A DNA stretch of 64,000 nt from Trametopsis cervina (taxonomy: Eukaryota; Basidiomycota; Agaricomycetes; Polyporales; Irpicaceae), in the NCBI GenBank assembly GCA_022385755.1, contig MU278373.1, positions 62,001 through 126,000 on the forward strand, in the 5' to 3' direction. Below are positions 1 through 64,000 of the stretch, one piece after another. Made by a program: the position numbers and the translations under genes. Within the stretch, counting starts at the first letter, position 1; each line of letters begins with the position of its first letter. The notes beneath the pieces are model-generated. The model saw only the letters and a list, made by a program, of their open reading frames with translations. It was not told the DNA's origin and did no database searches.

Positions 1-2770
1 TGCCTTCTGCTCGAGGAACGGCACGCGCCAGTGGCGCCGCTGGTAATGGAAGCTGCTCAGCGGGAACGCGTATCCGCCTCTCTGGCCTCTCTCCACTTCT
101 CCCCTCTCCGTCTTTTCTGTCGTTATCAGCGCAGTGGAGGGGGGGATGATAGGCGGGCCGAGCGAGAGTTCTGGCATCTCCGCCGCCGTAGAGGGAGAGA
201 GAGGGGTGGAGGAGGGAGAAAAGGCAGAGGAGGGAGAAGGCGAGACGTGGCCTGACCCTGCGGTGTTGCCTGATTCGATCTCGAACGCTTTGAAGGCGGC
301 GGTCGTGGAGCGCGAGCGCGAGCAGCCGAGGAAGACGTAGTATGGGCTGTGAGCGCGTCAGCGCGTCACAAACATGTCTCACAAAACTACAACACTTACA
401 TCTGAACAGCCCACGGTACGACCTGGTTCCGGCCATTATACGATCTACACCACGACACACACCACTCGATCAGTCGTCCACATCATCCACCTCAATTCGC
501 GAGCACGTACTTGATCCTACACCACACAACACCACACATCAGCATCAACGCGCAAGAGGGGCGAAGGGGGACTCACGTTCCGAACCGATACTCAAGGTAC
601 TCACGGCGCGCAGACGAGAGCGAGACGTGGTCGAGGTCGAACCTGCGGGCGCGTCAGCGGTCGCTCGTCCACTCATCCACCGGAGCGCAGCGACGATCCA
701 GCACAACATCCGCTCGCCAAAAATAGAAGAGGTGGAGAGAAGAGGGAAGGCACGCACCAGATCTGCCAGAACCACCTACTCCAGAACCCGGTGTGACGCT
801 CGTTCCCGTTCCCGATGGCGCGCTCGAGCGGGGTGCTCGCGCGCGAGGAGGTGTAGAAGTCGGCGACGCCTATTAGGCCTGCTGGGTCTAGGCTGTGGAG
901 GCGAGGGGACCGAGCACAGAGTGGAACGAGCACAGAGTGGAACGAGCACAGCGAGCAGCGGGTTAGCGGGTTGAGTGGGTGGGGACAAGGAGGGAGGAGA
1001 GGGAGGTTAGAACAGAAAGGGAGAGGTGAAGGGGCGGGGGACGTACAGATCATCAATCCGGTCCAACAACGCAAAATAGGACGGGATCATCGAGAGCGAG
1101 TAGCTCAGCGTGAACAGGCTGTGTGCGTGCGTCAGCTCGCTCTCCCTTTACCCCCCTTCTCTTCCTCCCCGTCGGACTCGAATTGGGCAAGGGAGAAACG
1201 AGAGGGAGGCGGGGAAAGAAACGCACCTGACAGCCCCACGCGCCGAGGAGTTAGCAGGATCGGTGGACCACTCGGGGAGGGCGAAGAAGGTGGCGTCTTG
1301 GCAGAGGACGTGGACGTTCGTCCAGCCGCGCGCTAAGAAGCGGCGGCGAGCTACTGCGAGGAGGCTGTGGGCGGAGCGAGCGTCAGCGTCAGCGGCCGTC
1401 TGTCTTTCCGTCCATGGGGAGGAAGAGGCGGCGTGGAGAAGTGGGAGGGAGGAGAAAAAGCAAGGGAGGACGGGGAGAAGGTAGAGGGAAAACAGGAGAG
1501 GAAGGAGACAGGGTACGCACGGTTCACACAAATCAATGAGGTACACCCTGTCGAACTCGCGCACGGGGAAGTACGCGTCCATCTCTTCGATGTTGAACCC
1601 TGTCAACGCGCGGACGTCAGCGAGCCGTTCGAGCGCAGCGTCAGCGCGCGATAAGATTAGATCAAAACCGAGGTCATCGCGAAAACGGATCAAATGGCTG
1701 AGATCCCACGGAGATGTGATGGACCGCGGAACGAAAAGAAGGGCAGATAAGATCGGCAGAAGGCACGAACGAAGCCCCTCGGAATCGGACTCGGACCGGT
1801 GTCAACTCCTCCCGTCGCACGCGCACGTTGGGAAGTCGACTGGTGGGAAGGAGGAGACGCGGGCACGTGCGCGTGGGATGGTGGAACGTTAGATGCGATG
1901 GACGAGGGGGGTAGAGTGCTTTCCTCTTTCTAGTTGGGTGCCCGACGCGTCCCGGACCGCCTGAACACGAACTCAAATCTAGGACCAACTGCGGGCCAAA
2001 GAGCACAGAAACAGAAAACGCAGAACGAAAACCAAAAGGAGGAGAGAACAGGGAACTAGAGGAGGAGAACGTGTGCACCCACCAGTCCCCCCGCCGATAT
2101 CAACCCACACGAGCGGTTTCCCCGGGTTCTGCTTCTTCATGAGCCGCAGATGCGCGGCGCAGAGGCGCAGGAGCGTGTGGCGCCCGCGCAGGAGGCGGTG
2201 CCGCGTCGCGTCGTATACTACGCGTTTAGCGTTAGCTCGTGATCATTAATGAAAGAGGGAGGGGAGGGGACGGACCGTCTGCTTGGCCTTGGTAGAACTA
2301 CATCGCGCGCGTTAGCGAGTGATCAGGAGAGGGAGGAGGAGGGGAAGAAGGGGAGAGGGAAAGAGGGGAGGAAGGAGAAAAGGACAAGAAACGCACGCTA
2401 TCCAACCGCGTCTGCTGGTCCCCCTCCTTGTTCCCAATAGGCCGAAAGAAGCACATCCACGCGAAGACGGCGTACGGCCGGAGGGCGCGCCATGCGACGG
2501 CGAGGACTAGGGAGAGGGCGGCTGCGATTGGGGCGAGGAATGTGGAGGGTGTTGTGGGGGTGTGGGTTGATCTGTTTGTGCGTTAGTGGGGAAATGAGGT
2601 GAGGGGTGAGGAAGACAAGGAGGGAGGGGGAGAAGGAGGAGGGGGGAGGGAGGAGGAGGGGGGAGGGAGGAGGAGGGGGGAGGGAGGGGAGGCAGGGAGG
2701 GGACGGACAGAGTTTTGTAGCCTACGGCGCCGAGGCACCCGAGCGCGGCGACCTTGTACGCGCTGCGCAT
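1..2770 (-). CDS. BTA1: Betaine-lipid (DGTS) synthase, 3' end outside window
   Basis: Makes the phosphorus-free membrane lipid DGTS from diacylglycerol and S-adenosylmethionine; in fungi this lipid replaces phosphatidylcholine under phosphate limitation. Exons, reading from the 5' side: 2709..2770, 2397..2571, 2276..2297 (22 nt), 2083..2217, 1521..1599, 1227..1364, 1047..1118, 758..892, 577..642, about 257..346 and 1..79. The order visible is an N-terminal hydrophobic segment, YDATRHRLLRGR, the SAM-binding glycine loop VDIGGGTGFN, IDLCEP, then the DUF3419 half with GLIGVADFYTSS, SRWFWQIWFDLDHVS, YLEYRFGT and LSSFHYQ. Family knowledge: fungal BTA1 joins a BtaB-like methyltransferase to a BtaA-like DUF3419 domain. 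The start at 2770 is uncertain; further 5' exons may lie between 2780 and 3520. The last exon runs off the left edge. It is divergent from the TLC-domain gene. Confidence 0.88.
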
Positions 2771-4081
2771 CTCGTCAGTCGGTCAGTCGTCAGTCGTTAG
2801 CGGGCTGAAGTTGTCAACGGGAGTGAGGGGAACAGGAGAAGAGAGGGGAGGAGGGAGGAGGAAGAGGCGGGAGAGCTGGGATGAGCTGGGGAAGGGGGCA
2901 CACAGGGAGGAGGGGACGGTGGCTAAGTAGTGCACGTCTGAGTCTGATTCGACCCAGCCGAGATTATGCCCCCGTCCCCATCCTATCCTACCCAGTACAA
3001 CCGCACCGCGTATCGACAGCTGCACTCTAACTATGCTGCTAGCGGACAGCATCAGCATCAGGATAGTAAGGGTAAGGGAGCAGCCATGTTTGTGGCGGGT
3101 GCACAGACGCGGAGGGGGGTTCGCGCTTCTGATTGGCGATCCTCGTGATCTCGTGATCTGCAGTGCCTGTGGGCGTGTGTGTGGGCTGGGAAGACGCGAG
3201 ACACGTTGGCGATGAACGTGGGCGAGCAACGTTCACAGTGCACTGATAACGCTCTGACTGGCCGCTTGCTTATCGGCGTGGGCGTGGACGGTGAGCGGAA
3301 AAAGAGGGTGAGGGAGGGATGAGGAGACCGGCGTAGTCAGCGAGGAAGAAGGAAGGACAGGAAGATTTGAAGAAGAGGTGTGGGAGGGCGTGCGCGATTG
3401 GGTGGGCGTGGCGAACGTTGCGAGTACGCGAGTGTAGTGTGAGCTCGTTGAAGGCAACGACGATGACGAAGACGACGAACACGCGCGCAAATACGTACCC
3501 GACGCCGCGCCATTACGTCCCCCGCCACGCCCCCACCGCCCGACGCGTCCATCCCCGCCCATTTCCATCCAATTCGCGTTCCATTCGATTCGCGTCGCCA
3601 TCACGTCGGGTCCAAGAACGCACCCAAAGCGGAAGAAAAAACAGAAAACGAAAACGCTTGCACACGCACGTGCACGCTCGCGTCGCGTCCGAGAACGTGT
3701 CCCGCCAATAAGCCAGCGCAACAAACGCACAAACGCACAACAAACGCCGCGGATAGGCTCGCTGATTCGCCCAAGGGAGGTAGCCCAAGGTGCACTTATC
3801 GGAAAACAGAATTAGAAAAGCCAAACAGAAAGAGGAAACAGAACGCAGGACCGAAATTGACCCCGCTCGCTCGCTCCCGGCCCATGTTCGTGTGTGTCTG
3901 CGTCCGCTGCCCTTCTTATTCGACACACCCGCGGCAGCGCAGCCCTTGAGCGGGTCCCTGCCTGCCCTCCTCCCTCCATCTATACCCTCCTTCATCATCT
4001 CCCACCCTCCTCCTCTTCATCTCCCTCCTTCATCTCCCCCCACCTTCATTTCCGCACCTCCTCAACGCTTATCGCTTTACG
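2771..4081. other. Intergenic region and possible 5' exons of BTA1
   Basis: This stretch separates two divergent genes. A short ATG-initiated piece at about 3495-3515 on the minus strand, followed by a GTACGT donor, may be a first exon of BTA1, and an open piece near 2930-2985 could be another. I could not phase either one. The 200 bases before 4082 are strongly pyrimidine-rich, as is usual just upstream of fungal start codons. Confidence 0.4.
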
Positions 4082-5648
4082 ATGAGTGCGATATCCGCCA
4101 TGGCGATGTCGATAGTACCGCCATACAACCCCTCCCTCGCCCGCTTCACAGCCCAATCCGCACTGGGCCTCATCGCGGTATACTACGGCTTCACGTCCTA
4201 CCTGTCCCTCAAGGGCCGTCCCCAGACGCAACGCGAGCGCAGCTGGTTGCTCACCGCCGTCTCCAGGTTTGTCTTCCCCACTTCCTGCGATGCGATGTGG
4301 CACAAACGCTGACGCTTCGGATAGCGCGGTGATGACAGCGATCTCCCTCCCGTACCTCTACCTCTGGACCACAACCGGCGTGCTGATCGACGGCGGCGCA
4401 TGGGCAGACCGGACGTGCTGTTTCTTCCTCGCCTATCTCCTCTGGTCTGTCTCTCTCCCTCTCCTCCTTGCCTCTCCTCTCCTGCCTCCCCGCGTCTCCC
4501 TCCCCGCGTTCCGCAGTGACTAACCCACTTCCAGCGACCTGGCCCTCGGAACCCTACACTACCGCTCCTCCATCAACCTCCTCACCGGCTGGATGTACGT
4601 GTCTCCCTCCCCTCTCCCCTTCCCCTCCTCTCCCCATTTTGTGACCATACGCTAACGCTATCGCGCTTCGCTTCGCTCCGCCAGCCACCACACAGTATAC
4701 ATCCTCATCCTCACGCTCCTCGCGATTCCACACGGGTTCGCCTCCCTCTTCTCGCTCTGCGCAGTGCTCGAACTCCCGACGCTCCTCCTCGCCCTCGGCA
4801 CCCTCGCGCCCGCGCTGCGACACGATTATCTGTTCGCTGGCGCGTTTTTCGCGACGCGGATCGTGCTGCATGTTTATATTGCGGTGCGGTGCGGGTTGGA
4901 CGCTTTAGCGGCCTCCGGAGCGTTAGCGACTTCTGGAGCTCTGGCGACGGGCGCGACTGGAGCGCTTAACGGAACAGCGGAAGGATTGGATGGAATGAAG
5001 ACACCCGGCCTAAGCCCCTCATACGCACCCACCCTAGTCCTAACCCTCATATTCCCCCTCCACGCGCTGTGGATGAAAGACTGCATCCGCGGCATCCTGC
5101 GCCGTCGCCGTCTCGCCCGTCTCGCAGCTACCACCGCTATGACCACCGCAGGCACCGCCGCGGGCGTGCCCGTGGCGATGTCAGGAACAACTGGAGTTGG
5201 GATGGTGGGAGGAGGGATGGAACCGACGCGCGTACGCGACCTCCCGGCGTACCTCGTCGCGAGGTCTTCGAGACGGACAGCGACGCTCTTGCGGAGGTCG
5301 CGTGTGAGGATCTTGAGGATCCTGCATGACGCGCTTGATGAGGAAGGGCGCGAGCATGCGCTGCCGTTCCCGCATCCGCATGCGCACACTCAGATTCAAC
5401 ATCAAGTAGGCGGGGAGGGTTTAGGAATGGGAATAGGAACGGGACTGGGAATGGGGATGGGATTGGGAATGGGATTGGGAGTGGAGGCACCGAGATGGCG
5501 CTCGATACGGAGGCGCGTCGTTGGGCGGTTGAGGAGGAGTTTGCCTGAGTACGGCGGTGTGGGTGCTGTCGTTGTTCCTGCCTTCACGATCACAGTGGGG
5601 GTCCTGGAGGAGACGAAACCGACGACGATGGTGGAAGTGTCGAGTTAA
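4082..5648 (+). CDS. TLC-domain integral membrane protein
   Basis: Phased join 4082..4266, 4325..4444, 4535..4594, 4685..5648, giving 442 residues. It belongs to the TRAM-LAG1-CLN8 (TLC) fold, multi-spanning proteins of the ER and Golgi that include ceramide synthases and the TLCD lipid-remodelling proteins. Several hydrophobic helices lie in the first 230 residues, and the diagnostic motif is LHYRSSINLLTGWIHHTVY with the paired histidines. The Lag1 HDxxD motif is not seen, so TLCD-like is preferred to ceramide synthase. The tail from about residue 300 is basic, then low in complexity: a hexanucleotide run at 5417-5490 encodes alternating Gly with Met, Leu, Ile or Thr. The start lies in a weak context, but the next Met is only six residues further on. 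Substrate is not inferable. Confidence 0.8.
5417..5490 (+). repeat. Hexanucleotide repeat (GGAATG-like) inside the TLC gene
   Basis: About a dozen imperfect 6-bp units (GGAATG, GGAACG, GGGATG, GGATTG) encode an alternating Gly-X stretch in the predicted cytosolic tail of the TLC-domain protein. The reading frame is preserved because the unit is six bases. Confidence 0.8.
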
Positions 5649-6918
5649 CCGACTCTCCCCTACCTTCTGCCCTCTATCCGCGGTGCCTGCCTCGCTATAC
5701 CCCCATGCTTACATCCCGTCCCCTCCATACGTGCTCTTACACCCCCTTCCCTCTCTCTCCCCCTCCCCACGCTCTGCCCAGCCTCTTAACGGGCCCCCGA
5801 CGATCCACGCGTACATGATCCCCCTTAGAAGTTCTCTTTCTGTTTGCTGTAACGACCCTTTACGACTTTTCTCTCCCTCTTTTGGTAACTGGTGTTTATG
5901 TAGGAGTTGGTGGTGTATGAATATATGTTTGTGTGCGTTCATTTGCTTGAGGATGATGATGATGAGGGGGATGCACACATAAGTTGAAGTTACAGTATAC
6001 CAAGATCGACCACGGCACTTCTTGACCGGTCATCTAACGTACGGTACCTCTCACGCCGGCTCTCCTCTCCTCTCATCCACTCTCATATTTCACCGTCACC
6101 GTGCCTTCCACTTTGGGGGGTAGTGCGAAGCAGGGCTGAGCCCCGCAAGCCATGCCCTTTTTTGCGTGTTATGACATGCTCTCCTATGAGGGCACGTCCG
6201 CTCGCGTGCACGTATTCGTATTCTGACCGTACTCGCGCGCACGAGTCCGTGTACGTGCTGCATACGCAAAAACCTCTTCTACATTACAGAATTGCACCCA
6301 CACTAACACTTGCATGGTTGTGTTTTGTCCCTGTGCGGCAAGATCTTTACTTTTTACACTGTACATGCAATCTATCGCTTTTTGTCTTTCCTGCCAACAC
6401 TTCTCTCTGCGGGCTGCCTTTCGGGTGTAACTCATGTCCCAACATTGAACACTGACCAGGCGACATAGTTCACCGTCATCAGAAGGCTGAGAGGAAGTAG
6501 TCAGTAGAGGCCAGGAAGCATAGCGTATATGTACTAGCACTTACATTGCACTGGGACGTTTAGCTAGTCAGCGAGCGAACGAAGGATGATTGTGCCGTTG
6601 AGCTTACGAACGAACCTCGCAGCTGCATTACAGCACTATCAAACAAAGCTAAAACAGCTCCCCGCGTCGCGTCGAACAAAGAAGGTCAGCTCAGCGACAC
6701 CAACCACCCCGCACGGTATGCATAGATATTACAAGCGTCCGCGCGTTCAGTTCAAATTCAAATTCAAATCGTGCTCCCCATTACAGTACGTCCCTCTGAT
6801 CCGCATGTTCTGCAAGCAGAAACCACATTGGCCGATACAGCGCACCGCACTCCAAGGGTGCTGTGAGCTGTGAGACATGCTCTCTCACGATCTCTTTTCC
6901 CCAACCTTCACCTTCACC
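5649..6918. other. Gene-free interval
   Basis: It holds the 3' flank of the TLC gene and the 5' flank of the F-box gene. I see no convincing coding exon. Small features are a run of GATGATGAT at 5952-5964 and three tandem copies of TTCAAA near 6749. Confidence 0.5.
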
Positions 6919-9057
6919 ATGGCCTCAGTCATGCTGCGAACCCCTCCTGAGACACTCATACATACCTTGTCCTATCTCTCCTGGCGTGAGCTTTTGTCTG
7001 CACAAAGGGTAAAGTACACCCAGTCTCCCGAGGGAGCCGAGACTGACCGACACTCACCTTGTTTCTTAATAAAATAAAAACCTGCCGCACCACACCCGTT
7101 GCTGTTTAGATCTCCCGCGCGTTCCAGGAGCTAATCCGCAGCGCTGTCGAGCTGCAGTACATCATCGAGCTGGGCGCCGACGAGTTCGTCCGCAACGACA
7201 AAGACAACGCCAATGTGCTGGCGCAGGCCCACACTGGCACTGGCTCCGGCTCTAGTGGGCTGCTGACGACGCAAGACAAGCTCACCCTCCTCCTCAACAG
7301 GCGGCGCAGCTGGCGCACGTTGGATTTCGCGCGAAACATGTCCGTTCGGTTCCCCGGACCGTGCTTCGCACACAAGCTCGTCGCCGATGTCTTCGCGAAA
7401 GACGGGAGCGGCGCGTACGTAGACGCGAAACACTTCATTGCTGCATGGCTTCCCACCAGAGATGATGATCATGATGGTGATTTGCACACCGACGCTGGGG
7501 GGCAGCAGCCGCTGAGGATGGTACGGGACGACCTGCCTAGCCGTACGTGGGAGTTTGCTATGGATCCGACGCAGGACCTGCTGGCGTGGCTCATGTCCGA
7601 TGAAAGGTGTGTTTCCATTCGGTATCCTGTATGTGGGATACGATGAGTTCACGCATTCATTATTAACACGGAAAGCTTGAACCCGATGGTGCATGTTCGC
7701 ACTCTCAGCTCGCACGAGACCCACCCGCTCGCGGTTACGTCCCCTCTCGTCTTCCCCACCGCTGCGGGATCCGTTCCGGGAGAATCGCTCACGGAGGTCC
7801 TCGCGGGTACTTTGCAGATCGCGGGGGATATCATCGGGACGGTCGGCGAGTGCGGTGGCTACTATCTGCGCATATGGAACTGGCATACAGGAGTCGTTCT
7901 CGTCGTGCGTCCCAGATTGTTAGTAGCTTGGCATGCCGCCAACGGAAACATGCCAGGCCCAAAGCGCAAAGGACGTGGACTTCCCGACCCAGTGCAGTCT
8001 CGCGTTCCTCAGCCCCCGCGCGTACATGATCGCATCCTGGGGCGACCCCGGATCCCTCGACCTGTATGAGATACGTGATTCAGCTGCATCATTCGACACG
8101 ACCGGGCCTCCCGCGCACGTGCTGAGCCTGCGTCTCCCTGAGCTGCGCCCCCACCGAAAGCTGGACAGGACGATCACACACTTTTCGCCATACCTGACCA
8201 ATCCAGAAGCACTGCTGTCGTCGTTCGTTAAGAGACAGGATGCACGGATCCAGCTTGTACACCTCCAGTACGGAAACGCCCCAGGACCACTGACGCAGTA
8301 CGCGTACGCCCCAGGACCGCTGACGTTCACGCTACATGTCAAGAACGAGATGCTCCTCGACCTGATGGCCCAGGTGCGCGAAGGTAGAGGCGTGGCGAGT
8401 CATTGTCAACGCATACTCGTTCCGACACCCAGCGCTTATGCTCGCTATGCGACGTCCGGCGGCGCGCCTGACGCTCTTCCTCCTATTGAGATGTATCAGA
8501 ACGTGTTGGCGTGGGAGTGGTGGGGCCCGCGATACACACGTTTCTTGCAGCAGGACGACCAGCTCTTCCAGCACAGGTACGGCATTTCTTTTACTGCTCA
8601 AAACCCGACCTCGGGGTTCTTACTCTTTGCTCTCCATTGTGGCCAGTGACGTAAACGGACATCGCGCAGCATTCTGCCCTGGACGGCCCACGGACACGAA
8701 GCTGTGCATCTTTGATTTCAACGTGCATCCGAAGCGCACAGATGACCCGTGCAACCTTGGTCTTGACAATGGAGACGAGGAGAACAGGCGGTGGACGTAT
8801 GAGGTGCATACAGAGGAGACTGTGCTGCTGGAACAAGACCTGTTTGTGGCGCCGGTGATCAGCTCACTGCCGTACGCGGTGTCCCGGCGGACGGACATGT
8901 CGGGCTACGACAAGTTTCTGATTGACGATCAGAGGCTCGTTGGGGTAAAGGTACGGATCGTGCTCATGGTACTTCTGGGGATGTGTAGTGAATATTCAGT
9001 CTCTTGCAGCATAGCTCGGGAGATGCGCAGTGCGACATAGACGTATTCACATTGTAG
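6919..9057 (+). CDS. F-box protein
   Basis: Phased join 6919..7008, 7110..7606, 7676..7904, 7957..8576, 8647..8950, 9010..9057, giving 595 residues. The N-terminus (LRTPPETLIHTLSYLSWREL, then ISRAFQELI) is a typical F-box, which would dock to Skp1 in an SCF ubiquitin ligase. The rest has the layout of the expanded Agaricomycete F-box families, in which the C-terminal part varies and is presumed to recognise the substrate. I recognise no WD40 or LRR repeat in it. The start at 6919 is chosen over the in-frame ATG at 6877 because of its CACCATGG context. A short internal duplication gives two copies of the peptide YAPGPLT or YGNAPGPLT near 8270-8325. The substrate is unknown. Confidence 0.8.
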
Positions 9058-9517
9058 TGAGCGGACAGGCACATACAAGTTCGCGGAGGCTGCTGTGCTG
9101 CCGTTGGTCTCCGTAGCTGACCATGGATGACGGTCCGATTATAGGGTAGGGTTTCTAGACCAGCCGGTCTGGCTGCTTCGACGACCTGGTGTGACATGCA
9201 CAACGTCAGAGTCATTCGTTGCTAGGCGATACTGTATTGAGGAAAACCGAAACTAGGATTTGATGTGAGAGCGTGCGATGGGAGTCGGAGATAACTAGAT
9301 GGCTTTCGGTACCATGACAGGGGGAGTAATCACGACTCCGAGCACATGTGCATACCGACCTCTCTGTTGGCACTGGTAGTGTTCTTCGGTAACATATAAA
9401 TATGTGTGGGGGTGAGCTAGATGATGATAATGATGATGCTTCTCGTGTCGCGAAGTGTAGGAACTCGGACTCGCCCATCAGATCGATGAATGACCCCCTG
9501 CGGCTATTTTACATTCT
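9058..9517. other. Convergent 3' intergenic region
   Basis: It lies between the stop codons of the plus-strand F-box gene and the minus-strand NTPase-like gene. I see only AT-rich 3'-flank sequence, including an ATAAATA-type element at about 9395-9403, and no coding exon. Confidence 0.5.
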
Positions 9518-10860
9518 TCACATGGTGAATTCCACCAAACTGAAAGGCGGCACATAGGAGCTGTCTGCAGAACAGCGTTTGCACTGCTGCACCGATTGCA
9601 CTTCCGGGGCATCGACAGCAAATCCGAACAGGTACGGGATGGATGCCATAGAGGTAGAGACTCGAACCGAACAGAAGTTGCTGTAAAGCTGCAGAGGGCG
9701 TGTGCCGTCCTCTCGCATCAACCCCTGCACCACGTCTCCCTTGATCTGCGCGGACTTGAAGTCGACGTCCCAGGTATGGTCCATCGCCGTGTACTGCTTC
9801 GGCTGCACCGCGACGATGCGGTGCAACTGCGATCTATCTTCGCCGAGCGAGTATGAAAAGCCGTATGTGCGCGCGAGGTGTAGCAGGTCCGCATAGTCGA
9901 GGGTTGCGAGAGCGTCATCCTGAGCTAGCTTTGCGGCGGCTGGATCGAAAACGGCGGCGTAGACGTCGTGCGGCGCAAAGCCGTACTTGATCGTTGCGTT
10001 GTCCAGCGAGAGTTCAATCGCCTCGTCAACTAGGCTTGCGGGATTCCGAGAGCTTGCTTCACGGGGCATGCTCACGTCGTCGTCGGCCGGGTACACGAGA
10101 TTGTTCTTCTGCTTTTTACGAAGAAGCTCTAGTGCAGCTGCGACGTACCCGCGCAAGAGCTCTTCGTAAGACCAGAGCAGCAATCCCCATATTTTGGCAG
10201 AAGAGAAAGACGACGTCGGAGTCGGCCCAGACCACAACCTGGTTGGCGGAGAGAGGCCTGACAAGCATATACTTTAGGAGCGTCGTTTTCGCTTACGAAG
10301 AAAATGGATTTGATTTTTAGACAACACTGACGAGGAGAGATGTTCGACTTTGCAACGCACCAATACCCGCTTGTCCGGTGAGCACTACACCGCCGTCGCC
10401 TCGTGCAGTACGACGTCGATGGGTCAAGATGCGCAGAAACGTATTCTCGTACGCCTCAGTGATAACGATACGCTCCCGCACGTGCGGGGCATTGAACGGT
10501 GGCGGAGGCGTACTTTCACCCTCGTTTGCGGTTAGAGAGATTTCGTACGGAAACACAGAGGACTCGGGGAAGGCTGTATGTCGCCATTGTCTGTAGATTG
10601 CTTTCGCAGGGGGGCTTGCAAGTGGTTTCCATTCTGCCTTCTCCCCGTCCATCCAGTCCCAATTACCGGGGCCCAAGATGCTGCGTCGAGCACAGGAAGA
10701 GGATACAATGTAAATAAGAGCGCACTGTTAGAGCCCAGCTGCAGGAACTCCTCGAGATCGTTTGGAAGGGTGGGTATTGCGTTGCAAGTGGAGTCGATGG
10801 CGGTGTCCGCGGTCTGGGAGTCTACCGTTCTCTCCGCCGCACAGACCTACCCACGGTGCG
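9518..10860 (-). CDS. Degenerate P-loop NTPase relative (Crinkler-like fungal family), possibly a pseudogene
   Basis: Exons that phase into one frame are about 10707..10840, 10361..10680, 10297..10326 and 9518..10257; the first exon is not resolved. The protein contains GPGNWDWMDGEKAEWKP, a short basic strand, and GGVVLTGQAGI, which is the beginning of a Walker A loop. In the P-loop families this resembles, the loop continues G-K-S/T, followed by some 150 residues before the W-S-x-E-E-L-L-R-G-Y block. Here the intron interrupts the loop, the Lys and Ser/Thr are absent, and only about 30 residues separate the two blocks, so an internal deletion is likely. The frame has nevertheless stayed open through the last 247 codons. 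Similarity to Crinkler-type or STAND-like proteins is from memory of the pattern. It is divergent from PRP46. Confidence 0.45.
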
Positions 10861-11020
10861 TGATGACAGAAAGTTGAAGTGAGCATGATGAACGTACTGT
10901 GGTCGTTGAACGCCTGATATTGATATTGCAGGCGTGAGCATTATACACTCACGTGACCAACACTGAGCGCCATACGCTTGAGTGCATTCTGCCATCTCGC
11001 ACGCAGAGCTCTTGTTCGTC

Positions 11021-12654
11021 ATGGCCACCGCAACGTTACCCCCACTAAACCCACTGCTGAAAGCATCAGGCAAACGAACATGGGACGTGTTTGCTTCAAG
11101 CGCGGATAGTATCTCACATGAAGACGAGAAGAGGTATGTGTGTGTCTTTCAATTACTGCTCATCCGTAAACTTAGAGACTTTGTAGCGCACGCCTTCGGT
11201 TGGCTGTAAAGATAAACGACGAATACAAAGATGCAAAAGAGCTTCCGGCGCCGCTGCTAGCTCAGCAGGGCCAGGTTGGGCCTGCCAGACCGAAGGAGCA
11301 GAGGAAGATGATTGAGGCCGGACGTACGTCGCTGACGCTCTCTCATCCTCCAGCCACTTACATGTCCTGCAGCATCTGCCTCGAATAACACAAGCCTCAT
11401 GATTGCTCAGATAGACAAAACACCCACTTACACCCCCTCGACCTTCAGCTCCTCCGCAAACCTCAACAAGGCACTGCAACTCCACAAGACAACGAGAACA
11501 ATCAAGCCTACGTATCACCCGCCATGGAAGCTCATGCGAGTCATTTCTGGCCACCTGGGCTGGGTACGGAGCGTCGCCGTCGAGCCGGGTAACAAGTGGT
11601 TTGCGACTGGGGCCGGCGACCGCGTCATCAAAATTTGGGACTTGGCTTCGGGCGAGTTGCGGTTGTCGCTGACGGGACACATATCAACTGTGCGGGGGCT
11701 TGCCGTATCGTCGAGACATCCCTATCTGTTCTCCTGTGGAGAAGACAAGGTATGGCGTCTCCTGGCCCCGAGAGCGGCATGACTGATGGGTGTCTCATAG
11801 ATGGTCAAGTGCTGGGATTTGGAGGCGAACAAGGTGATACGGCATTACCATGGTCACCTCTCGGGCGTGTATGCGTTGAGCTTGCATCCCACGCTCGACG
11901 TCCTCGTCACCTCCGGTCGTGATGCATCCGCGCGAGTATGGGATATGCGAACGAAGGCGCAGATACATGTCCTTTCTGGGCATACCGCGACGGTTGCCGA
12001 CGTGCAGTGCCAGGAGTCTGACCCGCAGGTCATCACTGGAAGCATGGACTCGACAGTAAGGTACGCAATTTTTTGAGAGCATGTAAAATGTGCAATGGTC
12101 TTACGGCTCGGACCAGACTCTGGGACCTTGCAGCTGGAAAGACGATGACGACCCTCACCCACCACAAGAAGTCCGTGCGTGCCCTCGCGATACATCCCAC
12201 AGAATACTCCTTCGCCTCCGCGTCCGCCGGCGGAAACAATATCAAAAAATGGAAGTGCCCCGAGGGCACCTTCGTCACGAACTTCAGCGGGCACAACGCC
12301 ATCATCAACACACTGTCCGTCAACTCAGAGGGAGTGCTCTTCTCTGGAGGTATGTTATGTCAACCGCCTCGATAGACGGCACGCGGCTGACTCTGTTGAC
12401 GCAGGCGACAACGGTACGCTTACGCTGTGGGATTATAACACCGGAACTGCATTCCAGAACATGGATGATATTCCGCAACCCGGGTCCCTCGAGGCTGAGG
12501 CTGGCGTTTTCTGCTCGACGTTCGATGCGACGGGCACCCGATTGATCACAGGCGGGGCTGACAAGACCATCAAGGTGCGTGTCCTTTATGGCTGGCATTA
12601 TTCCTGCATGCTGATTCTCTGCCGTTACAGATCTATGCCGAGCAGTCTTCGTAG
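11021..12654 (+). CDS. PRP46: Pre-mRNA-splicing factor Prp46 / PLRG1 / PRL1 (WD40)
   Basis: Phased join 11021..11133, 11187..11323, 11373..11749, 11801..12060, 12117..12349, 12405..12574, 12631..12654, giving 437 residues. A WD40 protein of the Prp19-associated complex (NTC/NineTeen), it is needed for the catalytic steps of the spliceosome in the nucleus. The [14 protein letters not shown] segment, the linker and then [20 protein letters not shown] are diagnostic of PRL1/PLRG1. Seven WD40 repeats follow, with repeat ends such as VIKIWD, MVKCWD, ARVWD, RLWD and LTLWD. Length fits the family (yeast Prp46 451, human PLRG1 514). The C-terminus IYAEQSS is encoded by a 24-nt last exon. It is followed by a remarkable array of 5' splice-site-like sequences. 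Confidence 0.95.
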
Positions 12655-13229
12655 TTGTAGACATATTTTATTACATGTTGTGCTTTGTCTCGCAATGTAT
12701 TTTCTCCCTGTTACGTATATCCACACCAGCAGCGATCATACCAGGGCCGGTGTGTGCCGACATAGTGGCCTTCTTTTCTGGATCCTCGCATCCGCACAAG
12801 TGGCTGGCCGCGGATGGTGAGTGTCAGCCCTGATGCGAATATCATTGAGCTAAAGTCACGTGCTAGACGCGTTCCACCAATCGCGACGCGTCGAGGTGCG
12901 ATCGGTTTGCCTCACGGTGTTATGGCTGACCTGGTTGGAATCTAAATGTCCCAACAAATATAATGTCGCCCGCCTGCCTCTGTGTTCGATATCCTTCTTG
13001 TCTCTCATCCACCACTACAACCTCTCTTCCCTCCCCTCCGCCCTCGCTGACCTTGTCCTCCCACCTCACCTAACATCCTTCCTCTTCGCTCCTAACATTC
13101 TATAGCTAGCTCTCTACTCTCTCTTCAACCCTCTTACTGTTCTGTCTTCAAACCTCCTCTCTATCACGTACGTCGTGCCACTTTTCGCCCCTGTTCTTAT
13201 GTTGACCGCTCTCATAAGCCAACAAGATA
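12655..13229. other. 3' flank of PRP46, pyrimidine-rich
   Basis: There is no coding exon. From about 12990 the plus strand is C/T-rich (CCTCTCTTCCCTCCCCTCC and similar). This leads directly into the splice-site-like array. Confidence 0.5.
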
Positions 13230-13235
13230 TCCGAA

Positions 13236-13898
13236 GGTCAGTCCATTTCGTTGACCAAAGGTAAGTCTGTCGCATGGTAAGTGGTTTCGCTTGTAACAGG
13301 TGGGTGACATGTTCGTTCATGTTATAAGGTCAGTGATTGTTTTTTTGATGCTATAAGGTAGGTAAGTCCATCGCACGGTAAGTCGTCTTCTCTGGTACAA
13401 GGTAGGTCTGCTCTCTCCTCTCGCACGGCAAATTTTAGTTCTCGTCAAGGTAAGTCTCTTACTTATTGTCGCAAGGTAAGCCGTCTCCGTACTACAGCCA
13501 AAGGTAAGTCCATTATATGGTGAGTCATTTCCTCTCACACACAAGGTAAGTCTTTTATAACAACAGGTAAGTTCGTCGCATGGTAGGTCGTCTCTTGTAG
13601 AAGGTAGGTGCTTATGAGGTAAGTGCTTTGTTCTATCTCGGAAGGTATGTGATCTCATTTATTATTGCATCTCAAAGGTACGTTTGTAGCAAGGTCAGTC
13701 ACTCTCTCATACACGAAAGGTAGGTCTCTGATACGTTCTTATTATTCTCAAAGGTAAGCGTTCTCTATTTTGCAGATCCAAGGTAAGTCCGTCTAATGGT
13801 AAGTCGTTTCTTTCGGTACAAGGTAAGTCTTCTCAATTCTTGCTAGGTAAGTTCTTCAGACCGGTACGTCCAGTTCGCTTCTCTAGATTGCGGTAGGT
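13236..13898 (+). repeat. Array of about 29 copies of a 5' splice-site-like motif (AAGGTAAGTC)
   Basis: GGT-N-N-GT or GGTAAGC cores begin at 13236, 13260, 13276, 13299, 13328, 13357, 13361, 13377, 13401, 13449, 13475, 13503, 13519, 13545, 13566, 13582, 13603, 13618, 13644, 13677, 13693, 13719, 13753, 13782, 13798, 13822, 13846, 13863 and 13892. Thirteen are exactly GGTAAGT, the perfect U1 snRNA target. Spacing is commonly 16 nt followed by 24-29 nt, as expected of a diverged tandem repeat of about 40-48 bp with two motifs per unit. The bases between motifs have drifted far more than the motif. On the minus strand part of it is open (13317-13658, 113 codons), but the frame is not shared by successive units. 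It could be a decayed minisatellite, a noncoding RNA or a selected U1-binding tract. Confidence 0.85.
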
Positions 13899-13959
13899 CA
13901 TTTCGCTCGTGCGGGCTGAACTTCAACTTCGATTTTATAGGACGCACCAGCCTCAGCTC

Positions 13960-14590
13960 TACCCCCTCAACAATTCAAGCCACCCGACACACTGACCCCT
14001 TCGCCGCATCTGCCATCCTCAACGCCGCTTCTACACATTTTCCACCTTTGACACCCCCCACACTCTCGATATTTCCAGCAAGAAAACTCACGCTAACGCT
14101 GAAATAGGGCCTAATCTTCTCACAGCGCTGACATTTTTGACTATCTCACCACCTACAGCGGACTTACCCAACGACGCAGGACATTCTTCCACAATTCTTC
14201 TTCACCTCTGACTTCATCCTTCCTTTCTTCATCCTTGATTCACCAACTTCCTATCTCATCTCATCTCTTCTCTTGCCCTTCGTGTTTCTCATCATATCCC
14301 CCTTCGTCGTCCGCATCACTCTTCCCTTTCTCTCATTTTCCTCATCCCTCTTCCCTTTCCCTTCTCACTATACACCCCTTATTCTTTCTCATCATATCTC
14401 CTTCATCTTCCTCATTCTCTTCCCTTTCCCTTCATTTTTCTCATCATATACCCCTTCGTCGTCTTCTTGTTCATTTTCCTGCATCACTCTTCTCTCCTGA
14501 ATTTCACTTCTTTTCTCTTTCATTCTCTCTTATCCGAATTCTCTTCACTCTCACCGTTCTTCCCTCTTCTTTCTATCCTAGTAGATACAA
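13960..14590 (+). repeat. Pyrimidine-rich block with imperfect tandem repeats
   Basis: The plus strand is dominated by C and T. Segments such as CTCATCATAT followed by CCCCTTCGTCGTC or CTCCTTCATC recur at roughly 14288, 14386 and 14441, suggesting an old tandem repeat of about 50-100 bp. Open frames across it have only Ser/Pro/Phe/Leu composition and are not taken as genes. Confidence 0.6.
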
Positions 14591-14598
14591 CATTTTCC

Positions 14599-14682
14599 CC
14601 TGAGGACAGGCGCGGACCTTTTCGTGGTCTCAGGGATAAGTACCTTCCTCCCTTGCGGGAGGTAGGGAAACCAACACGCGCC
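14599..14682 (+). other. Cluster of inverted repeats (candidate structured RNA segment)
   Basis: Short perfect stems occur together: CCTGAG (14599-14604) with CTCAGG (14629-14634), GACC (14615-14618) with GGTC (14626-14629), CCTCCC (14647-14652) with GGGAGG (14657-14662) around a 4-nt loop, and GGCGCG (14609-14614) with CGCGCC (14677-14682). Some of these pairings exclude each other. The cluster directly follows the pyrimidine block. Confidence 0.4.
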
Positions 14683-14699
14683 TTTGGTCAGAAGCATGA

Positions 14700-16040
14700 A
14701 TACATTCTTCCTTGTATTCTGAAATGATCATAATTTCGCCTCTCTATAAGATCGTTTCGTCTTATATCTTAGTACCTGCTCCTGAATTTCGGGAGTGTAC
14801 AGCGCGAGTCAGAATAACGGCGCACAATTCGTTTATCTATCCACCGGCCAGTGACTGATATACCTTCTCAACAATCACACGGGTATTCCATTGACACACA
14901 GACAAAAGCATACTAATCATACAGTCATGGTTGCGAGTTGGTATGTGCTTCCCAACTCTCCGCTCTGGACTTGCGCATGACTGACGTAGTAGGCTACTTT
15001 TCGACCGGTAGATACTCACGGCGAACCCAATCGTACAAGCCGTTCCTTCTATCTGGTGTCATTGATCATTGACTAGCGGAAAGCCCATGACCGCCACAGT
15101 TCTGGGGAAGGGTGAACAGGATGCAAAAGCAAGTAAGGGCCAAACAACAGACCCCACATCCCCGAACGGGAGGCGTGCAGCTGTGTAGGAGAAGTGTGCT
15201 TTCCGCATGACGTATCTTCACTAATGCCCATGGGATGATTGGTGCGCATTCCTTCCGCCGTTATGACGACAATGTTGAGAACTAGAGTGAGCTTCAATCT
15301 GTTTTTTCAAATGCATCTTCCCGACCTGCGCCCCGTTCTCGGAAGCTGGCGCCGCAACACGGGTGCCGCTTCGAAACGGCAGTTGGAAACAAAATACTAC
15401 GGAGAGGTAAGTCGGAGCACGCACGCCACAATGCACTCACCATAAATTCCGCTTGGAGAGGCTACGTTAATAGTGCAATCGCGGATTATGAACAGGGCGA
15501 GCAGAGCTACTTCTCGATTATGACCAGGAGACGGGAACAGCTAGGAGTGCACTGCTTAAAGAAATTGGAGCTAGATCAGTCAGGTCAACACTGATATTTC
15601 GCGGTATCAGCGTGTCGGTCGTTACATTCACAGCTGTTCTCACAGTGTTTGGTATTTACCTGCCAGAATTCCACTTGTCGCTGCAGTCGTTAGCGAAACA
15701 GTTTCGATCAACTCAAGTTGAGCCATATTCATTCTTACCAGCACACCGCTATGAAATGTTCCTCACCATGTTGAACTCGAACATACCGAGAAGGCCTCTC
15801 ATAGCTGTATATCGATGCGACAAAGGGGTCAAATACAAAAATCGCGGGGTGACTAATATTTTCCAAGCTCCGACAGGTGGAAGGGCCACAGATTGAACCT
15901 CCGCCCCTCGCGACTCACACGACTCATGACCGTTTGAGCAAGTGTTGCCTCATTCAGTCAACGTTATCGACGGGCGAGAGACTGTAGACAACTGGAGGAG
16001 GGCACTGTAAAGCAATTGTAGAGTACAGAGCATTCCAACG
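14700..16040. other. Gene-free interval upstream of TFIIS
   Basis: I find no exon chain that can be phased. Open frames here are short and have no recognisable composition. One isolated AGGTAAGTCGG sits near 15404, outside the main array. Confidence 0.5.
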
Positions 16041-17330
16041 ATGTCTGCGCCATCTCAATTGAGGACGTTGGTCAAACAATTGCAAAGTTCCTCTACTGAG
16101 CAGGTACGCAGACGAAGGTATCTCCTGTGCCATTATGTCACTCATGCAGTCGTTCTTTCTGTCTTGTTGTCATTAGGAGATTGTCGGTGTACTACAGACG
16201 TTGAAAGATGAAGCCAAGATCACGGAGTCCGTTCTTCGGGTGAGCCCACCACTTCCAGTTCTATCTCATTGACTAATGACGCGTGCAGGAAAGTAAAGCC
16301 GGTCTCGCTGTCGGAAAGTTGCGTTCGCATGCCTCAAAGCAGGTAGCAGACCTTGCGAAGGAGATTGTAAAGAAGTGGAAGCAGACAGTCGAGCAGGAGA
16401 AGCAGGGCGGTAACAAAGGGTCAGCGGCGGCGGCAGCGAAGCCACCAGGTGAGTGATCATCCAAACGATTCACGGTTCATGGTCTAAGCCAGAATTGCCA
16501 GTCCGCAAACAATCCGTATCCGTCACACCTTCAACCCCAACCACGCCCAGTGCGTCCACACCGTCTGCTGCGCGGCTCTCGGACGTGCGAACCGCCAAAA
16601 GCGACGGCGTGTCGGCCAGCACTGGCGACAACACACGGAACAAGTGTCTAGAGCTTATCTACGATGCGCTCGCACACGACTCTGGTGCACCCTCTGAGCA
16701 AATCTTTGGACGTGCAAAGGGCATTGAGGCCACAGTCTACGCCGAATTCGGCGGCACTACGGCGCAGTACAAGAGCAAGATCCGCACGTTGTTCGTTAAC
16801 CTCAAGGACAAGAATAACCCCGGTCTGCGGGAGTCTGTTGTGGCCGGCGACTTGCCTGTGCAGAGGTTCTGCAAGATGACGAGTGAGGTGAGTGATGCGA
16901 CCAGCCTTGGGCCACGCTATTGGTCATCTTGCGTGCTGCGCTGCCGATCAAAAAGCAAGTGGCGAAAATCGCCCCGGCTCTATCGATTTCCTACACACAA
17001 TTCTTCGGTTAATGTTGCCTGCTCAGACGAAGCTAACCTCTCGTACATAGGACATGGCCTCAGAAGAAAGAAAACTCGCCGACCAAAAAATCAAAGAAGA
17101 AAATCTCTTCAAGTCGCTTGGTGCAGGCGAAGTGCAAGCAGAGACCGACGCGTTCCAATGCGGTCGGTGCAAACAGAGGAAGTGTCGCTACCGTCAAGCG
17201 CAAACGCGCAGCGCCGATGAGCCGATGACGACGTTTGTAACATGTACCGTTTGTAACAACAGGTATGTCTTGCGTCATAGTCACGACACGCTTGAGATTG
17301 ACAACACTGCTCAGGTGGAAGTTCTCGTAG
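16041..17330 (+). CDS. Transcription elongation factor TFIIS
   Basis: Phased join 16041..16103, 16177..16239, 16289..16448, 16493..16887, 17051..17262, 17315..17330, giving 302 residues. TFIIS rescues backtracked RNA polymerase II by stimulating its intrinsic transcript cleavage. Order: N-terminal helical LW/TFIIS N domain (residues 1 to about 90), a Ser/Thr/Pro-rich linker, the central Pol II-binding domain (TRNKCLELIYDALAHDS to CKMTSEDMASEERK) and the C-terminal zinc ribbon with C264, C267, C292 and C295. The catalytic acidic dipeptide D283-E284 in RSADEP is intact. Length matches yeast Dst1 (309). The final exon encodes only the last five residues, RWKFS. Confidence 0.95.
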
Positions 17331-17863
17331 GGAGTTTCGCGTTTATTTTATGCTGTGTGGCTATGTACGCTCCTATCCTTCAATTAATGCTCCTGCTCGA
17401 CTTTGCTCTTTGTACCGTACGAGACAACTCTCTCTTATGATGACATCCATACCAGATCAGATACAGTGACATTGCCCGTGGGATCATGACAAATGTAAGG
17501 ACCGCCATACCTGGCCGTATTCCTCACCGGCCTCGATAATTCCAGGGAGAGTTGTGCTGCCAGCCGTCACTTCTGAACTGAGCTTGCTGCATGTTAGTTT
17601 CTTTATCTCTCCGCAGGCGGGTTCTACAGCTATGACAAGGCCACTCAGAGACTCTGAGATGTATCCGACTGGTCCTATAATGCAGGAATCTATAGTTCAA
17701 GCGGTTCGTCTTAACCGACCCTTTCTTTACTGAGGCATACAGCATACAATAACATATGAACTATTTAGAATCCATCATACAGTACATTCAGTGCTAGGAA
17801 ATCCGGGCGTGTGCACATTCGGCGGTCTACGTGAGCCCAATCCAAGTCAACGCGGCGCGCTGA
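17331..17863. other. Convergent 3' intergenic region
   Basis: The stop codons of TFIIS (plus) and the 49-residue cysteine-rich gene (minus) face each other across this stretch. I see no exon. Confidence 0.5.
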
Positions 17864-18075
17864 TTACTTGGGGGCGCAACTGCAGTTGCCATCGGGGCCC
17901 TTGTATTTCCCGCACCTGGGGCATCGCTCCGTGGTGTTCACGGGTTCCTTTGCCTAAGAAATAGGCCATGCACTTCAGAGATATTCTTTTGTCAGCACTG
18001 GTCTAAACTACTCACCGTCACTGCCTTGAGAGCAACAGCTTCAAGCATCTTGAACACGGAGGTCGAACAATGCAT
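17864..18075 (-). CDS. 49-residue cysteine-rich small protein (metallothionein-like or zinc-knuckle-like)
   Basis: Two phased exons, 18016..18075 and 17864..17953, encode 49 residues. The second half carries CPRCGKYKGPDGNCSCAPK: a CxxC pair, then CxC, four clustered cysteines. The first half is an amphipathic, non-cysteine segment (VFKMLEAVALKAVT). The start has CACCATG context. A 5'-UTR intron (GTATGT near 18139 to ACACAG near 18086) is likely, and a TATA box stands at 18312-18319, which suggests high or inducible expression. Short Cys-rich fungal proteins of this kind often bind copper or zinc, but this one matches no family I can name. It is too short to be found by a length-filtered gene search. 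Confidence 0.65.
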
Positions 18076-18311
18076 GGTGGGTACTGTGTATGCGCAAGTC
18101 AATAAGGGTTGAAGAGCAGATATCCCATACTACATACCGAGGTAGGGAGATGAAAAGCTTGAGCGGTGCGTGGGGGGTTGTTGGGGTCGTGCGGCTGCTG
18201 TAGAAGGGTAAGTACCAGGAAGTCGAAGTAGTGCTGGAAAGAAACTTGCCGGGGAGCTGCTGGAGTTGTTGGAGGGCGGTGAGTGATAGCTATAGCTCCC
18301 TCAAACAAGGG

Positions 18312-18319
18312 TTTATATA
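18312..18319 (-). promoter_or_regulatory. TATA box of the 49-residue gene
   Basis: TATATAAA on the minus strand, about 235 bp upstream of the start codon and before an inferred spliced 5' UTR. Confidence 0.6.
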
Positions 18320-18339
18320 CGCTTGCCAGCCATTCCATA

Positions 18340-18475
18340 TGTCCGCGAATGGGTATGTGGCGAATACGCACATCCTGCGTGGTTGCATTCCGACCATTGC
18401 GCAATTTTGCGGCGGCTTCATTCGCCACTCTGCTGCGTTAGCCACTTTCCTACGTTCGCCACTCCGGAATGGACG
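18340..18475 (-). promoter_or_regulatory. Repeated GTGGCGAA / AGTGGCGAAT motif upstream of the TATA box
   Basis: On the minus strand GTGGCGAACG, GTGGCTAACG and GTGGCGAATG occur within 50 bp (plus-strand 18418-18465), with two related GCGAAT words at 18348-18368. The even clustering upstream of a TATA box suggests a transcription-factor site array. The factor is not identified. Confidence 0.35.
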
Positions 18476-18813
18476 GCACGCGTTCGGCGCATGACAAAGG
18501 AGAGGCACAAAACCAGCTGGTGATTTCCTCCCGTATTTTAGTTATCCAGCAAGGGTTGCATTGCTACCTGGAAGAATAGCTGGATTCACGGATCGTGTGC
18601 TTGGAATTCCTGAGATACAGGTTATGTGCATTCTCCGGGCGGAGTCGGACTGCAATTCAATACGGTCGCATTTCAAGCGGCACGGACCGTAGTGCTGATT
18701 TTGTGAACTCTGGGAACCTACTATCTGTGAGTCCGCACACAGTCAGACAGAGGGAATGAGACAATATGATAAATTACGGATGAATGAAGTATGCGACAGC
18801 CAGTATGTGTAAT

Positions 18814-20584
18814 TTACTGTGTTTTCTTTGCGGCCGCCTTGAAGCCCTCAAGGGCCTTCAGGCGCTCCGTCAGAGTGGGATGAGAATGGTGGTAAGCAGA
18901 ATATCTGGATACGACATTGTACGGATCAGCACTCCGCGGATGAAAGAATAATAACCGATGACGTACAGCCAGTCAACCCAGACAGTCGACAAGTTTTTCA
19001 CGTGCAGTTGCACGAGCGCGCGTCCAAGGCGATCGCCCATGTCCGACATCTCGGGTGCCTTCAACTGATCCTGGAGAAGACATGCGAAGTTGTCGGCTTG
19101 ATATTCGTAATGACGACTCATGGCGTTCATAGCAGCGCCGACGACAGCCTCGAGAGGCATCAGAATCATCTGCTGCATGTCAGCATTGCAGAAAGAATGA
19201 TAACAGAGGGGCGTACTTGGAAAAGAAGGAACGCAATGATTGTGGGCGGTTGAGCCGCTACATGCTTGGGGAAGTCGAAAGCGCGTAAAAATGGCGGGGC
19301 GTGCATGAATGCAGGGAAGAGAGCAAGGATGGTGAAGATGTGTAGTTGAGAAGCCAGGAGCATCTTTGTCGGATGCATGTAGTACCAATGTCCGAGCTCG
19401 TGTGCTAAGTGATACGAGTGTAAGCCACAGAAATATATATTGAAATACGCAATGACATACCCAGGACAGCTTCCACCTCATCAGGCTTGCTCTCCTTGAT
19501 GAGGGTGTCGAAAATGACGATATGTTTGCTCTGCGGGGCTGATGAGTGTATGTCAGGGCGAAGCTGACAAACGACACTTACCCAGGGGAGACCGAAGAAA
19601 TACGCGTTGCTGTGAGAGCTGCGCTTCGATCCATCAATCTCGTAAAGGTGCTTCAGCGGGAAGTTGAGCTTGCTGGCCAGCGACTCGATGCGGGTCCTGA
19701 GTTCACCGTCTGCCAACGGCGAAAGCTTGTTGAATAGCGGCTGGATAACAGTCGGGTACACAATGACCATGATGATTTGGAAGGAGAGCCTGAGTAATAG
19801 TCAGCAAGACCGCATCTAGCACAGGGTAATGGTCTGCGAATGACGCACAAGAATGCCATCAGCCACGGAACAAATCGATCCCCTGCCCATTTGAACACAT
19901 AGAGGAATGCTGCCAAGAAGGGCGCGCCAATCACGAATCCTACAGCCCAACCTTTGAGCATATCAGCCACAAACAGACCTGGCGTGGTTTTGTTGAATCC
20001 GTGGCGTTCCTCCAAGACGAAAGTCTGGTAGATCGATAGCGGGATAGACGGAATCGTCGAGATTATGACAAGAATAACGGTGAAAGCAACCGATTGTGTG
20101 ATCTAGAAACAAAGTCAGCAGATAGTTCCTCGAACAACTTCAGCCTGACATGCCTCATATTCTTCACCATACCCCAACTTGCGAATAACATCTCCACCAG
20201 CGGCCCAAGCCCACGCGTAGAAACCGTAATGAAGGAGCAGAGAGTCGATCGCTTGCTTATAGATCCCTGAAAACAGGGCATATTTTGCTTTGTCGCGTCC
20301 ATAGGTCTGTGACTTCTCAAAGACCGCTTGAGAGAAGTGTGATGCAAGCGCAGGTGGCACAGTGGTTTTCTTCAATAAAGGGTACTGTCTCAGTCTATGT
20401 ACTATGTTAGCGAGTTATTTCCAGGTGCAACATAGGAGGCGTAAGAAACATACAGCAAGTACGACTCGAAAAGGCAGACTGTCCATGAGAATGCTTGGAC
20501 GTAGGTCTTCCAGTCGATTGCGTCTGTGGCCACAAAGGCCAGCTGCTTTTGCACAGCTCCTAGCTGACTATGCAAAAATTCCAT
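18814..20584 (-). CDS. STE24: CAAX prenyl protease 1 (Ste24, peptidase M48A)
   Basis: Phased join (minus) 20454..20584, 20154..20394, 19849..20102, 19582..19789, 19461..19530, 19217..19404, 18967..19172, 18814..18904, giving 462 residues (yeast 453). A multi-spanning zinc metalloprotease of the ER and inner nuclear membrane, it removes the -AAX tripeptide and trims farnesylated a-type mating factor. The zinc motif HELGH is at residues 303-307, split from the preceding residues by an intron. The downstream region has EYQADNFA, which supplies the third ligand Glu, and the C-terminus has the family signature YSAYHHSHPTLTERL. The second intron (20103..20153) begins with GC instead of GT (GAG|GCATGT); the join EEYEITQSVAF fits the family. 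Confidence 0.95.
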
Positions 20585-21578
20585 GCCTATGTGAAGAGTG
20601 GTACAAGCTTTTCGGTAAGGGTCGTAGCAGTGGTTGTGAATAAGTGACGGCTCAGGACTACCATGACATTACAGTACAGAGCGCTTGAGCACCAGTTACG
20701 TGTCATGTGCGCTTATCAGCCACTCGAAGCTTAAGCTTAGGACAAGCGTTATTACCACACTTTCTTGCTCCCTACTCTCATCTCTGTTTTCTATAGGGTC
20801 TATGTCGTCTACTGCCACCGCTATCTCGTTTCAAGACACCTCCCGGGACCACCGCGACTGGCAATCTTGACATCTCGGCACAAGACTACGTGAGCTTATG
20901 GTTGTCGTTATTCTCCGGATTCTGTGCAGGCCCGACGATAATTGCTACTATCACATATGGGGCGCTCCTCGTCTCTTTGATATCATGGCTATGTATCTAC
21001 GATATCAGGTTTCTATCACAAACACGCTGCGAGCACATCTACTAAAAACGGAGTGACAAAGAATCGAACCCAAGATCCCGAGTGTATACAAGCGGTAATG
21101 TTGTACGTTAGTTTCGTAATATCTTATCTTCTAGCATCTATCGGAACCCCTATACACCCCTACAAATCCCTGAGGAGGTCTTCAGGCGATTTTCTAGATG
21201 CGTTTGATCTGATACACGAGAAGAACATGGGTGAGCTCTTCTATCCCGTAAACATCTGCGCTCACATGTATGAACGGTTATCATAGAGTTCTTTGGTTGC
21301 GTACTCAGGCAGTGGATGAACACCTGGATGCGTACAGCCGCTGTGGCATGTCACATTCTCGTTTAACATTCGCACTCCTCTATTGTTTTCCGATCTGTCA
21401 ACTTGTCACAGCCTCCGGAGCGTCCCACGGAGACGACGTCAAAATGCGGGCTATGATTCAGAGATAGCTGGGGGTGCATATAATTGTGCGTGTCTCTGAC
21501 CCCTCCTCCCGCAAACACTCTTCCTCCCTCGTCACACCGACCCTGTAGAGACTCTCGTTACCATACCCCACTCTCCAG
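20585..21578. other. Divergent intergenic region STE24 / DUF6535 gene
   Basis: No exon chain could be phased. A tRNA-like word (GAATCGAACCC) near 21061 does not fold into a cloverleaf. The 100 bases before 21579 are pyrimidine-rich. Confidence 0.5.
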
Positions 21579-24500
21579 ATGGTCAACAGTCCAGAGCCTA
21601 GCGAATCAGCTGAACAACCCTCGCACTTACCCAACGTAGATGATACGCCCAATCCGCCGCCGACCGACAGGATGTGCCACCACTGCTCCTCCTGTTGCAA
21701 AGATACTCATGATGCGACCATACCAAACACTGCGTCGCCAGCGACGGTTAGTAAGTCCATCTCTCGCCTTGTATATATCGTAGCAGCTCTGAATGGACTG
21801 TTCTGCAGGCTCGCAGCACCATCAACTCCAGCAACTGACTGGATGGGAGGCAGTTGAGAAGGCCATCAAAGACTTCGATACGGGGCAAGTTGCTATGTAC
21901 AGGGATGATATTGACACGCTCCTTGTCTTTGTGAGTAATATCACTAATCCAGACTTTATGTCCTAATTCTCATCACGTATAATGTACCAGGATGGACTGT
22001 TCTCTGCCGCTGTTACAGCGTTCGTGATTGCTTCATATCCACTGCTACAGGAGGACACAACGGGCGCAATCTTAGTGGCCGTACAGCAGCTAGTCAACCA
22101 GACCGCCGGATATAGCGTCCTCGGCGGCACGTTGGTGAATACCACGGCCGCGCCTCCGGCTCCTACCTCTCCATTCAAGCCGACGCCTGGAATCGTCCGC
22201 GTGAACACACTCTGGTTCTCCAGCCTTGTTGTCAGCCTTTCCGCGGCCTCCCTTGGAATCTTTGTCAAACAGTGGCTTCGTGCATACTTGGCTTTTTCTA
22301 CAGCATCACCACAAGGACAGCTGCGCGCTCGGGAGTTCCGACATGCCGGCATGGAGGCCTGGAGGGTGTATGGGATCGCTGCATCGCTCCCTTTGCTCAT
22401 CCAAGCAGCACTTGGACTTTTCTTCACCGGCCTCTGCTACTTTACTGCCGAAGCGAACGAAAGCATTGGCAGGACAACGTTCATCTTGGTCGCCGCGTGG
22501 GGATTCATGACCTCCGCCATCTTGATATGTCCTGTTTTCTCATCGCGGTGTGCGTACAAGACGGCAGCCTTTGAGCCGATCACGACCGTCATCCGCCGTC
22601 GGGTGTTTCCCAAAGCGTACACCGTTCTCAAGGCGGCCGCAGCGCTAGTTCTGACCGCGCTCATCTCGTTCATCAGCCCAATCGTCGCTCTATTGAATTT
22701 CCTTTGTTTCTCGGTGATATTGGTGAGCGCGCGCCTGGTTGTTGCAATCTTTGACAGGCTACCTCCTTTACCCGGGAGGATGAGAACTGCCAATCAGGCC
22801 GTGCGGAGGATCGCAAGTCGTATGGAAGGGACATCAGTGGGTCGTACGGTGGCAAGGAGCTGGCGTATTGTGCGTACCTGGGGAAGTATTATCCTGGTAA
22901 TTCTGGGCTACATAGGCCAATTATGGACAACGATACTGGACAAGGACAAGAACCATAAGTTTTCTGCATGGCGCGACGTGACCCATATATTCCCTGAATG
23001 GGACCCTGTAGAGGAATCTGCAGCGATCCACGATGCCAGCAAGGATCTACAAATTCTAGCGGCCGCAGATGCTATTCAAGCCCACGACCAGCTCCTTGGA
23101 ACGACGATGAAGGCTGCTCTAGAGCAAAGCAATGCACGATGGCAAGATGTGGTTGAGTTTCTGATTGGGGTTATCGGAAATCGGATTCCTTTGACTGCGA
23201 CGTTCGCGGAGATACCTACGCTGGTCGATCTGGACGCACTTCCCGGTCAGACATGCAACACCTTTATCGAATTCTTCGCACGGCATGTTGTCCCATTCGC
23301 GGAAGACATTTCCAAGGAGCTCCAAGGTTTTCACACCAATCAGCACATCCCTGCCTGGTGGGCTCTCTGCCTTGGTGTTTCCCTGCATCGCTACGATACT
23401 TCTTTGTCGCCGTTTATCTCCCAATGCCTTTCCGAAGATACCACTGTTTTTACGAGGCTAATTCGCCTCGATTCTCACAACACCACTGGCTGGGAGGAAC
23501 TGATACTGCCCTATCTGAGCCGAGCCCTTCGAGAGACAGAGCTTTCATCCGAATTAGCGCCATACCTTGCGATGCTGCACGTCGCTGCCATTGAGTATTT
23601 TGGCAGACAGCATATCCCAGGGTCAATCCCGAAGAGAGGAATCATTCTCCGAACGCCACGAGGCGAATACCTGCTCGATAGCGCCTGGCAACTCGTATCC
23701 AGCATCATTCTCAAGGTGTCGCATAACGACCTCACAGAAGAATGGCCTGCATGGCTCGATGACGCCGTCCTGCTATTCTTTCGCCTGTATGCCCTGACCC
23801 AAATAGGCGGGTTTGAGAGCCGCAGAACATCTCCTAACCCGACGTACCTGCAAATCACAAAGCGCGTTGAAATTGCAGGTCCCATTGCGCTGTCCACGAT
23901 AGTCTCTCACCTGGTCAACTTACGATCTGTAGAGTCGATCGATACACATTCATTCGCACTGGTCACTCTTCTTGACATCGTCTTCGTACGCGAATGGGAC
24001 GCAACTACGCAGGGCGAATTACCGGCGTTACATGAACTTGAGTCTCGGATGCGAGACCCAACAGGCACGTTGTCACGTCGAGTAGACTGGGTCGAGACTT
24101 ATAATCGAAGTTTTTTCCTAGGCTTTATGAACTTTGCGATCGCAGTCAGGAACATTGTTGACATCGTCAAACAGCCTATGCCTTACGAACTGCTGAAGTT
24201 GTGTCTCATAGTCATACAACTTGCATCCTATCGACGTTCTTGGCATCTACAGCGTCGGCATACGTGGCGTTTCATTTTTCACATATTAGCCGACGTGCAA
24301 TTGGCAAGCAGCGATAGGCGCGTGCGTAGTATATGCACGTACCGTGATTTCGAACCCCTTAGTGGGCTCGACCACAGTCCAGAAGACCACTACGAGGATT
24401 GGTGTCGCACCTTCAACCCTACAACATCTCTCGTGGGGGATAAATTCTGGGTTGCGGTAACTCAGCTCTTCTTTAATGGTACTCCCTCGCCGAACATCAT

Positions 24501-25251
24501 GGTCCATCTTCCGTGGCGAATGCGACGAATCTATGGAATGTCATCTTCAAAGCGGACGCGGCTCATGAGACAGGAAATGAGGGTGCCCAATCCCGTTCTA
24601 ACTGACTGGAGTCCACGAGGAAGCCGTACGGATCAGAACAACATCTCGCGCGACCATGATTCTGCTGCGGGTGAACGCGGTGGCTCTACGGGAAGCTTCC
24701 CAAGCACGAGAGGCGACCCGTCCCTTGCAAGGACTGAACTCCTTGCCTCACGATCTCGGGGAGCATTATCAGAGGAATCCAGACACATAGGAACGGAGAT
24801 AGAGGACGACTGGACGGATGTCGGTTCAGTTTACGACTACCAACCCCACACCACCGCCAGGCACCTTGCAGTCTTCGCAGGTGACAACCCTACCGTTGGG
24901 AGAGCTGGGAGATACAGCGAGGGCGTAGGCTCGCTCGCAGATGCCGATAGTAGGAATCCTAGCGCTTCAGGCGTACGCTCGCCTCCAACCGACGAACCAG
25001 TGGTAGAGATGACAGCCAGCGACGCTGGGGCTAGCGCAAACCTGAACCAGTCCCCTCAGTTCGCGAACAGTGACGAAGACGACACTCTCCTTGCAGTGAG
25101 ATGGATCGCACAAGACGAGGCCGAGGCATCACCACACCCTCCAGCATTTTCTTCTGGCGCCGATATGGTAGCGGAAGTGGGAGCCACGTTATCGACGCCA
25201 GCGGAGCACGCCGTAGGCCTGCAGGTAACGACGGAGCCGGGTGTCGGTTGA
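21579..25251 (+). CDS. DUF6535-domain membrane protein
   Basis: Phased join 21579..21750, 21809..21930, 21991..25251, giving 1184 residues. After a Cys/His-bearing N-terminus (CHHCSSCCKDTH) and GWEAVEKAIKDFDTGQVAMY come the hallmarks of DUF6535: DGLFSAAVTAFVIASYPLL, a helix near VNTLWFSSLVVSLSAASLG followed by KQWLRAYL, and two further helices (IAASLPLLIQAALGLFFTGL, ILVAAWGFMTSAILICPVF). The first 300 residues are therefore a four-helix membrane module. A long soluble helical region follows, then an acidic, Ser-rich disordered tail from about residue 970. DUF6535 proteins are expanded in Agaricomycetes and have no established function. The alternative donor GTTAGT at 21747 was rejected in favour of GTAAGT at 21751. 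Confidence 0.9.
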
Positions 25252-25900
25252 GGGACCACGCAGAGGAGCACGGAACGACGCGCACCGTAGAAGGATTGGG
25301 CGGGCACCCGGGATAGTGGGTTAGGCTGGTTGGTGGTGGGGGGTGGCTGTGTAAAGGTTGGATATACAGGTGGCGGACTGGTAGAAGATGCCTGTCGCTT
25401 GTTTGGATAACATAAAGAGTTTCTTGTGCGCAACCACACTACAGTACGCTGGGCCAGCCAACAACCCCCGAGCACAGTTTCATGAAGGTATTCCAACGGT
25501 GTATCACGATTAATGGCGCGTTCCGTATGAAAGCTGTATAATTGAATGTATTTACGAATGCCGTCAATTATTCTTGTCTCTTCTTCTGAGCGTCACATAC
25601 TGGCCGATAAGAACACCAGAGCCCAGCGACTATATATCAGCGCTTACGTTTGAGGTCAAGTGCTACTCTGACAATCTCGGTCTATGATTGTCACTCATCC
25701 ACTTTTTCTCGGTCGTTGCTCTCACCTCTGTCCATACGTGCATTACCAGTCGAGCAAGCGGAAGACCATACCAAAAACCACCCACCTGATCGCTATCTCG
25801 ACCAAAACGTATTTGGGGCGCTGCCGAGATTAGGAGCCGACGTCCGGGATGGTGCAATCCCTCCCAATTCTCACACAGATACGCTTACCCACCTTCCACC
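25252..25900. other. Intergenic region
   Basis: It contains 3' flank, then the promoter of the carrier gene. A TATATAT element occurs at about 25630. No exon was found. Confidence 0.5.
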
Positions 25901-27229
25901 ATGTCGAACGGCGTCGCAAGCGTCGACGAGAGGCAGCCGTTGCTGCCGCCTACTGCGTTGACAGTGGGCGAATCGTCCAACGAGCAACCTCCCTCTTACA
26001 CAGTGCCGGATGAAGAGAACCAGGCGGCGGAGACGGGAGAGGAGGTCGAGCCTGAGGTTGTCAAGAAGAAGCGCACCTGGTGGTCTATTATCTGGCAATC
26101 GCTTTTGGCTGGGCTCGGGATATTCTTCGTTGTTCTGTTCATCAAGGGATTTATCGAGGCAGACGATGTCGAGGTACGCGCAGTATCCTTATCAGTAGGC
26201 TCGCCTGGCACTGATGCGCCTCAGTTTGACCTAGGCAAGGCTTTGAAGAGTGCACTTGGCGGAGGGCTTAGCGGAGCAGCAGGTATGCTTTTTGCTTTAT
26301 GAGAGTAACGCGAATATCTCACATGTTGTCGTCGACAGCCATGGTCCTGCAAGTATTCACGCTCATGCCTATTCGTACGGTCATGAACTACCAGTACCGG
26401 TACGGAACGACGATGACCGAGGCTACGCGCACATTATACCAGGATGGCGGGTGGACGCGATACTACCAAGGACTGACTGCCGCCCTCGTCCAAGGCCCAG
26501 TCTCTCGTTTCGGCGACACCGCTGCCAACGCCGGTATCCTCGCACTGCTCGAGTCCAACGGGTTCATGAAGAAGCTGCCCGCGCTGATCAAGACCGTCTT
26601 CGCGAGTCTCGCAGCAGCAGCGTTCCGCATGATCCTCACGCCCATCGACACGATCAAGACGACGATGCAGACAGACGGCAAGCGGGGGCTGGTGATCTTG
26701 CGACAGAGGGTGAGTAGCAGTATACTATTCTCGTCGTCTGGTATGACCACGGCTGACCGGACCGCAGTTCAAGTCGTATGGCGTTGGAACGCTGTGGTAT
26801 GGCGCATTCGCGACTGCCGCGGCCACGTTCGTCGGACACTATCCGTGGTTCGGGACGTACAACTACTTGCAGGACTCGCTGCCGCTGCCTCACACGGTGA
26901 TAGAGAAGCTGCTTCGTCAGGCGTTCATTGGGTTCTGCGCGTCGGTGGTGTCTGACACGATATCCAACTCGCTCCGTGTGGTGAAGACGTACCGCCAAGT
27001 GAACGAGCGTCGCGTTGGGTACATGGAAGCTGCGGAAGCGATTATCGCTACGGAGGGTCTGCGTGGCCTGTTTGGACGTGGATTGAAGACACGCATTCTG
27101 GCGAACGGCTTGCAGGGTATTATGTTCTCCATATTGTGGAAACTGTTCATGGATCTGTGAGTGTTCTCAATATTCTCGTACTCGGAGACTGATATCCAAT
27201 TCTTTAGCTGGAATGACCACACGAAATAG
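25901..27229 (+). CDS. Mitochondrial carrier family protein
   Basis: Phased join 25901..26173, 26225..26282, 26339..26709, 26768..27156, 27208..27229, giving 370 residues. A hydrophilic N-terminus of about 65 residues and one extra helix (WSIIWQSLLAGLGIFFVVLFI) precede a carrier-type module: ALGGGLSGAAAMVLQVFTLMPI (repeat 1, P-x-R/D-type turn), FASLAAAAFRMILTPIDTIKT (repeat 2, a good P-I-D-x-I-K signature) and a third unit with IGFCASVVSDTISNSLRVVKT and GLRGLFGRGL. Repeats 1 and 3 are divergent at the signature proline-acid-basic motif. An inner mitochondrial membrane transporter is inferred. The substrate cannot be read from the sequence. The last exon adds only WNDHTK. Confidence 0.8.
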
Positions 27230-27480
27230 ATATTTATAGATGTAGGTCTACGCACGACCTGCGAAATCCTTACTTCTGGATCTTATTAAAGGTGTATATT
27301 TGGTACCCTATATCTATCGTGATGTTTTGTCCACAGGATGCCCCCTGTCGAGATTTCTTGATAAGAGCTTTCTATATTGATCAAGGTTTGGAACCCGGAT
27401 CACGTCAGTCAGTCTAATGCAAGCAGTAATCACAGTTCCGGCAGTATTGTATCGATACAGCCAGATTGAAACGTACGTCG

Positions 27481-28212
27481 CTAACGAGCTTTCATCCGCT
27501 CTAACACACGAGCCTGTACGCCGTTCTCCCAGTCATCCCAGCAGATCGCAAGCAGAACAGTATGTCTTCCTACCCAGTCCCTCTTCGGATCCCTCCTACC
27601 AGCAACGTGCCCGCCTTTCCCCGGGGGCAACGCCCTGTCCCACCTCTTCACGCCCTCCTTCACGAACCCCATCTTCTCCGCCGCCCTCCATGACCTCTCA
27701 TTCGCCTCGTTCGCCTGCCACTGCACGCGCCTGAGCCTCAGGTCCTCGAAGCACCAGGTCAGCAGGAGCCCGACGGCCTGCGTTGTGACGTGCGTGCGCT
27801 GGAACGGCGGGAGCGTGAACACGAATGCGAGCTCGGCGCACAGGTTGTCGGCTGAGGCGTTCATGAGCCCGATGACGGCGGCGATGGTGTCTGTGCCCGT
27901 GCCCTTGCTAGTGTCGAACACGGCGAAGAGCACGCGGTCGCGCTGTTGATGCACGTATGACTCGTACCAGGCTTTGAAAGCGTCGAGCGTCGCGAAGGGC
28001 CCGTAGGGGAGCCAGCTCCACATCTCGGGGTAGGCCTGGGCAGAGGTGTGGTATAGCTCTGCGTGTACGGCTGGCTGTGGGTGGTTAGATGCATATGGAT
28101 GATCAGCATTTCGCGCTCAATGGTCAGAGGCTGACGAGTAAGTAATGAGGGTGCATACGTCGAACGGGATAAGTTTGAGTTGATTGGTCTGCAGTAATCT
28201 AGCGTCGAACAT
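27481..28212 (-). CDS. GNAT-family N-acetyltransferase (RimJ/RimL type)
   Basis: Phased join (minus) 28159..28212, 27481..28074, giving 215 residues. MFDARLLQTNQLKLIPFD opens the protein, followed by a domain in the order expected of Acetyltransf_3: helix-rich start (WSWLPYGPF), strand IAAVIGLMNASADN, the beta-bulge strand CAELAFVFTLPPFQ, acetyl-CoA loop region RTHVTTQAVGLLLTWCFE, and LRRVQWQANEANERSWRAAEKMGFVKEG near the end. Such fungal enzymes acetylate a small molecule or a protein N-terminus using acetyl-CoA. The acceptor is unknown. The canonical Q/RxxGxG/A loop is weak here (RTHVTTQAVG). Confidence 0.8.
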
Positions 28213-28433
28213 GAAATTAGGGCCAGACGTCAGGTTAGTTTCAGTCATCTTGTGCACCGATGAAGAGTCTGAAAGGTTTCTCGACAGTGAGCACTATATT
28301 AGTATTGCAATGAAGATGACTCACTTGACGGAGCACTTGGGCCTCGCGAGCGCTGGGCGCTTCCGTGCATTTCGGGCTCGCTACACAGGGGCTACAGTAT
28401 TGGATCTTGACTCTTGTCCCCCATCTGCAAACA

Positions 28434-29696
28434 ATGAACTCTGCCCAAGTATGAGCAATATTTTGTTACCCAGCTGCTGATACTAACACTATTTTAGCAG
28501 CCAGAAGCACACCGCACTGTCACCCGCTATGACTGGTGGGCTAGAAGGCAAAAGAGCATCTCACCTGCTCCTGTCGCATTTCGCCTTCGCCTCTACCAAG
28601 GAAGCACTGAGGATCTTGTTGACGCACCTGCAGAATTTGACCCCATCAGAGCTCTTGTCAACAACGTACTGCAGCACATCATCCATTCTCATGACACCGC
28701 CCACTGTTACAATGATATTGTCAGCAAGATTATACAAGAAGATCCGCTGGCAAGTGCACATTTCAGCGACCTGGTTGGTGGTGCACGCTTCAGACCCAGC
28801 CTATCTGAAGACATTATCCCATGGTTTCAATCTCTAAACCCTGACATCATCATAGTGAATGATCCTGACAACAACCTCTGTGCTCCTATCAGGGGCACGG
28901 TTGAGAAGCATGCTGGGGGACCACTCAACAAAATGAGCATATCGAAAGATCTTGCTGATGCCATAGTGCAGTTCCAGGTGAGCAACATCTAGTTCATATT
29001 ATATTCACTCCGTTACTTCTGTTAATATATCTTTACTAGGTACATGAAATATATGGCCCTGCAACACAACTTATGCTTGCTGCCACCTTGCTCCATGAAC
29101 TCACCCACTTGTTGACGGGCTCTTTCTGCGGGGATGTCACTCCTCGCATTAGTTCATTTGCAGAAGATGGGCATGGTAATGGAGAGGCTGAGCAAGAACT
29201 TGTGATACAGCTGTGTGGTGGTGTAGTGGGTCTACAGTGGCGTACGGAGCACCTTCAAGACATCACCAAACTCAGCCTGACAGAGATGTTCGACACACCT
29301 GAGGCTTTTGAGGCCACTGTCTTCAGGATAAATGAGTGTTATTATCATCTCTGTAAGCATATGTCCATTACCTTCAGGTTGTGCCAGAAGCTGATGCATT
29401 GGGAACATCATCATTCAGCTACAGTCGATATGGAGCGCACATTAGCCTCTATCTGCACAGACACATTCTATAAGCCCATCACTCTCTCGGATCCTGGAAC
29501 AGTAAGGGATCAATCAACACCAGACACAGTCATCCGGATGATGGCAGCTCAAATGAATTCAAGACTTTCACCTTCCAAGTCTACAGCTATGCCCACACCT
29601 TCAGCGTACCATGCTACCTCAGTGCCAGGTGTGTGGGAGAGCAATGACAGGACAAAGCTCATTACACATGGCCTGTATAATGACCGAAGGTTCTGA
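28434..29696 (+). CDS. Unknown protein with an HExxH (zincin-like) motif
   Basis: Phased join 28434..28448, 28498..28977, 29040..29696, giving 383 residues; the first exon is only five codons (MNSAQ). The acceptor at 28498 could instead be 28501, differing by one Gln. I do not recognise the family. HELTH is encoded at 29094-29108 within TLLHELTHLLTGSF, followed 20-25 residues later by GNGEAEQEL, whose glutamates could act as the third ligand of a gluzincin-type metalloprotease. There is no signal peptide or membrane helix. The final 60 residues are Ser/Thr/Pro-rich. Protease activity is inference only. Confidence 0.6.
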
Positions 29697-29971
29697 GACA
29701 AGGTGTACAACAGGTGCTCTTGTTTTTATTAGGAGTATAGTAAAATTCGATACATAATATTAGGTCTATAATATCTATCATAATTAGCTCTTGCGTGTTC
29801 ACATCTGCATCACGATGTGTCTGCAGGCTTTCAAGGTCTCGCTCTGTAGATGGTGTCGGGCTACCTATCCTCGGTGTCGGCGCTGAAGAGGAGGGGAAGA
29901 ACGATTCTTGGCGCTTGCCACTGTACGAGACTACCATCCGTACACCTACGCACGGCTCAACGAAACACATT

Positions 29972-31187
29972 ATGCATCGTAAATCTGCCAAACGTAAAGC
30001 GACGCGCCGCCGGAGCCCAGAATATACCCAGCCTGATCCTTCCTTACACATCCAAGCTCACGAAGCCGACATAATTCGTGGCCAGCACACACACGTCCTT
30101 GCGTTATCTCTCGAAGCTCAGTATGCGGATGGGAATAGCGGTACGCGTCTCATCCGCTTGCACGCCTCCGAAGGAGAAAATGCCGTCTGGGTGGACAGGT
30201 ACGTGCGTTCTGGAGAACTTTGTGCCCCCAACCTCGTCTCGGAGGACGATAATCGTTCATCAACGCGCGACTCCAAGTGTTTGTGTTATCCTCATTCTGT
30301 ACCCTCTCATCGCGTGCAAAGCTGATGTGATATGTGCTAGGTATGATGCACGTCTGCTGCTCGACGCGCTACCGCTAGAGGGGCCCAGTGGTGTGTCTAC
30401 GCCGGCGTCCGAGAACGCGAGATTATCCCCGACGGGATGGTCGGACTTGCCTTCGGACGCCGAAGATACGTTCTTCTTCTCACCGGAGGAAGTCGAGGAC
30501 TTTCATAGGGAGAAGCGGAGGCGAACGATGGAGCGGGGCAGGGAGGAGCGGTTGAGGGCTCGGCGTGCGGAGGACGGCGAGGACGACGAGGGTAAAGAGC
30601 ACGAGGAGGATACATGGGGTGGTAGCGATGAGGAGGTGTGTAATATCACGAAAATGTTCCTCTAACATATTAACATCCGCTAGCCCGACGATCCGCAGAA
30701 AGAGCTAATGCGGCGCACGGCGACGCATATCCTCAGCTCGCCCAACCCCGCGCAGCTCGAGATGCGCATCCTCGCGAACCACGGAGCAGACCGCCGTTTT
30801 GCGTTCCTACGCGGTCGCTGGTCGCGCGCGTGGAGGATCGCGAAGGGCCACACAAAGCTGCGGTTAGAGGAGGAGAAGGCGAAGCAGGAGGAGAAGGCGG
30901 GGCTGGGAGGGCTCGCGGGATACGCGAGCGATAGCGAGGAGGAGGAAGCGCCGGAACAGGAACAAGAGGGAGTCGAAGAGGAGGAGAAACCTATGGGCGT
31001 GGTCGAGAACGATGCGGGTCCTTCGGCAGTGGACGCCGTCATGGAAGCTAGGAGGGCTAGAGCGAAAGAGTGGGCTGCGAAGCGCAGAAAGGCGCAATCT
31101 AGTACGGGCGGTGAGTTCGTGATCTTCGTTGCGAACACTAACTGTATCTCATGGATTCTTGTCTCTTCAAGAATAGAGCACGTCTGA
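29972..31187 (+). CDS. SWAP/SURP-type splicing-regulator-like protein
   Basis: Phased join 29972..30198, 30341..30635, 30684..31110, 31177..31187, giving 319 residues. The N-terminal basic stretch and HASEGENAVWVDRYDARLLLDALP resemble the DRY_EERY region of suppressor-of-white-apricot proteins, in which a conserved DRYD/DRFD motif is followed by L-x-x-L/I-P. A middle acidic/basic coiled segment (EEVEDFHREKRRR) leads to a SURP-like module: RTATHILSSPNPAQLEMRI, then ANHGADRRFAFLRG and a Trp-bearing end. The C-terminal third is a charged coiled coil. Such proteins act in alternative splicing in the nucleus. The start at 29972 is preferred to the in-frame ATG at 29795 because the basic opening MHRKSAKRK suits the family. 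The last exon is 11 nt. Confidence 0.65.
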
Positions 31188-31948
31188 ACTATTAATCTAT
31201 TGAAGCATACAGACTCCTTCTAGCGTTATCGAACGAGCAGATGCTTTCACGGCAAACAGTAACTGCCGTATGTACCCCTCTGATATATCGCAACTTCCTC
31301 CCCTAAATCGCGTTCGACATACTCACCTTGCGCCGCTGCGCCGCTTGTCGGCACACGTATCGATTGCATGCTATTGCTGCGATACGAAAGCCAAGAACCG
31401 CTGGGCACAGCGATGCCGATGTCGCACAACACCTCGGCTCGCAGCATCTGAACGCTCTGTAGGGGACGGAACCGCGCTTCGTGTGCGCTGCGGGCATCCG
31501 GGTCAGGTGAGAAATGATATAACGATCGAACGTGATAGCTTTCATTCGTCTGGTACATCATGACTGGAAGTACATGGCAAGCTGAGACCGGTGAGTCGTG
31601 TCTGGTTCGACATCTTACTGTCTTCGGTAGCTTAATGATATCGATCCCAGGCTACTGTAAGGATACAGAAGTGCGCCATCCATTGCCGCTCAGGCGGTCG
31701 TGGCCGTGGGTATAGTGCTGCCTGGCCACACGTGTATTTCATTTCAATGACAGGGAAGAGGGAACGCATCCATGAATTTCGAAACCAAGCGTACCAAGCA
31801 CGCAGGATCCGAACGTGATTGAGTAGCAACTTGATGGGTTTGAATGCACTCACAGGAGCAGTCGAGCTGACCTGTCTTTGCATGTTCCGTACTCTGGTCC
31901 ATCGCCTTAGGTCTCGTCTCGCAACCTAAAAACCAGCAGAGGTGAGCG

Positions 31949-31991
31949 CCCCGCTGTTCGCCGTGGTTCCGCGCAGTTAGCCACAGCGGGG
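31949..31991. promoter_or_regulatory. Inverted repeat CCCCGCTG...CAGCGGGG
   Basis: The arms 31949-31956 and 31984-31991 are perfect 8-bp complements separated by 27 bases, about 150 bp before the lectin TATA box. The arms contain CCCCG/CGGGG words like those bound by fungal C2H2 zinc-finger factors. Confidence 0.4.
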
Positions 31992-32141
31992 ACCCAGAAC
32001 ATAATGAACGGTGGATCTCCAGGGATCGATCCGGTGATCTGGGGCTTTACAATTGGAATTACCCTGATATTCCATGTTCTCGTGGGCGCAGCATGCCCAG
32101 CCAGGATGATATCATCGACAGCCCATCCACACCCAGCTGCG

Positions 32142-32149
32142 TATATAAG
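32142..32149 (+). promoter_or_regulatory. TATA box of lectin 1
   Basis: TATATAAG, 91 bp before the ATG at 32240, a normal fungal spacing. Confidence 0.65.
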
Positions 32150-32239
32150 GCCACCGGCGACCGCGTATTGCCTCTCCCAAACACCCTACTGTACCCACTT
32201 ATCCGCCAACTACAACCACAACAACATCATATTGAAATC

Positions 32240-32924
32240 ATGTCTGGCCTCGAACCCGGTGCCGAGTACAGATTCACGAACGCCAAGGCGGGCAACGTCA
32301 TGGACCTCTCTGGGGGCGACAACCGCTCCGTCATTGGCTACGACTGGCACGGCGGCAACAACCAGAAGGTAAGCCGACACCCCTCCTCCTCGTCATCATC
32401 CACGCGTTTGACGTCGTATATCACAGTGGCGCCTCGAGAAGGTGCGTGACGGCCCCGGCTGGGTCGTGGTGAACGTCGCCACGGGCGGATACCTCTCCGT
32501 CACAGAGAACCTCGTCGACGGCGTACAGGTCGTCGTCTCCTCCGACCCCACGCAATGGGACATCACCAACGACGACGAGGACCCGTCTGTCTACCGGTAC
32601 GCTGACCCACCCCATTCTGCCTATCCCCGTATGTTGCTGCTGACCAGGCGGATGTGATGTGCAGTCTGAACGTGTTGAACACGTATATGAGCCTCGACCT
32701 TTCTGACCACGGCAACCCCACCCCTGGTACTGTGAGTAGTTGTGTTTGTTTGATTGTGGTGTGTGGAGATGGGTTGTGCTGATGAGATGGATGTGATAGC
32801 CTGTCAGTTGCTGGGGCAGGTGGAATGGCCGTAACCAGTGCTGGCGCCTTGAGCCCGGTGAGTTATTTGTTATGTCTCATTACACAATGTGGCCGGAAAA
32901 CTCATATGCGTGTGTGCAGTCTAA
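32240..32924 (+). CDS. Small ricin-B (beta-trefoil) lectin
   Basis: Phased join 32240..32368, 32427..32596, 32665..32731, 32800..32857, 32920..32924, giving 142 residues, the size of fungal ricin-B lectins such as CNL (about 149). Beta-trefoil marks are AEYRFTNAKAGNVMDLSGGDN, NQKWRLEKV (QxW-type), GGYLSVTENLVDG and NQCWRLEPV at the C-terminus. There is no signal peptide, as is usual for cytosolic fruiting-body lectins, which bind glycans and often act in defence. The terminal 62-nt intron may be retained: reading straight through 32858-32919 stays open and would extend the protein to a stop at 32992-32994. A TATA box at 32142 implies strong expression. Confidence 0.85.
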
Positions 32925-33320
32925 TGGTTGGCTCGACGATGGCGGTCCATCCGAGGCTGCGCTGACTATGTGGAATTCTGGCGAGGATTTGTAGTACGAG
33001 CGAGGAAACAATGTATCATAGCAAATCAACATTGGAATCACTGTTCTGTCGAGGAATGTTTCTGCGCGAAATCATGATTGAGATGTTTTGTACAAAGAGA
33101 ACGATGACCTATTCTTGCGCAGCCATAACATAACGTCTGTATCCACTTTGGTCGCCGTCATGTCTTACCGCAACCAAAACTCGACTTGTTCGTCAACACC
33201 TCGTGACGCACCGCGTCCATTCAGGAGCAGTTCTACTCTCCGTTCGCTGTAGCAAGTGTAGAAATATAATCTATATTCCATCCGACGTACAAACATCCTT
33301 TATAAAGCTAAGACACGCCT
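32925..33320. other. Convergent 3' intergenic region
   Basis: It lies between lectin 1 (plus) and the S28 peptidase (minus). If the last lectin intron is retained, coding continues to 32994. Otherwise nothing was seen. Confidence 0.5.
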
Positions 33321-35565
33321 TTATGTCCTTGGCGGCTTGAAATCCTTCAACCAAGCCTTCACAAACTCGACCTCTTGGCTGTGTATCCCCGCAATAACCG
33401 GCGGCTCCGCCGCGTGGTCCGCCAGGCCGTTCTCGTCCCAATGGTGTACCGCGCCTAAGTCAGGAAATCATAACGCTAAGTCTATGCAGAGAGGAATAGG
33501 AGGAATAGACACGCACCAGAGAGAAGCTTGAACGGCCTCGTCACCGTGTCCGCGCGCTTGTGCGCGCTGTCGCTGTGCGCCGTGTTCGGTCTCCACGGGT
33601 CCTCTTTACGATTTTCGGCCACTTAAGTCAACTTCCTCTGATCCAACTTTGAAGGGCTGAGAGCAAAAACGCACCTTGTCCATCGACGAACGCGAGTCTG
33701 TCAACTGCGATATTCCACCCGCCGAGCGCGTTCACGGAGGCGACGTCGGGCTGGGCGGGGACGCGGAAGTGTGTGCCGGGCGGGTAAGCCTAGTGGTCCA
33801 AACCCACTATGAGCACGTACGACGCGGAAGAAAAATGAAAACGGGAAGGGGAAGGGACGCACGAGTTTGCAGATCAGCGATGCGTACTCTAGCGTTTGGG
33901 TTGACGAGATGATGCGGGGGTGGTTTGGCGGGGGGGCTGTCTGTGTGCGAGTGCGATTACGTGGGGTTAGTGGGTGCCTGAGGAGGGAGAAAGAGGGAAA
34001 GAAGAAGGCGGAAGAGGAGAAGGAGAGGAAGAGAGGGGACGTACGACGAAAAACCCCCACTGCGTGCACACCTGGAACTGCCACGTGCGCCAGGTCTGCG
34101 AAAGGTCCGTGGCAGCGTACGCCTGCGGGTCGAACGTCCCGAAGCACTACAGTACCATCCCATCGTCCGTCAACATCAACATCATCTTTTCAGGCAGGCA
34201 GGAGAGGAGAGGGACGCACGGCGTCTTGGTCTGAACCGGGCGGGCATTGCGATGCGAGAGTCTGTTACAGAGTTGTTGAGTATGAGCACCATGGAAGGTG
34301 GGAGGGGAGCAGACGTGGCATACACACCTGGTTGATGAACGCAGCGTAGTTGATCGTGGCTGAGCTGACGCTTATACCCGTCGCGATCTCGACGCTGCTG
34401 TTGTTCGGCGTCCCCAGCGCGTCGCAGAAGCTGCCGAAGAAGGTGGTAGACTGTGTCGGATCCCAATTGAGGTCCTGCCAGTCGCTCAACGGGAACTTCC
34501 AGCACCACCCACCATCAATATCAATACCAACGATTTTCTCCCGCATATATCCAGATGACGGGACATACCGAGAGCAACGACGCGACGTCCTGGATATGCG
34601 ACACGTCCGGGAGCCCATACAACGCCTTAATCGCGTCTTGCGTCGCATTGGACTGCGCGATCAGCTTATCGAACTCGAGCACGGCGGTCTCGATCTGCGC
34701 GACGCAGTCCGCCGGCGCGAACTGGCGGATGATGTCCATGTACTGCCAGTCGGAGAGCGCAGCCTGCACGACGCCGCTTGATGCGATCGCGCCGTACACG
34801 AGCTCCGGGTAGAGCAGGCGCATGTGTGCTGAGCGCGCACCGGCGTACGAGCCCTGGTGAGATGGGAGGTTAGTGAAGAGGTAGGAGCAGGAGAAAAGAA
34901 GGAGGGGCAAGAGCGTACGCCGTAGTAGATCCAGGGCGTGTGCGGGGCGGTTATGTTCGGGAGGCCGGGGATCTGGACGTGCGCCATGAAGTTGGCAGAG
35001 TCTGCGAGGGCCTGTTCGTTGTTCAGCCATCTGCAATCAGTCTTCTCAGCACATGTGCAAGTAAAACCACAGAGGGGGGTGGAAGTAAAAGTAAAGCACA
35101 CCTGAGCGAATCGGTGGTGAAGTTCGCGACGGGGATCGACTTTCCGTAGTATCGATGCTCGAGTACGATGCCCAGTCCACCCGTAGCGTTCGCGAGGATC
35201 TGCACGATGCCTTGTTGCAGGTACGCCAGGCGTCCGGTGCCGCTGCTCTCGCCCGAATCGAGGACGATGACGGGCCCGCCGGGAACGTAGTACGTGTCAT
35301 CGACCCAGTAACGCTGCTCGAATGTGTGGCCTGTGTCCGTGGTGTGGTCGAGTGGCTGCGTGAAGTTGAATTGCGGGAAGCTTGGGGCTGCTGCTGCTGC
35401 GAAACTGATGGGTTGGGCCGCTCGGGATGGCGACGGGAAGGTGATGTTCAGCGCCTGGAGGCGTATTCGCTGAGCAGGGTTTATCGGAGAGAATGCATGC
35501 GAGTATGGAGGGAAGGCGCAGAGCAGGAGGGCTGATGCTGCGCTAACCGCGGTGAGTTTGAGCAT
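33321..35565 (-). CDS. Secreted serine carboxypeptidase S28
   Basis: Phased join (minus) 35102..35565, 34919..35030, 34569..34853, 34328..34495, 34220..34261, 34045..34146, 33863..33940, 33675..33789, 33517..33603, 33321..33454, giving 528 residues. Peptidase family S28 (lysosomal Pro-x carboxypeptidase and dipeptidyl peptidase II relatives) cleaves after proline, here probably outside the cell. A signal peptide (LTAVSAASALLLCAFPPYSHA) opens the protein. FNFTQPLDH and FEQRYWVDD are family marks. The catalytic serine is S194 in GGSYAG, the Asp is D457 in EDPWRP and the His is H488 or H489 in VHHWDENG. Several N-x-S/T sites fit secretion. It is convergent with lectin 1. Confidence 0.93.
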
Positions 35566-36253
35566 GTCTGTGCACTGGTAGTGGCGAGGGGCGTACCTGC
35601 TCCGCTATCTCCTGAAGACCGCGCAGGTCTTTATATCGAGCACGCCAGAAGCCAACACGAAGGATCTTCCGGCGAGTGCGCACATTACGGTGCTGGTTGC
35701 CCAATCAGGTGATGAAACTGATTGTATGGTAAGTATCGGAGGTATGTCATGGAGGAATCTGCTCACCATGTGCACGCGACCCTCTTGTCTTCGGATGACG
35801 TTAGGTTGCATGCGTTGGATGATACACTGCGAGATAGAAGATGTTGTTGAATGGAGGGGCTCAGCGTCCGGTTGAGTCTGCGTGCAGTAGTGTGCATGTT
35901 GACGAAGGAAAGAGTTGCGGAGAGCGTAAGGGTTGCAATGGAGAGTTACGATACGCGTTGATGCGTTGATGGATGATTCCCATTCGGGATCACGGAGGGT
36001 GCGGTAGAACGCTAGTAGAATGTTATAGCACAACCAGGTCTCATTGTTGAGTACTGTACTCTAATGTATAGATTACATGCTACAGTAGATCGATGTGTCT
36101 CTTGCTATCTGAGTGTTCTGCGTCTGGAGATGGACCGGCAGCAATGACGCGGTCATGTGACTGGGTCAACAGATAGGGCGCGTGCTGTCGTCAAGCCTGC
36201 TTTCGCCGTCAAGACACACATCGACCTTCGTCCCAGCGACACACACAGTTACG
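35566..36253. other. Divergent intergenic region
   Basis: It is shared by the S28 gene (minus) and the F-box gene (plus). Besides the TATA box no exon or repeat was seen. Confidence 0.5.
35631..35637 (-). promoter_or_regulatory. TATA box of the S28 gene
   Basis: GATATAAAG on the minus strand, about 68 bp upstream of the start codon at 35565. Confidence 0.5.
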
Positions 36254-38092
36254 ATGGCACATCAACCCCCTCAATCGGACCCAAAAATCATACAAAACGC
36301 TCTGGCGCCCCTGTCTAACAGCCTGGATGATGTCGATGACCATGAGATGCTTCGGCAAGTAAATCTTATCATATGTCGCCCCCCTACTCGCTCAATGACC
36401 GAACAACCCAATCAGTCTCTCTCAGGAGATGAATGCATCTGCAGTAAGTGAATTGCGCTACACTGCTCTCTACTGTCTCATATGTCTGTCTCCTTTCAGC
36501 CAAATGCCCTCCTTAAGTGCACCCAAAATCATTCTTCTATGATCAACCGATTACCGCCAGAGATCCTCAGCACCGTCTTCGAATTCCTTATGCCGCCTTA
36601 TCCCAGGATCAGATTTCCTCCCCTCGAGAGGGACGAGATGGACTATGACCCCGAGCCTCGCATTCCCGATACAACTCCGAAATATTCTACCCTATGGGCT
36701 ACACTTGCGACAGCCTCCCTTGTATGTCGACACTGGCGAGAGGTTGCCCTCGCAACTCCTGCGCTGTGGGCGGATATACCTGTACCACCGCCTCATGGGG
36801 ACTTTATCCCCACACAGCTCGCGCGATCAGGCAACTATCCTTTGAACGTGCAGTTCAGCGCACCGGTCTCTCCAGCATTACTTGACTTGCCCCTCGTTCA
36901 AAATGTGTTCAAGGAATCCCATCGTATTCGCCGCTTGACAGTTTGGGTCCAAACTGACAGCAAAGACATCCAACCGTGGCTCGAAAACGCTACACGGCTC
37001 GAGACACTGGACATAATGTCCCGGGACGGGCAGAACAATAATCCGCGGTCTGTTCGAGAGTTCCCCCTGTTATGCGATTCGCACACCCCTCATTTGGAGA
37101 CGCTGACTCTGTCTAACTGGGCGCGATGGCCGACGGGGCCGCTTCGAACGCTGCGATACCTGGTCTTGGACTTTGAGCACAATATCTCCACGGCGGACCT
37201 AACGAACGGGCTGATGGCGGTTCTTGCGGCCAACGCACATTCACTAGAGGAAATTGTAGCGTTCGGTATCTCCTCGTTTGCAGGGGGTGTCGAGATCCCA
37301 GACCTGGGAGTTTCCCCCGTGGACATGCGCGCACTGAAGCGCCTCATCGTAGGAGACGGTGAACTGTTCCACCGCGTAGTGGAGCCCAAGCTGGTACTAC
37401 ACGAGTGCGCACGCGATTACCGTTTCAGCCTTTCCATGCAACACCTCGAGGGCATCCCTCTCGGAAATAGCAACCGTTTTCCTGTGACGAAACTCTTCAT
37501 CTCGCGCTCGCACACCGCAGGGACGAACGGGACCTCGGCAGTGCGGACGCGCAACACAGGCCGAGTCTCGCTCCTTACATCCTTCATCGAGCCGCACGAC
37601 GTCCAGGAGTTGTGGCTGTCCCAATGGACCGATGCGCGGTGTTCGATCAATCCCTGGGTGCCAGTCCCACCGCCGATAGCCGGGCTGCTCGCGCCGATGC
37701 TTGCGGTCACGAAGCTCGTCATCCTGCGCGACGAGCAGCTATGGCTCTCGCCCTTGACCGAGCTCGACCAGCTCTTTCCCGCTCTTCGCGAATTGCAGCT
37801 CCATTCGCAGGTCTTGGCGAGCTATCCGACGCTCCGGGACTTCGTCGCGCGGCGCAAAGAACAGGGTCGGGCGATCCAGACGTTGCGGTTCGTGCGCGAC
37901 CCGCATCAGAACTGCGATACGGCGGGTTGGGCAGCGTTCGAGATGCGGAAAGCACTGTTGGAGGGATATGTTGCGAATGTGGTGTATGAGGATGTTCCGG
38001 ATGGTGGTAAGCCGCCGCGCATGCCGTTGCCTGCGGTGTGCGAGACGGATTCTTCTGTTCATATATTCTGGGATGCATGGGAACTGGACTGA
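36254..38092 (+). CDS. F-box protein with LRR-like C-terminus
   Basis: Phased join 36254..36358, 36426..36443, 36500..38092, giving 571 residues. The middle exon is a microexon of 18 nt. The F-box is INRLPPEILSTVFEFLMP followed, after an acidic insert, by LATASLVCRHWREVALATPALW. The remainder has the irregular leucine-rich strands (HLETLTLSNW, LRTLRYLVLDF, LRELQLHSQVL) usual in Agaricomycete F-box proteins, which would present a target to an SCF ligase. There is no transmembrane segment. Confidence 0.85.
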
Positions 38093-39027
38093 GCGTGAGC
38101 ATATTCAGTTGCGCGCCTCACTCGTCGGCTGTGCGATAACACTATTCACGCAGCGTCCTGTTTGGATGGTTCGTTGTTGGATCCAAACCCGAGTGGTACT
38201 CGTCGTCTTCGGATAATTATTATACCCTACTATATCTAGTGAATATACATGTCGATGGTATATAGCCTGTAAAACTGTACACGATATTTCGACACGACGG
38301 CAAATTTGAGAGGTGTCATTGTGATGGATATATTCAGCTAACCTGGCTACATTTGGCGATGACAGGAGAGGTGGTGCAGCCGCAAATGGAGTCCACAAGA
38401 AGGGCGAGGTCGTGTAGGAGCATCACGGCGAGCATGAGTGTGGTAAGGGGACCACAGGTGTCGTGCACCTGGGCGACATGCTTTAGCTGTGGATAGCTGT
38501 GGACAGCTAATGCCGTGCCTGGAATCACACAATGGCTGAGATACAGTATAGCGCTGGGCAGCAACCAGACAGGGAGTGCTATACCTGTCATAACTGTCTT
38601 ATAATTGCACGGATGTATGCTTCCACAAACGGTGAGTCCCTGTGCAAGCGGAGGCGAAATGCAAACTCGGTGGCGTCAACCGCGGAGGATCTCGATCTCC
38701 GAGCCGGAACACATTTTGATCCGCAGCTCCACAGCACCGTCAACACGTTCTCCGCGCGTTCCAGGTCACTCGCTCATCCTGCACGCCTGCAGACGCACTC
38801 ATCGGTGGAAGCTGGCTTCTGCCTTCACCTCCGCTGTTCCAAACACTACCTTCCGAAAACACACAGCCAGTGAGTGCACCGCATTCCCACCGCCCGTCGC
38901 TCCAGAACCATCGCTGAATATTATTATCGTCTCGTTTCCGTGCAGGTTCACGAAATCACAACCTTGACGACCCACATTTCCATTTCACACCCACATACAT
39001 ACATACATAGAGATTCATTCATTCACG
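38093..39027. other. Gene-free interval
   Basis: Short open frames on both strands show no family mark; a hydrophobic minus frame at 38334-38591 was considered and rejected. A short ACATACATACATACAT run at 38994-39009 precedes the GH16 gene. Confidence 0.45.
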
Positions 39028-40996
39028 ATGATGATGATACGCTCGGTGATAGCAGCACTGCTCCTGCCATCCTGCGCCTCAGCTGTCCGCGACGCACTAG
39101 CCGCTGCGGACTCGAACAGCAGCACGACCTCGGTGTGGGTCATCGAGGACACGTACCAGGGCAAGACCTTCTTCGAGTGCGTTTTCCTCTTTACTTGTCT
39201 CCCTCGATATCACTCACACCACATCACACCGGCTGTGCTGCAGCACGATGAGCTTCTTTTTCGACATCGACCCGACACAGTCAGTGCAATCTATTTAATT
39301 GACCTCCGCGGAGATACCTCGGCTAAACTGCTTCGTGTTCGCCAACGCAGCGGCAAAGTCAAGTACGTGCCCATTTCGCTGCTTTTATATGTCGGATGGT
39401 GTATTGGATTGCATTGCGGTGCTGGATCTGTGATGTTCAATCGTAGCTAATTTCTATGGCGTCATAGCTACACGACGCGCGAAGATGCGTTCGCGCTCGG
39501 CCTCGCGTGGGTCGACGACAATGGGACGGTGTTCATGAAGGGCGACGATACGACCGTGCTGCCTGATGGCGTGAACAGAAATAGGTGCGTGTGTTGCTAG
39601 TGCGGTTTGCTTTGGGACTGAGACGAAGTGGGTTTTGTGCGCGCTAGTGTCCGGATCAGCACGAATAAGACATACAACTCTGGGCTGTTCATCCTCGATC
39701 TGAACAGGGTTCCATGGGGATGCGGTGCGCTCTCTCCCTCTCCATCTACCTGTCATTATTCCCTGCTCACGGACTCCTTGCCACTCAGGCGTATGGCCCG
39801 CATGGTGGACCGTCGGAGCCGCGAAATGGCCATTCGTACGCCCCCTCCTACCTTCTCTCCCCCTGTTCTCCAAGGCTAACGCGAGAAACTTGTACACGGT
39901 AGCTCGGCGAGATAGACATCATAGAAGGTGTGCACGATAATGAGCATAACCAAGTGACATGGCACACCGGGCCAAGTACGTTCGTTCTCCCCTCTCATCC
40001 CCATCCTCCTTTTCCCGCCCATTTCCCCTTCGAGCAGGAAATGATCGAACTAATCGCATAATGCAGACTGCACGCTCACACCCCCGCCCGCCGTCAACTT
40101 TACTGGGACCTGGATCGCAAACGTACGTCTCCTCCCCTTCCGCTCCCTCTATCCCCTTTTTCCCTCTCATTCTCCTTGGCTAACCACCCCCCCAGCAAAG
40201 CACCGGCCTGCCCAACCTCTGCGACGGCACCCTTCCCGGCAACCCCGGCTGCGCAGTTCTCGAAGCGAGCCGCGCGTCGTACGGGCCCACGTTCGACGCG
40301 GCCGGCGGCGGTACGTTCGCTATGCAGTGGGATGCGCAGGGGATAAGAGTTTGTACGTACCCTCACCCTCTTTCCTCCTTCCTCTCCTCTCGTCGATGTT
40401 AAGCTGGGTGCTCGAATAGGGTCATTCTACCGTGCGCTCGTACCGCTCGACGTGCAGGCTGGCGAGCCGCGCCCTGAGACGTGGGGCACGCCGACCGCAT
40501 GGTTGTCCCCCGACGGGTGCAACATCTTTGAGAATTTTATCAATCATACGATCGTGTTCGGTGCGCTTCCTCTTCTTTCGCTTTCATTACGTTTGATCTC
40601 CATCCTCATGAAATCGGCGCGCAGATATCACGTTTTGCGGTACGTTTTCCCTCCCTGAATTTGTGTCGTTGTCAGTTTATGAATTATGGACGGTATAGGT
40701 GACTGGGCAGGTAACTCGTACGCTACCTCGGGCTGTCCAGGGACATGCGAAGAGCGGCTCATGGACCCCGCCAATTTCGTCGTACGTCGTCCTTCCTCCC
40801 TTCTCTGTCCAAACCAAACAAACACAGCTTGACTAATTTCTTCTAGAACGCGTCGTGGTCGATCAACTACATGAAAGTCTACCGAGAGGTCACGCTCGCG
40901 CGCCCCTCAAACTCTGCGATAGCGACGGCGGTCCTGCCGATGTACACATCGTGGGCGGGCGTGCTGCTCGCGCTGCTCACGCCGCTCCTGCTTTGA
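39028..40996 (+). CDS. GPI-anchored GH16 glycoside hydrolase (laminarinase/endoglucanase-like)
   Basis: Phased join 39028..39176, 39244..39279, 39468..39584, 39648..39724, 39789..39835, 39903..39975, 40067..40122, 40196..40352, 40420..40560, 40625..40639, 40699..40781, 40847..40996, giving 366 residues; one exon is only 15 nt. Signal peptide (IRSVIAALLLPSCASA), then a concanavalin-like domain with the GH16 active-site GEIDIIEG, where E145 (nucleophile), D147 and E150 (acid/base) are all present, plus VPWGCGVWPAWWTVG and VTWHTGPNC. The C-terminus ends in a hydrophobic stretch (SWAGVLLALLTPLLL) fit for GPI attachment. It probably cleaves or transglycosylates beta-1,3/1,6-glucan at the cell wall. 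The join between exons 2 and 3 is the least certain. Confidence 0.92.
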
Positions 40997-41372
40997 GTGT
41001 GAGATCTCGAGTTCGAAACGTCTCGAACGCGCTTGGACATTCTTAGAGAGTGCTTCTTGTATTTGCTCTGTACCCTGCTCTGCTATACAAAACACACAAT
41101 GCTATCCACGTTGACCGTCATCCACCACACACACACACAGTATTCACAGGGTGAAAATTCCGATTATCATTAAGGCAACACAGGATCATATGTCATAAAA
41201 GTAAATGTATGTACTGAGTTCTATGAGAGGATGCGAGGAACAGACAAAAAATGCGGATAATATAATAGACAGACGAAAACGAAAACGACGAAAGCGGTGT
41301 CGAGAAAGACTCGTTATAAAGTTCATGATATATGCTCAATCCAGATCATGTCCAGTCCGCATGTACGCAAAC
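40997..41372. other. Convergent 3' intergenic region
   Basis: AT-rich, with a (CA)n run at 41129-41141 and ACGAAAACGAAAACGACGAA repeats near 41272-41292. Nothing else was seen. Confidence 0.5.
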
Positions 41373-43541
41373 CTATGACCGCGCGTATTTACTGGCCTTG
41401 CGTATGCGCTCGCCGTATTTCCAGAATATGAACGGTCTATAACAAGACCAATTTCCGTCAGTCGAGCTATTCCGGGAGACAGATGATACGGTAGAACGTA
41501 CGCAGGACATCCGATCACAATCGCGACAGCAGCGAGAATCGAGTCTCCCTTCCCGTACCCTAGCGCGTTGTACATCGTGGGCGCGAACAGCGGAAAGCCG
41601 AACCCGGCGCACGAGCGGAAGAATGTCACCGCTGCGAGGGCTGTTCACCAACACCAACAATCAGCTCGTGCGGCGCATATCATGTGGAGGATAGAAGACA
41701 TACCGGAAGCAGCGTGCAGAGTGAACGCATCAATCACGTATGTCTGTATACTCTGGAACAGCAATATCACGCCTGCGCCGACGAGTGCGATCCCGATGTC
41801 GGGTACGATCCAATGTATGTCCGCCCGCGCCGTCCAGCCTGTGATGAACAACCCGATAGGCAGACATACTGTGCCGGGAATCATCGATGCTACGAGCGGC
41901 GTCGTTAGCAAGCAGCCCCGTAGCTCGAGGTTGTAGAGATAAGACTTACGAAGTCGATATTCGGGCATTCCCACGCCTCCGTTGCGTTTTGCGAAGTGTC
42001 TGTAGATGCGGTCCATGTATCGCGCGTTGACCTGGGATGCTACACTCAGGCCTACTCCGAGGGCGAGGTAGTGTAGGCCTGCGATGCCGACGCGCTGTTG
42101 GTATACGCCTTCGAATATTGACGGCATGGTGGTGAGGAACACTGTTCACGTTACGGCTTTGAGTTCCACAATATACAGGATGAGGTCAGGGGGGAAACGC
42201 ACGGTACAGAATGCCATACACAAAGGCCATATATACTCCGAGCAGCTGGATGATAGGCTCGCTGAAGAACAACTTGAACGGGCGCGTGAGGGCCTTAGAG
42301 AAGATTGTTTGCCAGTGTCTGTCTGCAGTATCGAAAACTGTGCGAATCTCCCGATGTCCCTGCTTCTTCTCCGGGTCGGCAACGTCGCTCGCGAGCTGCT
42401 TCCGCATCCTCTCGGCCTTACGCTCCAAGAGCACAGGCGCGAACGCTATAAACACCATGAGAAACCGGCACGAAGCCGAGTGGAGAGCAGTCCGACGTAC
42501 TTTCTTGCAGGAAGAACATGCCGAGAATCTGAATGCCGCCGTCTACGATGCTAGTGGACCAGAATACCCACCGCCATGTCGACTTCTCTGCGATCCACGC
42601 GCCGGCTACGGGCCCGACGACAGGTCCAAGAAGGGGCGCCAGCGAGTAGAGAGCAACGGCCTTCCCTCGCTCGTCAGGGCGCCAGCAGTCACCCAGAACA
42701 CCTCCACCGATCTGCATTACATCTTCAGCCGCAAACTCAATCATGAAATGCCGAGTTGAACTTACAGAGAGCGGCGCGCTTCCTCCAAAGCCGGCAAGCA
42801 GACGGAAGGCTATGAGTTGCCCTTCCGATTTCGCAAAGCCGCAGACGAGATTCCATACTGCGATGTTGACGTCAGCGATTAGCGGTCGCGGTGAGAATAG
42901 CTCGGCATGGCTTACCTAGGTACCATAAGTTCGCAACCTGCAAAACTCGAGACCGGCCGTAGATCTCGCTCAAGGGGCCGAGGAATAGTGGGCCGAATGC
43001 TGCGCAGAGAAGTCAGAAGACGCGAAAGGAAGATAGTGTGTGGCTCATACCGTATGCGAGTACGAATACTGAGGTGGTGAGTGCTATGATAACCTCGCTC
43101 GTTATCCCAAAGTCTCCAGCGACCTGGGATGCAGCGGGTGCCACCATGGATGAGGATACGGGACTGATGAATGTGAAGGCTGAAATGATAGCTGTCGCAG
43201 CCCATTTACGTTTGAAGGTCCAACTAATATCATCTATTAAGATCTTGTACATAGTACTATACTAGACGAGTCACGCACTTCTTAGGGTTTTCAGGATCGT
43301 TGGGTCCCTCCCAGTCTACAAGCAACACACCCTCCTGTTCTGAGGTCTCCTCTACCGTGGCATCTGATTGCCTCCTCCTACTTGGTGTGTTGCGGCCATT
43401 TCCCTCACCGGAATCTAGGCGCGCTTCAGGGTTGGGGTCTGCGCTTGTCTTTTCATTCAGAGGCACGTCAACGGGGTCGTCTCCTCGAAGTGTTGCAGTG
43501 GGCGTGCGGTCTACGCTGGGACTCGGGGTCGCAGTGGGCAT
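41373..43541 (-). CDS. DHA1-type MFS drug/polyamine-like transporter
   Basis: Phased join (minus) 43279..43541, 43051..43223, 42916..42999, 42766..42857, 42501..42711, 42203..42445, 41950..42141, 41704..41889, 41502..41640, 41373..41436, giving 548 residues. A proton-driven exporter of the plasma membrane is inferred. A hydrophilic N-terminus of about 100 residues ends in NPKNW, the usual entry to helix 1. GPLSEIYGRSRV is the motif A-like loop after helix 2; AFRLLAGFGGSAPLSIGGG and LAPLLGPVVGPVAGAWIAE (motif C, helix 5) mark the drug:H+ antiporter 1 class. SCAGFGFPLFAPTMY near the end is also typical. The start at 43541 is preferred to one at 43595 because a TATA box lies immediately at 43594-43601. 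The substrate is unknown. Confidence 0.92.
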
Positions 43542-43593
43542 GGAGGAAGGAAGGAAAAGGGCGGAATTTGGAGGAATAGGATGGTCATGCTGC

Positions 43594-43601
43594 ATATATA
43601 A
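43594..43601 (-). promoter_or_regulatory. TATA box of the MFS gene
   Basis: TTATATAT on the minus strand, 53 bp before the chosen start codon. Confidence 0.5.
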
Positions 43602-44577
43602 GGCTCATGGGAGCGGGCGAGAGGGATATGATTGGATGCAGTCATCGCGGGGCGGTCAGACAGAGCAGATCGGCCGATCCCCTGCCGGATGCATAGATTG
43701 CCTTTTACGGCCTCATCTCCCAGGCCCGCTGATTGGCGCACATGCTCATCGCGCCGATATGTCGATGTGGGTGAGCTGCTGGGCGCGGTTTCAGAGGCAA
43801 AACCCTGTGTAAGCTCGTGAACGGCGCGCAACAGCGTGTTTCATCGGCACATGAAGTGGAATAGATTTCACTGTCAGCAAAATGTCACCACACTCGCCGT
43901 CTGTCATGTCTGGGTATAAAACCACGAATACTGCCAAGTGGAGTGGTAGATGGAACCGCATTCGTATCTTATCGTGAAATAGAATGTCGTTGGTCTCGCA
44001 CAATTCATCTCGTATGCAAACAGAGGCGTTCCTCAGGCTCAGAGTTTCAAAGTTTGTTGACAAGAACAGCCACCAATCTGTTCCGACCGGATTACCAAAT
44101 CCAGCGACGCCACGAAGTTGACGGGTTTTAGTCAAATCAATTATGCACCCAGGCCGTGTCTGGCCGTGACCAGCCAGCATACTACGTTGTCTTTGTAGAT
44201 CTCAGTGCCACTGGCGGAAGAGAATGCAATTTGCGTGTTATGCGAAGTTGGTACTATGGCGAGTTCTATGAGCGAGTAATTAAGGTTATTGGCAGTGCAC
44301 ATCGCCCTGTTCTGGTCACTTGACCCATATACGCTGACCCGTCCGTGAGAGACGTGGGAGAGACAGCAAAAATACGAATAGAAGAATAGATAATACTGTC
44401 TCGTTCATCTGAGAGCGTCACATAAGCATGTACAACTGTATACAGACTCCTAAGGAATGACCGTAACATCGCCACACCACCCTTACTAAATGCAATCACC
44501 CCCCGAGATCGACGGAACCCTGAATAGCACTACCACTACACTTCTCTCCAACCCAATCCCAAATCCGACTCAATCAA
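43602..44577. other. Gene-free interval
   Basis: It lies between the 5' end of the MFS gene and the 3' end of the Ser/Thr-rich membrane protein gene. Open frames on the minus strand (43791-44180) carry no recognisable domain. Confidence 0.5.
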
Positions 44578-46494
44578 TCAGTGCCTCTGCTTACGAACAG
44601 CCGCGCTGGTCTTCGTCGGACTCGCGGGGTACTCCTCTCCCTGCAACTTTCTAGCGCTCCAACCCTGCGCCAGGATCTGATCTACCTTTGTCAACGCGCC
44701 CGGGTTAACATGGCCGTCCACACGGCGCGAAGCAGAGCGTTTGTGTGGCGACGGCGATGGCGTGGTGTCCTGCCGTTTCGTGCGATGGAACTGCGGAGAC
44801 GACGGGAAAGGCAAGAGTTGCGGCGAGCGCTTCGTGTGCAGTGTCCTCCCTTTCGGTTTCTCCCTCGCCTGCGCACCCTTGGGCCTGGCAGGCTCCGGTG
44901 CAGCCGAGGAGAAACTGAGTCTGGGACCCGACTTGAACGAAGGCGACGTCTCGAAGAACAATTGCGCCTCGAGAGGGGGTGAAGTAACAAGCGGCGGACT
45001 GGAGGGCAGGACAGATGAATCGACGCGGGTCATCCGCGGACGTGCAGCCTTGCTGACGTTCCGGCGCGGAGAGCCAGGCGGCGACCGAATCATGGTGGTG
45101 ACCAACGGACTGTGACCGCGTCTCTCGGGAGAGTGCATGCGCGGTGGGATGGCGGTGTATGTGTCGCCCGCGTCCGCAGCGCTGGATAGGAGGGGGAACG
45201 ACCATCCTGGTCTGCTCGAGCCGCTGCTTTGCGCTTCTGTGTCTTCTTCGATGATCCTGAAGCCTGGACCGCTGGAGGCCGTCGTCGTTGTTGCTGTCAG
45301 AGGCAAGCTCACAGGCACAGGCACCGGGCTTCTGAACGCCTCTGTCAACACCGATTCTCCACCTTCGGAGCGGCTCTGGATACCCTCCAGTGTCACGTCC
45401 GAGTCGACCCTTTGATGCCCCTTGCGATACCGCGACCCGTGCTTCAGTCGATCCAAGATATCACGCCGGATGGATTTATGCCTCAGTGTATCGAACGGCG
45501 CGTTGTCCAGCTCCGAATTCTCTTCCAGTTCGTCGGCAGGAGTCTGCACCCTGCTCTCCACCGGCGGTATCGCATACTCCACACGAGAAGACCGCGAGCT
45601 TACATGCCTCGATGAAGAAGGCGGCACCAAGAACGGATCGTCCTCTCTTCCTCCACCCACAAACGACTCATCAACGTCCGCGACAGCCAAAGCAGCACTT
45701 TCCGCCCTTAATCGAGCAGCCTCACGTTTACGCGACGTGAACGCCCTCTGCAACCAACTTCCCTCCCGCCTTACGTCCGCACCACCACCGCCAGGAAGCC
45801 CGTCGGCCTCCTCAAGCGGGCGGATGCCTAAAAAATGGCTCACGGACTCATGAATATCGCCCCCGCCACTGCTCGTGCCCTCCGAAGAACTGTGTTCCGG
45901 CGGCGCAGTGTACATCGCGCCGGCCTTGAACCCCTTCTCGCGTGGCGCCCTGCATTTGCGCATGATCGTGAGGAGGATCCACGAAAATGCGAACCCTACA
46001 ATTGCACCGACCACGACGAAGATACCGGCGAGGTATCCCGCGGAAAGCGGAGATGGTCGTGATTGTTTTGAGTGTCGTTGGGGGTTGGTACCAGGAGGCA
46101 GGGCGGTAATGGTGGTCATTGAGGCGCTCGTCGTTGAAGACGCAGGTGATAGTGAACTTGACGACAGAGACGAAGTTGAAGAGATGTTGCTTGCCGCGGC
46201 AAGGTTCGTCGCAGGGAGACTGGCAGATGTCACCACAGGTGCAGGTGTCGCGAACGCGTTGGTACTGGGGTTGACAGGCGCCGACATTGCCGGAGTAGTC
46301 GATGTCGCACCGTTAGGTGGGTACGGCCACCAGTAGTCGAAGCTGGACGTAGGAGCAGCAGACACAGGGAACTCTTGTCTGCCAGCTATGCTTCGAGTCG
46401 AGGGATAGTGCGCCACGGCAGGATGCGCAGCCGTCCGTTGCAACGATGCCAGAAGCAAGTGCGCGAGAAAGAGCCGCGGGGAAAGGACGAGCAT
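44578..46494 (-). CDS. Single-pass Ser/Thr-rich cell-surface protein
   Basis: One uninterrupted exon of 638 codons. A signal peptide (LSPRLFLAHLLLASLQRTAAH) is followed by a Ser/Thr/Ala-rich ectodomain that should be heavily O-mannosylated, one transmembrane helix (AGYLAGIFVVVGAIVGFAFSWILL), a basic stop-transfer segment (IMRKCRAPREKG) and a 450-residue cytosolic tail rich in Ser, Arg and Pro, including several R-x-x-S-type sites. This is the architecture of fungal Mid2/Wsc-type wall sensors, but the WSC cysteine motif is absent and no homology is claimed. No intron is present, unlike the neighbouring genes. The next start upstream on this strand is over 250 bp away. Confidence 0.75.
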   Translation of the reverse strand: MLVLSPRLFLAHLLLASLQRTAAHPAVAHYPSTRSIAGRQEFPVSAAPTSSFDYWWPYPPNGATSTTPAMSAPVNPSTNAFATPAPVVTSASLPATNLAAASNISSTSSLSSSSLSPASSTTSASMTTITALPPGTNPQRHSKQSRPSPLSAGYLAGIFVVVGAIVGFAFSWILLTIMRKCRAPREKGFKAGAMYTAPPEHSSSEGTSSGGGDIHESVSHFLGIRPLEEADGLPGGGGADVRREGSWLQRAFTSRKREAARLRAESAALAVADVDESFVGGGREDDPFLVPPSSSRHVSSRSSRVEYAIPPVESRVQTPADELEENSELDNAPFDTLRHKSIRRDILDRLKHGSRYRKGHQRVDSDVTLEGIQSRSEGGESVLTEAFRSPVPVPVSLPLTATTTTASSGPGFRIIEEDTEAQSSGSSRPGWSFPLLSSAADAGDTYTAIPPRMHSPERRGHSPLVTTMIRSPPGSPRRNVSKAARPRMTRVDSSVLPSSPPLVTSPPLEAQLFFETSPSFKSGPRLSFSSAAPEPARPKGAQAREKPKGRTLHTKRSPQLLPFPSSPQFHRTKRQDTTPSPSPHKRSASRRVDGHVNPGALTKVDQILAQGWSARKLQGEEYPASPTKTSAAVRKQRH

Positions 46495-46496
46495 GG

Positions 46497-47088
46497 TTAT
46501 ATGCCGGTATCTGGAGGCAGGTAGACGACGCCAATCCTCGATTCGACGCCGAAGGCGGAGATGTCAGCCACTGGGTGGTCGAGGGAGAGTCCTGCAGCGA
46601 TGAATGTCGACCTGCGGATGAGGTGTGAAGAGGGCGAGTATGATGCGCCGGTTACGCCTGAACGCTTGGTGTTCTTCCAGAACGTCTTTGGGCGAACTAC
46701 AGGTAGCGTAAGTACACTGAGGCACTCCAGACAGATGTAGTTACTCACATAACGGTGGTGGTGGTGGCACGAGGTCCACCGGCAGAGGAGGGGTCGCCTG
46801 GATAGCTCTGGGTGTTCGGTGCTCCCTGAACTCGTCCTCAAATATCAGCTTGCCGGGAGGTGCAGAGGTCGATCTTCTTCGTGGAGGGTCCAGTCTTTCC
46901 GTGTTCATATACGGGGTCAAGAACGAGTCATCCTGGGCTCGCAAAATTGGCGAGGACGTGGCTGACATTGGGGTTGGCGAGACGGTTTCAATCATGACCA
47001 CGACGGCTGGGGCGCCTTCCTGGTCATACGGGTCGTCGTTCACCACAATAACAGGTATTTGGATGTGGTCTCCGGCTTCGTCAACCAT
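46497..47088 (-). CDS. Unknown protein, two exons
   Basis: Phased join (minus) 46749..47088, 46497..46696, giving 179 residues from MVDEAGDHIQIPVIVV. The stop lies two bases upstream of the start of the Ser/Thr-rich membrane protein gene, so the two must have overlapping or very close transcription units. Features are an acidic start, a Pro-rich middle (PLPVDLVPPPPPL) and a better-ordered C-terminal part (YSPSSHLIRRSTFIAAG). I recognise no domain. An alternative start at 47253 would add 55 residues, but a GGTAAAT donor-like site near 47145 suggests that region is a spliced 5' UTR. Confidence 0.5.
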
Positions 47089-47517
47089 TTCGAGGTGTGG
47101 AAGAGGTTTCGGTGCAAGTTGTGTCAGAGCTGGGCGGCAATATTTACCTTTCAGATTGGCGTTGATGCGCCTGGGGTGATGCGCCCGTGCACCGATTATG
47201 GACGAATTTATGGGCGGTTGTAGGTCCAGAACGACCCAGCCACGACCCAGCACGACGTCGATCTGGACCTCATCTACATGGCATCCTGTTATACCTGGAT
47301 TATCCCGGAGAGAACAGCTGCTCCGTTCCGCTTTTTGACGTTCTACAAATGGGGACTCAACAGTCCACGCGGGGTTCTACTATAAAACCCTCCTAAAAAC
47401 CTCCTTCCGCGTCGACGATCGCCTTTGACTCGACTCTACATTGCTTGTAGACTGTCTACACATCCTTCATCCTTCATCGGAACTGCTAATTGACACAATT
47501 CAGGTCACACGAGCACT

Positions 47518-48840
47518 ATGCCTGTTGCACTCAACGACCTCCCCATCGAACTGGTCGGTGCAGTGGTCGCCCAGGTAGCCTCGATAGGAGACCTCCTGAG
47601 TCTGCGCGCAGTCAACCACACATTCTCGGCGTATGCTACCCCAAGAGCATTTGCGACGTATCACGTTGTGAACACGAACAAAAGCGTCATCGGACATGCG
47701 AGTCTATTGGAACATGTGGGGTTGGCACGATTGGTGAGGACGCTCGTAGTGCATTGCGAGGCAAGTCCTGGAGAGAACCGGCTGGTGAACCGAGGTGAGC
47801 CCCTATGGTATCCTTGCATGTACCGCGTGTACTCAAGCTCCTTTCCAGTTGAAGAAAACGCAGAGTCGCATGAGATTCGCCTGGCGATGGGTGTAAACCT
47901 CGCGCGTCTCGCTCTCCTGCCACACCTTCAAGAACTCGAGCTCGACTTTTTCTCGGGGATGGTCTGGCAGAACTTCAAAAGCGCAGGAGGAGGTGGTATG
48001 ACCATGACAGTTGCAAGCCCCTCAAAATACTTCATGTTGCAAACTGCGATCATCCAAGCAATAACGGACGGCGGACCGGACTCACTTCCCCCTTCCCTCA
48101 CATCGTTCACCATCGCGAACCTTATTCCGTTCCCAGCGCCAGAATACCAAAACCCGTCCTTCGAACTCCTCATGTCTCGCCTCTCGCGGTTCTCACTGTC
48201 CGCGCATGCTCTGCGTTTCAGCGGCCGTCACGGAGAAGACATGTTTTCCTGGTTCTGGAGCGAGATGATCCCGGAACGTTTCCTGGAACCAGCACAGCCG
48301 AAGCTCACGACCCTCTCGCTCTTCAGCGACCAGCCAGTCGGTCAATTTCCAGCTGTAGATCTCTCCTGGCTTCGATTCCCACACCTAACGACATTATCGC
48401 TCAACGGATTCATGTTCAACGAACAACGTTTGGTCGAGGACTTCATCGTTCGGCACGGTCGCACCTTGGAACACATCACCCTTGACACATGTCCAATCCA
48501 TATCGGCGGAGTCGAAGGGATGCCACCGAGGACATGGGCATCGATTCTGCAGCGCTTCACGGATAAGCTACCTGCGCTGTTAGACCTGCAGATGGTGCGG
48601 CGCACTGGCTGGGGGCTACATGAAGTCGATCCGAGGATCGCCCAGCTTTGCTCCTACGAGCGATGTCTCACGGGTTACGGGTACGAACGAGGGAGAGATA
48701 ACAAGCTACCACTATCCGTGCTTCAAGCAGACCGCGTAGCACTTCGCAATCTATTACGTGCGGTCAACATCCGAAGGCAACAAAAGTGGTTGGCCCCGCT
48801 AGATCTACCAGACCTAGCAGTTCCCAGCGCAGCATCATAA
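47518..48840 (+). CDS. F-box/LRR-like protein
   Basis: Phased join 47518..47794, 47849..48840, giving 422 residues. LNDLPIELVGAVVAQVASIGDLLSLRAVNHTF is F-box-like. Leucine-rich strands follow (LARLALLPHLQELELDFF, KLTTLSLFSDQPV, HLTTLSLNGF, LEHITLDTCPI), ending in a basic C-terminus. The 54-nt intron 47795..47848 is a multiple of three with no stop, so a retained form would have 440 residues. An SCF adaptor role is inferred. Confidence 0.8.
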   Translation: MPVALNDLPIELVGAVVAQVASIGDLLSLRAVNHTFSAYATPRAFATYHVVNTNKSVIGHASLLEHVGLARLVRTLVVHCEASPGENRLVNRGEPLWYPCMYRVYSSSFPVEENAESHEIRLAMGVNLARLALLPHLQELELDFFSGMVWQNFKSAGGGGMTMTVASPSKYFMLQTAIIQAITDGGPDSLPPSLTSFTIANLIPFPAPEYQNPSFELLMSRLSRFSLSAHALRFSGRHGEDMFSWFWSEMIPERFLEPAQPKLTTLSLFSDQPVGQFPAVDLSWLRFPHLTTLSLNGFMFNEQRLVEDFIVRHGRTLEHITLDTCPIHIGGVEGMPPRTWASILQRFTDKLPALLDLQMVRRTGWGLHEVDPRIAQLCSYERCLTGYGYERGRDNKLPLSVLQADRVALRNLLRAVNIRRQQKWLAPLDLPDLAVPSAAS

Positions 48841-48879
48841 ACACTCTTGTCCCCTCTCGCCTTCCACACTCCTCGGCCT

Positions 48880-49920
48880 CTAATCCGCTTTGTCCTCCTT
48901 CGGAAGCAAGAAGACCCATCCAAATGCTTGGACGTCTTCGCCCTTCTTCAAAAAGTATTCTTCAGTCTCATACACCCAATGCGCCCACCCGACGATCCAA
49001 TCGCGGAGCCCTTGGATATACCGCAAAACGTCTTGGCCCATAGGCTTCCCCTCGTTTTCATTGCTGAGCCGCACGAACTCTTGCACGCATTGCTTCAGAC
49101 GGTCCGCGGCGAGCACTATTGCCCTTTCCAATGTTATTTGGTTTTCGTTCATTAGCAACATGATGAGGTTGTCTTTTTCGTTTCTGGATTGTTGGGTATT
49201 ATATGCGACGATGTCCTACATATAGAGCACCCCATGTTTATTATTTTTGGAGGATATTTACGGACCTTGGTTAGACCTCACCTTCATCCATATCACTGCG
49301 TCCAACGCTTTCTGTCTCAGTTCTGGCAGCGGGAATGCTTGTAAATTCGCGTCGCTCAGCTCAAGGTCTTCGGTATATTCAATCAGCGTAAAGCCTAGGT
49401 CGAAGATCTCCGACGTTCGTTTGAGGGACAGAAGCTCCTCCTCTGACATGTTGCGTCTTGGTTCCTGAACATTGCGTAGATCAGTCTCAAGGCTGTCTAA
49501 GCCCGTCTGAAAACGGTTTCCCCAGCGTTCGTTCATCGCCCGTTTGAGGCGATCTGCAACACTGGAGACATGAGACGTGAGCATATCACAGACCCTTCGG
49601 AGAACAGCCCACCTTGCCAAAGCCACCTGGTGCGCCTGCTCATTAACACCCTTGGTATGATAGCGACCGAGAAATGCGACCGACGACAAGTCGTTCGTCG
49701 TTCTAAGCTGCGACATGTCGCATGTCGGATAGCACAGCGACGCCAACAGCTCGATCTGCATGCCCGGAAGAGCATCCCTGGTCCTCTCGTCCAAGAACGC
49801 GTGTTCATCGATCCACCGACGAGTCGCCTCTCCCACAGCCCTGCAGTGCTGGTTGACCCGTGTTTCGAAGTGCTCACCACATATCTTGATCAAGTCTGGG
49901 ATCTGGAAGTTGTTCGGCAT
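48880..49920 (-). CDS. Terpene-synthase-fold protein lacking its metal-binding residues
   Basis: Phased join (minus) 49282..49920, 48880..49215, giving 324 residues, close to fungal class I sesquiterpene synthases (about 330-350). FQIPDLIKIC opens the fold, and the end carries LQGLRDWIVG-type sequence (here IQGLRDWIVGWAHWVYETEEYF), all standard for the family. The expected Asp-rich motif D-D/E-x-x-D falls at residues 85-89, where GRYHT is found. The NSE triad N-D-x-x-S-x-x-x-E reads K213-D-I-V-A217-Y-N-T-Q221. The terminal Arg-Tyr pair (ETERYF) reads ETEEYF. No ligand for the Mg2+ cluster remains, yet there is no stop or frameshift, so a non-catalytic role or very recent decay is possible. 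Confidence 0.8.
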
Positions 49921-50317
49921 GAGTGGTATCCGTCAGTACACTGCGCACGACGGTGCCAGTAGTTTTGAGGTCTGCGGTATGGTTGCCACATGCCCTGCCC
50001 ATCAGTATGCCCACAACTGCGGCTTGTGCGAAATGTGGGATGTGGACTGCCGTAAGATGCCACATTGAGTCCTCGAGGCAAACACGCACCTTCTTGCATC
50101 ACTAAGAAGCTCGCGACACTGTCACTCGATGCTCGATGGAGGTAGGAAACATATCAGTCATTGAATAATGAACATTGGAAAATAGGGTGTACGGCTACAG
50201 AATATAGTGAATACAGCGAAAAGCATGAGAGGTAAATACTAGATGATGAGGTGATGAGGCGTTTGGAGTTCATATGGGTGTCCGAAGGGAGTGAGGGGAA
50301 GTAAAGCGCCATTCATT
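49921..50317. other. Intergenic region between two minus-strand genes
   Basis: It is the promoter of the terpene-synthase-like gene and the 3' flank of lectin 2. No TATA box or exon was seen. Confidence 0.5.
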
Positions 50318-51373
50318 TCATGTCTGAGGTGCGTTCCGTGGAGTTTTCGTGACCACAGTGACGGTTGTCAGTGACACGCTTGTCGTAATGCGAGTGGTGG
50401 TAATGCCTTCAGGAGCCTCTGCCACCACGACTGTCTCCACCGGTGGAGGACCTGCCAAAGCGGCTTCTTCTCGTCGGATGAGCTGTTGCTCTGGAGGAGA
50501 TGCAGGAGTGGGATCCTCTCGTTCTATCAATCTCCATAGCTGCCAGTCGCGCTCTGGTTGGGCGGTGGCAAGTTGCACCTACAACATGTTAGAGACAGCA
50601 CTCCCGGCAATGCCAGTGATGATCACTCACTTTTGTGCCAGCTTTGTCACTGCCAGAATCTGCTAGAGATATAGCATGTCGCCCATTGGGCCATAGCACA
50701 CTGCATGATACAATTTAGATGGTGTCCAGCGTGATGATAATTGTGCTGCTCACCGTATTCTGACCTCCTCCCCTTCGGACACTACGGATACTTTCCAGCT
50801 CACCGGAAAGTGGCTCGCAACAAGAGCACCTTCGTTGACGACACTGTCTGCCACAGTCAAGTATCGCCCGGATGATATACTTCGGATGGTATAGCCTTCA
50901 CCCAGAGGCTCAAACTTCCACTGCGATGACTGTCAGCCACAAGCACATTGAAATCTTAGAAGAAGCCTCGCCTGTTGGTTACGGCCAGTGTGAGGAGGAA
51001 AGCCAATAAGCGACTGGTCATCTGCCGCGGACAAGTCCATCGCACTGTTGCTCTTGACGTTGATCAAGGAGTATACACCAGCTTTCCATTTCAGCTGCTT
51101 GGGTTCTGGCTTGGTTGATGCGATGGACTCCGTGTAAGACTCGTGAGAAGCAGCCTTCGGCTCAAAGCTGCCTATGTCAGGCGACATAGGTACGTCCGTA
51201 GATGTCGAGGACATCGGACGCTTCCCGAGGTCGAATGAACCGGGAGGCGTCTGGTAGAACGACACCGCCTGTGAGAGGCGGCTTGGCTCTGCATTTGCTA
51301 CGGGAGTTTTGCGCGACCCTCGCGAGCGCACACTTGAGGCGTTCACAGATTGCGAGCTGGTAGAGTTTCCCAT
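50318..51373 (-). CDS. Ricin-B lectin-domain protein with disordered extensions
   Basis: Phased join (minus) 50972..51373, 50754..50920, 50631..50700, 50318..50578, giving 299 residues. Residues 1 to about 90 are Ser/Pro-rich and disordered. One beta-trefoil follows: GVYSLINVKSNSAMDLSAADD, NQQWKFEPL, GRYLTVADSVVNEG and DWQLWRLIE carry the QxW-like repeats. The tail (about 65 residues) is Glu/Pro/Thr-rich. It is therefore about twice the length of the lectin at 32240. The first intron (50921..50971) appears to be GC-AG (CAG|GCGAGG). There is no signal peptide. A TATA box lies 50 bp upstream, and a LINE has inserted 116 bp upstream of the start. Confidence 0.8.
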
Positions 51374-51422
51374 GTTGAGTGGTGACAACAGGTAGCAAGT
51401 AGCACACGCTCACCTGTTGGCA

Positions 51423-51430
51423 TTTATATA
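51423..51430 (-). promoter_or_regulatory. TATA box of lectin 2
   Basis: TATATAAA on the minus strand, 50 bp before the ATG at 51373. Only 43 bp separate it from the LINE target duplication. Confidence 0.65.
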
Positions 51431-51472
51431 TACAAGGTGGAGACTTCCGACATGCTGTTGCATCGTGTAAAG

Positions 51473-51489
51473 GAGAACGGGTTAGACTT
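51473..51489. repeat. Target-site duplication, 5' copy
   Basis: GAGAACGGGTTAGACTT, identical to 62228-62244 at the other end of the LINE. Confidence 0.95.
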
Positions 51490-52464
51490 GGGGAACCACC
51501 ACCATCGAAAAAAGCCTAACACGCTTTAGAGGTGCGAAATGCCCTCGTGACACTTTAGCCAATGTGCTATGACTGTCCACAGTGCCATGCACTGTTTCGA
51601 GCCCCGCGGAGGGCTCGACGTGGTTCCTCCCAGCCGGGGCACAGCGCCCCCCGGCCGACATCTTGTCGTCCCTCTCAGAATAGTGCCCATCCGGCACCCC
51701 TCGAGAGAAACACCCAACGGGCATGGCGAGAATTGCCTGGCACAGCCTACCCAAACGACTATGACACCAATCTAAGCACCATACGCAATCCCAGCAACAG
51801 ACAGCAACGGGAGGCTCTACCCCATGTCTGAATTATCTCTGTACGCCCAGCTTACCCTTACTCCCCTTCCTCCAATATTTGGGTTGCAGTTAACCCCAGA
51901 TAGTCTCAACTATGAACGGCAGCGGATTACGCTGCTTCCGACGCATCCTGCGCGCTGTCCGTTTTCGCCCGCTAACAGATCGGGCGACCCGCGACACAAC
52001 CGGGGCGCTACGCGAAATCAACTAGCGCCAAAACAGACTACTCCGAACACCGAAGTCAAACCGACACCCTCCTGGGGTAGCCCCAACCCCCCCATATCTT
52101 GGCGGCGAAAAAAGTGCAGTATAACCCTACGTGCAGCACAGTTTCCTTCCCGTCTTGTACAAATACCAACATGCTACCCCCAGATTACGGCTGACGGCAG
52201 TGCCAACTAGCCGAACATAACAACGTAAGCCAAACGCCCATTTCACAAAATTGTTAGGACAGCCCAACGGCGAACAGCGACACTAAATCTAAGCGAATGA
52301 ATGGACTACAGCCTTAAAAACCACCCCAAGCTGGCCTTGTGCAGAACAGGAACATCTCCTCCTAACCACCAGGCATACGACCTTGTCGATCCAGCCTTTC
52401 CGCCCACAGCGCACGAACACCCACAATACGAACCCAAAAATCCATACGCGCAGGCACGCAACAT
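51490..52464 (+). other. LINE 5' untranslated region, distal part
   Basis: It is C-rich and G-poor on the plus strand. A 128-codon open frame at 51824-52210 is low in complexity and lacks a good start context, so it is not called a gene. No tandem 5' repeats were seen. Confidence 0.5.
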
Positions 52465-53091
52465 ATGCAGGAACCACACCACTGGGCCATGACCCTGCCC
52501 CCCTCACCCCCACCTTCGTCACCCAACATGTCCACCTCCTCATCCGACAATGAGCAGGATGACAACGCCCGAGAGACCAAGGAGATCAAACAACTCCGAC
52601 TTTTCCTTCACCAACTCCCCCCACCGCTCTCCGTCCGCTCTCCCAGCCCAACCCCACCCTCGTTGCGCCCACCGAGCCACTCGAAGTCACCGAGGCCGCT
52701 CTCACACCTTCGAGAGGCGGAAGAAGGTGAAATTATCACAATGATGGTTGACTTTTTTGACGACAATGGACGCATGCCCACATACGTGGCGATCGCGTGC
52801 CCGGCAGCGCTAATCCGGACGGGTGTAACGGTCCGAGTGATAAACACCGAAGGAACGGACCTAGAACCACCTACGGCGATAAGAGGCCTATACGCGATTT
52901 TCCGCCATCACTGGGGAATCTGGGCATCAGATGACGACGACCCCAGCGACAGTACCTTTGCCATCCTCATCCCCCGCGAACACTTCCGACTCTCTCCCCG
53001 CGAATATTGGGCGGCGCAAGCAGACCCGTCCATGTCTCTACCAATACTCCCCCCGAACCCGACGATGAGAGGATATCCGGAGAGCGTGTAA
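52465..53091 (+). CDS. LINE upstream ORF (ORF0) of unknown function
   Basis: An open frame of 208 residues upstream of ORF1 in the same strand. After a Pro/Ser-rich first 90 residues, the second half looks like a folded domain: acidic EEGEIITMMVDFF, then ALIRTGVTVRVINTEG, AIRGLYAIFRHHWGIWAS and LSPREYWAAQADPS. I recognise no family; it is neither CCHC nor RRM by eye. ATGs at 52492 and 52528 give shorter products. Tad1 elements usually have two ORFs. The protein-like composition and length argue against a chance frame, but only homologous copies could prove it. Confidence 0.5.
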   Translation: MQEPHHWAMTLPPSPPPSSPNMSTSSSDNEQDDNARETKEIKQLRLFLHQLPPPLSVRSPSPTPPSLRPPSHSKSPRPLSHLREAEEGEIITMMVDFFDDNGRMPTYVAIACPAALIRTGVTVRVINTEGTDLEPPTAIRGLYAIFRHHWGIWASDDDDPSDSTFAILIPREHFRLSPREYWAAQADPSMSLPILPPNPTMRGYPESV

Positions 53092-53606
53092 AGGAATGTT
53101 GAGACGTTAATTTTCGAACGGACACCGCCGCGCGCGCCTGTATACAAAGTTTCAAATAGCTGAAAATACAACATCGCTTGCCTTTTCCCCTTACTGATCA
53201 ATGCGCGAAATCCTGCGGTAGCACCCTGACTCACCTTGCTAACAGTAAGTCGCCGTCTTACGGTATACCGACCACCCACCTTGCCCTCCGGACGGATTGA
53301 TATGAACTAGGCGTCACCTCCAGGGACGTCTGCGCCCCATACGATGACCTGGCCAATGCCTACCAAGACACCCAATATCGCACGGATCTCTGAAGTGGGT
53401 CTGCATGACTATCTGCGCCTTAAATGACATCGCCAAAAATCCACGACGAGCAACTGCGCAAAGACGACAGCACCTTTCACGCTACGGGTGACATCGCCAA
53501 ACTTTCGTCCCACAGAGTAGTGAACGAACACGGACGCCTTGCGAAAATGCTGGCTTCAGACACAGAACGAGACATGCGAGGAGCCTAACGGACGAGCCGC
53601 AAATGA

Positions 53607-53614
53607 TATATAAG
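53607..53614 (+). promoter_or_regulatory. Internal TATA-like box before LINE ORF1
   Basis: TATATAAG, 91 bp upstream of the ORF1 start codon, the same spacing as in host lectin 1. It may start a shorter ORF1-ORF2 RNA. Confidence 0.4.
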
Positions 53615-53704
53615 GTCCCAGCAAACGAGAAAGCGACCTCAGTAACACACCGCTATCGCTACAACGCCTCTCGTAAAACAACTCTCTAACCTCATTTTCT
53701 CGCT

Positions 53705-56170
53705 ATGTCTGTCACTTCAAACACTTCCCCCTGGAAGACTATCGACGTAGGAAACACGGCGCGTCTCTCCGAGGAATACTTGGCCGACTTCCCTCTCCCC
53801 ACACCCTCGCGACCTACCTCACCGCGCGCAGCAACTCCCTCGAGACTCTCCCCTGCACCTCCACTGCAGGAGCTATCTCCAGCCGACAAACCAGTCGCTC
53901 CGCAACTCACCCCATACGACGGGCCGACTCTTCCGCCGGCTCTCACTCCTCTGCCCGTCACGCCTCCTCCCAGGAAGACAAAGAAGACGGGTAAATCCCG
54001 AGCCAAGCGAATCAACACCGACCTCCCGCCTGCAGCTGACCTCGAACAGGCAATCCCGCCGAGCCAGAATTTCTTCGCGGCGCTGGAAACCTCGTTCACA
54101 GACCTGTCGGCGAGTGACGCTCCCTTGCAGTCCCATGCGCGTACGCGGGAACGGACCAGACCAGTGCGTACAACGTCAGACGCCTTCTGGCCAGCACTAA
54201 CTAGCCCGCAGAACGCAGAAATCTCCACGGCGGGAGGCCCTGACAGAACGGAACGGAAACGGCTCATTAATGCCACCTCTGCGAACCTGGCAGGTCTCTC
54301 GAACCGCTCAGCCAACCCCATTATGGGAGCGAGTGGTCGCCGAACATCAGGCCGTCACCCAGCACTCGACCATCTCCCGTCCATTCCTTGGCTAACCGAC
54401 GCAGACTTCTACCAAGTCCATGGTAGGCCCCGCGAAGGAGACGACGTCACAACTGAAGAAGCGGACGAACGCATGCACGATTTCGACAACGGCATCAATG
54501 ACTGGACGATCCTCACGGCAGACCAAATCAGAAACCGTGAAATACGGATGGCTAAAAACATCGAAGATCTGGAACTACGTCTTGGTCGAATTCCAATCCC
54601 AAGCATTCTCCCACTTGAGCTGGCGTACCCGAAACGCGCTGAACTCGCGAGACAAATCGCTATCAAAGAACGACGAGTGGCTTGGCCTCAGCCGGACGAA
54701 GACTACCGCCAATCGCCTATGCCCTTGTCCTTCCCGGAACAAAGCGAAGTTACCAATCTTCCTTCCCCTCGGAATAGCCATCGATCTCATCCTTCGGACG
54801 CCCGCAGCCCCTCTGTCGTCACGTACCAGATCACGGAAAGAGATGTTATACCGACGAACCCCGGACAGTCAGCTAGTCAACCACCGCTCCGACCACCCCG
54901 CACGCCTTCCCTCCCTCCACAACCATCTTCACCCTCCCCGCTCCTTTCGCCATTCCAGCTAGCATCCTCGCCGCTACCTGCATCAGACCCCGTGGAAGAT
55001 ATAGACATGGGAGAGCCCGTACAGCGTGCTGACATACCGAGCATCCCGGATGAAATGGCGCCTAACCCGCCACACACCCCGATCATCAAACACACACATC
55101 GTCTCCCGTATGCTCACCCCGCTGCTCATTGGCGACGACCACGCGGACCCCACCCGTCATGGTGGTTTAACAACCTAGCTCTCTCCCAGCTAGCGGGCTG
55201 GAAGTCATATCAGGGACCTTCAGTGCTCATTCGTCTCGCCTTTGAAGGCTGCCCGACCAAAGACACGGCAGCGTTGCGTACCACTCAGATCGAGAGCATC
55301 ATCACGGGAGCCCTGGGCCCAATCGAAGGCCTCCGCGTCGCCTTTCCAGCCCCATACATGATCCCCGGGGAACAGCAGAACGGGAATAAAGACCATACAA
55401 AAAGGCGTCCCAAACCTGGACAACCTCCGTACTCATACCTCGGCTTCGGAATCACAGACGAGATCCGCGAAACGCTGCTGAACCTGAAGGCTATCTCGAC
55501 CACGGAAGGGACAGTTTTCTTCACGCCGAACGAAAGCACTGTTGACTCTCTTTTACTCAGCGTGGAAGGGGTAGCTACTCGAACCACCCCGGACGAATTG
55601 ATAGCCCATCTACAAATAGTTTTCGACGCATGCAGCCTAGACGACGCTATCGATGCCGCTACTCCTACCAACCCACTCTTCGCCGAATTCACCCTCGAAG
55701 AAGCCAGATATATCGTACGACAATCCTTGCAAGTGACGATTCATGACGCACGATCTGCGGATGACAAACCCATCCGCATTGCACACATCTTCATACTACC
55801 ACCGACTGCAGTTCCAAAGCTCTGGCAGGACTTTAAAGACGCGGCACTATTGGCTAACTTCACCTCCTTTTTCTGGGGCATGGATATGGCCCCCTTCGAT
55901 GGTTGGCTGTGCGCGTGCTGCCACTCGGCGCTCCACCCCACTGACAAGTGTCCTGTTTTAACTGAAGCAGGGTGGTACCCACCTCCGAACCGTCCCAAGC
56001 CGACAACACCTCCTGCGCTCAAGCAAGCGGAAATTACTCCGCCCGACGACGGCACGAGCTTCACGACTATCAAGCCAACCTCCTCGACCAGAGGGGACGG
56101 CCGCCGCAAGAACAAGGGCCGCGGTAACCGTAACGGGAACGGTCGGGGTGGAGACAAAGCTCGAGGATAA
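53705..56170 (+). CDS. LINE ORF1 (Gag-like RNA-binding protein)
   Basis: 821 residues. The first 500 are Pro/Ser-rich and disordered, with basic patches (PPRKTKKTGKSRAKR). A folded region follows (WWFNNLALSQLAGWKSY, VLIRLAFEGCP, YLGFGITDEIRETLLNLKAI). A perfect retroviral-type zinc knuckle C-x2-C-x4-H-x4-C uses C736, C739, H744 and C749. The C-terminus is Gly/Arg/Lys-rich (RRKNKGRGNRNGNGRGG), suited to RNA binding. Its role is to coat the element RNA in the RNP. The start follows the sequence CTCGCTATGTC. Confidence 0.9.
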   Translation: MSVTSNTSPWKTIDVGNTARLSEEYLADFPLPTPSRPTSPRAATPSRLSPAPPLQELSPADKPVAPQLTPYDGPTLPPALTPLPVTPPPRKTKKTGKSRAKRINTDLPPAADLEQAIPPSQNFFAALETSFTDLSASDAPLQSHARTRERTRPVRTTSDAFWPALTSPQNAEISTAGGPDRTERKRLINATSANLAGLSNRSANPIMGASGRRTSGRHPALDHLPSIPWLTDADFYQVHGRPREGDDVTTEEADERMHDFDNGINDWTILTADQIRNREIRMAKNIEDLELRLGRIPIPSILPLELAYPKRAELARQIAIKERRVAWPQPDEDYRQSPMPLSFPEQSEVTNLPSPRNSHRSHPSDARSPSVVTYQITERDVIPTNPGQSASQPPLRPPRTPSLPPQPSSPSPLLSPFQLASSPLPASDPVEDIDMGEPVQRADIPSIPDEMAPNPPHTPIIKHTHRLPYAHPAAHWRRPRGPHPSWWFNNLALSQLAGWKSYQGPSVLIRLAFEGCPTKDTAALRTTQIESIITGALGPIEGLRVAFPAPYMIPGEQQNGNKDHTKRRPKPGQPPYSYLGFGITDEIRETLLNLKAISTTEGTVFFTPNESTVDSLLLSVEGVATRTTPDELIAHLQIVFDACSLDDAIDAATPTNPLFAEFTLEEARYIVRQSLQVTIHDARSADDKPIRIAHIFILPPTAVPKLWQDFKDAALLANFTSFFWGMDMAPFDGWLCACCHSALHPTDKCPVLTEAGWYPPPNRPKPTTPPALKQAEITPPDDGTSFTTIKPTSSTRGDGRRKNKGRGNRNGNGRGGDKARG

Positions 56171-56568
56171 ATAGTCTTGAATAATCTCCTTGTACGAATG
56201 ATTGAATACCTCCGAATGCGCATTTTACTCGCTTCCTTTCCGTTGTCTTCTTAACTGCCTGCTTCGACCACTGAGACCCAAATATACTGGGCCGTGCCTC
56301 GGCACGGTGACAGGAAAGTCTTTCACGTCGCAAAACTGTTGTGGGCATGAACCTCCCACTGGGCATAAGGACACCCCATGCCGCGATAACTGATACTTAA
56401 GCACGGCGGGGTGCCCAGGTTCTTACATCTCCGGATCGGTCGTTACGGAGTTGGAAATTGCCTATTTAGGCCGACCGCACCCAAGTACAATCACAAGAAA
56501 ACGAACACTCAACGGTAAACACTCACGGCACGGCTACTCTCCTCGATGAGGCTCGAGACGCCCGGCGT
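56171..56568 (+). other. LINE inter-ORF spacer with two strong hairpins
   Basis: CCGTGCC-TC-GGCACGG (56292-56307) is a perfect 7-bp stem. A second stem pairs CACCCC/GCCG (56372-56383) with CGGC/GGGGTG (56404-56413). ORF2 must be translated from the same RNA across this gap of about 400 nt. Confidence 0.7.
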
Positions 56569-59500
56569 TTGCCCGCCAACCTGGGCGCTGAGGACGGCCT
56601 CAACGAGATCGGCGACGGGAACAGTAATATACCCCAACATTATGATACCCACTCTTCGCGTCTTGCTGCGCGACCTAATACACCCAATGATAACAATATG
56701 GGAGACAATGGTGCTACCGCACCCCACAGCCCGCATACGAACACGCTGGACGAAAACCCTGCACATTTGCACCTCTCGCCCCCGCCCTCCAGCTTTCTTT
56801 CGTACGTAACAATGCCCTCCCCACAACCTCCATCCATCCCTCTACTCCACAGAACGGCGCGGTCCGAGAGTGCTCGACCGATGGGGCCACTTGATCACAG
56901 CAGGCCGCACCGTCGGGAATCTTCACTACCCCAACCTACGATGGCCCCCCTTTCCTCAGTCAACAGACATCCGGAGAACACAGACTTAGATCGCCCTCAG
57001 TCTCCGTCGGCCAATGTCACACCTCCTGTGCCAAACCAACCGCAAGCGAATCCCAAAAAGAAAAAACGCCTCTACAACAAACGCACGGCAGCGACGCTGC
57101 GACTAGCCTCGCTAAACATGAAAGGAAGGGGTACCCTGAACGGGGCAGTAAGTGACAAGTGGATGCGTATTAACCAAGTTCTACGCGAAGAGCGCACCGC
57201 AATCCTTGCCATACAGGAAGCGCACCTCGACCAGGCTTATGTTGACCAGCTGCTGACTCTCTTTGGAGCCCGGCTCTCCATCCACTTCTCAGCCTCTCCC
57301 GGCCGCGAACGAACCGCACACGGTGTAGCCTTCGTCATTAACAAGGACCGTTTGGACGCTTCCCAAATCTCCTCCGTCGACATCATCCCAGGAAGAGCTA
57401 TACTGCTCAAAGTAGTTTGGCACAAGGGTACGATCCTTCACATTTTGAATGTCTACGCCCCAAACGTCACATCCCAGAACGCTCTCTTCTGGGAAGAACT
57501 CACAGAAAAATTCTCCAGCAACTCTTTCCCGCGGCCGGACATCATACTTGGCGACTTCAATGTCGTCGAGGACGCGATCGACCGCCTCCCGGCACGTAAC
57601 GACCCTGTTCGAGCAACGAGCGCCCTCTATGATCTACACTCCATGCTCGGGCTGGTGGACGGATGGAGAACCGAGAACCCTCACGAAAAATCATACACCT
57701 ACGCTCAAGATCACGGCACGAGCCTATCGAGGCTGGACCGCGTATACCTCACCCCGGAACTTGCCAAATCGGCCTCAGACTGGGTAACAAAAGTCGTCGC
57801 AGGTATCCCCACGGATCACAGTCTCGTGTCCGTAACTATCTCCGACCGCTCAGCGCCGTACATCGGAAAGGGCCGTTGGGTCTTTCCCCGGGCAGCCCTC
57901 TCGGACCATGCTTTCACCGCCTACGTCATTTCGGCGGGCAGAACCCTCTTACAGTCCATACCTGATGACAACCTCCGCGATGAACACCACAATGTCCAAA
58001 CCCTCTACGCTCAATTTAAACGAGATGTCACGAAACGCGCGAGGGACTCCGCGAAAGTTAACATTCCCAAACTTAACAGACGAATCATGAAACTACGAAC
58101 GGAACGTGATAATCTCCTCAACTCTACCGACCCACACCCGGCCGTGGATGTACCCTTCGAAGCCGCGATCCTGCTGCAACGCATTAAGGATCTCGAGGCT
58201 CGACGGTTTGGAGCCTCTAGACGAGCAGTTGCGGCACGCAGCTGGGCTACAAATGAGGAAATCTCCCAACCCTGGATAGCTCGCAACACTCCCAAAAAGC
58301 CCCGCGACTTCTTTATGGAAATCAGGGACCCGTCCTCTGGATGGCCCAGGGGAAATCCCCTCTTCGACGACGCCAACCTTCCTCGCTACGCCACGCGCAC
58401 AGAAGACATGGCGACTTTGGCACGAAACTATCACGACAACGTCCAGGGCTCTGACATCCATCCAACTACTCCCTCCGCGCGACGTGACCACATCCGCACA
58501 GCTACCAACCATATCCGCCGTAAATTGCCCCCGGAGGCATACCACGCCTTAGAATCGACCATCTCGGAAGACGATCTCGCGACGGCGCTTAATCTATGCG
58601 CCGCAGGCAGAGCCACAGGCTTAGACGGCATCCCGTATGAGTTCTGGAAGGACCTCCACCGCCAACACCTGGCCGGACAGAAAAACCAAACAGACACCTT
58701 CGATGTCCTTCGCTTACTGAGCCTGCTATACAAAGACATCACCGACCACGGTCTGGTTGACGGATCCACCTTCGCCGAAGGATGGATTATGCCACTATAC
58801 AAAAAAGGAGACCGACGGGAAATAGCCAACTATCGGCCGATTACCCTCCTGAACTCGGACTACAAACTACTTACAAAAGCCCTCTCGATCAGACTGGCCA
58901 CATGGATACACACCGTCATTCACCCTGACCAAGCCGGTTTCATCCCCGGGAGGTCCATTTTCGACCAAACGAACCTTGCACGGATGATGGCAGACTATGG
59001 GGAAGCTATGGAAGAAAATGGGGCAATCATCGCCCTCGATCAAGAAAAAGCGTACGACAGAGTGCGTCACGACTACCTCTGGGAAGTCTTGGATGCGATA
59101 GGGGCTCCACCCACATTCATCCAACTAATTCGTAACCTCTACCAGAATGCGAATTCCGTTGTAGCGATAAATGGCGTTTTCAGCGACACTTTCCGAATTA
59201 CCCGTGGAGTGCGCCAGGGTGACCCTCTGTCATGCCTACTTTTCGACATCGCTATTGAACCCATGGCAGAAATGTTGCGCCAGTCCGACCTAGTAGGTTT
59301 CCAACTCCCAGGCATGTCCGAACGCCTTATTACTACCCTTTTTGCAGACGACACCACAGTATATCTCGCACAACAAGACGACTACGCTCGTCTCCAGCAC
59401 ATCCTCGCAAGCTGGTGCCTGGCGGCAGGGGCGAAATTTAACCTCAATAAAACGGAAATAATACCGATCGGCACGACGGACTATCGCTCTCAAGTGGCCC

Positions 59501-62010
59501 ACACGCGTAGGCTCAATGCCCTCTCCGACATCCTCCCGCCGGACGTCCATGTCGTTCCCGACGGCCTTCCAGTCCGGGTCCTGGGAGTCTGGATAGGCAA
59601 TGCAATCGATCAACTGGTCCCTTGGACCGCGCTTCTAAAAAAGATGCAACTTAGACTACAAGAATGGGACCGCCAAGGTACGACCATAATCAGTCGAGTA
59701 GCGATCGTTAACATGGAGGTAGGCGGCAGGATCCAATACCTAGCGAAAGTACAGGGAGTACCTCCACCTGTCATTACGGCTATAAAAAAGATCATCCAGA
59801 ACTTCATCTGGCGTGACAAGCGCACTCCACCCATCAATCTCGACACGCTATGCCTTCCACCGCAGGAAGGTGGGTTGGGCCTACTAGACATTGCGACTCG
59901 CATCAACGCCATCACCCTGACGTGGCTAAAACCTTTCCTAGACCTTTCTCCGACCAGGCCGACATGGGCCTACGCGGCGGATTCCTTACTAGCGCTCCAC
60001 GCGAAGAAACAGGGTCCCACCCTAGACAATTCGGTTAAACTCAATGTTTTCCTGCAGAATTGGTCGGTGAGCACAGCAGCTGCATCACCCCTGCCTCACT
60101 ACCTGAAAGACATGATCCTCCTAGCAAAACGCGCTGGAGTAAACTTCAATGCCATCAAACTTGGCCCCTCCCTGAAACGGAAAATGCCACTATGGTTGCA
60201 TCTGGGGGCGACCGACCCTCTCTTCCGCCTGTTGAACGGAAAAGCTGGTCGCTGCTTGAGGAAAAACCACCATATACGTTCGGTCGACCAAGCAGCCACC
60301 CTGGCCGAGTACGGAGATTTGACCATGCTGCCAACGGTCCACCACTACCCCAAACGGGATTGCTGCGCGGGATGTCGGCGGGTGCGCGAAATACACTCCT
60401 GCCCCCATCCTTTTCTCTGCTACACGGTGACGAAAGAATTCCTACTCTCCCTGCCCCAGAAATGGAACCCCGCGGTATGCCACACGCCAGACGGTCTGTC
60501 CTTGACCGGCCGCCGCCAGCGGCGTAACGAACGCAGGAGTGCTACGAATCGCGCCACACTGTTCAACCCCTCCATCACCGTACAGGATGATCTCTCTGCG
60601 TGTTTTCGAATCTTCACTTCTCCCGACGCGACTTGTCACGACACCGCCAACCGCCTCGCCACGCGAACTATACGCCACAGCAAAATCACGGCCTTCACAG
60701 CGGGTTTCCTAACTACCGTGGGTAGCGAGAATGCTAAAGCGGGCGGAGGTCTGTGGATCGGTCTGAACCATCCCCTTAATACAGAGCTACGCGCCCCCGG
60801 CGCCCTCCAGACCTCCGACACAGGCGAACTGGCGGCGGTCTTACATTGCCTGCGCTCTGTACCCAAGGTTTCCCCCCTTTGTATCATCGTCCGCTCGCAA
60901 TACGTCTTACAGGGAGTCCTCCGCCTTTCCACCGTGTGGGAAAGCCGCGGTTGGATCAGGGTACCTAACACAACGTTCTTTCGCCCCATCCTGGCGGAAT
61001 GCCGCGCTAGAAAAGCCCCTACATCTTTCCAACTAGCTGGTGTCCACACTAGCACGAACGGATCTCTAGGAGCCTCACAGCTTGCTGCCAACGGGGCACA
61101 CCTCCCCCCCGTGGCAGAACCGGAAGAGTCGACCGTCGAACGTTTCTTGCTAAGTGGCGCCCAACTCTCTACCATCTCTCAATCCAACATTTACCGGGGT
61201 CTCCGTGACAGGTTGACACACCAACCGCGACGCCCGACAGCGTTCGCTTTGGAAACAGTACGCCAATACATACACGACCTACACGGCGCTACCCCATCCG
61301 ACGCCGCCATCTGGAAAGCAACACGCCAGCGTACCCACGGGAGACCGATCCAAGCTTTCCTCTGGAAATTACTCCACCTTGGTTTCCCATGTGGTGAATG
61401 GTGGCTGCACATTAAGGGATACGAGCACCGCGCATTATGCACGGCTTGTGACAAGGTGGACTCTATGTCCCATATCCTCACCGAATGTACGGTCCCGGGC
61501 CAACGGCTCATCTGGAATTGTGTCCACTGGATGCTTCGTAAGCGAATGCTCTCTCCCCCCCCGGTCTCTCTGGGCATGATAGCGGGGGTGAATCTACTGA
61601 CTGCGCGAACGTCGGCCGGGACACCGGCCCCAGGGACATCCCGGCTCCTCCAAGTCGCGGTGGCGGAGTCGGCTTACCTAATATGGAAAATGCGGTGCGA
61701 ACGAGTCATCGAGTTCGACGACGATTCCAACGCACGGTTGACCCCGGATCGCATTGTCTCTCGCTGGACGACCACTATCAACAAGCGCTTAGCGCTGGAC
61801 GTCGAGCTCACCCGCCAGTCCATCCCAGTGCAGCGACGCCTGGAACGTACCATAGTCCTATCTACGTGGGCGGGAACTCTGCAGGACGAACATTCCTTGC
61901 CGGACGACTGGTTATTTAACTCAGGGGTTTTAGTGGGTAGGCCGGAACTGGAGCCGGACCCGGCCGGGGGATCGCGTTGTGTTCCCTCGGACTGGGTTGC
62001 GGATCGATGA
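56569..62010 (+). CDS. LINE ORF2: endonuclease, reverse transcriptase, RNase H-like domain, zinc finger
   Basis: 1813 residues. After a disordered 170-residue start comes the apurinic-type endonuclease with N183 (SLNMKG), E217 (IQEAHL), D329 and N331 (GDFN) and H417 (DHSLVSV), all catalytic residues present. Reverse transcriptase follows: KKGDRREIANYRPITLLNSD, AGFIPGRSIFDQTN, DQEKAYDRV, GVRQGDPLSC and FADD at 925-928. An RNase H-fold domain around residues 1375-1510 has only one of the four catalytic acids: A1378, E1420, R1442 and S1503 stand where D, E, D and D are expected. A C-x2-C-x7-H-x4-C finger uses C1624, C1627, H1635 and C1640. The start could be a later Met, since the first 100 residues are unconserved in type. 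Confidence 0.95.
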   Translation: MPANLGAEDGLNEIGDGNSNIPQHYDTHSSRLAARPNTPNDNNMGDNGATAPHSPHTNTLDENPAHLHLSPPPSSFLSYVTMPSPQPPSIPLLHRTARSESARPMGPLDHSRPHRRESSLPQPTMAPLSSVNRHPENTDLDRPQSPSANVTPPVPNQPQANPKKKKRLYNKRTAATLRLASLNMKGRGTLNGAVSDKWMRINQVLREERTAILAIQEAHLDQAYVDQLLTLFGARLSIHFSASPGRERTAHGVAFVINKDRLDASQISSVDIIPGRAILLKVVWHKGTILHILNVYAPNVTSQNALFWEELTEKFSSNSFPRPDIILGDFNVVEDAIDRLPARNDPVRATSALYDLHSMLGLVDGWRTENPHEKSYTYAQDHGTSLSRLDRVYLTPELAKSASDWVTKVVAGIPTDHSLVSVTISDRSAPYIGKGRWVFPRAALSDHAFTAYVISAGRTLLQSIPDDNLRDEHHNVQTLYAQFKRDVTKRARDSAKVNIPKLNRRIMKLRTERDNLLNSTDPHPAVDVPFEAAILLQRIKDLEARRFGASRRAVAARSWATNEEISQPWIARNTPKKPRDFFMEIRDPSSGWPRGNPLFDDANLPRYATRTEDMATLARNYHDNVQGSDIHPTTPSARRDHIRTATNHIRRKLPPEAYHALESTISEDDLATALNLCAAGRATGLDGIPYEFWKDLHRQHLAGQKNQTDTFDVLRLLSLLYKDITDHGLVDGSTFAEGWIMPLYKKGDRREIANYRPITLLNSDYKLLTKALSIRLATWIHTVIHPDQAGFIPGRSIFDQTNLARMMADYGEAMEENGAIIALDQEKAYDRVRHDYLWEVLDAIGAPPTFIQLIRNLYQNANSVVAINGVFSDTFRITRGVRQGDPLSCLLFDIAIEPMAEMLRQSDLVGFQLPGMSERLITTLFADDTTVYLAQQDDYARLQHILASWCLAAGAKFNLNKTEIIPIGTTDYRSQVAHTRRLNALSDILPPDVHVVPDGLPVRVLGVWIGNAIDQLVPWTALLKKMQLRLQEWDRQGTTIISRVAIVNMEVGGRIQYLAKVQGVPPPVITAIKKIIQNFIWRDKRTPPINLDTLCLPPQEGGLGLLDIATRINAITLTWLKPFLDLSPTRPTWAYAADSLLALHAKKQGPTLDNSVKLNVFLQNWSVSTAAASPLPHYLKDMILLAKRAGVNFNAIKLGPSLKRKMPLWLHLGATDPLFRLLNGKAGRCLRKNHHIRSVDQAATLAEYGDLTMLPTVHHYPKRDCCAGCRRVREIHSCPHPFLCYTVTKEFLLSLPQKWNPAVCHTPDGLSLTGRRQRRNERRSATNRATLFNPSITVQDDLSACFRIFTSPDATCHDTANRLATRTIRHSKITAFTAGFLTTVGSENAKAGGGLWIGLNHPLNTELRAPGALQTSDTGELAAVLHCLRSVPKVSPLCIIVRSQYVLQGVLRLSTVWESRGWIRVPNTTFFRPILAECRARKAPTSFQLAGVHTSTNGSLGASQLAANGAHLPPVAEPEESTVERFLLSGAQLSTISQSNIYRGLRDRLTHQPRRPTAFALETVRQYIHDLHGATPSDAAIWKATRQRTHGRPIQAFLWKLLHLGFPCGEWWLHIKGYEHRALCTACDKVDSMSHILTECTVPGQRLIWNCVHWMLRKRMLSPPPVSLGMIAGVNLLTARTSAGTPAPGTSRLLQVAVAESAYLIWKMRCERVIEFDDDSNARLTPDRIVSRWTTTINKRLALDVELTRQSIPVQRRLERTIVLSTWAGTLQDEHSLPDDWLFNSGVLVGRPELEPDPAGGSRCVPSDWVADR

Positions 62011-62024
62011 TAGTCAGGCTAGCC

Positions 62025-62156
62025 CCACACGACCTCATCCTGTGTGGATGTGGGTGTGCACCAATGCATTTCCTCTGTGATGTATTTGTTACTCAGCGGG
62101 TGAGATCCCCTCGTACAAGCAGGACCGGTGGGGACCGCTAAGCGGACTGCCACCGG
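62025..62156 (+). other. LINE 3' UTR hairpins
   Basis: CCACAC (62025-62030) pairs with GTGTGG (62042-62047). Near the tail a nested hairpin has outer arms CCGGTGG (62125-62131) and CCACCGG (62150-62156), and inner arms CCGC (62135-62138) and GCGG (62142-62145). The second ends 15 nt before the A tract, where LINE reverse transcriptases bind their template. Confidence 0.7.
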
Positions 62157-62170
62157 GCCATTTGGCTCAT

Positions 62171-62227
<57 letters not shown>

Positions 62228-62232
<5 letters not shown>

Positions 62233-62244
62233 CGGGTTAGACTT
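62228..62244. repeat. Target-site duplication, 3' copy
   Basis: GAGAACGGGTTAGACTT, identical to 51473-51489. Confidence 0.95.
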
Positions 62245-62654
62245 CATGCCTAATCAACCGCAGCACAGATACAGCCACTTACATCGCCTTGAACCAAGAG
62301 TTAAACTAGCCATACAAGTGCGTGTGAGTACATTTCTCGTGCTTGATCACAGCTGAGCCCCACGTGTGCGGGCGGTCCACTATACACGCCTGTAGTGCGT
62401 TGCGACCAGACTGGCGGTTCAGAGAAGTGATATCATAGCACTCCATTGAGCAGAATCTATAGTGACCAAAGAGCTGTACAAGTATCAGTGTGTAGAAGCA
62501 AAGAAAACGAAAGAGTCGCTGTCTCCGCAACTTGATCTGCGATCACGTGGACGCGTCCCGCACGCGACGCGACTCGCCGCTATTCTTCCTTCCTGCCACT
62601 ACAGCTACTCTCTTCTATCCACATCCCTTTCCCTTTCTTACGCCTTGCCACAAA
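62245..62654. other. SMT3 promoter, separated from lectin 2 by the LINE
   Basis: Before the insertion this was contiguous with the lectin 2 promoter, about 510 bp between the two start codons. The last 80 bases are pyrimidine-rich. No TATA box was seen. Confidence 0.6.
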
Positions 62655-63202
62655 ATGACACAAGAGGAGGACGTCAAGCCTAAACTGAACATCAATGTAA
62701 TCTATGAGGGACACTGTACGTTCATACACAATCTATTCTGGTAGCGGTGCCATCCCCATACTTTCACCAGCTGTGTCAGTAAAGGTTAAACCCATAACAC
62801 CTTTCTCGAAGGTCTTTGAAGCAGCTGAGGTCAGTCCACTTGTTGCAGTTCATAGCCCTGTCCCCCACACAAGCCTCTCCCCACAGAAACGGTTCGGCAT
62901 ACAAGCAGGTATACCCCCTTGGATTTGGTTCATTCCGGCCACTCTACACATGTTCACGGGCCTATAGGGACATTCAAGTTTACTTTCGAAGGGAATCGAG
63001 TGCGCCCGGAGGAGACACCGCTAGACGTGAGTCTGACGATCATGCACACCCTTGTATGACTGACTTCCCTCGGCATTCATTCAGCATGACATGGAAGATG
63101 GAGACAACATTGATGCACATCTAGAACAGGTATGTCATTGACTGTCCTCTGTTCTTCCATCCCTTCTCCTGATACTCTCTGAAGATAGGCGGGTCGGACT
63201 AG
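62655..63202 (+). CDS. SMT3: SUMO (Smt3)
   Basis: Phased join 62655..62715, 62771..62829, 62887..62908, 62968..63026, 63085..63129, 63185..63202, giving 87 residues. The small ubiquitin-like modifier is conjugated to lysines of mostly nuclear proteins. The beta-grasp fold is plain: KPKLNINVIYEG, VKVKPITPFSKVFEAAEKRF, GTFKFTFEGNRVRPEETP, DMEDGDNIDAHLEQ, then IGG. The di-glycine is G84-G85, followed by Ser-Asp, so a Ulp1-type protease must remove two residues. The N-terminal extension is short. The last acceptor was chosen as GAAG|ATAGGC because only it yields the GG. Confidence 0.95.
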
Positions 63203-63714
63203 ATGACACTACTAACCATTCACGCAACGCTCCGCTCTTTGCTGCGCAATGTATCCATAGGTTCAATCGCTGCTATCCTGCTTACTGACGATCTCTCGTG
63301 TGCTTGAACGTACGGGCCCGGCCCTTCCGATTCAGCTCTTTTCGGTCAATGCCTGGCGAGACCTGCAATACATCACGGGCCACCACGTAGCTAACAACAC
63401 ATTTGACACTTTCCTCTCTTGCGCTTCCTGTATACCGATCGAATGTAATACTACTGAGGATCTCATGCACGAATAAAATGCGTGGAGTTGCGTACGCACT
63501 TGACTTAAGCAGTCTCGTATAGGCGCGCTGTGTGAGCTGTGGCGGGGCACTCATCCCTCCTCACAGCCATCATCTCAGTCAGAGATTCCATCCACAAAGG
63601 ACACCTCAGTCTACTTGCTACATTTCTGAGCCGTCCTATTGGTCTTTCACACCATCAACTTCACATTCGTGCCATGGCAAAGTCATAAACCACACTATTC
63701 ATAAGATAATTGCC
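63203..63714. other. Intergenic region with a short upstream ORF
   Basis: It contains the 3' flank of SMT3 and the promoter of the Atg22-like gene. ATGGCAAAGTCATAA at 63674-63688 is a four-codon uORF in a good context (GCCATGG), 26 nt before the main start. Confidence 0.5.
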
Positions 63715-64000
63715 ATGCCAGTATACGCAGACGGGAACGCAGAGACGATATATGATTCCAAGAAGTACAAGCGGCAGCTCCGAGGGTGGTTGAGCTATGC
63801 ATTTGCGAGGTGAGTTATGCTTTGACACTGCCACAGTCTGCCTTCAGCTCATGTCGATGGCTGCGCAGCGAGGTGTTCGTCATTGTGTCTTTGACCTTGT
63901 TCCTTCCTATATGTCTGGAACAGTTTGCTCGGTATGTTTGGCATTTAACGGATTGTGACATGTTCTTCTTAATACTGAATCTGCCTAGGGATAACGGCTA
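63715..64000 (+). CDS. Atg22-like vacuolar transporter, N-terminal part only
   Basis: Join 63715..63809, 63869..63931, 63989 to beyond the window. The visible protein is a short hydrophilic start, RQLRGWLSYAFASEVFVIVS, LTLFLPICLEQFAR and DNG. RGW-x-x-YAFASE followed by a first helix and LEQ-x-ARDNG is the opening of fungal Atg22, an MFS-related permease that exports amino acids from the vacuole after autophagy. Only the first helix is in the window, so the assignment rests on this motif. Confidence 0.8.

What the first reader, a model, noticed from the sequence alone, without database searches (positions are those of the whole stretch)
13236..13898. Dense array of about 29 consensus 5' splice sites in a gene-free tract
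Cores of the form GGTNNGT or GGTAAGC recur every 16-30 nt for 660 bp; 13 are exactly GGTAAGT by my count. A GGTNNGT core is expected about 0.6 times and GGTAAGT about 0.04 times in random sequence of that length. Flanks often read AAG|GTAAGTC, the U1 snRNA complement, while the bases between motifs have diverged. The tract begins about 580 bp after a spliceosome gene and runs into a 600-bp pyrimidine block. If transcribed on the plus strand it could titrate U1 snRNP or suppress nearby polyadenylation. Alternatively it is a decayed minisatellite whose core happens to resemble a donor.
Basis: partly seen in the sequence, partly recalled or inferred. Interest (0 to 1): 0.82.

Follow-up and report, generated by a model that had tools for sequence, protein, structure and literature searches.

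The report
Fungal array of splice-donor-like motifs
A wood-decay fungus carries, between two genes, one 660-base cluster of about 29 copies of the signal that marks the start of an intron; the copies have kept their sequence while the DNA between them has scrambled, so they may be kept for a reason, perhaps to hold the splicing machinery, but nothing yet shows that the stretch is transcribed.

Summary
Between the PRP46 and TFIIS genes of Trametopsis cervina (Polyporales), 13236-13898 holds 27 GGTNNGT and 2 GGTAAGC on the + strand (13 exact GGTAAGT), none on the - strand. Genome searches found the array once in the 29.4-Mb assembly.

It is not a simple decayed minisatellite. With the motif masked, spacer self-similarity is near the shuffled null (14 against a mean of 10.8), while five other repeat arrays tested from this genome score 27-88. 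Single-base variants of GGTAAGT fall only at positions 4, 5 and 7 (4, 9, 2), never at 1, 2, 3 or 6. A faint older repeat is still visible (16-bp spacings, TCGCA words).

Best reading, held weakly (0.38): an old tandem array whose AAG|GTAAGTC core was kept as a U1 snRNP landing site in a noncoding transcript. Against it: 10 of 29 copies are poor donors for this fungus, six through +4 G, which donors here seem to avoid; no transcription evidence; no relative's DNA could be read; the U1 gene was not found. A neutral relic (0.32) and a DNA-binding-protein cluster (0.23) remain open. Titration of the U1 pool is unlikely; an effect in cis is likelier.

The parts
13236..13898 (+). array of 29 donor-like motifs, consensus AAGGTAAGTC, core GGTNNGY, 15-34 bp apart
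13260..13282 (+). first of six dyads with cores exactly 16 bp apart (others begin at 13361, 13503, 13566, 13677, 13782): the clearest trace of an old tandem unit; spacer consensus CCGTCGCAT
   Evidence: TCGCA words
13427..13433 (+). degenerate copy GGCAAAT, recognisable from the TCGCAC spacer before it
11336..12654 (+). 3' exons of PRP46/PLRG1 (spliceosomal WD40 protein; start of the stretch is only a stop-to-stop frame border), stop 12652-12654; last intron donor GTGCGT at 12575
12985..13195 (+). pyrimidine-rich block (77%) just before the array; possible promoter or transcript-start region (inference)
13940..14610 (+). pyrimidine-rich block after the array; 14178-14580 is the longest AG-free stretch of the window on either strand (402 nt)
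14600..14800 (.). sequence with unusually stable predicted folding directly after the pyrimidine block (z -4.1 as + strand RNA); possible exon or separate noncoding RNA; no Rfam match at the cut-offs
16041..17330 (+). TFIIS gene, next gene downstream on the same strand; five introns with donors GTACGC, GTGAGC, GTGAGT, GTGAGT, GTATGT

Best explanation
An old tandem array in the 3.4-kb gap between PRP46 and TFIIS whose 10-base core AAG|GTAAGTC has been kept while its spacers decayed to near-randomness. The most likely reason is that the core works in RNA: a + strand noncoding transcript (a start just after the pyrimidine block at 12985-13195, or a read-through from PRP46, is inferred) offers about 20-29 U1 snRNP sites with almost no branch points near them. 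Many U1 snRNPs bind, splicing cannot be completed, and the transcript is held or processed in cis: premature polyadenylation suppressed, nuclear retention, or hand-over to RNAi as a stalled splicing substrate. Shown: motif density, single strand, one place found in the genome, core kept against spacer, position-specific variation, donor-strength predicted pairing, and RNAi domains in the genome. Inferred: transcription, U1 binding, and any effect.
For: 29 same-strand motifs, 0 reverse. Consensus AAGGTAAGTC equals the eukaryotic donor consensus (C/A)AG|GTAAGT (recalled) plus C at +7. Motif-masked self-similarity is at the null (14; null mean 10.8, max 16 of 60 shuffles), whereas five other arrays of the same genome keep 27-88 (null means 7.5-13.0); a second masking of the array alone gives 12 against 10.7. 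15 of 15 single-base variants lie at positions 4, 5, 7 of GGTAAGT (Monte Carlo p 5.5e-5 if independent); both changes at position 7 are T to C, as in donors (GTRNGY). Predicted U1 pairing averages -9.3 kcal/mol; the same number of core changes put at random positions reaches it in 8 of 1000 runs, and decay at 15, 20, 26 or 30% per base in 0 of 300 runs each. Only 2 CTRAY branch-point words in the array, so the donors are mostly unpaired. Two loci whose pieces cover nearly the whole RdRP profile, and several Piwi-domain loci, are in the genome.
Against: No transcription data; no DNA of a relative could be read. 10 of 29 sites break the local donor rule GTR[ACT]GY: +3 C in 3, +4 G in 6, one lost core; GTRGGY words are not followed by acceptor signals here (0 of 210, 4.2 expected). 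8 of 14 changes at +3/+4 are transitions, much as in the dyad spacers (10 of 14, counted by hand), so those two positions look free rather than selected for pairing. Choosing sites by their core exaggerates core-over-flank contrast: control arrays show part of it too. The motif is not predicted to be unusually accessible in RNA (0.04, against 0.03 with spacers shuffled and 0.10 for all 7-mers). Motif copies share ancestry, so p-values that assume independence are too small. Weak spacer homology is in excess of the null (30 lags against 12.5, max 21). The U1 gene was not found.
Confidence: 0.38

Rival explanations
1. Neutral relic: an ancient minisatellite, or a run of short templated duplications of the GGTAAGTC word itself, with no present function; the likeness to a donor is chance, noticed because donors are a familiar motif.
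For: Residual tandem structure: six dyads with 16-bp spacing and a shared spacer; 5 of 5 exact TCGCA words in 13200-13930 stand one base before a core or core remnant; 30 lags with weak spacer segments against a null of 12.5, max 21. Decaying arrays with alternating short and long spacing exist elsewhere in this genome (17/27 bp in L017). Another GTAAGTA array, period 21, lies on contig C16. 10 of 29 copies are poor donors.
Against: Uniform decay does not give cores at a mean major-base share of 0.88 beside flanks at 0.48-0.49 with spacer homology at the null, nor 15 of 15 single variants in three of seven positions.
Confidence: 0.32
2. DNA-level cluster: AAGGTNNGTC is the binding site of a sequence-specific protein, and the array is a homotypic regulatory or chromatin element for TFIIS, PRP46 or a noncoding gene.
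For: The kept positions GGT..GT with two free bases look like a split protein-binding motif; the variation at the free bases does not follow donor rules; spacings show a slight 10-bp phase (52 of 2000 null draws as strong; one of six periods tried).
Against: All 29 sites share one strand, whereas sites gained singly would be mixed (shared ancestry can explain this); no known fungal factor with this site came to mind (recall, no motif database was searched); the match to a nine-base donor consensus would be a coincidence.
Confidence: 0.23
3. Giant or alternative 5' splice region of a real long intron: the array provides alternative donors spliced to an acceptor after the 402-nt AG-free tract (first AG after it near 14580), joining an upstream leader to the structured sequence at 14600-14800.
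For: Order of elements on the + strand: donors, five CTRAY words at 13992-14208, a long AG-free pyrimidine tract, then AG and a stably folding sequence.
Against: The intron would be roughly 690-1350 nt, while the five TFIIS introns are about 50-165 nt (read with the protein); whether five CTRAY words exceed what such composition gives was not simulated; the pyrimidine tract by itself explains the lack of AG.
Confidence: 0.05

Closest known systems
U1-binding 5'-splice-site-like elements in papillomavirus late 3' untranslated regions
   Same: Donor-like sequences downstream of a coding region on the sense strand, reported to bind U1 snRNP and inhibit polyadenylation (passages of PMC5343901; the four weak sites are known here only from a reference title in that paper).
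   Different: Four weak sites in a virus against about 29, mostly strong, sites in a fungal chromosome; no RNA or U1 evidence here.
Stalled-spliceosome RNAi (SCANR) in Cryptococcus, and the intron of the fission-yeast dg centromeric RNA
   Same: Splice signals that are not productively used mark a transposon or noncoding RNA for RNAi (passages of PMC5851062 and PMC5322907); this fungus also has RdRP and Piwi domains.
   Different: Those are ordinary or poorly spliced introns, not donor arrays; no small-RNA data here.
U1 telescripting (suppression of premature polyadenylation by U1)
   Same: Would need only donors, in sense, in the transcribed stretch (recalled).
   Different: Described for long genes with dispersed sites (recalled); not tested here.
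Decaying repeat arrays of the same genome (L017, L032, L001, L016)
   Same: Tandem cores with a mean core identity of 0.86-1.00 (array 0.88); L017 also alternates short and long spacing.
   Different: Their spacers remain clearly homologous (masked score 27-88 against null means 7.5-13.0); here they do not (14 against 10.8).

Membership tests
Functional 5' splice sites (spliceosomal introns) | donor matches the organism's consensus GTR[ACT]GY | tested here: inconclusive
   19 of 29 sites fit; the local consensus rests on six hand-read introns and noisy scans
Functional 5' splice sites (spliceosomal introns) | branch point and acceptor at an intron-like distance | tested here: not met
   2 CTRAY words in 663 bp for 29 donors, though 20 YAG words occur; no coding frame to define exons (one 113-aa - strand frame only)
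Functional 5' splice sites (spliceosomal introns) | transcribed and spliced | not testable with these tools
   no RNA data
U1-binding regulatory element (papillomavirus-type, telescripting) | several sense-strand sites able to pair with the U1 5' end | tested here: met
   22 of 29 sites at or below -8 kcal/mol, against 9% of 844 other GGT sites of the + strand; the U1 sequence was typed from recall
U1-binding regulatory element (papillomavirus-type, telescripting) | U1 snRNP bound in vivo or in vitro | not testable with these tools
   none
Minisatellite (tandem repeat) | head-to-tail copies with detectable unit homology | tested here: inconclusive
   TRF finds nothing in the array even at score 30; six 16-bp dyads and TCGCA words are residual signs; masked best match at the null, weak matches in excess
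Widespread satellite | many genomic copies | tested here: not met
   DNA search returns only itself (that search skips very common words); 14 of 51 GGTRNGT triples in the genome lie here, and the 51 compare with 57 for the reversed control pattern
SCANR-type RNAi template | RNAi genes present | tested here: met
   31 RdRP and 20 Piwi-domain matches of exon pieces; the named control genomes rang in 0 and 1 of 14
SCANR-type RNAi template | stalled spliceosomes and siRNAs from the locus | not testable with these tools
   no data

The most novel reading that the evidence does not exclude
A single-copy chromosomal locus encodes a noncoding RNA that is little more than a row of about 29 unpaired, selectively kept U1 sites: a natural U1 platform that keeps its own transcript, and perhaps the PRP46-TFIIS read-through, from polyadenylation or export, or feeds it to RNAi as a permanently stalled splicing substrate. 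Its place next to a spliceosome gene would allow feedback on splicing capacity.
Probability: 0.2. Interest if true: 0.82.

Novelty: new variant of a known kind. Interest (0 to 1): 0.5.

Why it matters
Whether U1 snRNP has jobs apart from splicing outside animals is open (general knowledge). A compact donor array without acceptors, found once in the genome, is a natural experiment: deletion or inversion of 660 bp in a wood-decay fungus would show what unpaired U1 sites do to a transcript, to nearby polyadenylation and to small-RNA production. If it is neutral instead, it is a clear case of how a motif can look selected inside an old repeat.

Tried and rejected
Telomerase RNA was considered for the 13.2-14.9 kb region (long gap, structured 3' part): no piece of 7 nt or more of a (CCCTAA)n template lies in 12600-16100 on either strand, and an 18-nt CCCTAA probe has no exact match in the assembly. 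Of 40 contig ends fetched, none has more than six TTAGGG or CCCTAA words, but 7 of the 20 contig starts begin with withheld N, and other telomere repeats were not tested; dropped.

A known RNA gene: no Rfam match reaches its cut-off in the window, only three weak matches below cut-off in 12000-18500. A protein-coding repeat: spacings show no period of 3. An interspersed element: searches found no second copy of 13201-13910 or 14590-16030.

Finding the U1 gene to check its 5' end: the Rfam model (its control rang nowhere) and three patterns gave no U1; the three hits hold no U1 match, and one reads as a splice donor on the other strand.

Ab initio intron finding was poor: one search missed all five TFIIS introns and the last PRP46 intron, so donor statistics from it are only indicative (for example +4 G in 1 of 25 GTNNGY introns). 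The 30 introns average only -4.7 kcal/mol with U1, no better than the 844 other GGT sites at -5.1, which I take as unreliability of that set; it was not used as the yardstick. (association of GT hexamers with acceptor signals, about 112 kb, both strands) is a little better but small.

The dyad comparison (GGT..GT 0 of 60 changes, the two inner bases 4 of 24, spacer 14 of 54, downstream 24 of 72) is biased because dyads were chosen by their cores; a seventh dyad with 17-bp spacing was left out of the count.

Anchored identity profiles show core-over-flank contrast in control arrays as well, so the masked test was preferred. Of the 12 other array rows, five went into (two of them from one locus, L017); left out were two purine/pyrimidine-rich rows of the window, L041, L047, L048 and the two rows of L025 that repeat L017. 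In one search L016 was masked at one mismatch and the others at two. Variant spectra of the controls hold 0-14 variants each, too few to say whether such uneven variation is rare.

Helical phasing: six periods tried, best 52 of 2000; not significant after allowing for six tries.

Full report
What is there. The window is part of contig C26 of a 29.4-Mb fungal assembly. The best database match of the TFIIS exon read from 16453-17220 is a Trametopsis cervina protein in NCBI, 100% identical over the 51% of the query that aligns (the query runs on into an intron), on a contig of 426,999 bases, the length of C26; its sequence reads from the exons at 16041-17330 (compared by eye). The organism is therefore Trametopsis cervina, a wood-decay fungus. 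The gap between PRP46 (stop 12652-12654) and TFIIS is 3.4 kb. In it, 13236-13898 holds 27 GGTNNGT and 2 GGTAAGC on the + strand and none on the - strand; 13 are GGTAAGT. Over 29 sites the seven core columns G, G, T, A, A, G, T have their main base in 29, 29, 28, 24, 20, 28 and 27; A precedes in 22 and 21, and C follows in 18.

Is it chance or a known repeat? Simulated sequence of the same base steps excludes chance. A DNA search of the genome returns only the tract itself (that search skips very common words); the exact triple GGTAAGT pattern has three of its four places here and one on C16; of 51 looser triples in the genome 14 lie here, and 51 compares with 57 for the reversed control pattern. 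Tandem Repeats Finder does not report the array, even at score 30.

Relic of a tandem repeat? Partly. Six pairs of cores are exactly 16 bp apart and share a spacer like CCGTCGCAT, and all five exact TCGCA words in 13200-13930 stand one base before a core, one of them a degenerate one, GGCAAAT. So at least part of the array grew by tandem duplication. But with motif occurrences masked, the best remaining self-match scores 14, where shuffled spacers give 10.8 on average and up to 16 in 60 shuffles (12 against 10.7, max 17 of 100, with a slightly different mask); weak matches are in modest excess (30 lags against 12.5, max 21). Five other repeat arrays from four fetched loci of the same genome, masked in the same way, score 59, 81, 38, 88 and 27 (null means 10.9, 9.8, 7.5, 9.8, 13.0). 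The cores here have thus outlived their spacers.

Pattern of change within the core. Scanning 13201-13910 for single-base variants of GGTAAGT (which does not presuppose which base varies) finds 15: four at position 4, nine at 5 (one of them the overlapping copy at 13357), two at 7 (both C), none at 1, 2, 3 or 6; p is 5.5e-5 if changes are independent, which they are only in part because copies share ancestry. The free positions correspond to donor +3 and +4, the T/C position to +6, and the invariant ones to -1, +1, +2 and +5. That is the general shape of a donor. In detail it is not a good donor profile: +3 is C in 3 of 29 and +4 is G in 6 of 29, while the six introns read by hand are GTGCGT, GTACGC, GTGAGC, GTGAGT, GTGAGT and GTATGT, and none of 210 GTRGGY words in about 112 kb (both strands, the array left out) is followed by branch-point and acceptor signals, against 15 of 210 GTRAGY (4.2 expected for each). 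By that rule 19 of 29 copies are good donors. G at +4 could still pair with U1 by wobble (general knowledge), so the U1 reading survives better than the splicing reading.

Pairing. Computed against the U1 5' end (typed from recall; the U1 gene of this genome was not found), the 29 sites average -9.3 kcal/mol; six introns of the flanking genes range from -7.1 to -13.0; 844 other GGT sites average -5.1; the 30 introns of the poor ab initio set average -4.7. Random placement of the same number of core changes matches or beats the array in 8 of 1000 runs; decay at 15, 20, 26 or 30% per base in 0 of 300 runs each. Accessibility of the cores in predicted RNA structure is not raised.

Surroundings. 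A pyrimidine block (12985-13195) precedes the array and a longer one (13940-14610) follows it; 14178-14580 is the longest AG-free run of the window. Directly after it lies a sequence with unusually stable predicted folding (z -4.1 for 14600-14800 as + strand RNA). In a scan of 12600-16200 by 150 bases the lowest z of each strand falls here (-2.8 and -3.2), though windows near 15675 and 15975 reach -2.4 and -2.6 on the - strand. It has no Rfam match at the cut-offs and no second copy was found. Whether these pieces belong together is unknown; a transcript starting between the first block and the array is an inference.

Mechanism and rivals. I hold U1 recruitment in cis as the leading reading at 0.38, a neutral relic at 0.32, a DNA-binding cluster at 0.23 and a giant-intron donor region at 0.05. 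Donor-like elements that bind U1 and inhibit polyadenylation are described for papillomavirus late regions (passages of PMC5343901), and unproductive splicing as an RNAi signal in Cryptococcus and fission yeast (passages of PMC5851062 and PMC5322907; the primary SCANR paper is not held). RdRP and Piwi domains are present here (31 and 20 matches of exon pieces), one Piwi-domain gene about 21 kb upstream on the same contig. Titration of the whole U1 pool by one locus seems unlikely (general knowledge).

Novelty. Six literature searches (listings and abstract beginnings only, 8-14 papers of each shown, 3) showed no report of a chromosomal array of this kind; a seventh for the species listed nothing on this locus. 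The library holds open-licence papers only, so this is weak evidence. Because no RNA and no relative could be examined, interest is moderate: an unusual, well-defined and easily tested object.

Noticed in passing
window 14600-14830: Stable predicted folding on both strands right after the pyrimidine tract, with a GGCGCG/CGCGCC stem enclosing two hairpins in the + strand fold; no Rfam family at the cut-offs, no second copy found in the genome. Possible unrecognised noncoding RNA.
   Followed up: partly
window 14178-14580: 402-nt run without AG on the + strand, the longest in the window.
   Followed up: partly
L001 1335-1541 (C16:229.5-229.7 kb): A separate degenerate 21-bp tandem repeat with GTAAGTA in many units, found because it holds the only other exact GGTAAGT triple that the genome search returned.
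   Followed up: partly
L017 and L025, first 440 bases: Contig-end repeat arrays with alternating 17/27-bp spacing of TGACCGG, with the same opening sequence on two contigs (C12 and C20).
   Followed up: partly
window 53690-62227: Probable non-LTR retrotransposon: two long stop-to-stop frames (826 and 1846 aa; the second with endonuclease and reverse transcriptase matches and a below-cut-off RNase H match) and a run of 56 A at 62172-62227, suggesting a recent insertion.
   Followed up: no
G000:C26:53647-54760: Piwi-domain gene about 21 kb upstream of the array on the same contig.
   Followed up: no
window 21967-25251: 1094-aa reading frame with a DUF6535 domain.
   Followed up: no
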